NCBI GenBank assembly: GCA_030374765.1
Contig: JARGXX010000026.1
Span: 372,001-436,000, forward strand
Direction of reading: 5' to 3'
Source: Agarophyton chilense
Lineage: Eukaryota; Rhodophyta; Florideophyceae; Gracilariales; Gracilariaceae
Length of the DNA: 64,000 bases
The position numbers and the translations under genes are program-made. A model generated the notes under the pieces. That model was not told the DNA's origin and did not search any database. It saw only the letters and a list, made by a program, of their open reading frames with translations. Numbering within the stretch: position 1 is the first letter of the stretch; the number at the start of each line of letters is the position of its first letter. Positions 1-64,000 of this stretch are shown here, piece by piece.

Positions 1-455
1 TGCATTTGGTACGGTGCAGTTCTAGAAATCGTCACGACAATCGCGAATCCTCTTCTCTTCGCGCGCCGGAAAGATCTCTCAAAGTAGGAGCGAAGACCAC
101 TGTCTCCCTCTTCTATGTCATACGCAATACCTCTGTATCCATCGAATCTCCCGTAGCGAATGGCTCGATCAACATCCGCAATCACTCGACGGGTCCACCA
201 CCCATGTTTGTTTCCCCCGCCTATCGTTATGAATTTCGCACCTCGTAGACGACGATATACCCTGGAACTGTTTCCAAGAGCCATGCCTATGTCGACGTTT
301 CCGCTAAACGCAAATCCCAAATTCGCTTCCTTGAAGCGTGTTGATGGTACGTTCCAAGTCTTTTCCCAATGCCCGAGGTACGTGTGGTGATGAGCAGAGA
401 CTGACCCCAGGTTAATGACACACAAGGAGAGAAACGCGATCAAACAATGAAGCAT
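1..455 (-). CDS. Secreted protein, 3' end beyond the window edge
   Basis: The minus strand is open from an ATG at 455 to the window edge, so the protein is truncated here (151 complete codons). The first 21 or so residues form a clear signal peptide (MLHCLIAFLSLCVINLGSVSA), then a histidine-rich start of the mature chain. Further on, a strand-like segment (FITIGGG), then YDIEEGD and later VVTIS..APY recall TIM-barrel proteins of the glycosidase-like kind in which an acidic residue follows a beta strand; this resemblance is from pattern memory and the family is not assigned. A TATA box lies about 105 bp upstream. Every plus-strand ORF overlapping this region starts late, has no motif, and is likely a shadow. 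Confidence is high that this is coding, low on function. Confidence 0.75.
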   Translation of the reverse strand, partial: MLHCLIAFLSLCVINLGSVSAHHHTYLGHWEKTWNVPSTRFKEANLGFAFSGNVDIGMALGNSSRVYRRLRGAKFITIGGGNKHGWWTRRVIADVDRAIRYGRFDGYRGIAYDIEEGDSGLRSYFERSFRRAKRRGFAIVVTISRTAPYQM

Positions 456-559
456 GGTTGGTAAATGAAAGTGAAAAGAAACGCGGATTGGCAATGAGCT
501 GAGTGGCATGTTGGTTGCTTGGGAGTGTTGGCACGAATGAGGGGAGCAGAAGCAACGAA

Positions 560-566
560 CTTTATA
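560..566 (-). promoter_or_regulatory. TATA box of the left-edge secreted protein gene
   Basis: TATAAAG read on the minus strand, about 105 bp upstream of the ATG at 455. Transcription would start near 530-540, giving a 5' leader of about 80 nt. Confidence 0.55.
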
Positions 567-782
567 GACGTCGGCCTGAATCAGTTACACATGCAAAGAG
601 CGGTACCATTCGCTATCGTTGGGCAACTGCCAAATCGTACATATAATCTCCATGAGCGCTGACGTGTGCTGAGTAGAATGCCACTACCAAAAACATGCGC
701 TCTCATTCGATGGCGGCACCTGGAGTGAAGGCGAGCATCTCTTTTCGAGCGCTATTGGCAGCGCTCAATGCTAATTTTCCTC

Positions 783-976
783 GCCTTTGCCTACGTCACG
801 TTGACGTTGCCTGCAAACAGCCAGCAAGGCGAGTGCCCTCATGGACTGGGAATGACAACTTTCAGTCTCTATTCGTCATTTGCATCGTTTCCAAAAGCTC
901 GCATTTGCCTACGTCATGTTGACGTTGCCAGCAAACAGCCAGCAAGGCATTCGTCATTTGCATGGTTGCCAAAAGC
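783..976. repeat. Imperfect direct repeats with TGACGT-like cores
   Basis: A block of about 50 bp beginning at 783 recurs at 901 with a few substitutions; both contain CTACGTCA and TTGACGTTGCC followed by AAACAGCCAGCAAGGC. A second 28-bp block (873-900) recurs at 949-976. The rest of 567-1281 holds no gene that can be supported. The repeats lie between the divergently transcribed secreted-protein gene and the membrane-protein gene, so a shared regulatory role is possible but unproven. Confidence 0.6.
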
Positions 977-1281
977 GCAACAAGAGTACGAGGGCCAGAC
1001 AGTAGTGTCATGACAGACTCCGACGAGAGCTCCACCTCTGGCGTTTGCCATCTCTCGGCAGGTGAACCTTCGATACTTGTGCTTCAAGCAAGCTTCGCAC
1101 GTGCTTGTTCGCATACTCGATGGATAAAGCTTCCCCGTGGTGTCTTTCGTCAGTTACAGGCTATCTCGCGACACGTGAAGGTGCACATAAGGCGTTCCGG
1201 TTCCTCTCTGCCAGCTAACTAGAGCGCCCTCGTCAGTTATCTCTTTGTTGTGGCGAATTGTTTTCTATCCAGCAACAGAAA

Positions 1282-2613
1282 ATGCCGTCAACCACTTTGT
1301 ACTTGTCTTTCGAAGTGGGCAATCTTGTCGTCTGGCTATGGCTTGAGGTGCTTGCCCTGGCCGCTGTTATTGTTTGGACCACTGACTCGGCAAAAATATA
1401 CGTGTCCATCTACTGGAAACGATCGAAAACTCTTCGTTTACGAGCCAAACGCACTCTAATCGATTTTATTCCAATGAACGGTGACCTTCGCGTTGTACCA
1501 CAAGTACCGAAGCTCATTATTACCCTTGCTCGCATCACAGTAACGATTCTGGTGGCAGTTAGTGCCTTGGGAATCGATCAAGGTCTCGTGTATACTCGCT
1601 ACGCGCCGACCACGCACGTTATCTCAGCCACCGATGCGCAGTTTTCTGGCAGAAGCTATGATGGAAGAAGAGAAAATTCCAGACAGGATTTCGCCGTGGC
1701 TGCTTGTGAAGATGTGAATGTTATTTCACTGGTCAAGTTCAAGGGCTTCGTTTCTGGCAATCGTTTCAGTTGTGAATCTTCCATTAATGTTGGAGAGAAG
1801 GAGAAGGTGGTTGAGGTGATATGGGACCACGATACAGTGCAGCAAATTTCCGATGGCCAAGCTCTGCAGGTTAACATTGCCCTGGGAGAACGATCTGCTT
1901 TGTCTGAAGGACTTTCTAATGACACCTTTGTTGTGTTGGAAGATTCGACTGGCGCGCCGGTTCACATGAGCGTCGTGCGACGAAAAATGAGAAACACCAC
2001 TTTTGGTACATGTGATAGAGCTGGTAATAATGCAGCCGCTACTTTACATGGGGAATTTTTAGTTTTCTCAAATGATATTGATGAAGTGGGTGAGATAGAA
2101 GACGAACTTGTTACCGTGGCGTACGCGATCTGTAATCATTCTTCCACCGTTTCACTTCGTGCTACTGATGAAATGATAGCTCTTCCATTCATCAACGCCC
2201 AACAACAGATGATTCTCGCTCGAAATGTGGCAAACAGTTTGCTGTCAATTGTACCAGATTCTTCGCAGAAATTGTACTTTGGAGACACTAGAAGAGTGAC
2301 AATCATCAAGAAAAAGTTCAATTATCTCATACTTGGCTTGGCTATTTCTAATGTTGGGCTGTTGATCCTGTGTAAGATTTTGAAGCATTGCGTGAAAAGA
2401 GATGTCCATGTGGACCCGTTTTCTTCGATATCCATGTTTTGGCTTGGACGAGATTATGGGCGGGAAGACGGCTCATGTAACCGACCGGTATCACAGGACA
2501 TTTTGATACAAGGAAGGAGTAGTAGCAGGGGGGTGCAGATTTGTGCGGTTGAAGCGGATAAATCTGGTACTGACACTTTCAGTGTACCGTCATCCACTGA
2601 TGAAGAGGTATAA
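1282..2613 (+). CDS. Three-pass membrane protein with large luminal or extracellular domain
   Basis: 443 residues from the first ATG; an open frame continues eight codons upstream only from a TTG, which was rejected. Hydrophobic segments are seen at about residues 13-33, 78-98 and 346-367. Between the second and third lies a soluble region of about 245 residues with four cysteines and three N-glycosylation sequons (NDT, NTT, NHS), suggesting exposure to the secretory side. The tail after the last segment is about 75 residues, polar and Ser-rich. No known family is recognised. Base composition and the uninterrupted length argue for a real single-exon gene. The stop is TAA. Confidence 0.7.
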   Translation: MPSTTLYLSFEVGNLVVWLWLEVLALAAVIVWTTDSAKIYVSIYWKRSKTLRLRAKRTLIDFIPMNGDLRVVPQVPKLIITLARITVTILVAVSALGIDQGLVYTRYAPTTHVISATDAQFSGRSYDGRRENSRQDFAVAACEDVNVISLVKFKGFVSGNRFSCESSINVGEKEKVVEVIWDHDTVQQISDGQALQVNIALGERSALSEGLSNDTFVVLEDSTGAPVHMSVVRRKMRNTTFGTCDRAGNNAAATLHGEFLVFSNDIDEVGEIEDELVTVAYAICNHSSTVSLRATDEMIALPFINAQQQMILARNVANSLLSIVPDSSQKLYFGDTRRVTIIKKKFNYLILGLAISNVGLLILCKILKHCVKRDVHVDPFSSISMFWLGRDYGREDGSCNRPVSQDILIQGRSSSRGVQICAVEADKSGTDTFSVPSSTDEEV

Positions 2614-2727
2614 TCCAAGGGTACGGAGGCAGCCTCTTTTCAATTTACTCTTCTATCACAGAAAAGAAGTCGACAGTTGCCAGCCAACAGCGCTCTCCGA
2701 TCCCATCATTGAAACTCCTCAAAGCAC

Positions 2728-3084
2728 ATGTTTCGGTGTGGGGAACTGGCTGAAGTGAAGCGTTCTTGTCGGGGAAGGCATCCTAACTGCACAAGCCTCT
2801 CTGTGCAAAACTATTCATTGTGTATCCCGATGGAAATGGGCGCGGTATTAATGCACTCCTTGTTCTTCTTGTTTGACAAAAAGGCCACTACCACAGTAGA
2901 GGGAGCGCAATTCACAACAGAGCCACCATCAAGGAAGATATTTCGAATGTGTATAACGGCTGCATGCTTGGCCTCTATGCTCCACCCTTTGGTTTTAAAC
3001 ACTTTTGAAGTTTTTCTCACCAGTATCCGTGGAGACCTACATTGTCGTCACATATATCTGCCAAACCTGAGGTTTCCAAGCTAG
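2728..3084 (+). CDS. Possible small ORF, 118 codons, unrecognised
   Basis: Starts at an ATG 114 bp after the membrane-protein gene. It contains one moderately hydrophobic stretch (about residues 75-98) and six cysteines. It could be a small gene, the relic of a neighbour's 3' part, or chance. The rest of 2614-3454 shows nothing supportable. Confidence 0.2.
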   Translation: MFRCGELAEVKRSCRGRHPNCTSLSVQNYSLCIPMEMGAVLMHSLFFLFDKKATTTVEGAQFTTEPPSRKIFRMCITAACLASMLHPLVLNTFEVFLTSIRGDLHCRHIYLPNLRFPS

Positions 3085-3454
3085 CACGACTATGAAGGAG
3101 CCAGTGCGAAGAACTGATAGTATCTGCTCGATTTATCACAGAAATGTCAAACCTTCATGCATACTCGCATGCGTGCAAAGCGCTATTGATCACCGATTGA
3201 TGCAGCTCTTCCTCACTCAATATGTTTTATATCAGTCACTGCCACCGTCAACGAGGTCCAGGAGTCTTTTTGAATTTGGAGTAAAGCCTTAGGATTATAC
3301 GACCTCCCTGAATGATGAAGGGATTGTGTGTTAAGGCGAGAACGATATACATGTATCGGATTAAGTGGGGCCCCTCCAGAGCGTTTTACAGCCAAGAGTG
3401 TAAATGTTGATCTGGTATGAGGGATAAATATGCTGTGAAGATCCCCGCTGGGAC

Positions 3455-3554
3455 ACACTCGGCAACATCAAGCTGACATGCGCGGCATCCCACTCTAAAT
3501 TGTAAAGCTAGGACTGCCATGAGGGATCGGTCCGAGATCCCCAGTGCCGAACGT
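3455..3554 (+). pseudogene. Decayed 5S rRNA copy
   Basis: 100 nt that align with the intact 5S gene at 7016-7135 in the opposite orientation. The 5' third (with CATCAAGCTGACATG) and the 3' third (with GATCCCCAGTGCCGAACG) are conserved, while about 20 nt of the central region are missing and the terminal helix has mismatches (ACACTCG against CGAACGT). The missing part overlaps the internal promoter region of 5S genes, so it is unlikely to be transcribed. It could be a simple pseudogene or the head of a 5S-derived SINE. Confidence 0.75.
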
Positions 3555-3669
3555 TTTCGCTCTGTTTTCTTCCCTACAAGACCTGTTCTTCACTTTCATC
3601 ACCTTCCTCTTCAAGTCTATCCATCAAATACATCTCCCTCGTCCTGTGGTTTACGGATGACCCAGCTTA

Positions 3670-4005
3670 ATGACCATATCTATTCCCAGTCGGCCTTCAC
3701 ATCTCCCACATTTTTCCCTGAACACAGTTTCAGACTTCACGCTGTTCTCAGGCATGAACGGATCGTTGACTAGTATTAGCCGCTTCGCCAAGAAGCACCA
3801 ATGGTCAATTCCGATCGCCGTAATCACGCTAAAGGGGCAGGTGAAACTGCATGTTACAGGAAAAGAACGCTCATTCCCTCGAGAATGGACTCTACTGCAA
3901 CTGGTCGGCACCCCGGACGCACTCAATGCCGCAACATTGAAAGGACACTTTATCATGGATTTTGGGTTTCTAAACGGTACGAAGTACGAAGGAACAATCC
4001 TCTGA
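3670..4005 (+). CDS. Possible small ORF, 111 codons, unrecognised
   Basis: ATG start and ordinary amino-acid mix, but no motif or family is recognised and it lies between a 5S relic and the 3' end of the minus-strand gene at 4156-5400. Reported only as a candidate for 3555-4155, where nothing else is visible apart from the frameshifted second repeat of that neighbouring gene (about 4060-4200). Confidence 0.2.
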   Translation: MTISIPSRPSHLPHFSLNTVSDFTLFSGMNGSLTSISRFAKKHQWSIPIAVITLKGQVKLHVTGKERSFPREWTLLQLVGTPDALNAATLKGHFIMDFGFLNGTKYEGTIL

Positions 4006-4155
4006 CTCCGAGCTTGATGCCTTTCTCTCGTGTGACGAGCCCTGTGGATAGCAGAAGATTAGGTGGCTACCACCCGCGTGACGCCCCCAGCAACACCTGA
4101 AGCTGGGCATTCGTGATGGCGTTCTTGAGGATCGTCGCCTGGGCTCTGTGGTGCA

Positions 4156-5400
4156 TCATTTGCTTGTACTGAGAACAATCCGCGAATGGCCGCCAGTTAA
4201 CTGCGGTGCCCAAATAGAACACCTGCCCTCGTCGAGCCCTCGTCGAGCCCTCGTCTGCGCTGTTGGTTGCACCTCATCCTCGGGCGCGTTTTTCAGGGGC
4301 TCCCCCTTGCGCTTACGGAGGTTCGGCGTCCTGTTCTTGAGAACAGAGATGACCTTGCAGTCTGGATGCTGAACCCCCTGCCCCAACGCGGGGTCACCCC
4401 CCGAGGGTTTCGACTCGGGGGCAGTGGCAGCGCTCGCGACGCTGAGCTCTGCTGCACGCTCGATCATCTTCTTCTTGATGACCAGAGCTCGGTAGTTGTG
4501 CCGCATCATTCGCCGGTACAGCAAATGTTGGACGTATGCCGCCCAGTTGAGCCGCCCCATCTTCCACTCATTGTACGTTCCCAAGTCAACCACCAGCCCT
4601 CGCCGAGCCTTCTTTCTTGCTGGTGGCTGTACTTGTTCTTCAAGCCCTGGGCTCGGGAGCTCTCTCTTGCGTTTACGCGGGTTCACCGTCCTGGTCTTTT
4701 GCTGACCACGGAGTAGGATAGGACGGCGACCCGCTTTTCCCGAGCCCTTTGCTCCTGCTTCCTCCTGCCAGGGCACAACGTCAAAGCCCGTCACGTGCAG
4801 GACAGTCGACAGTCTTGTTATGACGGGCGGGGCTCTTACCTCACAGGATGTGTGCGGCAAATTCCGTTCAGCTCTGCCCGGGCGCGGCGGTTCTTCATAT
4901 AGCACGTGCCTTCTCACGGGCTCGCTGCTCATGGCCGTTGCGGTGCTGGAAACGTTCATCGCCGTTGCACCCGCCACGGTGGCCAAGCGCTTCTCGTTCA
5001 CCTTCCCCAGACGAGCCATGATCCCAGGCCTGTTGGAAGGGCCCTTTGCCTCGCCAATCGGTTCCGGCTTTTTCCTCATTTTTCTTGGTGGAAGAGGGGG
5101 CGAACCGGGAGGGGGGGGGTGGGGGTGGGGGGGTGCAATGCACTTGCTGTGCCTCGCACCATGCTTGCTGCTTTTGCTGTAGCCAGCAGCAGATGATGTT
5201 CCGTAGCTGATGGCCCTCGCCGGCTTTTCTCTCTCCATCCCTGGCGACGGCCTGTTCCTTCTGTTGGCTCTGCGGGCGCCGTGGTTGCTCCGAGTCCCAG
5301 ACGTAGCTCGAGAAGAGCCCCCGTGCGCTGGCATCGAGCGCAACATCGGACTGTTTCCTCGTGGGGTGCGGTTGGGCTTGGCGGCAGAACTCTCACCCAT
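4156..5400 (-). CDS. Basic, Pro/Arg-rich protein with internal duplication, probably nuclear
   Basis: 414 codons from an ATG at 5400. The first half is rich in Pro, Ser and Arg. The C-terminal half has two related modules: the first carries NPRKRKRE, then PARKKARRGL and LNWAAYVQHLLYRRMMRH; the second carries NLRKRKGE and TRARRGL, after which the frame is lost. Another frame continues the second module (NWRPFADCSQYKQMMHH, about 4150-4200), so the 3' end looks frameshifted relative to its own duplicate. The Lys/Arg clusters resemble nuclear localisation signals. No known family is recognised. A 12-bp triplicate (CCCTCGTCGAGC-like, about 4230-4256) sits near the break. The plus-strand ORFs here are shadows. 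Confidence 0.55.
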   Translation of the reverse strand: MGESSAAKPNRTPRGNSPMLRSMPAHGGSSRATSGTRSNHGARRANRRNRPSPGMEREKPARAISYGTSSAAGYSKSSKHGARHSKCIAPPHPHPPPPGSPPLPPRKMRKKPEPIGEAKGPSNRPGIMARLGKVNEKRLATVAGATAMNVSSTATAMSSEPVRRHVLYEEPPRPGRAERNLPHTSCEVRAPPVITRLSTVLHVTGFDVVPWQEEAGAKGSGKAGRRPILLRGQQKTRTVNPRKRKRELPSPGLEEQVQPPARKKARRGLVVDLGTYNEWKMGRLNWAAYVQHLLYRRMMRHNYRALVIKKKMIERAAELSVASAATAPESKPSGGDPALGQGVQHPDCKVISVLKNRTPNLRKRKGEPLKNAPEDEVQPTAQTRARRGLDEGRCSIWAPQLTGGHSRIVLSTSK

Positions 5401-7015
5401 CGTACGCTGTTTGCACTTGCACTTTTAACACGGTAGCCCCTTCCTCAACAGTCACAGGCAGTGCTGGAGAACGACGAAAGACTTGAACGGTGCGAGGAAG
5501 GGGAATGCTTCAGCGTCGCCGGGGCTACGACCAGACAATTGAAGAGGCCATCGCAGTTGTTGCCAGCAGCTTTTGTACCCATCGATACGCTCAAAGATGG
5601 AGCGAACACGACGAAAGGGCAGTGCGATGAGTCCGAAATAAACCGTAGCTGTAGGTATACGAGCATATGGAGATGGTTGCGCTGCCCGTGCTCGAGATCA
5701 CGCCTGGCGCGAAGCAGGCGTGTCAGAACGGTTTCAGCAGCCCACTTTGGTAACCGGATGTCTACAACTTGTGCAGCTCAATTCAGTTGTCACACATTGG
5801 CGTCGACAGAGAACTGGGAGGCGACACGGCGGTGGGGTGACGGCTGCGAGATGGGCTGCAGATGAGCTCGAGTTTGTCGACGGCGAGATTATTGGTGTTG
5901 GGGTGGATGTGCGCTCTGCACTTCCTGGGGCGGGATCATGGAGTGGATCTCGTTCGATGCTGGTGAAAGCATGCGTTGTGCAACACACGGTGTTCATGTA
6001 GAGGTTTGTGAGTTCAAATGCGCAGAGCACAGTTCCAAATCGGTACCGAGTGTTGTAGTGCGGGAGCGTGGGGAGGATGAACGAGAGACAAGGACGAACA
6101 GCGGTATCCGCAGCTCCTTTTTGAGGTTGGCACGCTCCTCGTGTTACAAAGGGTGAGAGCGGTACAGTGAAACATCAAACGCCGTTTCAGTTTCATTGCA
6201 TTCTAATGAAAGAGTGTGGCTGCGGAGAGACTGTGCGACTGCCGCCTCACTCTGCGCGTTCCACCCTTGCACCGTTTAGTCCTCGGACCGTGAAACGATA
6301 AGGCTGCCAGTTACAATGATCGCGATATTCCACACTGAACCAGCGGAATCACGGAGAACGTGCTAGACTGTCGCAATGAAAATAATAACTCCCTTCACTT
6401 GTTTGACCAATACCTAGGTCTTAGCTGATGTATAGAGGGCGGGTGTTTTCTTTCATTGGAGGGAATATTAGCTTGGAGAAGAGACGTTGTGCGCTTGCAT
6501 TCGCTGTCAAACGGCACTGTGGGGAGGCATAGTGATGGCGTTGAGGTCGCCCGAGCGGTCGATGGGCCGTTGGTGATGGCCATGGCGGCGGTAATGCGGG
6601 AACATCCGGGAACATCCAGGAAACAGCACGTAGGCATTTTGTTGACGCAGAGGTGGGGCTCGACGACGAAGGTTTGGTAGATTTGAGTGGATGAAAGTTT
6701 CAATGTCTGTTTCATCCCTCGGTCTTCTGTTGTTGTTGGTCTTCCTTGAGCCGGGTGCAGGCCATCGGCGCAGGGGGCCCACGGCGAGGCAAGGGGATCT
6801 GAACGGAGTGATTTTCGGGCCCACTCACAAGATGATGCGTTTCGGTTGTGAACGGCATCGGCAAGCGATTCGTAACGCAAAAGAAAAGAGTTGGTTGGGA
6901 AATGTTGGGAATGAAAATGATTGTAGTGGGTATGGTATGGGAGAAAGGGGAAGATGGGTTAAAGGGGAAGATGGGTTGAAGGGGGTAGGATCGTAATGAA
7001 GGAAAAGAAAAAGAA
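5401..7015. other. Intergenic region, no supported gene
   Basis: Several short ORFs on both strands overlap one another without motifs, signal peptides or recognisable domains. The end of the block, next to the 5S gene, is A-rich on the plus strand (7000-7015), which is the T-run downstream of the 5S gene on its own strand. Confidence 0.5.
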
Positions 7016-7135
7016 ACATTCGACACTGGGGATTCCAGACCGATCGCTCATGTCAGTACTAACCCAGCTCAAAGTGACTTGGCTTCGCAGTTCGGGATGG
7101 GATGCGGCACATGTCAGCTTGATATGGCCGAATGT
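7016..7135 (-). rRNA. 5S ribosomal RNA gene
   Basis: Exactly 120 nt on the minus strand, beginning ACATTCGGCCATA and ending CCCAGTGTCGAATGT. The ends pair perfectly (ACATTCG with CGAATGT, helix I). Typical eukaryotic 5S landmarks are present: CCGCATCCCATCCCGAACTG, GAGCTGGGTTAGTACT, and GGAATCCCCAGTG. A T-rich run directly after the 3' end on the minus strand (TTTCTTTTTC) fits an RNA polymerase III terminator. The internal control region appears whole. This is a single copy, not a tandem array, within the window. Short ORFs crossing it are spurious. Confidence 0.95.
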
Positions 7136-7284
7136 ACTACACACCGAGGCCACAAAACGTTCATGTACCCCACATCCAAACCGACGCCCGCACCAAGAAT
7201 TCACCAGCTTCTACGGCGCCGTTCTGCAGAAGAGAGCTGGAGAAGAGAGCTCGCTGAAGATACACTACATACACGGTACACCGT

Positions 7285-7304
7285 ATCTCTCTCTCTCTCT
7301 CTCT
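7285..7304. repeat. (TC)n microsatellite, possible LINE 3' tail
   Basis: About ten TC dinucleotides; read on the minus strand as (GA)n it follows the last LINE stop codon by fewer than 20 nt. Many non-LTR elements end in simple repeats, so this may be the 3' end of the LINE. Confidence 0.7.
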
Positions 7305-7320
7305 TTACGGGCACACTTGT

Positions 7321-10300
7321 CTAATTCCTACGTAGTGCAGAGCGTTCTTTGTCAAAAAAACGTTCCCTCACTAGGAAGACCAGCATTTTTTCTGGCCACT
7401 TCTTGATGATTTCGTCTACCGCTAGGCCTTGACGTTCTTGCACAGGGGGCAAACATATTCTTCTTGACATAGTTCTCGACGGGCATCTTAAGACATAATG
7501 ATCTACATCATTGAGCACCCCCGACCTACAGGTACAATAGAGCCTTTTCTTCTGTAAGTACGACCCCAATAGATGCAAGCACGATGTGTGACCAACTACA
7601 AGTTGCGATAAAGCGACGTTTGCCTCTCGTAGAGAAACAATGTTTTCCAGTCCTTCTGGAATGTTTTCTATTAATGGGGACTTCTTTTCCTTCGTTATGA
7701 CTCTTCTCTTCACATCCGCAAAATCAACTGGAACGGCGACTTGATCTTACATAGAAATATTCAGAGCTTCTTTTGCTAGGTTATCCACCATATCATTTCG
7801 AGGGATACCACAATGGCTTTGAATCCAAACCATATCAAAGGTACAGTACTTTCCAATTTCAGAAAGGCTGATAGATACTTGCTGTAGAGAATACGATTGA
7901 GGTCGGGCAACTCCTCTGAGATTATCCAATATGCTGTGAGAGTCGGTAACAATTCTTATATTTCCAATCCATCCCTCCCTAACGCGTATCAGAACAACTT
8001 GCAACGCTTTTTTCAAAGCCTTTATCTCAGTAAAAAAGGAGCACGTTTCAACTCCTGCCGGGAACATTCCTTTTTGCGGTTCTTTATCATCGTTCCACCA
8101 AATTGCAAACGCACTCCCTCCTACTTCAGTAATTTCTAGAGTTTTCCAGCTTTGTTCGTGTCCATCTGCATCAACAAGATTTCGGTGGTTTTCAGATATA
8201 GAATAGGCCATAACGAACCCGTCGTCGTAATGAATCGAAATATCCGGTAACCTTCCGTGTTTCTTGTAAAAGTTCTGTACTGTTTTTGAGTAGTTACCAC
8301 TTTTCCGTAAGTATTTTATATACCCTGTGTACCATCCCTCATTCCATTCGACAGCTGCTCGTAATGGTTTCTTGATTTCAAGCCAATTTGGGCGCCCAAC
8401 AGAACCATCGCTCCATATTTCACAGTCTGCTTTCCGCAAGCTTCGTAGCATACTTAAAGCTTGCTGACGTTGAAAATCGATATTATCTTTCTTTGTGCAG
8501 CTGGTGTAGTGAAAGCAAATTCTTTCGGAATTGTGAATCACGATCGGTACAGGCAATGGTTCTCTTGGTAGCATAAGTAGCCCGCAAGTAGCCTGTTGAT
8601 GTTCGGCTGCCTTTTTGAAAGTACTTCTTGATTTTCGAATGCGAGTTAACGACTCTTTCTTCACAGCCAGAGCGATCGGTGATAAACTATCCTTAAAACA
8701 TCGTTTCGCTTTTTCGTAGAGTTTTGCCGCTTGAAACACTGCAATATTGTACAAACTTGGTTGGTCCAATAAACTTCTCAACTTCTGTATGGGTGAGGAT
8801 TTCGCGCAACCGGTCTGGATTCTGGAGGCCTCGTTTCGTGCCCTTTCTACTTCCTCCGCTGCGCATATTATCGCGTTAGGGATGACAATACTGGCAGCAT
8901 ATCTAGCGGTTGGCTCTGCGAAGCCGACCCGGAAGGTGTTCATGGTCTTCCAATCTGCTCCCCAGGTGGTGCCAGTGAGACAGCGCAATATTCGGTTCCT
9001 TGCTCTGTACTTTGCTGCTACGCGGTTGAGGTGATGGTGGAAGTTAAGTCTACAGTCCAGTACAACCCCTAGAAACCTCGCACATTCCGAAAGTTGTATC
9101 CACGAGCCCTCCAGTTTTACTTCATACTTTGTTCTTTCTTTCTTCCAATTAGAATAAGTAAACGGCACCAACGAAGTTTTCTTAGGGTTCATTTGGATAT
9201 TGTTCTCTGCACAATATACTTCCAATCTTTCAACTGCTGCCTGAATAGCATGTCGGCTAAACTCTAGTTTTCTTTGGGTCGAAGATATGGAAACATCATC
9301 CGCAAATAAGCTTACCTCAATTCGATCGTCGCCTTGCTTTACCTTGTTCGGAAGATCTGAAACGTAAGCTATCCATAATCCCAGGGAGAGGGTCCCTCCT
9401 TGCGGGAGTCCTTGTGGTACGACAAACGGTCTGGTGTCCGATGTTTTCCATCTGCAGGTCCATCGTCGGTCCATGATAAACGCTCTAATCCATCTCCACA
9501 AATTTGTTGGGCATCCCATTCTTTCTAACTTCACCAGTAACTTATGGTGTTGCACGCAATCATAAGCCTTAGAAAAGTCACAGAATAAGGCTAATGTCTG
9601 TCTTCTATGCTGCCAGCCATGTGTAATTCGTTCACATAAAGCCACAACATGCTCCTCGGTTGTTCGCATCATTCTGAATCCCGCTTGGCATGCCGGTAGT
9701 CTTGGTTCCAGCCAGTTCATAAACAGCCTGTTAACCATTCTTTCTGCCACCCTTGCTACAACACAGGTAAGTGATATCGGCCGAAACTTACCTTTAACTC
9801 CTGGTTTGGGGATCGGGATAAGGCGTGAAAGTCTCCACTTGGCCGGTGTCTTACCTTCCTTGTAGCTCTTGTTAATTATTTCAAGAAGCCATTTCTTTCC
9901 CAATTCTGGAAGATGCTGAAGAAAGGCTATCTGTACTAGATCCAGACCTCCGGCTTTCTTAGGGTTCATTTCTTTGAGCTCCACCTCCAAATGGTGCATG
10001 TCAAATGTATTGTTCGTCCATGCTTCAGTGTCCTTTGCTTTCGTGCGGTAATCGTTTAGAGATTTTCTGTACTCATTTCGTGATCTTGTTTCCTTCTCAT
10101 GAGTTCGGGCGTTCCGAATTTCTGATTTTACAAACCACTTTGCTCGCTTTTTATCCAGCCAGCGTTCTCCAGCCGGTGGGCAAAAGCTTGGATGTTCCAT
10201 ACTGCTCTTGTCAATTGCTTTCACTATTCTCCACAGTTTTGCATCTTCGTCTTGTGGTCGTAACGATTCCATCATTTCTTTCCATGTTTATCGTTTTAGC

Positions 10301-11346
10301 TTATCAATGACAACTCTTGCGTGATATTGGGCTCTTTGTAGAGCGGTTCTGTTTTCCTCACTCGTATTGGCTTGGAATTATTTACACCTGATTGCTCTCA
10401 TTTCCACTACTTCTGCTGCCTCCGGGCTCCACCATGGTGCTTCTCGTCTTCTTTTCCCAAATGGTACTGAATACTTTGCTGCTTCTAGAACTGCTACATA
10501 AAACATTTCATAGAGCTTATCAATACTTTCTACTTCTCTATTATCTAGCATACAAAGCCTGTTTTCTACTTCTATGGAGAATTTTTTCCAGTCCGCTTTA
10601 CGTAAGCTCCAGTGCTTCCTTTTGTCTTGAACGTACTTCTTTTTTCCCACATCTACTGTTATGAGGCATGCGTGATGATCTGTAAAAGGTTCTGGTGCTG
10701 CTTCCCATGTTGTGAGAGGTAGCCATTTTTCCGGGATGACCGCCACATCTATGCTACTCTGTGATCGGCTTGCCGGATCTGTGTGAGTTGCAACGCCATC
10801 CATATTCAATACCTCTCGCTGTGTCTTCTGCATGTGCTCCTCAAACTCAATTCCTGCTGCTTCGGCTCTTGAAGGGTACCATGAGCCACAAATATTACAG
10901 TCTCCGACTATCATGTCTTGGTCGTCGAGTAATGTATACCATTCTGTCATCCGGAGCTGTGGTGGTATGTACACATTGGCAATAGAGAGTAAACCTCGTG
11001 GACTCCGCACAAGAACAGTCACTCTTTCAATTCCTGTCGTAATTGAGCGTTCTGTGAGAAGATCGAGACTGAGATCGTTTCTCTGGTATGTTATTACCCC
11101 GCCACCTCTGCCCCCATTTATACTAAAATCCCACTCTCTGTCACATCTGCCTACTACTGAGAAGCCTTGGATGGACGGGTTGCGATCTCCCTTGCGTAAG
11201 TGAGTTTCTTGCAGAAGAAGCAAGTCAGCTCTCCAGGTGTGCGCGAGGCGCGCTATCTCACTCCGTTTCCCCGTCCGTAGAAGGCTTCTGCAGTTCAGTT
11301 GTAGTATGCGCAACGTTCTTGTTCCAGCATTTTTTGATTTTTTCAT
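7321..11346 (-). pseudogene. LINE polyprotein (endonuclease-RT-RNase H-zinc knuckle) with three in-frame stops
   Basis: From an ATG at 11346 the frame is continuous to a TAG at 7321, broken only by TAA at 10378-10380, 10288-10290 and 7747-7749, with no frameshift. Endonuclease motifs: LQLNCRSL, LLLQETHL, GDCNICG, SSIDVAV and TDHHA (10700-11330). RT motifs: CDFSKAYD (motif A, about 9560), GLPQGGTLS (B, about 9400), FADDVS (C, about 9300). RNase H acidic residues: WSDGSVG (about 8390), TEIKAL, VTDSHS and HCGIPRNDMVD (7790-8060). Last comes CTCRSG...DHYVLRC, a C-x-C-H-C knuckle (about 7510-7560). The stop at 10378 is shared with the second copy at 27454; the stop at 10288 is private (the other copy has GAA). 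Otherwise the element looks recently active. Confidence 0.88.
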
Positions 11347-11388
11347 CTTTGGTAACCTGAAATATGCTGGTCTCCGTTGGAGACTCAA

Positions 11389-12162
11389 CCGCAGATCCGT
11401 TTCGCTTCCCTAGAAACGAGGGAAGTCAGTCACACCACGTGAAGGCGGATCGCTTGTGACCCACCGTATCTAACAGTTACAGTATCTGCCCAGCAGAAGA
11501 AACCAACAAATACATACGAATGTACGGTAATGGCCCGGTCCCCTGTACAGTATGTATCAGCGATATGTAGTCCACTTCAGATCAACGCAGGACTGTCAGA
11601 GTATACTTTTCTATCATTCACACGAGATTGCAAACCCGATCACGACTTTTCATTGTCTACCTACCTAGCTAGAGGCGCTTGTGGAGAGCACAAACTTGCT
11701 TACATTGAGCTCGAGTAGCAACACTCAGAATGATTGCAACCGTCATCTCAAGTCGGGACTCAGTTTTTGTGTGTACGTTTTGGTTTCACCTGCACTCTGC
11801 ACTCAGCACTCAGCCGTTCCAAGGTGCAAACCTCCACTGTTTTCTGAATTGTGAGTGTCTGGGATGGAAAAAGTCGCAAGAGAAGGCCCAAGAACTCTCA
11901 ATTGAGAAGAAAGAATCTGGGCGAGAGATGGTATCGTTGCGCAGCAGCTAAGGCCAAATGCGGTTCTTCCCGATATCTTGTGAGGTAATCTGAATGACTC
12001 GTATTTCATGTTCTGGCAGTACTGGTCAAAGCACCGGCGATTTAATCGTGCAGGTGTCAAGCCCGTTCCTCATTCGGAACGTCGCCAAGAAATTCAATTT
12101 GCTCGAGACATGCAGGGTCAAGCACCTAGGAATGGGCGAGGCTCTAGCGCCTATCACAGAGG
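11389..12162. other. Intergenic region between LINE 5' end and Ser-rich gene promoter
   Basis: No credible gene. It contains the unknown 5' end or leader of the LINE and the upstream region of the plus-strand gene. The same block lies at 25672-26445 in the other arm. Confidence 0.6.
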
Positions 12163-12170
12163 TATAAAAG
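12163..12170 (+). promoter_or_regulatory. TATA box of Ser/Glu-rich gene, copy 1
   Basis: TATAAAAG, 224 bp upstream of the ATG at 12394; expected transcription start near 12195, giving a leader of about 200 nt. The identical box occurs in copy 2. Confidence 0.6.
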
Positions 12171-12393
12171 GTAGCCTGGGTTGACGTTGACATCGACGTT
12201 GATATCGTACTCTCCGTCATTCGTTCGCACTGCAGTTGGTCCAACCACCTGTCGTCAAGTCTTCGGAGCCTCAACCCCTAGGAAAAATTCTCAAGAGCCG
12301 AACGCCATTTCTGTACAACAAGTGGCAAAGCTTCGGTTTGACCATCATCATCAAGTATCAGTCGTCTTCGTACAAAAGCACTAGTTTTGAAAA

Positions 12394-14868
12394 ATGAATG
12401 GAGTCACTGCAGATAATGAGCTTGTGGAGCACCAAGAAGCTTACGATCGCCACTGTTTAAAGCAGAAAGATCATGAACACGGCGTTTTTGAGGATTCTCC
12501 AGAAACTGGAAGGGGTGATGCTATCGAACATGCAGAGATTGGACGTCGTCGCTATGTGATACGCCATTCATTGCAAAAGCCGTTCAAGCTCGTTGGCTCG
12601 GCTTTGAAGAAAGCCGCCAAATGTTGTTTCGGATGCACCAGCCGCAGAGAAGACATGACACCTGTGGTGGAGATCGTCGAGGATCAAAACGCAGGTTCTA
12701 GCCCGCACGACCAGTATAATGCTCATATTCCTTCGATTGAGCCAAAAAAAGAAGCAAACGAGAGCCAGGAGCGTTCAGAACACCACGAACAGCATGCAGA
12801 GCCTTCTGGTTGCAGGACAGGTGCGGGAACAGGCTTTGGTGAACAATTTCGTAACCAGGGTTCGTCAGATGATAAAAACAAAAGCAATCGTGACAGCTTT
12901 GAAAACAAGTACGAAGATGGAATGAAATCAGAGGTTCTCACTGCCCCTCTAGAAGTGAAGCCGGTTAGTCTTGGCACTAGCTCAGCTGTAGATGACAAGA
13001 ACAAGGGAGTGTCACGGTCCGGTTCTGCTTCGATTGTAGATCTTTCGTCAGGTTTCCAAGGCGGAGTCGGGAACACGACGTTAGAATTCCGAAATGCTGC
13101 CGTTGAAGGGGGAAATAGGGACCTTTCTGAACACAAGAATAGCGATGAATTCGGAGAGACGTTCGTCGAAGAAAATATACTGATGACCTCTGATAATCCG
13201 TATGAGGACACAGAAGACGATAGTATTGAAAGGTTCCGTGCCAATGACGACCTGACCTTCCAGGACGACAGCTGTCTACAGTTTTTCGCAAGCCACTCGA
13301 ATGCATCATCCGATGAGGCGGAAAGTGGTCGACAAGGAAGCTACCGCACGTCATTCACCGGTGCACCATCTGACCGTAGCTTCCAGAGTGGGTCCAGCAA
13401 TGCTTTCGCGAAAACTAGCGAAGGATCTTCTTCCACAGAGAGGTCAACCAGCCACTCTAACGATTCGGACGACACCAGGGAGTTTTCTAAGGACCGGGAA
13501 ACTGATGGGAATACGGACAGTGAGAATGAGGGAGGGGGCAAGGAAGACGACGAAAACCCATGGCGCGCAAAGGTTGTCGCCTCACAATCTACGAGATCCT
13601 CACATGATTCGTCGCCCCGCGCTGGGACCCCATCAGCGCAGGCGGTAAACTCCGAAAGCGATGAAAACCACAATGTAGTGGATGAAAAAAGCGCAAGGAG
13701 TGAAAAAGACGTTGCTTCGCATTCCTCCCGTGATTCTGTGACTGTCTCTGGGACCGCATCGGAGCAGGTGGCCAATGCAGACAGAAATGGCTATCATGAG
13801 GAAGCAGGTGATGACAGTGCCGGGACCGTAGGAGGTGCCGGCTCTCACACATTAAGTGATTCCGCATCCCAGGAGGGGACCTCCTCGGAGCCGGCGGTCA
13901 TCTCTGCAAGCGATAAGGATGATGACGAAGTAGACGACAAAAGTGCGAGAAACGCAAACGCCTTATCTTTGCACTCCCCACGTGGCTCTATGCTCCTCGT
14001 GGGCATCCCATCGCAGCAAGCAGTCAACGAAAAAAGTGAGGAGGATCATGGTGACGTTGAAGACGAAGGCGTAGAGCTTGCAGAAACCGCTAGCTCGCAT
14101 ACTTCAAGTGATTCCAATTCCACTTCCTATTTTGGAAGCCCATCAGAGCAGTCATCCAACGAAGAAAATCCTGAGATTCACCGGACGAGCGAGAATGAAC
14201 AGAATGACTCTGTGCTTGGCATGATGCTGTCAAAGTTGCGCTCCGTTTTGGGGAGCTTGCGCCATGGAAACAGCGACGTTCAAGGCGAAAGCCGTGACAC
14301 ATCACAGTCTGAACTGAACTCCACAAACGACGCAGGAACTTCTCGCGACGGTTCTGAAGACGAAGGTGAAGTTGCAACTCTTTCCGTTTCGTCATCACGG
14401 CACTCCTTTTCTGCAGTTGGGCGCTCAACCGGTAGTACAGGGGTTTCCGGGTCCGGTCATGGATCTCAATCCAAAGATAGTGATGAGGAGAATGGAATAG
14501 ATGAACCCTCTCAAGAGGAGCTCGCCCTCCGTCATCCTTCCACACATGATCATGATGATGCTGAATCGGTCACACTACCAAGCTATTCAAGTGGTGCGTC
14601 CTTTCAAAGCTCGGGTCATACCTCTCAGTCAGCATCATCAGGGGTTGCTGAGTCATTGGAAGACTCGGACCATTCGTCACAAGCGATGGGTTCTTCCTCC
14701 AATGCTGGGTCGTTTGAAAGTTTGGACCAGCGTTCTCGATCTTCATTGCATGCCAGCACGTGCAACGTGTCCACTGACTCTGACCACTCATCGCAGGTCA
14801 TGACATCCTCATCCGCAGACATGCTCACGGACTCTGACGAAGTAGAGTACACAGAAGAATCCGAATAG
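12394..14868 (+). CDS. Ser/Glu/Asp-rich repetitive protein, copy 1
   Basis: 824 codons, ATG preceded by AAAA. The N-terminal 100 residues are the least biased part and include a basic stretch with KKAAKCCFGC, a cysteine cluster that could be palmitoylated. The remainder is strongly acidic and serine-rich and probably disordered. About residues 396-605 contain five diverged repeats of about 42 residues, each with H-S/T-x-x-x-S, then G-x-S/P-S-x-Q/E and an acidic block. No catalytic domain or transmembrane segment is seen. The gene has a near-identical twin in the other arm; one Ser/Pro difference was noticed (after DQNAG). No known family is recognised. Possible roles such as scaffold or phosphoprotein are speculation. 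Confidence 0.8.
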   Translation: MNGVTADNELVEHQEAYDRHCLKQKDHEHGVFEDSPETGRGDAIEHAEIGRRRYVIRHSLQKPFKLVGSALKKAAKCCFGCTSRREDMTPVVEIVEDQNAGSSPHDQYNAHIPSIEPKKEANESQERSEHHEQHAEPSGCRTGAGTGFGEQFRNQGSSDDKNKSNRDSFENKYEDGMKSEVLTAPLEVKPVSLGTSSAVDDKNKGVSRSGSASIVDLSSGFQGGVGNTTLEFRNAAVEGGNRDLSEHKNSDEFGETFVEENILMTSDNPYEDTEDDSIERFRANDDLTFQDDSCLQFFASHSNASSDEAESGRQGSYRTSFTGAPSDRSFQSGSSNAFAKTSEGSSSTERSTSHSNDSDDTREFSKDRETDGNTDSENEGGGKEDDENPWRAKVVASQSTRSSHDSSPRAGTPSAQAVNSESDENHNVVDEKSARSEKDVASHSSRDSVTVSGTASEQVANADRNGYHEEAGDDSAGTVGGAGSHTLSDSASQEGTSSEPAVISASDKDDDEVDDKSARNANALSLHSPRGSMLLVGIPSQQAVNEKSEEDHGDVEDEGVELAETASSHTSSDSNSTSYFGSPSEQSSNEENPEIHRTSENEQNDSVLGMMLSKLRSVLGSLRHGNSDVQGESRDTSQSELNSTNDAGTSRDGSEDEGEVATLSVSSSRHSFSAVGRSTGSTGVSGSGHGSQSKDSDEENGIDEPSQEELALRHPSTHDHDDAESVTLPSYSSGASFQSSGHTSQSASSGVAESLEDSDHSSQAMGSSSNAGSFESLDQRSRSSLHASTCNVSTDSDHSSQVMTSSSADMLTDSDEVEYTEESE

Positions 14869-14917
14869 CAAGGCTCAGGATGGCCTCTTTTCTGGCAAGA
14901 TCCGCAGAGAACGAAGC

Positions 14918-15367
14918 AAAACTCCAATTGACGCACGTGTTCTTTCTCTGCCACTCGCGCAAGAGGGACGAGAGACGTGTTGCGGATTTGGCTCAGTTGT
15001 GAAAGTTTACCAGGGTAGACCATGGAAACTCCATATGATGTGCTAAGTGTGTTTGTCTCAAACTGAATGCAACTACTAAATATGGGACATCATGGTCGCG
15101 GAGGCCAAGCATTCTAAAGAGGCACACATCACTGCGGCGATACCCAGTTGCGAGTTTACAGCGGGGAAGGGGGTAAGTTAGTTTGCAAAATGTGGGAGAC
15201 CTGGCGAAGGAAGTGGACGTATATTTTAGGCAGGACACATGTGAGATTGTTCGAACTGCAACAAGCGACAGGCGGGTGTGCATAGTTATTACGCAATACG
15301 GATCTGCAGTACCAATTCGCAAGTATGCTGCACGTATAAATTATTCGAACGCGGCACTCTTAAACCG
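14918..15367. other. Convergent intergenic region at the left-arm boundary
   Basis: Lies between the ends of two convergent genes. Overlapping short ORFs lack any recognisable motif. The inverted-repeat match stops at its left edge. Confidence 0.5.
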
Positions 15368-16639
15368 CTACTGCTTACGCTGTTCCTCATCACCGCTCTC
15401 TTCTTCCGCTGTTTCTAACCATCGAACGAATGGAATCATCTGCTCTCTGATGATGTTACTACTAGCGGCACTTCCCTTTTCAAGTCTAGTACCCTTGCTG
15501 AACCATCTCAAGATGGCCTCCTCAGCCAGAACATCTTTCTGGTACAGGAGATGTACAACGTCACAAAACACAGCAATCTTGAGCAACTCCATGTCAGCAC
15601 TCACGTAGGATTGGACACGTTGAATAAGCTCAATCTGCATGGTGCCTGACTTGGCCACATGCTCCAAAAGAGGCGCGCCCTTTTGCGTGGCAGTAAGCAG
15701 AGCTGTGCGATTTTGTTGCGTCTTTCGCGACATGTTGACGGAAGAGACAATTCCTGTCCACGACGCGTGAACCGTCTCCGCATCAGTGAGGCCGGTTTGC
15801 TCGCGGGTGGAATCAACAAATTGAATGAGTTCTTCATTTGATACGTTGGAAAGTCTCTCGGCAATTCCGTCGCGCAAAGTGCGGATGTTGTCGGTCTTGA
15901 CTCTTCTTTCATTCTGCTCAACAAGCTTGTGCAGTCCCAACTGTTTGAAATGGTCCGAAAGCGCATCAGCCGAGCGAGATCCTGAGGGCATCATGTTCAC
16001 CATGGTTCCCGTATCAATGCTTGCTGATTTAAGCAGAGTCATAAGCTTGTCCACAGACTGGTTGTTCTGGTCGAGGTACGAAGTGATGACAGCGGTCATG
16101 AAGTGCAGAGCTATTCCCGACGATATTGCAGATTGAGAAGATAAGGACTTGAGCACGCTGGGCGAAAGCATCTGCCGCTCCAGCATACTTGCGACAGCCA
16201 CGGCCAGATTTGCGCGCGGTTTGCTCTCAAACACGGCGAGGCACGATAGAATCTTGGTGAGCACACTGTCGTAACGCGCTCTAAGGAACGGTTTACGTCT
16301 CATGAGCTGGTGCATGATATCGACGACGGCGAGTACATTTTCATCATTACCAGCCGCAAAGAGGCAGTGTTGCGTGGGCTGCGGGTTCATGCGCACGGCA
16401 CCGCCGGGCTCAACGATGTTTCCAGCAATCATGACCTCGCAGAAGACCTCACCATAGCGCGTGTAGTCAAATTCCTCGGAGGAAAGCACCGGGATGGCGT
16501 CGGGCGAGATGCCGTGGACGTCCAGTTCTTCGAAGAGACGGTTGCGGAAGGAGTCGGGATCAAGCTTGGTTTGAATGTTTCGCTTGCGCGTCTTGGGGAC
16601 GCCAGTGCCCAGGGTGGGCCGCAATTCTTTGGAGGCCAT
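15368..16639 (-). CDS. BZW1: BZW/5MP (eIF5-mimic) protein with C-terminal W2 domain
   Basis: 423 residues from the ATG at 16639, close to the roughly 420 of animal BZW proteins; the open frame reaches 16927 only through a TTG and was trimmed. The N-terminus (RPTLGTGVPKTRKRN) matches the family signature of Pro-Thr-Leu followed by KTRKR. EFDYTRYGEVFCEVMIAGNIVEPGG corresponds in part to the conserved DYxRYxxxLFxxxxAGxxxxPGG block (about residues 54-80). The C-terminus is a W2 (eIF5C) domain ending ILRWF...EQMIPFVRWLETAEEESGDE with its paired tryptophans and acidic tail. Known family role: competes with eIF5 for eIF2 and tunes start-codon selection in the cytoplasm. Transcribed divergently from the CBM-TPR gene. 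Confidence 0.9.
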   Translation of the reverse strand: MASKELRPTLGTGVPKTRKRNIQTKLDPDSFRNRLFEELDVHGISPDAIPVLSSEEFDYTRYGEVFCEVMIAGNIVEPGGAVRMNPQPTQHCLFAAGNDENVLAVVDIMHQLMRRKPFLRARYDSVLTKILSCLAVFESKPRANLAVAVASMLERQMLSPSVLKSLSSQSAISSGIALHFMTAVITSYLDQNNQSVDKLMTLLKSASIDTGTMVNMMPSGSRSADALSDHFKQLGLHKLVEQNERRVKTDNIRTLRDGIAERLSNVSNEELIQFVDSTREQTGLTDAETVHASWTGIVSSVNMSRKTQQNRTALLTATQKGAPLLEHVAKSGTMQIELIQRVQSYVSADMELLKIAVFCDVVHLLYQKDVLAEEAILRWFSKGTRLEKGSAASSNIIREQMIPFVRWLETAEEESGDEEQRKQ

Positions 16640-17041
16640 GCGGGAAGGGGAGGATGCGATCGGAACAGACTTCCGAAAGCTTTCGGGGGGGTTGGTGGGG
16701 GATAGGGCGGATCGCAGCGTGGAGGGGGGGACGGAAAGAAGCGTCGTCGATGTTAGCAATCCTAAATTTCGCTTGGCACAGACGAGGAGAAAAGGCGAGA
16801 GAAAAGCGCGGAATCGGCATGGAAGCGACTCGGGCGCCATCGGGGGGTGCTGGCTGGCATCCGGGCCATTTGGGGCGCGTGTGCCAACGCTGTGTGCCAA
16901 CGCTGTGTGCCAACGCATACGTGCCAAGAGTCAACCGCCCACCGCGCGTGCTCTTCCCCCGCCCAAACGGTCATCAACGCGCGCCCCGCCCCTGCCGCCA
17001 CCTGCTCTTTAGCTCTGCCGGCCACCGCCTCCATCTCCGCC
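16640..17041. promoter_or_regulatory. Shared upstream region with 13-bp tandem repeats
   Basis: About 400 bp separate the ATGs of the divergent BZW and CBM-TPR genes. At about 16878-16917 the 13-bp unit TGTGTGCCAACGC is repeated about three times, with a degenerate copy following (to about 16926). A bidirectional promoter is inferred; no TATA box was found. Confidence 0.4.
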
Positions 17042-19840
17042 ATGCCGTCGTGCCACCCTTCCTACCTTCCTTCCATCTCGCCCGTCCCTCGTTCACCGCG
17101 TCCCCCTCCACCGCCCTCCCTCCTGCTCTCCTCTCGTCCCTTCCCCCCCAATCCCCCCCCCCAATCCCCCCCCCACGCCATGACGCCGCAACGCTCCGCC
17201 TCCACGCTGCACCTCCGTCATTCCATCGCACCCCGCGTGCTGGACAACTCGCTGCCCATGTCTTCTGTCGTCTCCAACGCGCGCTTCTCCGTGCGCGTCG
17301 CCCCGCCGCACGCAGCCCCTGCCGCTTCTTCGTCGCCCTCCACCCTACTCACCACCTTCGTGTGGCGCGACCTCGGCGCCGAGGTCAAGCTGGCCGGCAG
17401 CTTCGACAGCTGGCGCAAGCACCCCATGACCTACGTCCCTTCCATCGCCTACCATGTCCTTGTCGTCGAACTGCCCCCCGGCTCGTACCATTACCGCTTC
17501 GTCGTCGACGGCCGCTGGCGCACCGAGCAAAGCGACCCCAATCTTACAGAGGACGAATTTGGAGAGCTTTCGCACTTCATCCACATTGACGCCTCTGTCG
17601 CCGAGCGCGCCCCACTCAAGCGATTTTCAACTGCGTGCGTCACCCCTGCCCACCCGTCCATCTCTGAGCACGCTGTCGTAAAAGCGGGCGAAAGTGACAG
17701 CGAAAGCGAGTGCGAAAGCGGCAGCGACGCTGCCTCGGAGCCGCAGTCCGACGATGAGCATCAATCCCGAGTTTCGCACCAGCCTTTGCCGCCGCGCAAC
17801 CGCGACTCAGCCTTCATTAAGGACTATGATGACGACCCGTGCGGCGAGCTCGACTTGCAGGCTGACGTGTTTGAAGCCATGAAGGACGTTGCGGAGACCA
17901 CTCCAGAACCGCCACACCAAGACAACCAACCAACTGTGGCCGAGTCTCGAGCACGTCACCGCTTTCGCCGCCCCGGAAAGCGCACGTTGCGGAAGGTGTG
18001 GGCCTTACTTTTCGGCGATACAAGGGACGACCACATGGATGAGGACGAGCAGCCCTCACCCATCACCCGCAACCAGAAGTTGCATGGAATGGCTGATCGC
18101 TCTTCGAAGGGGCTCAAGGTGTGGTTTCCAAATGAAAAGAAGGCCCCTCACCCGGTGAACGGCAGGAAGGTGCAGCCATCGGAGACAAAGGATGTAATTG
18201 ACGTTGGGGAGAAGGCATTGCGCCTGCATCAAGTCGAAGAAAATGCCAATGCGCGCCAGATGTTAGGAAAGACTCTGTTTGCCCAGGGCAAATATGACGC
18301 TGCACTGGCTTTGTTCTCCTTGTCGGTCAAGCTTCGCGAGGACAATGGTCTCAAATTTGCCAAGACAACCGCCATCGCGCATACCGATGTCGCCAGCGCG
18401 TTCATCCATATTGACGATTTGAAGAACGCCGAAAAACATCTTAACAACGCTCTTTCTATTTTTGAGAAGGGAACATTCTCCGGTGGCCGCGCGCAACTCG
18501 GAGACGTCTACTGTTTTTTGGGAGTCATCGGCGATATTAAGGGCGACCTGTTCAACGCGGAGGCGTGTTATTGCAAAGCGATTGGCATTTATGAGCAGGC
18601 AAGGGGAGGCACTGAGAATCCGAATTACTCCACTGCTCTCGAAAACCTCAACGCCAACCGACAGCGTCAGAAGCTTGCTCCGAAGCAAATGCGACTGGAG
18701 ATGGCCAACATTGCGAGAGAGAGTGCGCAGCCCACAAAGCCCGCCAAACAGCGAACAAATGGAAGACCAACTGATACAAGAACACCACGAGCTCCACCAC
18801 GGGCTCCACGAGCCCCACCACGAGCCCCCCCACAAGCACCACCACACGCTCCCCCACAAGCACCACCACGCGCTCCCCCACAAGCACCACCACGCGCTCC
18901 TCCACAAGCACCACCACGCGTTCCTCCACAAGCACCACCACGCGCTCCCATGCAAGCTCCATCACAGCAGCCAGGAGTCGCAACTCCTTCCGTCAGACCG
19001 CTGAGGAAGGCACCGCCCCGACGACAGCCCCTGGCGCCTTCAAGGCCACCGCCGCCTGAGCTCGAGAGTTTCTCTGGCAATGAAAATTCGCAAGTGATAG
19101 GGAACTCAGTCCAGATAGAAACAACCCCAGTGTGTCATAACGATCCCGACTCTCCAGTCAAGCGATCCAGGGTTCCAAGTAGTAGGCCTGTCACGTGGCA
19201 GGACCTTGCGGAAACAGCGCGCCGCTCTATGCCATCATCTCCGCCGGAAGAAGACCCCGCGGAGCAAGAGGAAGAAATGAGCCCTCCAGCTGGGTCGTAT
19301 GAAGAACTTTGTCGAACTTGGGTGAAGGACGCTAGAAGTCTCATGGGCAAGGGCAGTTATAAAGAAGCAATTGACATGTACACTCTGGCTATTTACACGA
19401 GAAAAAGACATGGCCCGTGGAAGACTCGTGAAAACGCCGAAGCGCTTGTGGAAAATGCTAGGGCGTTGTTTGCAACAAAGGAATTAGAGGAGTCTGTCAA
19501 GGCTCTTAAAGATGCAATAGGTATTTTGGAAGAATTGGATCAGGGTAAACATGGAATCTTTCTTGGCGAAGTTTGGGGCAACCTTGGAAGTGTCCTCGAC
19601 CGAGTTCCTGATCGAAAAGATGAAGCATTGACTGCGCATTGTGCTGGGATGGTGTCTTATGGAAAGTCTGGTATGTCCACTGAAGATGGCAAATGGCTCA
19701 AAGCGTGGAAGAGTTTGTGCGTTAACCTGAAAATGAGCGGCGCTACTGACCGCACGAATGAGATATGGCAGGCGATTGATTTACAGATTCGCGGAGTCAC
19801 GCCAATGACCAAGATTGACCATGTAGTACTGCACTTCTGA
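17042..19840 (+). CDS. AMPK-type glycogen-binding domain protein with TPR repeats
   Basis: 932 residues from the first in-frame ATG; a second candidate ATG is at 17180 (MTPQRS), and the segment between them is Pro-rich low complexity, so the start is uncertain. Residues about 103-183 form a CBM48/AMPK1-type carbohydrate-binding module: FVWRDLGAEVKLAGSFDSW, PPGSYHYRFVVDG and W at the start of the last strand. About 396-520 carry tetratricopeptide-like helices (ARQMLGKTLFAQGKYDAALALF, then AEKHLNNAL and AEACYCKAI in turn); about 753-880 carry a second set (ARSLMGKGSYKEAIDMY, LEESVKALKDAI). Between them is a Pro/Ala/Arg-rich tandem repeat. Such CBMs bind starch or glycogen; TPRs bind proteins. 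A role in storage-glucan regulation is inferred only. Confidence 0.82.
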   Translation: MPSCHPSYLPSISPVPRSPRPPPPPSLLLSSRPFPPNPPPQSPPHAMTPQRSASTLHLRHSIAPRVLDNSLPMSSVVSNARFSVRVAPPHAAPAASSSPSTLLTTFVWRDLGAEVKLAGSFDSWRKHPMTYVPSIAYHVLVVELPPGSYHYRFVVDGRWRTEQSDPNLTEDEFGELSHFIHIDASVAERAPLKRFSTACVTPAHPSISEHAVVKAGESDSESECESGSDAASEPQSDDEHQSRVSHQPLPPRNRDSAFIKDYDDDPCGELDLQADVFEAMKDVAETTPEPPHQDNQPTVAESRARHRFRRPGKRTLRKVWALLFGDTRDDHMDEDEQPSPITRNQKLHGMADRSSKGLKVWFPNEKKAPHPVNGRKVQPSETKDVIDVGEKALRLHQVEENANARQMLGKTLFAQGKYDAALALFSLSVKLREDNGLKFAKTTAIAHTDVASAFIHIDDLKNAEKHLNNALSIFEKGTFSGGRAQLGDVYCFLGVIGDIKGDLFNAEACYCKAIGIYEQARGGTENPNYSTALENLNANRQRQKLAPKQMRLEMANIARESAQPTKPAKQRTNGRPTDTRTPRAPPRAPRAPPRAPPQAPPHAPPQAPPRAPPQAPPRAPPQAPPRVPPQAPPRAPMQAPSQQPGVATPSVRPLRKAPPRRQPLAPSRPPPPELESFSGNENSQVIGNSVQIETTPVCHNDPDSPVKRSRVPSSRPVTWQDLAETARRSMPSSPPEEDPAEQEEEMSPPAGSYEELCRTWVKDARSLMGKGSYKEAIDMYTLAIYTRKRHGPWKTRENAEALVENARALFATKELEESVKALKDAIGILEELDQGKHGIFLGEVWGNLGSVLDRVPDRKDEALTAHCAGMVSYGKSGMSTEDGKWLKAWKSLCVNLKMSGATDRTNEIWQAIDLQIRGVTPMTKIDHVVLHF
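18800..18955 (+). repeat. 24-bp coding minisatellite (PPRAPPQA units)
   Basis: A 24-bp unit containing CACAAGCACCACCACGCGCT is repeated about five to six times in frame, encoding alternating PPRA and PPQA. It forms a flexible linker between the two TPR sets. Length polymorphism is expected. ORFs on the opposite strand (rich in Trp-Cys-Leu or Gly-Ala-Cys) are artefacts of the repeat. Confidence 0.85.
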
Positions 19841-21062
19841 CCTGCTGGATTCCGGATATGTACAGACGTAGATAAGGAGAGTATCCTTGTGCTTCGGATT
19901 CCCTAACCCTTTCCCTTCACGGAAGACACTGCCTCGAAAACCTATTGGCTCTTAAGCAAACGGACATCGTCTCATTGTTGTCTCCTTTCGCATTTTTCCC
20001 GCTTTCCGTGCGATCATGCGTTCGCTATTTTTTATCATGATGTGTGCCAGTTCGGATTGTGTAAAGCGTTCTCTCGTGCTCATTTTGTGCGCTACAGTTA
20101 CCCAAGGATGAAGACGCTCGATACGAGGAAAAGAGAGCGGCGCTACTCGGTTTTAAGCATTGCTTGAGCGTATCAGAGTTACAGTTTAAAGTGTACCGCA
20201 ATTACTCCGTGCTCTCAAACCTCGGTCGCAAATCCTGCGCAATCAATGTCTGCGGCACAAACTCTCATTTTGTTCACTGCTCCATATGTTCGTCTCTTTG
20301 GGATTCATTTTCTTATTATTTCGCTCGTTCTCGTTTGGCGCTGTATCCAGATGAGCGCCGCTCTCTAGACCTAAAAAGACGAAGAACAAACCCTTTTCAT
20401 AAAAACAACGCACGTTGACTTGTGTGGGTCCTCACTGCTCCATATCCGTGAATTTGAAATGCATTGCGTCTAGAACATCTTTGTTTCGGTCGTTCGTTTC
20501 TATGCACGAATGGAACATATTGCGATCGTTTCCATTTTGTTACTTTTCCTCTCCCTCTTTCAAATGCAGGTAGTTGCGTAACAAGCGCTAGGCTGTGTGG
20601 ATACGGGTCAGTCCAAGGGTATTTTCGATTCAAGAAGCGTTTCCCTGCCGGTGAGAAAAGAGAAGAGGTGGCACCACATTCAGTAACAACGAACCTAACA
20701 CGTTTCTCTCGACTGCCCTGTCTCTGTCTCCTTCGGTATCGAAGCTTCGGTGAATGCTGTAGAAGGCGTTTGAAGTCACAAGCGCTGGGTCACCCTCATC
20801 CTTTATGCATCTTGTAAGGCCTTGTCGAAAGCAACTACTGTTTCTGGTAAAGTTAAATAAGTCATCCTTACAGCTGTTACCTCAGCTATACTCTTCGCAT
20901 GTACAGAATGTAACAGATAAAACCTTTCCCCTTTCCAGTTGAACGTTTAGATTCAATGTAGACCCCGTGATCGGCTTTCAGTATCGCGTGGAAACAACCC
21001 CTGGCGATTTTTCTACACCTCTCGGTCTTCAGCGCCCTTTACCTCTATATTTATGAGCACAA
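19841..21062. other. Convergent intergenic region, no supported gene
   Basis: 1.2 kb between the 3' ends of convergent genes. Short overlapping ORFs have no motifs. Contains a few T-rich stretches and no recognisable repeat. Confidence 0.5.
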
Positions 21063-22082
21063 TCAATGATGCTGTGGTATCTCATCATCGTCAACGCTCT
21101 CGATGGCTTCACGTGCGATATTTCCAATAGTAGTCAAAACGGCAACGGTAGCAACTAACCCCGTAAGCACTAGCCATGGACTAATGGAGCTTTGACCATC
21201 ATGCAAGTCGGTAAGCGCATTGACAGCGGCACCCGCACTGACATATGCAATCGTACCAGGTAACATTCCCACCCACGACCCCACTACGTAATCACTCAGT
21301 TTCACCGATGTGAGACCATAGAGGTAATTGGATATGGCAAAAGGAAACAGTGGCGACAGGCGCAGCAACAAAACAAACTTGAGTCCTTCTCGACCGATGG
21401 CGCGATCAAAGACACGGAAGCGCGCATTGCGTTCGGCCAGCCTGGAGACGCTGGCGCGGAGCCCATAGCGAGCAATTAGAAACGACACAGTTGCCGCAAC
21501 CGTTGATGCGATGGAAACGGTGACAGTGCCGTCTAGCAATCCGAAAAGATAGCCTGATCCAAGAGTAAGCGGCAGCGCTGGCACAGCAATCAGCTCTAAC
21601 ACGAAGTAAAGGACGCCGTACAGGTAGATGGCATTTGGACCTAGTTGTTCAAACCAGCGTGCAATTTGCAAAAGAGTATCTGGACTTAGTAGCCCAGTGG
21701 CAGCTGCCACGCTGCCCAACACGAGAAAAGTCACGAGAAAAATGCCGGCAGCCAGTAGCCGTGAATCCATTCCGTCTGCGGCAGTCGTCGAGGGTGGGTG
21801 TGTATCAGAGTCATTTGCGGAGGATGAAGGAAGAGGAGTTGAAGGTGGGGCTTGTTGAGGGTCTGAACTTCCATATCTCGGGGTATCACACCGCGATGGT
21901 GGTGTTTCGCCGGATCGCTCGGATGACATACATGTGCTGCTAGCGCGAGCGCGGCGCAAGGGGGATCGGGATGTATAGAGGGGATGCGGTTTGAGGGCAG
22001 GGCGTTGCCATAGGGGTAAGACGGGAAAGTGAAAGTGTGAGAGGGCAGCGTGCGTGAATAGCAGAGGAGGCGAGGCGGGCAT
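21063..22082 (-). CDS. VTT/SNARE-associated (TVP38/DedA-like) membrane protein, probably plastid-targeted
   Basis: 339 residues from the ATG at 22082 (the frame runs five codons further to a GTG, rejected). The first 55 or so residues are rich in Ser, Pro, Arg and lack acids, like a plastid transit peptide; a Ser/Thr/Pro-rich linker follows. One hydrophobic segment (about 104-125) precedes the VTT core (about 165-285), with PLTLGSGYLFG, then FVLLLRLSPLFPFAISNYLYG and SWVGMLPGTIAYVSAG, the hallmark LLRLSP-PF-NY-G and PGT motifs. Family members act in lipid scrambling or membrane trafficking; a plastid membrane role is inferred from the N-terminus. The alternative start MSSERSG (residue 52) would remove the putative transit peptide. 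Confidence 0.85.
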   Translation of the reverse strand: MPASPPLLFTHAALSHFHFPVLPLWQRPALKPHPLYTSRSPLRRARASSTCMSSERSGETPPSRCDTPRYGSSDPQQAPPSTPLPSSSANDSDTHPPSTTAADGMDSRLLAAGIFLVTFLVLGSVAAATGLLSPDTLLQIARWFEQLGPNAIYLYGVLYFVLELIAVPALPLTLGSGYLFGLLDGTVTVSIASTVAATVSFLIARYGLRASVSRLAERNARFRVFDRAIGREGLKFVLLLRLSPLFPFAISNYLYGLTSVKLSDYVVGSWVGMLPGTIAYVSAGAAVNALTDLHDGQSSISPWLVLTGLVATVAVLTTIGNIAREAIESVDDDEIPQHH

Positions 22083-22916
22083 TTCGAGATCTGCCACAGG
22101 GCCTCAACGGAAGTTTACGCGGCGCAGAAAGCAATAGGCTAAATGCCACCAAGTTGACGCCATGATACAACCCTGCGTTGAGACGGCAGGCCAGAGCAAC
22201 TCGTCTGTCGCTGACCTCACAAACAATTCTGAGGATAACGAAAATGGTCTCTGCCCGAAAAACAGATAACAACGGTCACCAAAACAGGACACGTGTCTCT
22301 CTGAATCTGCCGCATGGAGTAGCCATTATCTTACCAATTACTAGTTATAATTACTTCTAATCGTAATTACTACTTGATGTCGCATACATTTGACTCCCCT
22401 GAAATTTTTGATGAATATCGTAAGAGTTGGCGAATGTGCTGCCTTTCTTCTGTGAACTACGAAGATACAGTAGCAATCCAACTAGCCCTTGCCTGGGTAC
22501 GTTTGGGTAGGAAATCTATCTTGCGCCCTTCTTGACAATGAGCCGTACTAGCTAGCTAGAGACGAGAACTGAAATGTACCAATCAACTGGAACGATCGAG
22601 CGGATGGCCATAACATCGTTAGCAAAGATACTACGCAGACTGAAGATGCTTGTGGGGCCTGATGCTCTCATAGTCTAACGAAAATATAGCTTCCTAAACC
22701 CCACAAAGAACCACTGTTCACTTCATTTCGAAACCATAGATTTCAGAAAATGAGCAAGTGCAGCAAGTCGCCACCAAGTCCGACGCCTCATGCAGAAGAC
22801 GCACGTGTGTTGTGATAATCAACAACAAACGGGCTTCGACCGCACGACATGCTTTGACTCACGCGTACGATTCAGGCGTGCAGAAGTCAAGAGCGAAGCG
22901 AAGAGTCCAAAGATGT
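22083..22916. other. Intergenic region before the right arm
   Basis: No gene is supported. Upstream region of the VTT gene; the right arm of the inverted repeat begins at its end. A short AT-rich stretch (22330-22380) is the only compositional feature. Confidence 0.5.
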
Positions 22917-22965
22917 GCTTCGCTCTCCGCGGATCTTGCCAGAAAAGAGGCCATCCTGAGCCTTG

Positions 22966-25440
22966 CTATTCGGATTCTTCTGTGTACTCTACTTCGTCAG
23001 AGTCCGTGAGCATGTCTGCGGATGAGGATGTCATGACCTGCGATGAGTGGTCAGAGTCAGTGGACACGTTGCACGTGCTGGCATGCAATGAAGATCGAGA
23101 ACGCTGGTCCAAACTTTCAAACGACCCAGCATTGGAGGAAGAACCCATCGCTTGTGACGAATGGTCCGAGTCTTCCAATGACTCAGCAACCCCTGATGAT
23201 GCTGACTGAGAGGTATGACCCGAGCTTTGAAAGGACGCACCACTTGAATAGCTTGGTAGTGTGACCGATTCAGCATCATCATGATCATGTGTGGAAGGAT
23301 GACGGAGGGCGAGCTCCTCTTGAGAGGGTTCATCTATTCCATTCTCCTCATCACTATCTTTGGATTGAGATCCATGACCGGACCCGGAAACCCCTGTACT
23401 ACCGGTTGAGCGCCCAACTGCAGAAAAGGAGTGCCGTGATGACGAAACGGAAAGAGTTGCAACTTCACCTTCGTCTTCAGAACCGTCGCGAGAAGTTCCT
23501 GCGTCGTTTGTGGAGTTCAGTTCAGACTGTGATGTGTCACGGCTTTCGCCTTGAACGTCGCTGTTTCCATGGCGCAAGCTCCCCAAAACGGAGCGCAACT
23601 TTGACAGCATCATGCCAAGCACAGAGTCATTCTGTTCATTCTCGCTCGTCCGGTGAATCTCAGGATTTTCTTCGTTGGATGACTGCTCTGATGGGCTTCC
23701 AAAATAGGAAGTGGAATTGGAATCACTTGAAGTATGCGAGCTAGCGGTTTCTGCAAGCTCTACGCCTTCGTCTTCAACGTCACCATGATCCTCCTCACTT
23801 TTTTCGTTGACTGCTTGCTGCGATGGGATGCCCACGAGGAGCATAGAGCCACGTGGGGAGTGCAAAGATAAGGCGTTTGCGTTTCTCGCACTTTTGTCGT
23901 CTACTTCGTCATCATCCTTATCGCTTGCAGAGATGACCGCCGGCTCCGAGGAGGTCCCCTCCTGGGATGCGGAATCACTTAATGTGTGAGAGCCGGCACC
24001 TCCTACGGTCCCGGCACTGTCATCACCTGCTTCCTCATGATAGCCATTTCTGTCTGCATTGGCCACCTGCTCCGATGCGGTCCCAGAGACAGTCACAGAA
24101 TCACGGGAGGAATGCGAAGCAACGTCTTTTTCACTCCTTGCGCTTTTTTCATCCACTACATTGTGGTTTTCATCGCTTTCGGAGTTTACCGCCTGCGCTG
24201 ATGGGGTCCCAGCGCGGGGCGACGAATCATGTGAGGATCTCGTAGATTGTGAGGCGACAACCTTTGCGCGCCATGGGTTTTCGTCGTCTTCCTTGCCCCC
24301 TCCCTCATTCTCACTGTCCGTATTCCCATCAGTTTCCCGGTCCTTAGAAAACTCCCTGGTGTCGTCCGAATCGTTAGAGTGGCTGGTTGACCTCTCTGTG
24401 GAAGAAGATCCTTCGCTAGTTTTCGCGAAAGCATTGCTGGACCCACTCTGGAAGCTACGGTCAGATGGTGCACCGGTGAATGACGTGCGGTAGCTTCCTT
24501 GTCGACCACTTTCCGCCTCATCGGATGATGCATTCGAGTGGCTTGCGAAAAACTGTAGACAGCTGTCGTCCTGGAAGGTCAGGTCGTCATTGGCACGGAA
24601 CCTTTCAATACTATCGTCTTCTGTGTCCTCATACGGATTATCAGAGGTCATCAGTATATTTTCTTCGACGAACGTCTCTCCGAATTCATCGCTATTCTTG
24701 TGTTCAGAAAGGTCCCTATTTCCCCCTTCAACGGCAGCATTTCGGAATTCTAACGTCGTGTTCCCGACTCCGCCTTGGAAACCTGACGAAAGATCTACAA
24801 TCGAAGCAGAACCGGACCGTGACACTCCCTTGTTCTTGTCATCTACAGCTGAGCTAGTGCCAAGACTAACCGGCTTCACTTCTAGAGGGGCAGTGAGAAC
24901 CTCTGATTTCATTCCATCTTCGTACTTGTTTTCAAAGCTGTCACGATTGCTTTTGTTTTTATCATCTGACGAACCCTGGTTACGAAATTGTTCACCAAAG
25001 CCTGTTCCCGCACCTGTCCTGCAACCAGAAGGCTCTGCATGCTGTTCGTGGTGTTCTGAACGCTCCTGGCTCTCGTTTGCTTCTTTTTTTGGCTCAATCG
25101 AAGGAATATGAGCATTATACTGGTCGTGCGGGCTAGGACCTGCGTTTTGATCCTCGACGATCTCCACCACAGGTGTCATGTCTTCTCTGCGGCTGGTGCA
25201 TCCGAAACAACATTTGGCGGCTTTCTTCAAAGCCGAGCCAACGAGCTTGAACGGCTTTTGCAATGAATGGCGTATCACATAGCGACGACGTCCAATCTCT
25301 GCATGTTCGATAGCATCACCCCTTCCAGTTTCTGGAGAATCCTCAAAAACGCCGTGTTCATGATCTTTCTGCTTTAAACAGTGGCGATCGTAAGCTTCTT
25401 GGTGCTCCACAAGCTCATTATCTGCAGTGACTCCATTCAT
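22966..25440 (-). CDS. Ser/Glu/Asp-rich repetitive protein, copy 2
   Basis: 824 codons on the minus strand from the ATG at 25440, same length and sequence as copy 1 apart from one residue noticed (Pro for Ser near residue 99). The start context, TATA box and 5' leader are also duplicated, so both copies should be expressed if one is. The features are those of copy 1: an N-terminal KKAAKCCFGC cluster, five repeats of about 42 residues, and an acidic serine-rich C-terminus. Function unknown. Confidence 0.8.
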   Translation of the reverse strand: MNGVTADNELVEHQEAYDRHCLKQKDHEHGVFEDSPETGRGDAIEHAEIGRRRYVIRHSLQKPFKLVGSALKKAAKCCFGCTSRREDMTPVVEIVEDQNAGPSPHDQYNAHIPSIEPKKEANESQERSEHHEQHAEPSGCRTGAGTGFGEQFRNQGSSDDKNKSNRDSFENKYEDGMKSEVLTAPLEVKPVSLGTSSAVDDKNKGVSRSGSASIVDLSSGFQGGVGNTTLEFRNAAVEGGNRDLSEHKNSDEFGETFVEENILMTSDNPYEDTEDDSIERFRANDDLTFQDDSCLQFFASHSNASSDEAESGRQGSYRTSFTGAPSDRSFQSGSSNAFAKTSEGSSSTERSTSHSNDSDDTREFSKDRETDGNTDSENEGGGKEDDENPWRAKVVASQSTRSSHDSSPRAGTPSAQAVNSESDENHNVVDEKSARSEKDVASHSSRDSVTVSGTASEQVANADRNGYHEEAGDDSAGTVGGAGSHTLSDSASQEGTSSEPAVISASDKDDDEVDDKSARNANALSLHSPRGSMLLVGIPSQQAVNEKSEEDHGDVEDEGVELAETASSHTSSDSNSTSYFGSPSEQSSNEENPEIHRTSENEQNDSVLGMMLSKLRSVLGSLRHGNSDVQGESRDTSQSELNSTNDAGTSRDGSEDEGEVATLSVSSSRHSFSAVGRSTGSTGVSGSGHGSQSKDSDEENGIDEPSQEELALRHPSTHDHDDAESVTLPSYSSGASFQSSGHTSQSASSGVAESLEDSDHSSQAMGSSSNAGSFESLDQRSRSSLHASTCNVSTDSDHSSQVMTSSSADMLTDSDEVEYTEESE

Positions 25441-25663
25441 TTTTCAAAACTAGTGCTTTTGTACGAAGACGACTGATACTTGATGATGATGGTCAAACCG
25501 AAGCTTTGCCACTTGTTGTACAGAAATGGCGTTCGGCTCTTGAGAATTTTTCCTAGGGGTTGAGGCTCCGAAGACTTGACGACAGGTGGTTGGACCAACT
25601 GCAGTGCGAACGAATGACGGAGAGTACGATATCAACGTCGATGTCAACGTCAACCCAGGCTAC

Positions 25664-25671
25664 CTTTTATA
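25664..25671 (-). promoter_or_regulatory. TATA box of Ser/Glu-rich gene, copy 2
   Basis: TATAAAAG on the minus strand, mirror of 12163-12170. One substitution lies about 15 bp upstream of it relative to copy 1. Confidence 0.6.
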
Positions 25672-26487
25672 CCTCTGTGATACGCGCTAGAGCCTCGCCC
25701 ATTCCTAGGTGCTTGACCCTGCATGTCTCGAGCAAATTGAATTTCTTGGCGACGTTCCGAATGAGGAACGGGCTTGACACCTGCACGATTAAATCGCCGG
25801 TGCTTTGACCAGTACTGCCAGAACATGAAATACGAGTCATTCAGATTACCTCACAAGATATCGGGAAGAACCGCATTTGGCCTTAGCTGCTGCGCAACGA
25901 TACCATCTCTCGCCCAGATTCTTTCTTCTCAATTGAGAGTTCTTGGGCCTTCTCTTGCGACTTTTTCCATCCCAGACACTCACAATTCAGAAAACAGTGG
26001 AGGTTTGCACCTTGGAACGGCTGAGTGCTGAGTGCAGAGTGCAGGTGAAACCAAAACGTACACACAAAAACTGAGTCCCGACTTGAGATGACGGTTGCAA
26101 TCATTCTGAGTGTTGCTACTCGAGCTCAATGTAAGCAAGTTTGTGCTCTCCACAAGCGCCTCTAGCTAGGTAGGTAGACAATGAAAAGTCGTGATCGGGT
26201 TTGCAATCTCGTGTGAATGATAGAAAAGTATACTCTGACAGTCCTGCGTTGATCTGAAGTGGACTACATATCGCTGATACATACTGTACAGGGGACCGGG
26301 CCATTACCGTACATTCGTATGTATTTGTTGGTTTCTTCTGCTGGGCAGATACTGTAACTGTTAGATACGGTGGGTCACAAGCGATCCGCCTTCACGTGGT
26401 GTGACTGACTTCCCTCGTTTCTAGGGAAGCGAAACGGATCTGCGGTTGAGTCTCCAACGGAGACCAGCATATTTCAGGTTACCAAAG

Positions 26488-28305
26488 ATGAAAAAATCAA
26501 AAAATGCTGGAACAAGAACGTTGCGCATACTACAACTGAACTGCAGAAGCCTTCTACGGACGGGGAAACGGAGTGAGATAGCGCGCCTCGCGCACACCTG
26601 GAGAGCTGACTTGCTTCTTCTGCAAGAAACTCACTTACGCAAGGGAGATCGCAACCCGTCCATCCAAGGCTTCTCAGTAGTAGGCAGATGTGACAGAGAG
26701 TGGGATTTTAGTATGAATGGGGGCAGAGGTGGCGGGGTAATAACATACCTGAGAAACGATCTCAGTCTCGATCTTCTCACAGAACGCTCAATTACGACAG
26801 GAATTGAAAGAGTGACTGTTCTTGTGCGGAGTCCACGAGGTTTACTCTCTATTGCCAATGTGTACATACCACCACAGCTCCGGATGACAAAATGGTATAC
26901 ATTACTCGACGACCAAGACATGATAGTCGGAGACTGTAATATTTGTGGCTCATGGTACCCTTCAAGAGCCGAAGCAGCAGGAATTGAGTTTGAGGAGCAC
27001 ATGCAGAAGACACAGCGAGAGGTATTGAATATGGATGGCGTTGCAACTCACACAGATCCGGCAAGCCGATCACAGAGTAGCATAGATGTGGCGGTCATCC
27101 CGGAAAAATGGCTACCTCTCACAACATGGGAAGCAGCACCAGAACCTTTTACAGATCATCACGCATGCCTCATAACAGTAGATGTGGGAAAAAAGAAGTA
27201 CGTTCAAGACAAAAAGAAGCACTGGAGCTTACGTAAAGCGGACTGGAAAAAATTCTCCATAGAAGTAGAAAACAGGCTTTGTATGCTAGATAATAGAGAA
27301 GTAGAAAGTATTGATAAGCTCTATGAAATGTTTTATGTAGCAGTTCTAGAAGCAGCAAAGTATTCAGTACCATTTGGGAAAAGAAGACGAGAAGCACCAT
27401 GGTGGAGCCCGGAGGCAGCAGAAGTAGTGGAAATGAGAGCAATCAGGTGTAAATAATTCCAAGCCAATCCGAGTGAGGAAAACAGAACCGCTCTACAAAG
27501 AGCCCAATATCACGCACGAGTTGTCATTGATAAGCTAAAACGAGAAACATGGAAAGAAATGATGGAATCGTTACGACCACAAGACGAAGATGCAAAACTG
27601 TGGAGAATAGTGAAAGCAATTGACAAGAGCAGTATGGAACATCCAAGCTTTTGCCCACCGGCTGGAGAACGCTGGCTGGATAAAAAGCGAGCAAAGTGGT
27701 TTGTAAAATCAGAAATTCGGAACGCCCGAACTCATGAGAAGGAAACAAGATCACGAAATGAGTACAGAAAATCTCTAAACGATTACCGCACGAAAGCAAA
27801 GGACACTAAAGCATGGACGAACAATACATTTGACATGCACCATTTGGAGGTGGAGCTCAAAGAAATGAACCCTAAGAAAGCCGGAGGTCCGGATCTAGTA
27901 CAGATAGCCTTTCCTCAGCATCTTCCAGAATTGGGAAAGAAATGGCTTCTTGAAATAATTAACAAGAGCTACAAGGAAGGTAAGACACCGGCCAAGTGGA
28001 GACTTTCACGCCTTATCCCGATCCCCAAACCAGGAGTTAAAGGTAAGTTTCGGCCGATATCACTTACCTGTGTTGTAGCAAGGGTGGCAGAAAGAATGGT
28101 TAACAGGCTGTTTATGAACTGGCTGGAACCAAGACTACCGGCATGCCAAGCGGGATTCAGAATGATGCGAACAACCGAGGAGCATGTTGTGGATTTATGT
28201 GAACGAATTACACATGGCTGGCAGCATAGAAGACAGACATTAGCCTTATTCTGTGACTTTTCTAAGGCTTATGATTGCGTGCAACACCATAAGTTACTGG
28301 TGAAG
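26488..28305 (+). pseudogene. 5' part of LINE polyprotein, truncated copy
   Basis: Second copy of the LINE coding region: endonuclease (LLLQETHL, GDCNICG, TDHHA), then a TAA at 27454-27456 identical in place to that of the first copy, then the RT N-terminal half to motif A (CDFSKAYD, about 28255). The frame runs past the stop without a shift. The element stops after LLVK at 28305, before the RT active site, so it cannot encode a working RT. Protein differences from the other copy include Met/Ile, Leu/Gln, Lys/Glu (twice), Lys/Arg, Pro/Leu (twice) and Asp/Ala. Confidence 0.9.
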
Positions 28306-28597
28306 GGTTGATGTGTGCCACAATTTTGGTCACTAGATCATGGGGTGTGGGTTTCTCTAGGGGAACAATAAGGAGGCCGAGTATGTCATTGGGTACGCTG
28401 CTTAGTACTGCGGAGAGTATTTTGTTCTTCTTCGTGTTGTGTAGCTTGAGTTCCTCTGAGTCCTGTGGGAGTGGGGGGTTGCCCTTGAGTTGATCGGTGG
28501 CTTCGATGGTAGCGGCGTACGTGTCTACCGCCAGGTACCATGGCGCGTAGTTTGCCGTATCGAGAGTGGGGAGTTTATGTGTTTTGTCGGTGTCCAT
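28306..28597 (-). pseudogene. Copia-type gag N-terminal fragment
   Basis: From an ATG at 28597 the minus strand encodes KLPTLDTANYAPWYLAVDTY, then KNKILSAVLSSVPNDILGLL and PHDLVTKIVAHI, the pattern of Ty1/Copia Gag N-termini (a Leu-x-x-x-N-Y-x-x-W start followed by helical blocks). About 97 codons remain before the sequence changes to LINE at 28305. Upstream (28598-28860) may be the element's leader; no LTR or primer-binding site was identified. Confidence 0.7.
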
Positions 28598-30067
28598 GGT
28601 AGTGGAGGAGGTTTGGTGTGATGTTGCAGTTGTGGAGTGGGATGGTGGTGTGCTGTGGTGCTGAGTGGTGTCCTGTGGTGTGTGTGAGTCGTTGGCGGTG
28701 GTGAGTGCGTTGTTGTACAGGGTTTGGATATCGGGGTCTTGTCGGAGGTCGCGCCCGAGTCGGCGGGCGAGACGGAGGGTTGGTGGATCCGTTTTGAGGG
28801 GAAATGGGATGTTGGGGTTCAGGTTAGCGTGTGGGCCATAACCTGTGAGTGGAAGGCACAGACCGTTCTCTTTACTATGATCTCTTCGTCGTCTACTGCT
28901 TAAGTACGGTTGTTACTGTAATGCTGTTTGACAGTTTTAACACAGCTGAAGCCAAAACATCCCAGAAGACCTGCACAAAAGGGTTCTGCAAAGACGGTTG
29001 CTTGGGTTCTGTATGGTTCAGTGGCGGGTGTCACAGGCCGGCGCGCGAATTGTTCGCAAATCTCACGCCAAAATCCCCAATGGCGCCTCCTTCAGCGCTT
29101 ACCAAGCCTACCCACCGCGTATCTTTACGCCTAACTCCACTCATCCGCCCCCTTCGCCTACGTCACGCCAGCTTCTAACTCGGCATTACGCACGTTGGAC
29201 TGAAACGTCGCCGATAATCTGGCGCTACCCCTGGCGGTAGTGATTCTTCACGCCGAGCTATCCCCGTCTTTTGTCGTCTATTTCTAACTCGGCCTTTGCC
29301 ACCCGAGCGCCCCGTTCCCAATACGTTAACTTCAACTTCATATCCTGCTGCTTAATCGCCCTCATCCCCACCATCTCGGGCTTTTGACGTTGCCCGCACC
29401 TAAGAAACTGCCGACCTTGGATTGGGTGTGAGCGGTCGCAATTTTCCGTGTCAGACTTGCGGCAGTTATGGCAGGATTTTTATAAGCCATTTTGGTCAAA
29501 TTGAGTTGGCGAAGTCCATGTATAGTATTGGAATCATGAACATAACTCTCAAATTTCCCGGTGTGTTTGCCATTACTGCTCCAGGATTCTTTGCACGGAA
29601 CGCGCTGTGGAGGATTTGATCCAGATTTCAGGGCCTACGGCGAGAATGCGTGCAGCTCTACGTGCAACAAATGGAGCGAAGAAAGTTTGTACAGCCGAGA
29701 ACGGTTGTATTCCTACTCAGTCAAAGTAATTGCTCTATAGATTCTATATTCTTGCTGTGTTTAACGATATCGCGGATGATTCAATCGATCGTAAACAAAA
29801 AATACGGCCGAGAGAACTTACTCCATCTTTTCGCTCATTTCGGACAAAGATTTTTCTGCACTTGTCCCCTCACACAAGGAGACCCTTTTCTGGACAAGGA
29901 TTTCATTATGAATCTACACATGCGTGTCGGTTATTGGGATCGAATTGTTCCAGAGCATCCTCTCGAAAATGGTCGCCAAAGACGGATCTGCCTGCGTGCT
30001 AGGGATTGACGCTGACATGCGGTCCTTTACTTAAAATGAAAGCTTTTTGAAATGAGTCGAATTCAAC
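28598..30067. other. Intergenic region, no supported gene
   Basis: The first 260 bp may be Copia leader. 29030-29400 is C-rich on the plus strand. Overlapping short ORFs do not show family signatures. Confidence 0.45.
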
Positions 30068-30373
30068 ATGACAGAATATCAAAAGGGAACTGAGGTCAAT
30101 CGGTTTACTTCTGAGGACAACATGAAATTTCTGGAGTCAAGGTGGCGAAGGCCTTCTATTTACATCACAGCTATAGACAGCAGTAACGCATCAGGTGTGT
30201 TTTCAGTTGTGCCTTGTCATGTTTCGGCAAAGATCTCGATCCGCTTCGTTCCAGGCAAAAGTTCTGAGAAGCTCCTGTGTGCAGTGGAGCGCTTCTTGCA
30301 CACTCAGTTACAACAACAGAACTCATCGATCATACTCACAGTTTCCTATGAACATAAGGGATTGGTGACTTAA
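30068..30373 (+). pseudogene. Peptidase M20 (CNDP/metallodipeptidase-like) fragment
   Basis: 101 codons. WRRPSIYITAID, then SGVFSVVPCHVSAKISIRFVP and later KLLCAVERFLHTQ match the lid (dimerisation) domain of M20 dipeptidases, where W-x-x-P-S-x-x-x-G-I precedes an I-P-x-x-x-x-A-K-x-S-x-R-x-V-P strand. The catalytic zinc-binding parts are absent on both sides, so this is a fragment of a once longer gene. Confidence 0.6.
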
Positions 30374-30754
30374 AGATCTCTCCCGAGAGCATTTCAAAAT
30401 CGCCGCTCGAGGGATTAGGTTGGTGTGGGGAACTGAGTCACAATATGTATGCCAAAGGGGAAGTAGGCCTGTATTCTCCTTTCCCTCAAAGACATTCGAT
30501 GCTCCTGTAATACAGGTTCCACTTGGACAGTCTTGAGATGGGGTGTATCTCCCAAACGAGCGAATCAGAGACCTCAATCTATTTAGGGGAAGGGAAGGTT
30601 TTCAGAAGATCATTCACAAGTATGCCCAAACGAAGCAACAGATATCGAATCGAGGCATGGCATGGGACACTCCAATGGTTTAACAGCAGAAGCCTTCCAT
30701 CTACCGCTGTCTCTTGTCCTCAAGGACAGACTTAATGGATTCCATATCAAATCA

Positions 30755-31081
30755 TTACTCGCGAAGCTCCTTAACTGACGATACCAAATCTGGGTCCTTC
30801 TTTTGACTGTCAAATGTTTCTTTGGGATAGCTGCTGATGTGAATCTTTTCGGCTAACTCTTCAGCTTCGTCTGCAGTTGGACAAGTTTCGTAAACCCCAA
30901 TCCGGCCAAGAAGCTCCTCGATGTCATGATCCTTCGTAACGGCCATGTGAAACAGTGGCATCTTAGGATCTCGACGTGGAATGTAATTAGCTATCATTTC
31001 CACACCACCCGTTGTAGAAATCGGAAAAAGAACATTTCCAAACGGCAATGATACGGGGGTAAGAACATCTCCAACTTCCAA
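30755..31081 (-). pseudogene. Unrecognised coding relic, minus strand
   Basis: An open frame of 108 codons, open for some codons further upstream, with protein-like composition (DIEELLGRIGVYETCPTADE, then AEELAEKIHISS). The frame lacks a convincing ATG (TTG at 31081) and no family is recognised. It could be one exon of a gene or a relic like its neighbours. 30374-30754 shows nothing else. Confidence 0.35.
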
Positions 31082-31247
31082 GCATCCTGGTTTCGCCGCG
31101 TTTCCCTCTTCTTCAAGCTCATCAAGAAAGACCTGACCATCCGTTGCTTGTTACATAAAAACTACAAGCGGTACTGGAAGTGATACTAGCTTGCACCTCG
31201 AGGATCGTTGGTTCTTTTCTACCCATATGAAATGGTTACATCATCGG

Positions 31248-31937
31248 CTAGCCATGGTGTGTAACATTAGATGGAAAAGAACCAACGATTCTTCGATATC
31301 CATTACTAGTTTTATGAATCCGTATAAGAGTCCGTTTATCAGCACTAGTTGTCTTATATGTACACGAATGGTAGTACTGCGAGAATTCAGCGACAAGTTT
31401 CACAGTTTGTAGTTTGTGTAAGACCTCACTCTTCGACGGACATTCATTGCTATCAAGAGCGATGTGCTTCAAAATTTCCGGAGTATGTATGCTCACAAGC
31501 TTTTGAACCCCTCGTTCCTGGGATTTACGCAGCCTATAACGTTTCCTATCATTTCGACCATCTTTATCTCTATTTCTGGCTTTGTACTTGCGTACCTTTT
31601 CCCTGTTTTTCTCTAGAACAGAACGAGTTGATGAGTCACTCAATGCGCAAGATGAATCATTACATAGAGGCTGATATAAGTACAGTGCTTTCTCACTACG
31701 AGTAGTAGATGATGGAGCAGAGCCCTTCAAATGTCCAGTTCCTACTGAAATAGTGTGCTTAAGGGGCGGGGCTTTTTCGTAACGGAGTGAGATAATGGTT
31801 TCTGGCACAAGTGAACATATGATAGTTTCGATAAGCTGCGCATTAGGCACAACAGTATCCTCACGGCTATCAGAAGCCCAGCTTCGCAAAGATTGAGCAT
31901 CCCGTATCACATTAGCATTCAACAATTCTGATTCCAT
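31248..31937 (-). CDS. Hypothetical basic protein, 229 codons
   Basis: ATG at 31937. The middle is highly basic (REKVRKYKARNRDKDGRNDR then KRYRLRKSQERG), suggesting nucleic-acid binding or a nuclear location; it resembles a basic region without a clear leucine zipper. No family recognised. Neighbouring fragments are decayed, so this may also be a remnant, but the frame is intact. Confidence 0.4.
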   Translation of the reverse strand: MESELLNANVIRDAQSLRSWASDSREDTVVPNAQLIETIICSLVPETIISLRYEKAPPLKHTISVGTGHLKGSAPSSTTRSEKALYLYQPLCNDSSCALSDSSTRSVLEKNREKVRKYKARNRDKDGRNDRKRYRLRKSQERGVQKLVSIHTPEILKHIALDSNECPSKSEVLHKLQTVKLVAEFSQYYHSCTYKTTSADKRTLIRIHKTSNGYRRIVGSFPSNVTHHG

Positions 31938-32502
31938 AACAGTACTTTAGAACACTAACACAGTCTCATGAAACTCGCACAACGGTTTTTCAGAGAACCC
32001 TGGTGATGCAGACTACCAAGATCAACAGAAGGTAAGCTTCAAAGCTGCCCAATTTTGAAATCAGATATAGAGATCCAGATCATCAAATGAGTAGCTGCTA
32101 AAGGACAATGATTCGGTAGGCACCGCCTCAATCGAAGTGTTTGGTCCCAAGGAAGTAATATTACCTCTGTGCGGTCATTCACGCCGATGCGGAGTAGGGC
32201 TTCGTCTATTCGCTTTGTACTTTCCCGAAACGATAAGCATGGCATTTCAACCACGTGATAGTAACGTACGGAGTGAATGGGTGTGGATGGTTAAAACTTT
32301 CCTTAAACGTTAAGGGAAGATGTGACCATGCAGAAGCTAGAAACGAATCGCAAAATTCTTAACGCTCGTAGGGAAGACATATTCATATCATTTTGAGCCG
32401 GGAAGTATAGTGGGTTGATCAGTCGAATAGAGGTCAAGCATTTGCTTTAAGCAATCTTTGAAGATACCCCGCTGCGTTCTGGATTTATTTTGGACTTGGA
32501 TA
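31938..32502. other. Intergenic region with a short minus-strand open frame
   Basis: A 71-codon minus-strand frame (32039-32254) looks weakly protein-like but has no motif. Nothing else is supported. Confidence 0.35.
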
Positions 32503-33318
32503 TTAGCTTAGAGCATTCTTCACAATGTTATCCTCCATGTAAGAGTCCTGAATTTGCATTGAATTCATGCTCTGGTGACGCCTGTGTAGTGCTTCACTCT
32601 TTTTCCTGTTCTCATACTCTTCTTCAGCGAGATGGTGCTCTTTCGTTCTGCCAGCCTTCTCCGCCTCGATCATGGTTTTCTCCAGCTCCGAATTGGGGTG
32701 AGGATCGCAGCGGTGACTGTAGATTAAGAGCCCAATGTCGTAAAGAGTGAGCGTGGCCGCCTCACCCTTCTGCAGCGGCATGGTAGCCACCTTGAGAGCG
32801 TGCAGGGACCCAGACCTGAGCTTTCCATCAAGCTCATCGTCCAAGATGCGAAACTCCGACTCTGCGTCAAGACACTAAATGTAAGCATTCACACTGTTGG
32901 AGAGCGGCTCGCGAATCATTTTCAAATCCATCTAAATGGGCCATGGCACAGAATGCACAACATCCGGAAGAATGTAGCCATTGTTAATGGGTACGAGTTC
33001 GTAGCGCCTGTTCGGCGACCTCGATCGTTTGACAAGCACGTTGCCTCCGTAGCGATCTTGATTGAGTGTCCAAACGTCAAGCACAGAAATGAGATGAACT
33101 TGGTCTCGATCAAAGAACTCCCGCCCATAGTCATCGGCATCGCCGACATTCTCCGTGTACACTTGGAAAGCGCCGATCTTGGGGGCGCAAATGACAGCCA
33201 TCCTGGAGCTGTTCCTTGGCGGTGGAGTTGCCTTCGGCCAGAAATTGGTCAGTATGCGGGGGTGAATCAGCGCCATCCGGCGAGAAGGAATGTCGCAAGG
33301 AACGGTTATCAAATTCAT
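32503..33318 (-). pseudogene. PI3/PI4-kinase-like (PI4K-gamma type) relic
   Basis: Two minus-strand frames (33318-32932 and 32844-32503) separated by a stop and shift together resemble the C-terminal lobe of plant-type PI4K-gamma kinases: LDVWTLNQDRYGGNVLVK corresponds to the catalytic loop (normally N-x-D-R-H-x-G-N), YELVPINNGYILPD to the I-D-H-G metal-binding motif, then LTLYDIGLLIYSH to the end helices. The IDHG-like motif reads INNG and the loop His is Tyr, so key catalytic residues are lost. Family assignment is by remembered motif pattern. Confidence 0.55.
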
Positions 33319-33559
33319 CCTTGTGCGGAATGTCGGACCACATGGCCAGCGCGGTTTGTGGCACGCGCGCTAGCGGGTTGTCAGCGCTAGGGCGGGGGGG
33401 GCGTGGTGATCGTGGGTGAAAAACAAATTGTGGGAGCAGCGAGGAGGCTGGACATTTGGGGAGCGCGTGGCTGTTGGGTGTTTTAGACGTTCGTAGAGAA
33501 CCGAGGGCGTACGCAGTGATACTGGGCATCTGTCTACTTTTGAAACGGCTGCACGCGCG

Positions 33560-33895
33560 TGCGGCCACCACCTCCCCAAAATCTTTACATGGAGCGATCA
33601 TGAAATCATTGATACACCACCATTTGGCATCAGATTGCTTCCCATCGACTTTGGCCGCTTTCTCTTCGCGTTTGTTTCCCTTTTCAACGTATGCCCGAGG
33701 CACTCGAATGTAGCCAACGAGATGTATTGCTGTATTCTTGGCGCTATTTTCATCGTTTTCATTCATGGCTTCAACATCTTGGAAGGTTGGTGGTATTTGC
33801 GCAATAACAAACGATAAGTCATATTCAGCCATGAGATCTTCAGTATCACAAAAAGTTCCTGCGGCAGCATCATATCCTGAAGAGCGCTCTTCCAC
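33560..33895 (-). pseudogene. PAN2-like (UCH-fold) fragment
   Basis: About 110 codons on the minus strand read YDLSFVIAQI, then IHLVGYIRVP and WWCINDFMIAPCKDFGEVV. This resembles the end of the pseudo-ubiquitin-hydrolase domain of PAN2 (Y-x-L-x-x-V-V-x-x-I, H-L-V-x-x-I-x-V, W-x-x-F-N-D-F-L-V-x-P), the scaffold subunit of the PAN2-PAN3 poly(A) deadenylase. No exonuclease domain follows; the same frame runs into DNA related to the PI4K-like relic, and TGA codons close the upstream side. Confidence 0.5.
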
Positions 33896-34455
33896 TCAAG
33901 CTCAAGAGAAAGAGTTGAACTCACTCCCAGGAAAAGGTATGATGAAGCGAATGGGTGTGAATGGTCACATCTTCCCTTAAACTCAAAAAGTTCATGAAAA
34001 ATCGCGAAACCATTTTTCAAACCTCCTGCTCAAATGAAATTCTGCTTTTTCATTATGTCGCGTAACCCCACTTTCAAGAGTAGGAACGTTTTGACGAATT
34101 CTCGAATTTTCGATCATCATCTCCGCGATGCTGCCCATCTGCGCGGTTAATAATGGAAGCACTCTTTTCTTAAAGCTCTCTCAATGAGACTTCCACAACC
34201 ACCTCACACCGCGACTCTCTCGTATCGGCCGTCAATGCCGCTATGCGCGCACACTCCGCCAACACCGGCATTTTGCTGTGCGGTGCAGATTTGCTAGGCT
34301 TCCATCTTACACAGCGCAGTCCGGCCCCTCACACTGACAGAATGGCGAGCGAAGTGCCTGGTAATGGTGTATACTACGAAACCTTCATCCTGTGACAAAG
34401 ATCAAGCGATATTGGGATCTCTGTTAAGCTTAAGAGCGCCCGGGCTTCATCATGA

Positions 34456-34953
34456 ATGACTACTCTCAGTTTCAATGATTCCAAAGGTAATATATCTATG
34501 TCGAGTACCGTCAGTCATAGTCCAGCACAGGAGACACCTGGCGCGGAAGACGAAAAGGTACACGAAATAGGCAGTCTACGAACGACACTTGGTATGACTC
34601 GTAGTGCCAGCAAATGGTATAAATACAGCCTTAACCTTGCCAGTCCTACGGAAGAAGCACTTCGCCAAAAGTCGACTTTAATGTCATTGATGCGCCTTTG
34701 CAACGACGTGAAGGAACTCAACAAGCATATCGAAGAAAATGGATCGCAGCACAGCGCTCTCCAAAAGACGTTTATGTTGGCCTCCCAGCGCTGCGAAATG
34801 TCACGCTTTGTTGATGTATGGGAAATCAGAATCATAACGGGTGCTGCACCTCTTTCGATGGATCAAACCCGAAGCAATGATACTCCAAGGGATCAACTCC
34901 AGGCCTTTCAGTCATTATTTTTGACTTGGGGTACTCCACTTGCAGAGAAATAA
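34456..34953 (+). CDS. Hypothetical protein, 165 codons
   Basis: ATG start, polar, with a likely helical middle (LMRLCNDVKELNKHIEENG). No signal peptide, membrane segment or known family. 33896-34455 holds only weak ORFs. Confidence 0.35.
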   Translation: MTTLSFNDSKGNISMSSTVSHSPAQETPGAEDEKVHEIGSLRTTLGMTRSASKWYKYSLNLASPTEEALRQKSTLMSLMRLCNDVKELNKHIEENGSQHSALQKTFMLASQRCEMSRFVDVWEIRIITGAAPLSMDQTRSNDTPRDQLQAFQSLFLTWGTPLAEK

Positions 34954-36526
34954 ATTGCAGAGGACGTCATCATACTGGAAAATGAATTTGATGGGGTTGA
35001 AATTCTCACTTCGTGTATTCCTGCTCGTTTCATTCAGCAAAGAAGTCATTTGAAAGCAATGAAATATGATCTATATCCTTCAACTGCGAAGAGGAAACTG
35101 AGTTGCGAAACACAGCAACAAGACTTGTGTGATCCGAGTTCTGTTCGCGTACAGAAAACGTCTGTAATTGTACAGAATCATTCTCTGAGAGGTTCATAGA
35201 TCCTGCTTCACACCACAAACGTTCCAGACCTTCAATCGTAAAGAAGATGAAAGGATCTGAACCAAATTTGGAATCATGTTTTAGTGGAAAACACATCAAC
35301 GATAGACGATCTTTAGGAAAGCGATTGGAACTCCTCTTCTTCCGTGAGCAAGCCTACGCTTAAAAGAGAGCGGTTGAGGCCTATGGAGAAATGTGTAAGT
35401 TTCTCACCAATTACGGAATGGCATTGTTCGAAGGACGCGTAGAAAAATGATTGGGATTACTCTAGGAATATAGAAAACATACGTCAAACAAAGAAGGTTG
35501 CCGGTCATGACCGACGCACTGGGACAGATATATTTAGACATGTGTGGTGAGCAAAAAGATAGTAGGTGTTCAACAAGAGTCAGTCATCATTCGAAGAAGA
35601 AGTACTCAGAAGATCTGAAATATTCACATGTAGAGCATGCACGCTCACCTCATTGAAACTTGTGTTCAACTATGAAGACACCTCCGATCGAAACGTCTGA
35701 AGACGTCTAACCTTGGCCAACGACGATCTTCAATTTATCGTTCCAGGCCGTAAGAGACATATTGAAAGGCTGTAACCAGTTCCTGAAAGACCGTGGTCTG
35801 TCTTCTGTGTCTACCGCATCTCTAGATAACGAGGAACCCCGGCTTGTTCGCAGCTTCGGTCAAAGACAAATTCACATAAGCTTATCACCAGCTATTATCT
35901 CAATTGAAGTCCTCCATACACTTTCAGGAATTATGGTGATGAAGAAACAAATCTGCGGTCAGGGATGGAGACAAGTTAGAAAGAGAAGCGCACGTGAAGT
36001 TGACATGCGATGCAGCAGATGGAAAGCTTTAGTTTCAGTATCGCGATACCTAGGTCGTAGTTGTAATTGGTTTTGGCCCGACTGTTCGGCGCAGGTAGAT
36101 ATGATGCGCGTTTGGAATCTTAACAGAACGCTTGAACCAGCCTTCCCGAATTGAATAGTGTTATGAACAAAAGAGGATTCTCTGCGGAAAAGAAGGCGGG
36201 CGAAAACAAGTTGCAGGTCGCCTTTGCTGGATCCCATGGTCGATCGTCATCGTATCCTTCGATTTTGCAACAAATGGAACTAGATGTGTTGTCCGGCTCA
36301 GATGAAAAGGAGGAGAAAAACAGAGTTCTAGGCATCTACAGGTAATCGAGCTCATTCAATGCATTGACCACGCTATGCACCGTCTTCAACCGCGCCAGCA
36401 GGACGTTGAGCGTAGTTCTCCACCATTTTCGTTTGGCTTCCCAAAACGCCATCCACGAATGACGCTAACTGCATCTGCTGCACTGAGACGGCCTCTACCG
36501 TGCAGATCACATCGGCGTTCGGAACC
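34954..36526. other. Region of small ORFs without recognisable genes
   Basis: A 130-codon plus frame (35762-36154) and several minus frames lack family motifs. A minus-strand frame at 36373-36720 with a hydrophobic N-terminus also overlaps here but starts with GTG and is unrecognised. Confidence 0.35.
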
Positions 36527-37033
36527 ATGGACAGCTTTCCAAAGTGCGCTGTCATGACGGGCCCGTCGTCGACAGACACGCGTCTTGGCATGGAGCTAAT
36601 GGCGTGCAGCAAGGTTAAGATGAAGAGACACGCCGCTGCACCCTGCAGCGCGCACATAAGCGTTAAGAACACGCTGAGCGCCGAATGCACGATGAAGACG
36701 CTGACAAGCAGTGAAAACACGCCCTCCCGAAGCTTCTTTCAAATACCCAAGCTAGTTCATTTTTACAGTAGCTCGTGTTATGAACGATGTCCGCTCATTC
36801 ATAACCTGCGTCTTGGTGTTGAATGCAGCGTTTCAAGTGATCATGAAAAGAACGAGAACGAGAATTTCCAATCATGTCCGATATGTCTTGGGGGTTCGGA
36901 TACGCTTTTAGTTCTAGCCGTTTTTACATGCGTACACATCTTCTGTGGCGAATGTAGAGTGGGCATGATTAAGAATAAGAATTTGAGTTCAATGCGCAAA
37001 AGAAGGAAGGCGAAGAAGTGCAAGTCATACTAA
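36527..37033 (+). pseudogene. RING-finger fragment
   Basis: 168 codons from the first in-frame ATG. The recognisable part is near the C-terminus: CPICLGGSDTLLVLAVFTC, then VHIFCGECRVG, i.e. C-x2-C...C-x-H-x2-C-x2-C, missing the final Cys pair of a C3HC4 RING. The first 100 residues show no domain. Known role of the fold: E3 ubiquitin ligase activity. It looks like a truncated piece rather than a whole gene. Confidence 0.5.
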
Positions 37034-37180
37034 ATAGAAGGAAGAGATCTTTCATAGCCAATCGTTCGGGACGGACGGGCAGTTTGCATGATGCAGTTTC
37101 AGTGACGGGAAACAGTTTGCAGTTTTCCATTCCTGTAATTTTCTGCTTTTTTCGCGAAAACTAAGCGGCGTGATATTCTA

Positions 37181-39703
37181 ATGGTCCGCCGTAGTTGGCT
37201 CCGGAACTCATTCCACCGGTACCGTTGGGAATATCGAATGACGCCGAAGAGACCTTTAGCGTCAGGTACACCGGATTTGTGCAGAGATCGCAAGTCCCAG
37301 CGCCGTGACTCTGAGAGGGAAAGGGGTGGCGCCGGCGGTGGTATAGAAGACCCGCCGAGAAGCGGGCTAAGGTATGTGAGAGACGCAAGGCGGCGCGGCA
37401 ATGGGGGTTGTTCGGAGAAAACGGTAAGGGAGGAGATTTACGCGATTCCGAACATCAACTATGGCAAGAAAGCGACAAGAAGACGAAACGTGGGCGTTGA
37501 GGAGGTGCACGCAATGCAGATCGGAAACCCCAAAGCTGTGAGCGTTGGTACGGTGCAAGAAAGACGTGGAGGTGTTCGGAACGCAATAACTTCTAGAACT
37601 CGCGGTGATGGCGTAAAAGAGGTAAGGAAAGCTACTGACCCGCTTGAGAAAGAGAGTACGGTCTTTGAGACATGTGCAGATGCAATGATTTAGGAGATTG
37701 AGGATGAAATAATAGGAAAAGGTGAGAAAGAACGGGAAGAGTAGTCGAAAAACGGCGCGAACGACTCAGCACGGCGATAGGAGCCACAGGTATTACGAAA
37801 AAGATATTCGACGGGAAGGATAGCAACATCTCACCGTACCATACGAAAGGAAACAGGGGTTACAGGTGATATCGAGAGGGGTATTGGAGCCTGGACCAGA
37901 CGCGCGGCTGACCGCGCAGGGATCACATGTACTACGGAAGATGACCAGGATGTGACACACGTCCGATTAGAAGAGAGGGTTGAGTACGAAGCCAGGGTCG
38001 CGAGGAATTATTCGCAACGCGAGGAAACCGCTGTAGAAGTAGAGCTCACAAGTGAATCTTCGGGAAGACGAGAAACACGTCTAGAAATAAAAGCACGGCG
38101 AACAAGAGGAGTCGAATACGAGAATGTAGAAGCAGATGGAAGGGAAGAAGGGCTCGTGCTGTGGGAAAGCGTTTTGGAAGTGCATCTGGTGGAGAAAAGG
38201 GGTTGACGGTAGAAGTAGATCGGAGACTCTAAATGGCATACGTGTGAGAAGAACGAGAATAGTATAGGTTATGGCAGCGAGTACTGCGATGGGTGACCAA
38301 GGGAGAGTTGAAAGCGCAAGAGGACGATGTGTTGCAGAGAACGAGGAATATGGTGAAGAGGCTTTGGAGGAGGATGTCAGTATGTTACCACGTGGTGCTT
38401 TGGTTCAGAAAGTAAATGCTTTGAAGGGAAAGTTGAGTAATGTGAAGGATGATTATTTAAGTGTGGTGGTGAGTCTGAAGTTGACGAAGAAGGAGGTGGA
38501 TCGCTTGAGGGGGGAGGTACGTGGACAGATCGTGTTGGTGGACAGGTTGAGCAAATCGTTGAACACTCTGAAAAGGGGAGGGAAAGAGCGTGGATCAGGG
38601 GAGATGGCGAAGGGACGTAAGTATGACATTGGAGTACAGGAGAGCTTCTATGGGTTTGCAAGATATGTCTATGATAGGATTCTACATTATGCGAAGCTGG
38701 AGACGTCGGAGCTCTGCTTGAAATCCAAGGTGGTGCCAAGGAATTGGATGAATCGAACTGAGACAGTGGGTGCACAAAAAGAAGAGAGTATTTTTTGTGG
38801 TAGGACCAAACGAGATAGTACCAAAATGCCCGTTTCAAATGGCGACAGAGATGAGGGCGTGCACACCATCATTTCAAGGGGAAAGCGATCCGTTGCTGGA
38901 AATATGTTATGGGAACGGAGGTAGAAGAGAAACGGTGGGAGTCCATAACGACTGCGGGGAGAAAAATGGAGTGCGTTGAGGAGGTGAGTGAGGACATGTG
39001 TTTAAGACAACGGATGAGACAGACGCTGAGTGATGTTGTAGGGGTACGAAAGCAGGATGCACGTGACCGACTGTTTGCGCTGCTCAGTTATGACTTGATT
39101 GCGCGGTGTGTGAAGTTGCAGGAGTACACGTAGCTCGAAATGGTATTGAAGAAGCAGATAAAAGAGGAGCGAGATAAGTTTTGGATGGTGAATGAGGATG
39201 AATCGAGAAAGCTATCGGCATAGCGCATGCACCGGATTGAAGATCTGCTATATTTGGGGTCGAGGGCTCTTTCGAGGTTCCAAAGATTTGATTTTGAAGA
39301 TTTTTAATGTAAGAATGGAGTTGCAGTGGAAAAGCTGGAGGAGTTTATGGGGTACGACGTTAGGATGGAAAAGTATGGGGAGATTCAGTATATGGATGGG
39401 ACGGTGATGCATCTCCCAAGACTGGATGCGTAAATCGCTTGCGTTCTGGCGGCGATGGAAAAGGAGGTTGAACGCGGGGGCCAGAGGCAATTATTGTTGT
39501 CTACGTTATACGGTAATTATTTCCCGCTTGCAGTGGAGGGGATTTTGGGGGTGGTTTCGGACGTAGTGAGGGAGAGGAATGGTGTGGAGTTTGAGCACTA
39601 TGGGTTTCTTGCGGGGATGGGAGAAGGGTGGCAGGAAACTCAGAGAGGGCTGCGACGGTGGGAATTTGGATGCCTTCATCTCAAAAGAGCTACCTTGAAG
39701 TGA
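37181..39703 (+). pseudogene. Decayed purine-rich coding region, unknown family
   Basis: Consecutive plus-strand frames read as protein but shift or stop several times: 37181-37693 (Arg-rich), 37952-38206 (Glu/Arg-rich), 38271-38924 (coiled coil around VDRLRGEVRGQIVLVDRLSK), then continuing in other frames with VFFVVGPNEIVP, RLFALLSYDLIARCVKLQEY, YDVRMEKYGEIQYMDGTV and YGNYFPLAVEGILGVV. The coding strand is strongly G/A-rich. The pattern suggests one or two decayed genes, perhaps of a mobile element, but no hallmark domain is recognised. Confidence 0.4.
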
Positions 39704-39894
39704 AAGAGCAATTCTTTCGTGGATAACTTGACGAAAACTCTTGGTGCTGTACTGGATTGCTAGAGTGGAGCCTGCAAACCGGAAGAGTCGTATTTTAATC
39801 TTTTGCAGAGAGTGAGTGGGAGCGAAGTGGAGAAGCCAATCAGAAAAGAAGTGGGAACGGTGGGTGCAACAAAAAAAGTAGTAGGAAACGTGAA

Positions 39895-42800
39895 CTAAAG
39901 CGACGGTTTAATGAATGGTTTTGCACCTGTGTCCCGACAGAAACGGTTGAGGTAGAAGCGGTGCAAGCGCCAGTCCAAGTGTGGTGCGAAAGGGGGAGTG
40001 GGGTAGTTCTCGCGGAGGACATGAGCGGAGCCGAGGATGGAGGAAGAAGGGATGAAGCCGAACCAAGCGGAGACGTTTTCAGAGGTTGAGGCTGAAGATA
40101 TGGGTACAGGGTGCACTGTGTGGTTGTGTTCGTCGTCCGTGGCCCAGCGAAGGGAGATGCAGTTGAGGGCTTGGTCAGTGTTGTCTTTTGGGGGAACTAC
40201 CTCCAAGAACTGAACGAATGCGAGTTCGGTTGAGGTGTTGGGGGTGTTGTTGATGAGTTTCGAATGAGTGAGTTGAGTTTTCACACCCAGATGGTGAGGG
40301 AAGTGGTGGAGGAGGTTTTGCCGTCGACGATGACATTTGAGAACTTTAGAGACTTGGAGGGACCGAAGGAGGGAGCGGCGAAGATGTGTTGATTGACTGC
40401 GATGCGGGAATTTTTGAGTGCAATTTCGTTTTGTGTCGACCGGTAAACCTGCAATATGGGGATGTATCCTGTAACGCAATGACTGGTGGGTCAGCGTACT
40501 AATCACAACCTGAGTTAGCGTGGTAGAGCGGGTCCTAAGGTTCGTATCCCTGACGGCGGCACTCCCAGAGTACTTGGTGCTATGGGCTGGCGTTTACTTC
40601 GTAGTCCTACAGGTCGAAGCTATAGAAACGATGGCTTGAAGACCAATTGGTGGAACTAATGTACCAAAGGGAGTAGTTTAGTATCCTAACGGTGCCTACC
40701 ATACTCTATGGGAGAAGCGTCACTCGAGCCAGGTAAATAGCAATGACGATGCGCTGGGATCTCCCTGGAACTGAAATGTTAATCTATTTCACTAATTAAA
40801 ATAAAATAATTATCTAAATGAGTCCAGCTGAGGTCGGGCTGTCCACCTGGCGTCTGTAAGATACCTCAGTCTCCGGCTGCTTACAGAACTCAGCTATTAT
40901 CGTTGTTTTTTCGCATATCCACCGGAGATGTACGCGGACTTGACTACGGTGAGATGGGAAGAGACGGATGTTGGGGTGGTGCTCGTGGAGAGAGAGTGTT
41001 TCGAGAGAGAAAGTGATGAAGGAGGGGAGTGCAGTGGTTCCTATTTGTGAGAGGGTGGAAATGGTGTCTGGAGGGAAGAGGTCTTTTAGGGAGCATGGTT
41101 TGAAGAGGGGGTTGAGGTGGAGCAGTCTGTTGGCGGTGATGAGATCTGAGAGAGGTATGGTTCTGCTGTCTCGGACAAAGACAGGCTGACGGGGTTAAAG
41201 AGGAGTTTGGGAGGAGGAGGACAGGGAAGGGTGGAAGGGGATGGGGTTCTAGTGTTCTAGTGCATGCCACCGGTCGATGGCGTGGATGGTTTCGGTATGG
41301 GCAGTGAATCGTCGCTGGGAAGTGTGGCTGTCATGAGCTTTGAATAGGGTGTGGGCGTGTTCGTAGATGCCAGTATCGTTGAATTGGAGGCCACCGTATC
41401 TTTGAATTTCTTCGGCAATGTGTTCGAGGAGGTGGAACTTGAGGGTGCCGAGGTTGGAGGTGTGGTAAAGGCTGAGAGTGGTTAATGCCGTGAGTTTGAA
41501 GGAGCGAATGTGGTCCTCTAGTGTTTAGAGTGTATCTTCTGTCCATTCCGGGACGGTGTTGTAGCGCATGGACATGAGGAGGAGGTCGGTGTATTTGGTG
41601 AAGACGGTTGTGATTGGAGCGGTTTGTATTTCTCTGCAGCATCTGTCGAAGAAAGCACCAATTAAAGGGAAGACCATGTCGAGAGCATGAAAGTCTTTGG
41701 CTTCAAGCATGCGGCGTATGTCTTCTGCAGTGAAGAATCCGTTGAGGTTACGAGCGCTGTCGAAGGTGGAGAAGTTGATGCGGAGGCCTTGGGCGGGGGA
41801 GTGAGCTTCGATCGCAGGGAGAGTAGAGTTTGAGTGGAGTATGGTGGTACGGACGGAGATAAAGGAGCGGGAGGTGTTGGAGGGGCCGATGGTGGTGAAG
41901 AGAGATTCGGACTTGAGCCTTTCGATGGCTGTGAGTTTGATGACCTTGGAGATTCCGAGGTGAAAGTTGTGGATGGTTTCAAATGCAAATATTCTGTAGG
42001 TGGGAGCTATTTGGAGATGGTGTGGATGGGGTAGGATTCGAGAATGGAGCTGTATTTCGCGAGGGATAGTTCTTCGAGGGCTGTGAGTGCTCCTTCTTTC
42101 TTGGTGCAGGCAACTCTTGGTTTCCGGAAGAGGTGCTCCTGTTCAGAGTCATGGATGAGAGAGGCGTGCAGCTTTCAAGAGTTGGAGGTGTGACGGGGGG
42201 TGCGGGAGGGAGCGTTGTGAGAGGGTTCGTGGAGGAGGGAGCGAGTGAAGAGACATTGGTGGCAGGGACTCTTGGGGCGTGTTCCGTGGGAGATGGAGAT
42301 CACGTACTTGGCCTCGGAGATGTCGGCAAACTAGTTTTCGAAGACCGGGTGACATTGGTGGAGGACTTTGTGAGCGTCGTGGAAGGGGAAGCCGAGGAGA
42401 CCGGAAGAGAAAAGGGGCTGGAGGATAGTTCTGATGGCGGCTTGTGTGAGTCCCATTCTTGTTTCGCGATGGATACCTGCGGACGAGCGGGAAATAGCGT
42501 CTGCCTCGGGGGAAGATGCTGTGGGTTGGAAGGAGGTTGGGAGGTAACCGACGAGGGTGATATTTTGAGAGATGCATTTTCTTTTGAAGGAGTCCGAGAA
42601 GTTGAGGAGGGTGATGTGGGTGGTGTAGAAGGTGAAGGAGGAGGCTTTGAGGGGGGTCGAGGACTTGTCGGAGTAGAGCTATATGAAACCGATGGAGGAG
42701 TTCATTCCTGTTGTGTGGAGGCAGTGCCGTATGATCTTGTCGTTCTTGGACTGCATGATGGCGGATTTGAGTGCGGGGAATACGTTATGCCCGAGAGAGG

Positions 42801-43546
42801 CGGCAATGTGGTGAGAGAAAGCGAGAGAAAAGGATTGTGAATTTTGGGCGATGGGGTGGAAGAAGGTTTTGTGGCGGTGTTCGAGGGAGAGCTGATGTTT
42901 GAGGACATCGATTGGGCTTTTGAGGTAGGAGGTTGCGGAGAAGCGTTTGAGAGTGTCGGTGATGGAGTGTGGGACGAAGCCGAAGGAACAGATGCGATGC
43001 TTGAAGATGTATCCCTGTAGCTCGATGCATTGGCGGGCGGAGGAGATGGTTCGCTGGAAGGTTGACTTAGAAAAACTTGGATCGTTGAGGACGGCGATGA
43101 GCTCGTCCGCTTTTTCGTGGCCGAGGTTGTCGGCAATCGAGGAGATGTATAGGATGAGCTTCTCTACTTGTGGGTGCTCGAAGATTGGGGTGAAGGGGGG
43201 ATGGGAAAGTGAGGCTGAAGATGAGACGGAGCAGAGAGAACTGTTAGCGATGCGGTGTTCGTCTCCGGTGTTGAGGGAGAGGGCATGTTGTTGGTGGTGA
43301 TAGGAGACCTCACGTACAAGGAATAAGATATCGGAGGGGCGGTCTGAGGGAGCTAGAGGGGGTTAGAGGGGCTTGTAGTTGAGGAGTTGACTTGTGGCGC
43401 TTTTTGCATAGGAGGAAGGGGGTTATGGTTTGTGGGGGCGTGCGTTTTGTGGGGAAAAGCCAGTGAGGGCACCTTCGTTGGTGGCGCTGTAGGGCTGGGC
43501 TGGTGCGGGTGGAGATGGAGCAACGGGAAAAGCAGCAGCGACGCAT
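39895..43546 (-). mobile_element. Decayed DDE transposon of KDZ/Plavaka-like type
   Basis: Minus-strand transposase broken by stops and shifts. N-terminal Cys/His finger (CCFSRC...ALQRHQRRC, 43474-43546); FIxLYSDKSS near 42670, where a TAG interrupts (42679-42681); NITLVGYLPT (about 42535-42565); another stop at 42331-42333; FAFETIHNFHLGISKV (about 41940-41990); LKFHLLEHIAEEIQRYGG (about 41389-41440) followed by YEHAHTLFKAHDSHTSQRR; and the end block LAFVQFLEVVPP, HTVHPVPI, RFYLNRF (39950-40240). This succession matches, from memory, the large transposases of fungal Plavaka/KDZ elements. Terminal inverted repeats were not found. Pieces are in different frames, so it is inactive. Confidence 0.55.
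40500..40930. other. Non-coding insertion within the transposase relic
   Basis: About 430 bp without coding character, less purine-biased than both flanks and containing an AT-rich core (ACTAATTAAAATAAAATAAT). Both sides read as transposase. A B-box-like GGTTCGTATCC near 40538 hints at a SINE-like origin but no tRNA can be folded. Limits are approximate. Confidence 0.35.
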
Positions 43547-44272
43547 GGTGTGGAATGCGGGGTGCGCGTTGATGCGGAAAGAAGGAAAAAGAAGCAGAAA
43601 GTCGTAGAGGTTAAGGTGCACGGGGTGCAGTGATAATTATATGGGGAGAGTTGTGGGGCATGCAGTTCACGTGAAGCCGGGCTATGTGGAGGAGTCGAGA
43701 CGGACTACGGGCTCTGACAGCTGCGTTGTGGTAATTTGGGAATTTTGCCATTTGCCGCCGATGTGGCATATTTCTATTTCTATTTTGATATTCATTGCTA
43801 CTGCCAGGCTTCACTTACTAGTACGCGAACATGAGTGAGGGTAGCAAAATTTTGAAATACATACATAATGTTTTACAATGCACACCTGATTGGGGCTCGC
43901 AAAACTTCGGATCATGCAGTTTTTTGCTAGTTCAGTATCCCTTAAAACTAGCAACTTTGAATAAGTGAAGTTATTTTGAGAAAATATGGAACTGCAAATT
44001 TGAAAAATTCATGGGTTTTCTGTATATTTTAGTTAGTCCGTTTCTGACGCCTAAACTAGCATTCTGAGAACACAGACGGACGACAGCCGCTCAGTAAACT
44101 TCAGGGGCATCGGACTCTTCCCCCACTTTTACCATACACAAACGCTTGCGCCGCAACACTTGGCACAATGATCACTGCGATACTGTGGTTGTATCGCGAC
44201 ACGTTTGATCAGCTATGGCGTCCGCATCGACGCCAGATGCGTCCACATTGACGAACTTTAATTAAACCGGAG
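43547..44272. other. Intergenic region between transposon and Gypsy relic
   Basis: No gene is supported. The AT-rich block 43780-44060 may include LTR or leader sequence of the following Gypsy relic, but no paired LTR exists in the window. Confidence 0.4.
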
Positions 44273-46487
44273 ATGGAAGTTACATCCTCCAACACCATCA
44301 TCTGTCTCTTTCCTGTCAATCATCCCCGTTTGTTTCTCAACCACCTCAAGGGCGATTCGATTGTTTCTGCGCCAATACGACCAGTACAAAAAAGAAGTTA
44401 TGGCTCGAGCATTGCAACTGACAGTTGTAGACGCGACTACAACCGAACCAGTCCGTCCAGTTAACCTCTCCTACTGTGTTGACGCCGAACGGCTAGAGTG
44501 GTCAATCGACTTGGAGTACATCCCTGGTGTCAAGACTCTCCAAGACCTCACAGAAAACAAATTAAGGGCATGTTTAGAATCCGAAACAGAAAAACAGAAA
44601 GATACGATGACCATTTCCGTCATTGACGCAATCATACGTAGAGAAGTGTCAATGGACATGAGCGACACATCCTCACGATCGCGTATGAAACATCTATTCA
44701 CTACCTACGTATCCGCTCTCCGACGCAATAAACTCTCATGGGTAATGAAAGAACATCAGAAACTTGCTGTAAGTCACCTCATTTCAGCCATCAAACCAAA
44801 ACTCTTGCAGCGACGATTGCAGACGAACCAAGAACTGGTATACAAACCCGTTGAAGAAGGACTTCAAAGGATTTATGAAGCATGCCATGACCGTATCGGA
44901 AGCTTTCCAGATCATCAATAATGGACCGCCAACCAAGCCTAGAGAACAAAAATCGCGCAGTTCGTCTAATGCATCTCTAAAACAATCAAACATTGGTGAA
45001 GCAGACAAGTATCCTGATAGCTCTGCTGTTTTGCACAAACATTCTGCTAGTAAAGGGACCACACGCCGGCTCCCACCTTTCTGCTCTCACCCTCCGTGCA
45101 AGTGAAAGGAAGAACAACAATGGACAGACGACTGTGCTGTGCCAACAGACGAAGAAAAGGAACGTATGAAGGCCAGCATTGCTGCAAAAAAATTCGCTGA
45201 TGGGCCATCGCGATTCAACAGAGCCCACAGAGAGAGGAACTATCTGAACAACCCGAGAACAATTGGTCGCTTCAAACAGAAGAAACGACTGATTTTTTTG
45301 TGAGTTCTTCAAATGGAACCAACTCCATTGACTCAAGTGGCCGCTGCGATGATGGGAGCGACGATAGCAATGTCACGCAGACGCTTGCAGAGTGTGCCAT
45401 AGCCAAAGTAATTGTTACCATGGATCCGATCGCCAAGGTCACACTCTCTGTGGCTCTGAAATAGAAAGACGCCAACTCTGCGCAACGTTTTACGTTTTCC
45501 AGAATGTGGGTGGCGCCGCGAACCACACTGCATCTTGCTTCCGGCATTGTAGCCCTTATGAGTATCTCGTTTTTGGTTGCAGATGATGACCTTGCTTGCG
45601 AGGAGCGGCTCATTGGAAAACCCATGATGGAGCACCGAAGGGTAGACACCTACACACTCTTGGACAACAACAAGTTCGCACTCAACGGTTCGGACTGCTC
45701 AGAAGTAGAAAAACCTACCAACCGTGTCCTAAATGGACAGTCGAGCTATCTAATGATAGCACGCCTAAACAGTGCCACCGAAACACCCGAACTATCTGCA
45801 ACCCCCCCGAGGGTAAACTACCATACTGGTCGTCAGGATTAAGACCCGTTCTCGGATCCTTCTCTACTTGAACCAGTCGACTCGGACCAGCATGAAGACA
45901 TCCGTGAAGCAGCACTAAGGATGGTCCAAGAAGCCATTTAAAACGGTTTTCCCTCCGCTAATTCAGACGAGCTCAAGCTCATTGTGAAAGACCACCTCAA
46001 CTTTTTCCGGACGAAACTATTCTCGGGACCACTTGCTTTAGTCAAGCCATTGAAAATCACACTCACACCTTATGCCCGTCTGATACGTATTCGTTTGCGA
46101 AAGTACGCACAAGATCAAAGAACCTTTCTTGGAAAGTTTGTCTCTGAACTTATGCAAGCCGGAATGGCCTACCCAAAAACTTCATCTCCTTGGACATCAG
46201 CACCGCTCATTGTACCGAAACCTAGACCAGCACGTTTTCGCTTCACGGTCTATCTGCGCCCAATCAACTATTACACTGTGAAACACCAGTTACCGATGCC
46301 GAACATCGAACAAAAACTTCTGAAGCTCGCACACTCTCGCTTCTTCGCAACGTTCGATCTCTCGCAGGGAAACTGGAAATTCTCTCTCGACGAGGACTCA
46401 CAGGGATTGCAGTCACTCATCGCACTCGACGGCGTCTACTCGCCCACGTCTGTGTTCTCGAAAAGCCAACATTTGCAGCTAGTTTAG
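44273..46487 (+). pseudogene. Gypsy-type retrotransposon relic: gag, protease and partial RT
   Basis: Gag begins at an ATG at 44273, shifts frame near 44355 and continues with LFLRQYDQYKKEVMARALQL and a helical gag body; a further shift leads to a degenerate Cys-rich knuckle (about 45080-45140). 45500-45680 reads SFLVADDDLACEERLIGKP, the end of a retropepsin-like domain. 45984-46487 encodes the RT N-terminal part (SAPLIVPKP, PMPNIEQ, FFATFDLSQGNWKFSLDEDS) including motif A, then the sequence ends before YxDD. No LTRs are visible. Multiple lesions make it inactive. Confidence 0.75.
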
Positions 46488-46689
46488 TATACGGCAAGAT
46501 ATCCGGCAAAAAGCTGCGAAAAATGACAGATCGCAGATGCTGAGGCAATTTCTTTTAATTTTTTTAGAGTGCCAGCTAGTTTTGGCTTTGGTTTCTTTAT
46601 CAAAATCCTGCCTATTATGAATGGAAAACGAATGCAGAAGCCCCTGCTAGTTTACCGTCTATGTTTGGATGCCAAACCCTATATGTGAA

Positions 46690-49150
46690 TGACAAAATTC
46701 TGGGTCAACCCCCTCACACCGACCCATACCACAATGATACCTCCCACAAATACCATCCAAAATATGACCTGGTCTCGTCCACCCTCCCCTTGCACCCCTC
46801 ATCCTCCTCCCCAATCCCCGAAATCCCCGCTAAAAACCCTCCTTCCTCCTTCTCCTCCTTCCCATCAACCCCCTTACTCCCAGCTCCAAAAACCGTCCCA
46901 CCTACCCTCCCAATCCTCACCCTACACCAGCCCCTCACACGCGTCACACATCAACCCCGCCCGTCACCACTCTTCTCCCAAACACCCCTCCCATCCTCTA
47001 CCTTCATAGCTCAGACTCACAACTCTCTTTCTCCTTCCTCAAACCGCCGACGTCACCACCGCATAAGCCGCCATCATCTCTAATTTCGCACGCTCAATAA
47101 TCCCTTCACCACCTCCCCCATCGCCCTACCTCACAACACAAACGCTAATTCCAACTCTCCTTCTCCTCCGCATTCTCTTCTTCGCAAACAACTCTTCCCA
47201 CCGGTGCGTTACCTGCTGCGGCCGCTTTCTATGGCTGAAAACCAGCGGCGCGGCTCAAAACATGACACAGATCGACCCTAAACGGCCAAACCCTCACATA
47301 GCATGCGTTACAACCGCTCCCGCGCATACCATTCCCCGCCATTTTATTCGACAACTAAACACCCCGAACCATTTATTCAAAAACTTTCTACCATTTTCGG
47401 CATTTCCATTCAATTTTTCCTCAGCCATTTCCCCTCTTATCCATTTTAATCCGCCCTACGCCTCATACTTGCGCTTCTAACACCCACTAAACTCGTTTTT
47501 CTTTCCTTGGCAGCCATCCCACGTCCCTCATTATTACAAAAATCATTGTTCCTTGTGCTCATATCCACCTTCCTTCTTTTCTATCACCTTCTGCACCTCT
47601 TTTATCACTTGTGCTCTATACCAAATTGTCTCCCATATCTTTCCTTTTGATGTAACGCTACCCCATATAATATATGAAAAAAATCCCCTTCACAACACAT
47701 AGAACAGCGCTCTATGCATGCCATCTATCTTGTTACTATTACTTGCACTCTCCTACTTCAATAAACATCTCTCTTCGTCCATAAAATCACAACAACACCC
47801 TCTTTTTCGCGGCCTTCCCCATCACAACTACCATAATTCATCTCTCAGTTCCAAAATTGGTCTTGGCAAACTCTCACTTCCAAAGACACATCTTTCTCCA
47901 CCATGACGTTTCAGCCACTCCCGACTTTAACATTCTTTCTCACAATACTTTCCTCAGTTTCAACAATTGCTTGAAGCTCGAAGTCGGGAAGGACAACAGC
48001 AACTCACATGTTTCGGAAGCCTCATGTATTCTAACCAATGCAGTGAAAACAGAAATGACCAAAATCGACCAGCTACTGCGCCAGAACCACTCTGACCACC
48101 GATTCTTAGGAAACCAACTCCTTCTGCGTGACCTCTCACACCTTCACCATGTATCCTAATACATTTGTTCTTCTGAATTCAATTCCATAATTCACTTCCA
48201 TTTGGCTAGTCTTCCGTCCTCATATCCTTCTCCGTCCTCATATCCTTCTCCATCCTCATATCCTTCGCCAACGGGGCTATATACGGTGTTTTGAAACCGC
48301 TGCTCACCATTTCCCTTCTCCCCAGCCATTCGTATTGTGATACAGAGACCGGATTTACCTACTGTACAGTGTCATCGAGACAATACTCTATATCATGCTA
48401 TTTGACCTTGCCTTCCCCCTTCACAACGACTTCTTAGGATCCCTCTCTTCCTGCGTCAAACCGCACACAAACGACACGTGCCCATGGAAAGACCTCCTTA
48501 GATAGAAGCCCTCCACCATCGACTGACCGGAGGAGTAAGAAGTAGAGCTCCTTGTTCACATCCTGTCCAATGAACCCCACAACGCACTGCGGCAGATTGA
48601 ATACCATCGCCGCCAGATTTGCAGGCATTGCCATAGCTGGGATTCCTCGCCCTCAACTCCATAATTTTTGCCGCCTATGACCTCAGACCCACCCCCTTTC
48701 TCTCCCATTCTCTCACGTTTTCTATAAAGACCCCCTCCTTCGCCTCCTTTCCCGCCGGCCCCTTCTTCGCTCTCACACTCTAACTTGTTGACAGGGTGGC
48801 CGTCTACTTGCTCATAGGCCACGCTTTCAAAAACAGATTCACTTTATCTTACTCCTCACCCTCCCCCTGGAAGTCCTTCCGAAGAGTATTCTTCATGAAG
48901 ACGTCTTTCTCTCCGTGCGCACCTTTTTCAACAGAGAAGTCCGCGTCTTCTCGGCACACTTTGCTTCCGAGTTCATCACTCCTTCTGCTTCCTCCACCTA
49001 CAAACATTTTCCACCCCTTCTTACAAAAACTCTATTCATACTCCTCCTCGTCTGCTCCAGTGATATCGATTATGAACTCAAGCACAAGTTCAAGCGACAC
49101 ATTGCAGCCATCGGAACCCCCCCGGACCATTGACCTTCCACCACCTCCCC
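46690..49150. other. Strongly pyrimidine-rich region with weak coding traces
   Basis: The plus strand is dominated by C and T over about 2.4 kb. Protein-like stretches on the plus strand (47857-48159 with LKLEVGKDNSNSHVSEASCI; 48840-49133 with FFNREVRVFSAHFASEFI) suggest decayed coding DNA, but no family is recognised. Pro/Ser/His-rich ORFs at 46661-47083 are low-complexity. Confidence 0.45.
48214..48267. repeat. 18-bp tandem repeat, three copies
   Basis: Unit CCGTCCTCATATCCTTCT in three near-identical copies. Confidence 0.85.
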
Positions 49151-49599
49151 TACGAATAACTTTTTAGTACAGTACAAGAACAATAAATCACACAGGTCTA
49201 ATGTACCGATACCACTCTTCACTCTACACAGTTCAGCTAATTACATGTATCTCTTTTATAGAGAACGATAAATACTTTAGGAACCAAGTCAAGGCGGCGC
49301 TAGATATTCAAACGCACCGGTTTGAGTCAATTCTGAAAAGCAGATATATATGACTAAGTATGAGAGAAGAGAAAAGACGGTGACGCATTCGCTACCATTG
49401 ATATAAGAATATACGTATGGATTTGCCTGCAACGGAAGGAATGCAAAGGTTTAGGATCAAAACAGAAGGCACAAATATTTGAGGATGGGTTTGCGTCGAT
49501 ACCAAGGATCCCCCTTAATGTATCATTGTATCACAGCTTGGGTCCATAGTTTCTACTATTCTTTCTATGTAGTCTGCCTACATTGGAGGTGAGGGGCTG

Positions 49600-50263
49600 T
49601 TGAATCTGTTGAATAACACCGAAGTGCCCGAATCGCTGCCTCCCGGAGATGAAGCAGAAGCAGATGGCTGTAAGGAAAAGCACGAGAAGAAGTACAGTGT
49701 TGGGCTAGGAGAGCTAGGTGTTGGAGTAATGGCAACAAATGGAGGAGGACAAGGGAGCCGAGGAGCGGAAGACAGATTCAGGGAAGAGATGAAGACTCGC
49801 GTTAAAGCTTTTGGCCACTCGTTGAAGGAAAGTTTGTATACACGCATAACCGAGGTAGTGATTGAGTATGGCTGCGTATCTTTTAGTACTTCTGACGGTG
49901 GTATTCCGCTTGAAATCGTTACTATCATTTAGAATCGTATGAAAAGGGCCGGGCTTTTAATTGGGAGATCTTGTCGAAGGAATTGTGGACTGCTTGGTCC
50001 CAAAAAATGGGACAATGTATCGAAATCAAAATGCCCTGCAACACAGAGTAGATGTGCTCGAGAAGCAGCTCATGAAGATAGTTCATATTAAGGCACAGCT
50101 GGCGGACAGGACGGACGGAATGAGCGGTGGCCAAGCCAGAGCAGGTGCAAAAGCCAATGCGACAATAAATGTTTTGCCGGTGACTGCAGGGAAGAGGAAG
50201 GGTAGAGAAGACAAAGCGGATGATGTAGAGCGATTTACTCATCTCAAAAAGAGATGCGGATAA
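49600..50263 (+). other. Two adjoining open frames of unknown nature
   Basis: 49600-49932 (SLKESLYTRITEVVIEYG, then SDGGIPLEIVTII at its end) and 49961-50263 (with a helical stretch HRVDVLEKQLMKIVHIKAQL) each look protein-like but start with TTG, not ATG. They could be parts of one frameshifted gene. No family recognised. 49151-49599 holds nothing supportable. Confidence 0.3.
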
Positions 50264-50385
50264 CGTTATGGATCGTAATTTTTGATGAGGATTGAAGGGT
50301 ACGGCTCCTAGCTTCTAAGCGCTTTCTGAACCAACTTGAATTAGAACAGTGCTTCGTTTACAAATTCTTTCATTGCTCTCCAATA

Positions 50386-51422
50386 TTAAAAAGTATTTCT
50401 CATCACTAACTCTCCTCCTCCATATCTTTTTTCCGTTCTCAATTTTCTCTTGAGTATAAATCGCATCGTCCTCGTTATCATTAACATCATCATTGGGCTC
50501 GTACTCACCATCGTTTCCATAGCTTCCATTTCCGAGTCCTTGCTCTCCTCTAAAGCCTCTCCTGGCACTCTGTTATAAGCAGAACTCTCGTTTTCGCTCC
50601 CTACTCCTGGTAAAAGTAACGTCCCCTTCGTTCCCTTCCTGTCCTTCTGTATTAACTCTTCGGCCTCCACAAACCTCGCCCTGAAACTCAATCGAAGTTG
50701 GACCGCATCCAGCCGCTCGTAGTCCTCTGGTTTCATGTACATATGATAATGGAACAGAGCTTCTGCGACAATATCCCATCTCTACTCCCTGCTCATGCAT
50801 GCGACACAGCCCCTCTTCCATTGAAGATAGATAACGGCGGTATGAACATTCTGGTTGCATATCCTCCAGAAAATGGTTCCAACTCCGGAAAATGCTTTTG
50901 AGACCTTTTGCACACCCACATTGGGAAAAAACACTTCTCAGAAGCTATCATGAAGTATCCGGGATTCTTCCTTCTCAGCTTCTCCGGGATTTTCAGCGTC
51001 TGAAAGTCCGTATGCAGCTTCTGCCTAGGGCAGCATCGTACAGTACAGAGCATTTTACACTCCGTCTTTGGTGCATACATCTTATGCTCCGCCACCTTAT
51101 TATCTTCCAATCCGAAACAAACGCATATCTGACCCATGCGTGCATCCAACAAACCCCACCTCTTCACGACCCAGTGAGTCTTCGCTGCTTTCTCCATCTC
51201 GTCCCGAATTCCCCTCGTCGTCGTCATATACCTCGATGAAATGTAGGAGACGAAGTGATGGAGCTTAACGGCTGGGCGGGGGCTGGGAGAAGGAGAGCGG
51301 AGAGAAGCGTGGAGAATACGGGCAGCGTCTGTGGAGCGTACAGAGAAATCGAGCTGGATGGATTGGTAGTCATCATCTTCAACGAGCGGGACGTTGTCAG
51401 AAAAGCAGTTCGAGATGCGCAA
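50386..51422 (-). pseudogene. Unrecognised coding region with a frameshift
   Basis: Minus-strand frames 51422-50793 and 50742-50386 look protein-like and lie in different frames. The first contains LDARMGQICVCFGLEDNK and FMIASEKCFFPMWVCKRSQK, cysteine-rich but without a recognised finger; the second contains FRARFVEAEELIQKDRKGTK and an acidic Met-rich tail. No credible ATG opens the first. The opposing plus-strand ORF at 51255-51626 is an alternative reading with no motif. Confidence 0.35.
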
Positions 51423-51626
51423 GGGGCGGTGGTCTGGGGTCTGGACGCGTGGGAGTTTGGTGCGCGGTGGGAATTGAGTGCCATCCTTGGGAGTGGCTGC
51501 GAGGAAGGGTTTGCCATTGTGGCGGTGTCGGCAACAACGCTGGTGTGGGACAAGGGAGGTCTGGGCTTCTGTCTGGAAAGAACACCCGGCGAAGCGACAA
51601 GATTGCCCGGTGTGGAGGATGCCTAA

Positions 51627-52985
51627 GGGAGATCTCAGAACGTAGGCGGGCGGAGGTGAGGAAGATACAGCCAGTGGTCGGTGGTAGAGAATATAAATTT
51701 GTGAGGCGTAATCATCAGGGGTGAACTTTGATGCGCCAGAGACGCACCAGAGACTCGCATGGCGTGCACGGCGCGTGTGTGGCTGAGAAAATGGCTTAAA
51801 ATGAAAACGTTCAAAGTTATATAATTGAGCGGCGGCGTGGACTTGTGCGGATTGGGAGTAAAAAGGTGTGGTTTTCCTAGAGACCAGATGAGCAATAGTG
51901 AGATATTGAGATCTTGTGATATGATTTCGGTAGTACCTGGTGCCCCTTCCGCGTTTTTATGTGCGTGAGAAGCCGTATTGTGTCCGTTTCGGCGTGCGTT
52001 TCAAAAGCTGAATCGTTTCTATTTGTACCTGAGCGGGCGGAGCACGAGCGGGGCGGTAAGAGATGCGATGTGGGGTTGAAGGTGAGGGGTTTACCAGATT
52101 TCGATTGGGATGTACGTGGTCTACGTTGATCCCGTGCGTCGAATCTGTTCCTGGTCATGCGCGGGCGGGGGGAGCGCGAGTGGAGCGATAGGTGTTGCGG
52201 CGTGTGGTCAAGGGTGAGGGGGGTGACCGGCTGGGAATTGGGAGATACGTGATTTGCTACGCCGATCCGGTGCGTTGGCTCTATCCCTGGTCATGCACGA
52301 GCGAGTAGAGCGCGATTCGAGTCATAGGTGATGTGGCTTGGCGTGGATGGGGAGGGGGTGACCGGATTGATTGCGATTGGTGGTACGTGGCGCGCTACGT
52401 TGTCCTGAAGCGTTGAATATCTTTCTGGTTTCGAGCATGGGAAAACCTATGTCAGCGGCCGTCACGATGAGTAATAGGAGAGTTGGTTACTTCTTCTGCT
52501 TTGTAATATGGACGGAGAGACCTGACATGTTGTTGGTTGTTGATGAGGAGCGACAGATAATTGGAATGAGGGAGAAGGAGTGGTTGATGTAGAAGTGAGT
52601 GCGAATGCCACTGGTGTCCCGTATTGATTTAGGAAGGATATCTGAAATGTTGCTGTTCGCTGCTGAGAATCTACAGAGAGCAAAAATTGGGTGAGGGGGT
52701 GAACCTCCTCGAAGAAGTGGTTCAAGCGAGTTGCTTAAGAGATTAATGCGTCGCTGGAGTAATTTTGTTTCGTTTTTTGATGGGTATCTGACTTATATTT
52801 GTTTATTTTTACGACAATGCTGCCGACTTTGCATGAATGGGAAATGATGGAAGTACGGGTAAGTGCGATTTCAAGTTGTATCTGGTATTGGTTAGAGAGA
52901 AAGATTCCTCTTGCCGTTGTTAGCTGCTGCTAGGAGACAGGAAATCAAAATTGGACAACAATTGGGAGAAGTGGTTGCTGCAGAG
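51627..52985. other. Region without supported genes, left flank of the LTR element
   Basis: Several short motifs recur loosely (for example variants of CGTTGATCCCGTGCGT and GGTCATGC at about 52130, 52265 and 52285), suggesting diverged repeats. No open frame has family signatures. Confidence 0.4.
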
Positions 52986-53901
52986 TGTAGAGCAACGCCC
53001 AGTTAGGGGATACTTGAAGATGCAACTCATAGAATGAGGATTGAACCCTCCGAGGGTTATGACTATGATCCCCTCTAAGGTGTGCTGAGGTGGCACTGTT
53101 TTCTGGTTAGATTTCGCCTATAAGGGAAAATTCGGATGGCCCATGGTTGGATTGGCCCCGTGATACACGTGGCTTAATTTTGGCACCAATTTTCGGATAT
53201 TTGTTAGAACGTTGGACTTTTGGGCCCTGACTGTTGGATCTCCACGTGTATGGCCCTGAGCAGGTGTGCACTACTGTAGAGTTTAGTTAATGGGCCCTAC
53301 TTAGGGAGATGAGATCTGACAGTCCGAAGCTCAGAGTAAATGGTAACCAAGGTTGGTCTTCGATACCTTTAGAGGTTCTTCGTCGCCATCGTCTCGTCCT
53401 TACAACCCGGAACGGGCTCTGGTTAGCAACGCCTGCGTAGGGACACGACTCCACTTGGAGAATGCCCACGTTTGGGTTCCGTGCAACCACCCCTTTGGGA
53501 CCGCTCAGACGACCTGCGTGCACGATACCCCGTGGGGGTTCTGCTTACTTGTTGCGTATTTTTTGTGTTTCCTTTCGATGACAGGTTTTCGCCCCTGTAT
53601 TGGGTTTCTTTTGTTGTTTCGCCCCTTTTCTGGTTCTCGGGTCCGGTGCCTGTTAGTGCCCGACCCTCGCCCCGTTTTTCCTCTTCGCCGGATTTTCCCC
53701 CATTCTTTGGGATACCCATACCCATTCCCGATCCAACGGTTTCTACCCCTCACCTCCGTCGGTACTGCCGGAATCCCCCGTGGGAGTTACACCCCACACT
53801 ACGGGTGGAACGGAGGGCTCTGTCTCTGAGTCTGCCTCCCCCCAGGGAGCAAGGCTTCGAACACCTTGAGAGCACTTCCCGTCGCCGGGTTTTGCTCCAC
53901 A
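52986..53901 (+). repeat. 5' LTR (916 bp)
   Basis: Starts TG and ends CA; matches 62319-63234 along its whole length with about 97% identity by eye. Short ORFs inside (for example one rich in Phe/Pro/Arg at 53353-53829) exist in both LTRs and are probably not genes. Confidence 0.93.
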
Positions 53902-53903
53902 AG

Positions 53904-53921
53904 TGGTCTCCCGACTTAGAA
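53904..53921 (+). promoter_or_regulatory. Candidate primer-binding site
   Basis: TGGTCTCCCGACTTAG begins two bases after the 5' LTR, the expected place and TGG start for pairing with a tRNA 3' CCA end. The tRNA could not be identified by eye. Confidence 0.45.
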
Positions 53922-54128
53922 GCCGTTCTCGGACTTTTGGGTTGGTCATCCACGTGTTGGAATATCTCTTGGAAGAGGAAGCACCGTCGAGAAGATTTGT
54001 TGTAGTGGTCCCCTTTGGAAAGGGTGGAATTGGTTTTTGTTTTTGTTTTGTGTTACGTCATCCGTTCTCCGGGAATCTCGTGATCGAATTTCATCGTTAC
54101 CCCGAATCGTCGGTGTCGTGTCTGCAGC

Positions 54129-56159
54129 ATGGCGCCGCCTACCCGTGGTTCCAGGACCGGATCGAACCGTCAAGCGGATTCAGTGCCCCCGGCCCCGCCT
54201 AGGCCGAGGAGCTCAATTCCCGAAGGTCGGAAGGATTGCGGTATCGATCCGGACACTCGGAGAGCACCCTCAGTGGTTTCAGGCCCTCGAGAGGTCGTGG
54301 CTGTGGGCCCAGCTCCAGTGGTGGAGACCCCCTCAGCAGCACCCCGAAGTCGGGCCGACCCTGAATCACAGCGCCTGGAGACTCGAATCGATATCGCCAA
54401 CGCGGCTCACGTCGAGCTCCTTCAGGAGGTTACTACCCTCCACCTCAAGGTGGAGGACGCCCCGGTGCGGGGAGTCGCCGATGACCTTCGTACCCTGAAG
54501 AGGGATGTGAACTCCCTTTTGGAAAGCTTTGGTACCCCTGGGGTCTTTATCCAGGAGTACCGGAGCCTCGTGGAGGAACACCGCGTGCAAGCGGAACGCT
54601 TCCGAGCTCGGCTGGACACCCTCGAGGCCATTATCCGTATGGACGGAGACGCAGAAGCCTCGAAGGATAAACCCGACGTTTCGGAAGACGAAGAACACCG
54701 CTCCGCTAAACGGGACCGCTGCAAGTCCAAGAAGAGGGTTTACCTCCAAGAGGATTTATCGGATTCCGATCCAAATCGCTCGCCATCGAGTTCGTCCTCC
54801 GAATCTTCGGATAGTAAAGATGAACGCCGGTCATCCCGGGCGACTCGGTCGAAGGCTACTTACAACTCTCAAGGGGCAATCCGTACCCGGAAGAAGGGTA
54901 GGAAACACCCTGGATTAAGGGAGCTGAAGCCGACGAATCCTCTCTATCGGAAGCTGCTATCGTACCGCTATTACCGGTTGGATAACCCTTCGGGAGATCG
55001 AACATCCCGCGGAACGGGTAAGGTCAAGGACTACATCAAAAGGCTGAGCATCACCCTACAGAAGAGGTAGTTCACAGGAACAGACCCAATTCTGGTGCTC
55101 GATTTCCTTGCGAGGTTCGTCCAGGAGGCTGACATCCTCGGTATGAGTGAAGCGCAAGCGTATCTTGCATTACCCTATTTCTTAAAGGGGATGGCTGAAG
55201 ACCAGTTCAACTCCGTCCGTGAATCATCCCGAGCCTCGGAAGGGGGAGTCACGTGCTGGCCCGAAGTGGTGCAGTACCTCTTGAGGTCATACGCTATTGG
55301 AAATGCGATTCAGGAAGCAATCCTTGCATTAAGGGATACGCGGCAGAAGCCGATGGAAACCGAAACGGTGTATTCAACTCGCTTGAATAAAGCGTTTCAC
55401 CGATGCGGTAATGTGTTCCCCGCCTACGAGAGATGCACCATGTTTGTGGATGGTTTGGACCCCTCGATAAGGGCATTGGTTGCCCGACATCGGGAAGAGA
55501 AGTGCAAGCTGACCTACTTGGAACTGGTTCAGTACGTCCAGGCTGAGGGGGATACTCTCCGTGCCCGGCAGAACCGAAAGAGTCCGCCGACACGTGCACT
55601 CCTCGCCGATGGAGGTAACTCGTCTTTGTCACTCGCAGGAGGCTCTGCCCCTGTGGGGGTCAATGATAACATTCACTTCATGGGAAGTAACCCCGAATCT
55701 ATGGGTACGTCTGAGTTGCCGTCGACATCCGCTCCGACTACGGATGAAGACCCTGCGCTCTATACACAAGGACGGAGGGTGCCAGCCGCATCGCTACCTT
55801 TTGCGAATACCGCTGCTCGGTTCTCTCGCCCCGGATGGAGGGATACAGCACCACGTCGCGTGGATTCACGTCCACAACCGAACCCGGCAGAGCTGATTTG
55901 CTATTTGTGTTACCTCCGTGGTCACAAAGCACCAGACTGCACATTTCCCCTGCGGGAGGGTTCACGAATTATCGCTCAGTACGAGGCTCTGACCCCTGAG
56001 GAGAAAGCTCGAGTCCCGAGTAGGTCCTATGAGGAACAAAGGATACTCCGAGCTCACCTTGCTGACAGGGATACAGAACTTGTACCCGCGAACGGGGAAC
56101 AAACGGTCCCCTTCGAGGCAGCTGCACCGAATTCGGTGGGGTCCGCTTCGAAAAACTAA
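54129..56159 (+). pseudogene. Gypsy Gag with one in-frame stop
   Basis: 676 codons from an ATG at 54129 to TAA at 56157, interrupted only by a TAG at 55068-55070. The first 300 residues are Pro/Ser/Arg-rich with helical stretches; after the stop comes the capsid-like part (LDFLARFVQEADILGMSEAQ, then FLKGMAEDQFNSV and YSTRLNKAFHRCG), then a CCHC zinc knuckle CYLCYLRGHKAPDC (about 55900-55945). The product would form the virus-like particle and bind RNA. Downstream pol lies in the -1 frame. Confidence 0.85.
56150..56156 (+). promoter_or_regulatory. Candidate -1 ribosomal frameshift site
   Basis: In the gag frame the last codons read TCG AAA AAC TAA. The string GAAAAAC just before the gag stop lets the A-site tRNA re-pair fully and the P-site tRNA with one mismatch, and pol is open in exactly the -1 frame across this point. 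A downstream pseudoknot was not assessed. Confidence 0.4.
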
Positions 56160-56161
56160 AC

Positions 56162-59100
56162 TTGGGAGTCTCCCCTGCGGGAAGGGCGTCTTCTAAGCCG
56201 GAGTTGAAGACGCCCGAGGCGCTCCAGCTTCGCTCCCCAGCTGTGACTATCCTTTCAAGGAGAACGGCTGACACCGACGTTAACTCGGGATTCTTTAGTG
56301 TCCTTCGTCGCCCGTGGATACGGTCCCGTAATCTCCGTATTCCGGATCGAGTTATGGTAATGGCCAAGCGGAATTATAAAGTATTCGCCGACTTCGGCCT
56401 GTCCAACCAGTTTATGGTTTGTCAAATATCTGTCCTGGATACAGGAGCCGCTCCTAACTAAATTGATGTGGAATTGTTACCTCCGCTGCTCCGGGTCCAA
56501 GTTCGTACCGGTCCACGTTTGGATATCGCCGATGCGAACAACAAACCGCTACGGACACTGGGTACAATTTCCCTCATGGTGAGGTTAGGCTCCTATCTCG
56601 TTCAGCTAGAGTTTATTGTATGCAAGTCACTTTCAGCACCAGTCATACTGGGTTGTGACTTTTGCGACCGCTTCGTGGAAGCCATCCGTCCTCGGAATAG
56701 AACTGTGGAACTCGAAGACGGGTCTACGATCCCAATCGTTCGTAAACCCTTACAGGGAGCAGCGCGAACACGCGTTCCTCTCCCTGTCGCGCAGGAATCT
56801 GTGAAGAAGGACCCGGTGTCTACACGTGTAAAGGTTGCGAAGTCAGTGGCTATCCCGCCAGAAACCCAGGTTTGGGTCACAGTTGTTACCAAGCAAATTG
56901 GTGTGCATGTGGTACAACCGAACCCGTCTCTGTATACGCGGCGTCAACTCGCCCTTGCGAATGGGGTTGTCGCCGTGGAACCGGATAAACCTTTCAAGGT
57001 TTTGGTAGCCAACTTTGGAAAGACAACGCAGCATTTGGTCAAACACCAGATCCTGGGTTCTGTTCTTCCACACCCGCATGCGGTCGTACCTACAAAGATC
57101 TCTATCGCAGAGGTCCTTGGTGTGGCGAACCCTAAGGAGGGGGAGGACACTGCCGAAATCGCGGAAGACGGTGAGCATACGACTGCAGCTCCACACGCTG
57201 AACACTTTAAACCTCAGAAGGTTACGGCCCCTTTCACAGGAGCAGACCAGACGGATCCTGTTCAGGAATTGGAGAAATGGGATCTCAACCATGTACCCGC
57301 ATCTCATCAGGAGAAGCTGAGGCACATGCTTTGTGAATTTACCCCCATGTGGGATGGTTCCCTTGGAACTATTGGGATTACAGAACACCGCATCGACTTG
57401 TTACCGAACACTCGGCCTATTGCCCAACACCCTCACAGGGCTGGACCGAAAGCTCGGGAAGAGGAGAAATCTCAGGTGGAGAAGATGCTTAAAGCGGGCG
57501 TAACTGAACCTGCCCAGTCCGCTTGGGCCTCACCAGTGGTGTTAGTTCCGAAACCGGATGGATCGTGGCGTTTCTGCATCGATTACAGACGCCTGAACAA
57601 GGTAACCATTAGGGATGTGTACCCGATCCCTCGGATGGACGAATACATCGACTCCCTTGGGAGCGCGACTGTTTTCTCTACCCTCGACGCCAATTCGGGC
57701 TACTGGTAAGTCCCTATTAGGGAGGAAGATCGAGACAAAACGGCGTTCGTGTGTCATCAAGGACTTTTCCGATTCCGGAGGATGTTTTTTGGGTTGACAA
57801 ATGCCCCCGCAACGTTTCAACGGGCGATAGACATTCTGTTGGCTCCCTTCAAGTGGAGGACGTGTCTAGTGTATTTAGACGACATTATTGTCTTCTCCAA
57901 CAACCTTGATGACCACCTCGAACACATCAGGGACGTAATGAAGATACTCCGCGACGCGGGAATCACCTTGAAACTCAAGAAGTGCGAGTTTTTCACCGAT
58001 TCGGTTAAGTATCTGGGTCATATCATCCGTCCCGGACAGCTTTCAATCGATGAAGTACGAGTGAAATCCTTGGAAAAAGTAAAACACCCGAAAACTCAAA
58101 CGGAGTTGCGATCCTTCTTTGGTCTGTGTAACGTGTATCGCCGATTCGTCCCGAACTTTGCGGATATTGCCACCCCCCTCAACAGGCTCCTGACGAAGGG
58201 ACAACCAGTTGAACTGGAACCTTTTGGCGACGCGGAAGCGTCTGCCTTCACGGCACTGGTGAATGCCGTAACATCACCGCCAATCTTGGCTCTACCCAAT
58301 CCTGGGCTCCCTTACGAAGTGGACACCGATGCTAGTGCAAACCAAGTAGGGTGTGCACTGTTCCAATCCTCTGAGGATGGTGAACGTCACCCTATCGGGT
58401 ACTGGTCACGTTCCCTGAATGTACATGAAAGAAACACTCGGTCTCCGAGAAAGAATGTTTAGCCGTTGTGTGGGCCTTAGGTACACTTCGCCCCTATCTG
58501 ATGGGTACTCGTTTCAAAGTCCATACGGACCGCGCATGCTTGTGTTGGCTCCTGGAGATCTGAGAACCCTCGGGCCGCCTTATGCGCTGGCGTCTCCGAC
58601 TGTCGGAATTCGACTTTGAGATCCTGTACAAGAAAGGGAAGCTGAACACTCAGGCTGATGCACTATCCCGCTTTGGAACCACAGCGGAAACTTCGGATGC
58701 TCCTGAACCTGGGCCCGCTCCCTCAAGGGCCCAGTCAACGAACTCTTACAGAGTTACTCCCCCACCGGAGGTAATCAAGCCTCCTGGCTCTCCGCCTAAG
58801 GAGGGGGAGGAGGACTTAGTTCCTTCGCAGGACGATGTTTCGGCGTCAGCCAGTCGCCCTAACAGTGAATCTAGTTCTCACAGTGAGACGGCGAGCCCGA
58901 CCGAGCTGGCGATAGAGAAGTCACAACCCCAGCGTATGGGTAGCGACATCACCGCCGACCCAGCCGAGCACGACGTCAGAAAAGATGACGAAAACCCGCC
59001 TAGGGAGAGTCGTGTGGAGAACTCAGCACCCGGAACGCCTACAGAGCCGACGATCACCAGCTGCCGCGGACGAGACACTGACGTGTCGCACACTCAAACC

Positions 59101-59199
59101 TTGCTTTCTCGGGAACGAGCTGTGTCAGCGGACCCGCACGGGGAAGATCTCGACGACGAGGTTGACCAAATTTGGCTCTCCGTTATGGAATGGGAATAG
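56162..59199 (+). pseudogene. Gypsy Pol: protease, RT and RNase H, broken
   Basis: Retropepsin: ISVLDTGAAPN (about 56430), then after a TAA (56459-56461) LSAPVILGCDF. RT: WASPVVLVPKPDGSWRFCID, then STLDANSGYW, a TAA (57707-57709) and VPIREEDRDKTAF; LTNAPATFQRAID; the catalytic YLDD near 57872-57883. RNase H: YEVDTDASANQVGCALFQ, then a 1-nt deletion near 58435 after LNVHERN, and a TGA at 58561-58563. The frame resumes to 59199 with [17 protein letters not shown] and a long Ser/Glu-rich linker. Integrase zinc finger and DDE core are not visible after it. Lesions are few, so decay is recent. Confidence 0.85.
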
Positions 59200-59749
59200 G
59201 AACTCCTATGGAGACACGAAAACCCTCAGGAATGGGAAAGAAATGAGTGAGACCCGTCGGGGACAGCTCAGGAGAGTGCTAGCGCGTGCCGAAAGCGCCA
59301 CCTCACATCCGCTTGCGGAGTGGCAACCGCCGCCCGCGCATTTATGTGGCACACGTCGAATGTCACCGAGCCGATCAAAAGGCTCTGACGACCAACCGTC
59401 GCGCAAACCGCCTCCGTCGCACGGCGCGTTACACAAGAGCAACCTTCGTCCCCGTAGCTCGGGTTAACGTTGAAGTCTTACCCCCCTGAGATTGGAGACG
59501 CTACGGCGTCGCGGTTTCTCAACCGTCAACGAATCTAAGAACACCGTTGTTATTGGGAAGATCTCAGCTTTAAGCAGAACCCAAAACTGGGCCGTTTTGA
59601 CTCCGTAGACGGAAGTTACAGCGTAGCCCACAGGCCACTCGGCGCCGTTCGGACGAAGTGCTGAGACCAGCTCGCAACACGGAAAAGAACCCACCGGGGT
59701 GTGTCTAGACCCTACGTTGACACCCTCAAGGGAACTAGAGCGTTCCAAG

Positions 59750-60028
59750 ATGGAAGAGAAGCCCGAACAGGGAAAAGTGTACCCGCAGGAATTTGTCATT
59801 GATCGCATCGTGCGTCACATCTACACCCCCGAGGGAGAAGTTCGCTACCAAGTCCGATGGTACGGATTCTCGCCTGATGAGGATACAGTGGATCTCATTG
59901 AGCACCTTCCGAGGTCTAAGGTTTTATCCTATCACCGACGCGCTCGGGTAACCTTGCCTCCAAATCTGGATCGTGCCCAAGTCGGGTACGCCACCACGGG
60001 AACTGGTGTGGATGCGACCTCGAAGTGA
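59750..60028 (+). pseudogene. Chromodomain remnant of Gypsy integrase C-terminus
   Basis: From an ATG at 59750: YPQEFVIDRIVRHIYTPEGE, then VRYQVRWYGFSPDEDTVDLIEHL. This is a chromodomain (aromatic start, Y-x-V-x-W-x-G, then W-replaced-by-other helix) as at the C-terminus of chromoviral integrases, where it directs insertion to chromatin. The 550 bp before it (59200-59749) do not encode recognisable integrase. Confidence 0.75.
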
Positions 60029-60380
60029 GGAAGATGTTGGACCTCTGAAGAGGAATTGAGGAGAGTATCCCGAAGAACACGTATTGAGAGGGAAGGTCTA
60101 CTGGCCCTCGGCCTAGCGCCGTTAACCGGGGAACACAACACCGGTTATCGGGACAGTTTATGATGAAAAAGGAAAAGAAGACCCACGAAGTGGAGAAGAA
60201 GATTAAGAAGAAGATTGGACCCTAGGAAGGGCAGAAGATGAAGAAGATCCTAAGAAGGAATGAAGAAGAGAAGAAGTAGAAGTTAAGATCCTAGGAAGGA
60301 AGAAGAAAAGAAGTTATGCAAATATCAGAAGTTTACTATTGTCGCCAAGCTATGGACTCTACAATTGCCCGAAGGCGGAA
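60029..60380. other. Purine-rich spacer of the Gypsy element
   Basis: 60150-60330 is almost all A and G (GAAGAAGAT-like units) on the plus strand and non-coding. It separates the chromodomain from the antisense ORF. Confidence 0.6.
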
Positions 60381-62237
60381 CTACGGAAAGCCCGAGGAGG
60401 GACCCGCCCCACCGTTGGGATTCTGACCCTGATGGTACGCCGAGGCGAAAGCCAACATCTGGCTTACATCTGTCATACCCGGGGGAATCGGAATGCCTGC
60501 GTTCACGAGGCCTGGTCGCACACTATCCGCTTGCGGAGTGGCATCCGGCGTCTGCGCAAGGGTGTTCACACCCCACCCGGGGGGAGCAGATGGAACGCCA
60601 CTGGATGCATTCGCCGCCGCAGCTGAGGTCGTTCCCACTGGTTGGAAGGGTGCAGATGGCTCCACAGGGAGTACTCCACTAGGAGCTGGCATATCGTTAT
60701 CCAACGCTGGATCGTCCAGGTCTACTGGAGGCTCGTACTCGTAATCGTCGGTATAAATGAACCCCGTCGGGTGTCCCACCGGCATCGGTCGAGGCGAGTC
60801 AATCAGCGCCCGTGCTTGCGCCGCGCTGATGCGAACCCCTTCGAAGGGATTGTAATAGACCCAGTTACCGGAGCCCGGATCGTACTGGCCAGGAGACTTG
60901 TCTCGCGCGGATCCTTCCCCTACGGGCTGATTTTCCGCTGGAACTCGATCCCATTGGGTGTTGTCGATCACGTCCGAGATTGGATACAGGTCCTGCACGC
61001 TGCTGGCCGAACCCAACGCTGGGACAAGGTCGATCTGACGCATGATGGTCCGTAGCATCGGAGGAATATACCAGATACGGAAATGGTCATGAGCATCCCA
61101 GAGGAGGTGCGCCGCTACGCGGGCTGCCCACTCGGCTGCAACGAGGGCCCAGTATCCCGAGTTCGGGTCGTGCATCAAACGAGACCCGATATAGTAGATG
61201 CATGGGGGCAGTTCAGCAAAGCACCCTCGGGGGACCTCGACCTTACTCCACCAAGCTGGAAGGGGCACGAATCGCCCAACCTTCGCCGTGTTACGGATAC
61301 GCTCCAGTTCCACGTGAGGATACGAGACAAGGAACCCGAAACGGGAGCGCGAGCGGCGCTCGAAGCGCACGCGTCGATCGAACCCATACTGGGTAAACTG
61401 CCGTTGAAGTTACCTGAATTCAGCCCGAAGGATGGGACGACTCCATTGGATCATATCTTCTCGGAGAGGAAAACCCGGTCCGCGGAACTCGGCTTCGGCA
61501 AAAGCTGCCAGATTATCCCCGTAGGAGACCTCACCGTACGTGCGGTAATAGGCGACATCGAACCCGTACTCCGGGGGAACCAGATGGTCAAAGCGTGACC
61601 TCTCCAATCGCTGGAAGGCCAGAGCCGCCATCGCTGCGTGCGCCTTGTCCAGGGACTCCCCACGACCGCGGTATAGATACTGAGGCTCTATGGCTACCCG
61701 CGCCCTCCAATCGGGAGAACGTACAACCTCAACAGGTAGGCCACCCGGCAATAAGCCGTCCTCCACGTAGGAGTCGATGAGCTCATCGTCGCGAACCGCT
61801 GTCGGATGGAACCACGGAGCGCGGGAATATATCACCGGATCGGTAAGGGGACTCCACCTTCGAAAGGATTCGTTTGAGATCCAACCTCTGGAGTTTGCTA
61901 CCAAGGGCATCGCATGAGCGGAGTTCCACGCCACCGCGTTAATGTCCAAATCCTCCTGAGTATGTCGGTTGCTCGCCGAGGCGGAAGGTTCGGCACCTGA
62001 CGGAGCCGCATCCAAACCGGAGAGATATCCACCCTGCTGGGGAGCTTCGTTTTCCGCCGGCGCGGAGGCCGACGGCCCCGAGAGTGGGTTGAGGACGTAT
62101 GGGTTCATTCCCTTGAGAGGGCTGGTTGAGACTGCTGTTGCGAGAAGTTGCTTATCGCCGAAAGTCGGAGGAGTAGAAGAAAGTTGTACCGATGTGCCGG
62201 TTTTGTGGCGATCCTCAGAAGCGGTGAAGGACCCCAT
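60381..62237 (-). pseudogene. Antisense ORF of the Gypsy element, one in-frame stop
   Basis: Minus-strand frame from an ATG at 62237 to a TAG at 60381, about 618 codons, interrupted only by TAA at 61410-61412 (…RAEFR, stop, LQRQFTQYG…). An alternative start is an ATG at 62108. The centre (about 61000-61900) has an ordered-protein composition: FDHLVPPEYGFDVAYYRTYG, then FGFLVSYPHVELERI, CIYYIGSRLMHDPNSGYWAL and AARVAAHLLWDAHDHFRIW. Both ends are Pro/Ser/Ala-rich. No known domain is recognised. It lies between the purine-rich spacer and the 3' LTR, the usual place of extra ORFs in plant Gypsy elements. Its length and single lesion argue that it was coding when the element was active. Confidence 0.65.
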
Positions 62238-62248
62238 TGGGAGAGAAG

Positions 62249-62256
62249 TATATATA
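62249..62256 (-). promoter_or_regulatory. Candidate TATA box for the antisense ORF
   Basis: TATATATA on the minus strand, 12 bp upstream of the first ATG and about 140 bp upstream of the ATG at 62108. If used, transcription would begin near 62225 and the 62108 ATG would be the start. Confidence 0.35.
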
Positions 62257-62304
62257 GTGACCGGAAAGCGAGACACCCGCGGCTCGGAATGTTCTTCCTC
62301 GTCT

Positions 62305-62318
62305 TAAGGAGGGGGAGA
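62305..62318 (+). promoter_or_regulatory. Polypurine tract
   Basis: TAAGGAGGGGGAGA directly abuts the 3' LTR, the standard plus-strand primer of reverse transcription. Confidence 0.8.
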
Positions 62319-63234
62319 TGTAGAGCAACGCCCAGTTAGGGGATACTTGAAGATGCAACTCATAGAATGAGGATTGAACCCTCCGAGGGTTATGACTATG
62401 ATCCCCTCTAAGGTGTGCTGAGGTGGCACTGTTTTCTGGTTAGAGTTCGCCTATGAAGTGACAATTCGGATGGCCCATGGTTGGATTGGCCCCGTGATAC
62501 ACGTGGCTTAATTTTGGCACCGATTTTCGGATATTTGTTAGAACGTTGGACTTTTGGGCCCTGAGAGTGGGATCTCCACGTGTATGGCCCTGAGCAGGTG
62601 TGCACTACTGTAGAGTTTAGTTAGTGGGCCCTACTTAGGGAGATGAGATCTGACAGTCCGAAGCTCAAAGTAAATGGTAACCAAGGTTGGTCTTCGATAC
62701 ATTTAGAGGTTCTTCGTCGCCATCGTTTCGGCCTTACAACCCGGAACGGGCTCTGGTTAGCAACGCCTGCGTAGGGACACGACTTCCCTTGGAGAGTGCC
62801 CACGTTGGGGTTCCGTGCAACCACCCCCTCGGGACCGCTCAGACGACCTGCGTGCACGATACCCCGTGGGGGTTCTGCTTACTTGTTGCGTGCTTTTTGT
62901 GTTTCCTTTCGAGGACAGGTTTTCGCCCCTGTATTGGGTTTCTTTTGTTGTTTCGCCCCTTTTCTGGTTCTCGGGTCCGGTGCCTGTTAGTGCCCGACCC
63001 TCGCCCCGTTTTTCCTCTTCCCCGGATTTTCCCCCATTCTTTGGGATACCCATACCCATTCCCGATCCAACGGTTTCTACCCCTCACCTCCGTCGGTACT
63101 GCCGGAATCCCCCGTGGGAGTTACACCCAACACTACGGGTGGAACGGAGGGCTCTGTCTCTGACTCTGCCTCCCCCAGGGAGCAAGGCTTCGAACACCTT
63201 GAGAGCACTTCCCGTCGCCGGGTTTTGCTCCACA
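62319..63234 (+). repeat. 3' LTR (916 bp)
   Basis: Same length as the 5' LTR, TG...CA ends. Differences from the 5' LTR are spread along it, including a 1-bp insertion near 62455 and a 1-bp deletion in a C-run near 63175. Confidence 0.93.
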
Positions 63235-64000
63235 CAGTTCTTCAGGAGTTTCATTCAAAACTTTTCTGCCATTGCTGCGCCCATGACAGCTCTCACCAAG
63301 AAACACAGCGGCATACACAACTGGGACAAGGCGTGTGAAAATGCTTTTCAAAGATTGATGAAAGCGATTACGGAGGCTCCGGTATTGGATGCACCGACAT
63401 GGATGAAGCCATTCAGATGCCATGTTGACGCGTCCCAAAAAGCCGTCGGCGGGACGTTAACCCAAATCGACGACGAAGGGACTGAGCGAGTTATTGCTTA
63501 CTTTTCAAAGAAACTATCTTCCACCGACGAGGACTACACAGCAAACGATAGAGAGCTCCTCGGCCTCGTTTACGTCCTCAAACGATTTCGTTGCTACCTA
63601 GAGGGTACATCATTTGAATTGTTCACAGACAACCAGGTTTTACAGCACTTTTTCACTAAGCCTAACATGAGCAGGAACGAGGCGCAATGGTTAGATCTGC
63701 TTTCGCAGTTTAACACCTCGAAGGTTAACTTGAAACCAGGTCGCGTTCATGTCTTAGGGGACGTTCTCTCTAGAGCCCCACACGTGATGAACGAGACGGT
63801 CCTGGATGTCAACAATGCTCAGCTCTCTTCGCCTGTTTTTCGTATGAACTTTGAAGATCACTACCAGGATGACCAGCTCTTCGGCCCGATATGGAGATCC
63901 TTCAAGAAGGTTTGGCCGAACGAAACGGTTGAAAGGGATAGAGTACAGCGGATGCAAAATCAATTTCGCGTCAAGGATGGAAAACTGTACTACGACAACA
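63235..64000 (+). CDS. Second Gypsy element, RT end and RNase H, cut by the LTR and the window edge
   Basis: An uninterrupted frame of 255 codons begins exactly at the LTR boundary (CAG) and runs off the window. FFRSFIQNFS and PMTALTKK are the RT thumb/connection; FRCHVDASQKAVGGTL, then ELLGLVYVLKRFRCYL and FELFTDNQVLQHFF and HVLGDVLSRAP are RNase H with its Asp, Glu and Asp catalytic residues; the region after 63780 leads to the integrase. Its 5' part is missing from the left side of the LTR element. No lesion is seen. Minus-strand ORFs here are shadows. Confidence 0.88.

What the first reader, a model, noticed from the sequence alone, without database searches (positions are those of the whole stretch)
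60381..62237. Long antisense ORF in a chromoviral Gypsy element
A minus-strand frame of more than 600 codons between pol and the 3' LTR is broken by only one TAA, the same level of decay as gag and pol. It has a TATA-like element upstream and an ordered central region. Antisense ORFs are known in some plant Gypsy lineages with unclear function; this protein matches no domain I recognise and may be new.
Basis: partly seen in the sequence, partly recalled or inferred. Interest (0 to 1): 0.75.

Follow-up and report, generated by a model that had tools for sequence, protein, structure and literature searches.

The report
Antisense gene in red-algal Gypsy retrotransposon
A jumping gene found in many copies in what looks like a red alga's genome carries, on its opposite strand, an extra gene for an unknown protein; several signs say its reading frame was kept by selection, although this copy is broken and the protein's job is unknown.

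Summary
Between pol and the 3' LTR of a decayed Gypsy element (52986-63234) a minus-strand frame of 618 codons (ATG 62237 to TAG 60381) is broken by one TAA at codon 276. It is no one-copy accident: the own genome holds at least 122 copies, this one included (capped list). In the 70 copies read, all 16 indels in the frame are private to one copy, whereas the neighbouring 352-bp spacer shows 54 shared indel events. The share of nonsynonymous variants falls with allele frequency in this frame (w about 0.90, 0.76, 0.58, 0.43) and not in the two other antisense frames. In the half not used to pick copies the trend is the same but not significant alone (P 0.07-0.13). I conclude a protein-coding accessory gene, most likely of a soluble, nucleic-acid-associated regulator. 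Searches of Pfam, NCBIfam, PDB, IMG/VR and GTDB contigs gave no credible relative. The host is most likely a red alga, not a land plant. The arrangement is known from Grande, RIRE2, Retand, PvRetro13 and Boty; this is a new member, without the TRP28 domain, in a lineage where my paper searches showed no report.

The parts
60381..62237 (-). antisense ORF (aORF), 618 codons, ATG to TAG; one in-frame TAA at 61412-61410 in this copy
   Evidence: 32 of 70 copies read are open in this register
62238..62318 (-). leader of the aORF between its ATG and the 3' LTR, with TATA-like string at 62249-62256; frame not conserved upstream of the ATG
52986..53901 (+). 5' LTR
   Evidence: 97% identical to the 3' LTR
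62319..63234 (+). 3' LTR, preceded by a polypurine tract
54129..56159 (+). gag-like frames, broken in this copy
   Evidence: no Pfam match, named by position and by eye
56468..59199 (+). pol frames (RT and RNase H matched), broken; RT-aORF spacing about 1.5 kb shorter than in most paired rows
59750..60028 (+). small sense ORF with chromodomain (PF00385)
60029..60380 (.). purine-rich spacer with many shared indels (control region)
59307..59340 (+). 34-bp direct repeat, copy 1
   Evidence: 29 of 34 identical to 60525-60558
60525..60558 (+). 34-bp direct repeat, copy 2, inside the 3' end of the aORF

Best explanation
The frame is a protein-coding accessory gene of a high-copy Gypsy family, read from the strand opposite to gag-pol and starting at the ATG at 62237. 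Shown: place and orientation the same in the copies paired with RT, start codon and frame kept apart from private damage, shared variants depleted in amino-acid changes, best codon-usage score of six frames. Inferred: an antisense transcript starts in or beside the 3' LTR; the product is soluble (no membrane segment) and carries one arginine-rich stretch (residues 287-299) in its middle between Pro/Ser/Ala-rich ends, so it most likely works in the nucleus or on nucleic acid as a regulator of the element's own expression or replication, as has been suggested in print for the antisense proteins of plant elements.
For: 122 genomic places. 63 of 150 RT rows have an aORF row 1-9 kb downstream on the opposite strand; same-strand pairs within 9 kb: 1 (both lists capped). 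70 copies: 16 indels in 1857 bp, all private; spacer 54 shared indel events in 352 bp. w 0.90 private, 0.76 (2 copies), 0.58 (3-5), 0.43 (6+) in the aORF frame. Permutation matched for base change and CpG, variants in 3 or more copies: N 53, S 47, expected S share 0.321, P 0.0025, with no excess of synonymous change in the two other antisense frames. ATG kept in 66 of 70, TAG in 67 of 70, while 6 of the 34 copies listed are in another frame just upstream of the ATG. Best coding score of six frames under host and under gag-pol codon usage. Highest 19-residue hydropathy 1.06; the only stretch with 5 or more K/R in 12 residues lies at 284-302; of residues 287-300, 13 of 14 are kept in at least 18 of 20 copies, R294 in 16.
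Against: Copies were picked by protein likeness of the C half to the window, so that half is biased (private stops 10 against 17.9 expected). In the N half the signal is weaker: variants in 3 or more copies w about 0.67, P 0.07, Fisher 0.13. Stops are lacking among these shared variants (0 against 3.9 expected, P 0.018), but a second antisense frame lacks them as well (1 against 6.2, P 0.013), so this lack is not specific. One sense frame shows an equally low w (0.35 at 6+), as its third positions coincide. Among the 35 variants that mark a clade of the tree there is no depletion (N 27, S 8); the signal lies in 231 variants scattered over the tree, which I read as recombining polymorphism but which could include recurrent mutation. 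Within the 38 broken copies alone the contrast is not significant (P 0.23-0.30). The spacer is low-complexity, so its indel count is inflated. No transcript, protein or fold evidence.
Confidence: 0.7

Rival explanations
1. Passenger frame: a gene piece or long chance frame captured by the founder of a young family, still open because too little time has passed; no function for the element.
For: Copies differ little (aORF DNA 96-98% identical to the window copy); no relative outside the family was found; the N-half signal is not significant alone; clade-marking variants show no depletion.
Against: Shared variants are depleted in nonsynonymous change in this and not in the other antisense frames, and no indel in it is shared by two of the 70 copies, although shared indels occur nearby.
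Confidence: 0.18
2. The antisense transcript, not the protein, matters: it pairs with the 3' part of the genomic RNA and tunes its silencing or stability.
For: Antisense non-coding transcripts are reported for other retroelements (passages of PMC7264820).
Against: An RNA role does not predict codon-phase-specific conservation, a kept start codon or the lack of shared indels.
Confidence: 0.06
3. Envelope-like or other sense-strand gene in the usual env place, mis-seen as antisense.
For: Position between pol and 3' LTR; one sense frame shares its third positions with the antisense frame and shows the same low w.
Against: The three sense frames hold 9, 20 and 13 stops in this copy; the antisense product has no hydrophobic segment of membrane kind.
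Confidence: 0.02
4. Remnant of another mobile element inserted in antisense in the founder, its gene now kept or drifting.
For: A 34-bp direct repeat (29 of 34) links the 3' end of the aORF to a place upstream of the chromodomain ORF.
Against: No transposase, RT or other credible Pfam domain; no inverted repeat of 40 bp or more in 48000-64000.
Confidence: 0.04

Closest known systems
Antisense additional ORFs between pol and 3' LTR (aORF-3R): Grande gene23, RIRE2, Retand, PvRetro13, fungal Boty (passages of PMC7264820)
   Same: Position and orientation, presence in many copies, no clear relatives
   Different: Host is most likely a red alga; the element bears a chromodomain ORF; the protein shows no TRP28 or SMC match at E<=1 in Pfam
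Retand lineage with TRP28-domain antisense ORFs (abstract and passages of PMC11963269)
   Same: [quoted passage not shown] a regulatory role is suggested there
   Different: Retand is non-chromovirus and found in flowering plants; PF04195 does not match here (the genome-wide search gave 0 but so did its controls)
HTLV antisense regulators such as HBZ (as described in passages of PMC7264820 and PMC11963269)
   Same: Works-like analogy only: a nuclear regulator from the minus strand near the 3' LTR
   Different: No sequence or fold link was tested or found; no expression evidence here

Membership tests
aORF-3R class (antisense ORF between pol and 3' LTR) | long ORF, opposite strand to gag-pol, between pol and 3' LTR | tested here: met
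aORF-3R class (antisense ORF between pol and 3' LTR) | present in most copies of the family with conservation like other element proteins | tested here: inconclusive
   122 places and 63 of 150 RT rows paired, but both lists are capped, so the share of copies is unknown; no pol dN/dS control
aORF-3R class (antisense ORF between pol and 3' LTR) | transcribed from its own promoter, nuclear product (reported for Grande) | not testable with these tools
   no RNA or protein data
Retand TRP28 antisense ORFs | PF04195 domain in the antisense product | tested here: not met
   no match at E<=1 in 20 of 20 copies scanned; whole-genome search 0, but its 14 controls also gave 0
Retand TRP28 antisense ORFs | non-chromovirus element | tested here: not met
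   chromodomain ORF PF00385
Chromovirus | Ty3/Gypsy RT and RNase H | tested here: inconclusive
   RVT_1 and RNase H models match; no tree of RT was built
Chromovirus | chromodomain at the C terminus of integrase | tested here: not met
   chromodomain is in a separate ORF behind the pol stop in window, L003 and L025, the three copies looked at; splicing not excluded
Envelope-like ORF | sense orientation and membrane segment | tested here: not met

The most novel reading that the evidence does not exclude
Red-algal Gypsy elements independently evolved an antisense accessory protein, of a family unrelated to those of flowering plants and fungi, so that a minus-strand regulator next to the 3' LTR is a recurrent solution across eukaryotic LTR elements; here it coexists with a chromodomain moved out of integrase into an ORF of its own.
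Probability: 0.45. Interest if true: 0.65.

Novelty: new member of a known kind. Interest (0 to 1): 0.5.

Why it matters
The function of antisense ORFs in Gypsy elements is open (passages of PMC7264820 and PMC11963269). A further, apparently unrelated case far from flowering plants suggests that the arrangement is favoured rather than inherited, and a family with many recent copies in varied states makes selection on such a gene measurable.

Tried and rejected
Plant or oomycete host: dropped after phycobilisome linkers were found. Sense-strand coding and env: rejected by stops and hydropathy. Relation to gag: BLASTP best E 0.21. Diverged relatives in the own genome: three motif patterns built from codons the window copy does not use gave 0, 1 and 0 matches with up to 3 mismatches; the one locus (L071) shows no tblastn match to the protein at E<=10. 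The protein search scores only the best rows (122 of 1583 candidates), so diverged relatives may be hidden. IMG/VR scans with the aORF alignment, its N half and the RT: 11, 3 and 10 pattern matches, no relative; GTDB contigs: 54 pattern matches, no relative. PDB: none at E<=1 with the profile, one at E 0.91 with one copy, taken as chance. NCBIfam: 0. Pfam DUF3905, best E 0.061, in 5 of 20 copies: taken as chance. No fold search was made because both models are poor. A first idea that copies fall into integrase-plus and integrase-minus forms by the alignment break near 59345 was dropped: L003 and L007 with that break and L025 without it have RT-aORF spacings of 4155, 4185 and 4150 bp. Integrase_H2C2 rows of the genome (150 scored of 2555 candidates) were not matched to this family.

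Full report
What is there. The window's right end holds a Gypsy-type LTR element, 52986-63234, with LTRs of about 916 bp that are 97% identical, a polypurine tract before the 3' LTR, broken gag-like and pol frames with Pfam matches to reverse transcriptase and RNase H, and a chromodomain (PF00385, E 6.9e-06 here and 2.2e-08 in L003). No matching target-site duplication is seen at the two ends. Between the chromodomain ORF and the 3' LTR, on the minus strand, lies the reported frame: ATG at 62237, TAG at 60383-60381, 618 codons, one TAA at codon 276. The other five frames of the stretch have 9 to 20 stops. Of 2000 simulated sequences of the same length and order-2 composition none was open throughout (longest run 538).

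The host. The genome searched (79.8 Mb, 135 contigs) has 13 matches to the phycobilisome linker family: six on six different contigs, and seven on one contig (C39), where two equal sets of three lie exactly 185,684 bp apart, as a circular plastid genome assembled more than once would give (the reading of the spacing is mine). That makes a red alga the likely host and a land plant very unlikely; no rRNA or marker tree was made. A Gracilaria species is a guess from recalled plastid and genome sizes; one paper gives male reference genomes of 30.28, 44.95, 72.49 and 76.07 Mb for four species (passages of PMC12502185).

The frame in other copies. Of the 70, 32 have at least one in-frame stop (40 stops in all), 12 have a frameshift, 6 have both, and 32 are open; a few are covered only in part (1705 to 1833 of 1857 bp in L011, L012, L013, L019). 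All 16 indels in the frame occur in one copy each. In the same copies the adjacent 352-bp spacer shows 154 indel events, 54 of them shared; the chromodomain ORF 5, none shared; the 819 bp before it 51, 23 shared. The spacer is purine-rich and repetitive, so its count is inflated; the contrast in sharing is what matters. The ATG is kept in 66 of 70 (3 changed, 1 not covered), the TAG in 67 of 70. Of the 34 copies listed, six share another frame just upstream of the ATG and are in the common frame after it, as expected if translation starts there.

Selection. Variants were counted by frequency, with codon context from the window copy. Private variants, mostly changes after insertion, look nearly neutral (N 595, S 258, w 0.90), and w falls to 0.76 (two copies), 0.58 (three to five) and 0.43 (six or more). 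In the other two antisense frames w is 1.14 or more in these shared classes over the whole ORF. One sense frame gives equally low values (0.74, 0.67, 0.35) because its third positions coincide; all sense frames are closed by stops. A permutation matched for base change and CpG gives P 0.0025 for variants in three or more copies (N 53, S 47). These variants include no stop where 3.9 are expected (P 0.018), but the neighbouring antisense frame also has fewer than expected (1 against 6.2, P 0.013), so I give this little weight. Third codon positions hold 52 of the 100 variants. Leaving out CpG sites keeps the contrast (Fisher 0.0036).

What speaks against it. The copies were ranked by likeness of the C half, which lowers stops there (10 private against 17.9 expected). 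The penalty should not distinguish private from shared changes, but I could not prove that with an unbiased sample. In the N half, which was not used for ranking, private stops match expectation (20 against 20.0 and 21.2), and the shared signal points the same way without reaching significance (three or more copies: w 0.67, P 0.07; Fisher 0.13). On a FastTree tree, 35 clade-marking variants show no depletion (N 27, S 8), while 231 scattered ones do (N 124, S 100; P 6e-05). In a recombining family I take the scattered ones as old polymorphism; recurrent mutation is the alternative, only partly handled by the matched permutation. Among the 38 broken copies alone the contrast is not significant (P 0.23 and 0.30); among the 32 open ones it is weak (P 0.029 and 0.047).

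Fixed place in the element. Of 150 RT rows (scored of 3472 candidates), 63 have an aORF row 1-9 kb downstream on the opposite strand, with one same-strand pair within 9 kb; in 54 of the 63 the spacing is 3.93-4.34 kb, in 9, the window among them (2635 bp), it is 2.3-3.4 kb. The window copy thus lacks about 1.5 kb of pol, where integrase would be expected; I did not match integrase itself in the family. Stops per codon are alike in the aORF C half and RT: 34 in 122 x 329 and 21 in 150 x 231 (counted by eye, best-scoring rows only).

The protein. One natural open copy (L003) has 618 residues, pI 5.5, with Pro/Ser/Thr/Gly/Ala-rich ends (0.55 and 0.51 of residues) around a middle of 330 residues with 12 of its 16 tryptophans; highest 19-residue hydropathy 1.06; one basic cluster at 284-302. 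Of residues 287-300, 13 of 14 are kept in at least 18 of 20 copies, R294 in 16. Both structure models are poor (mean pLDDT 41.2 and 31.3), with one short helical piece near residues 568-602 above 70, so no fold search was made. No credible match came from Pfam, NCBIfam or the PDB, nor a relative from viral or prokaryote contigs, where none was to be expected. Codon usage scores the frame highest of six under host and gag-pol usage.

Mechanism. Shown: an antisense frame of fixed place, kept apart from private damage. Inferred: an antisense promoter in or beside the 3' LTR; the TATA-like string ends about a dozen bases before the ATG and differs between copies, so it is a poor candidate. Inferred too: a soluble, nucleic-acid-associated, probably nuclear regulator. 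I put about 0.70 on a selected protein-coding gene (lowered from 0.72 on review, since the lack of shared stops is not specific to this frame) and about 0.4 on the regulator reading itself.

Known relatives. [quoted passage not shown] The present case shares place and orientation, but not TRP28 and not the non-chromovirus background. My searches (listings from an open-licence library; two searches showed passages of two papers) showed no report of such an ORF in red algae; this is not proof of absence. Hence a new member of a known kind, of moderate interest.

Noticed in passing
59200-60028: The chromodomain is encoded in a small sense ORF (ATG 59750) about 550 bp behind the stop of the pol frame (59199), in the window and in L003 and L025, instead of being fused to integrase; an intron is not excluded.
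   Followed up: partly
59307-59340 and 60525-60558: Imperfect 34-bp direct repeat (29 of 34; score 26 against at most 18 in 200 shuffles); its 17-base core (up to 2 mismatches) is found twice in 53 of 70 loci and once in 17. It may mark how the 3' region was built.
   Followed up: partly
58463-59199: This copy lacks about 1.5 kb of pol relative to most paired copies; 9 of 63 RT-aORF pairs have a short spacing, three of them within 11 bp of each other, perhaps a small amplified deletion form.
   Followed up: partly
7747-14868 and 22966-28311: An 824-residue Ser-rich ORF and adjacent ORFs that look LINE-like by eye occur twice in opposite orientation and nearly identical: a large inverted duplication.
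   Followed up: no
own genome contigs C5 and C49: Integrase H2C2 matches recur at exact periods (9,734 bp on C5, 6,523 bp on C49), that is, head-to-tail units; circular DNA, concatemeric assembly or true arrays are possible.
   Followed up: no
38001-48000: Strong GC-skew switch: +0.40 to +0.47 at 38-44 kb, -0.46 at 46-48 kb.
   Followed up: no
63235-64000: The element abuts a frame downstream that looks like another Gypsy RNase H region by eye, without a visible target-site duplication.
   Followed up: no
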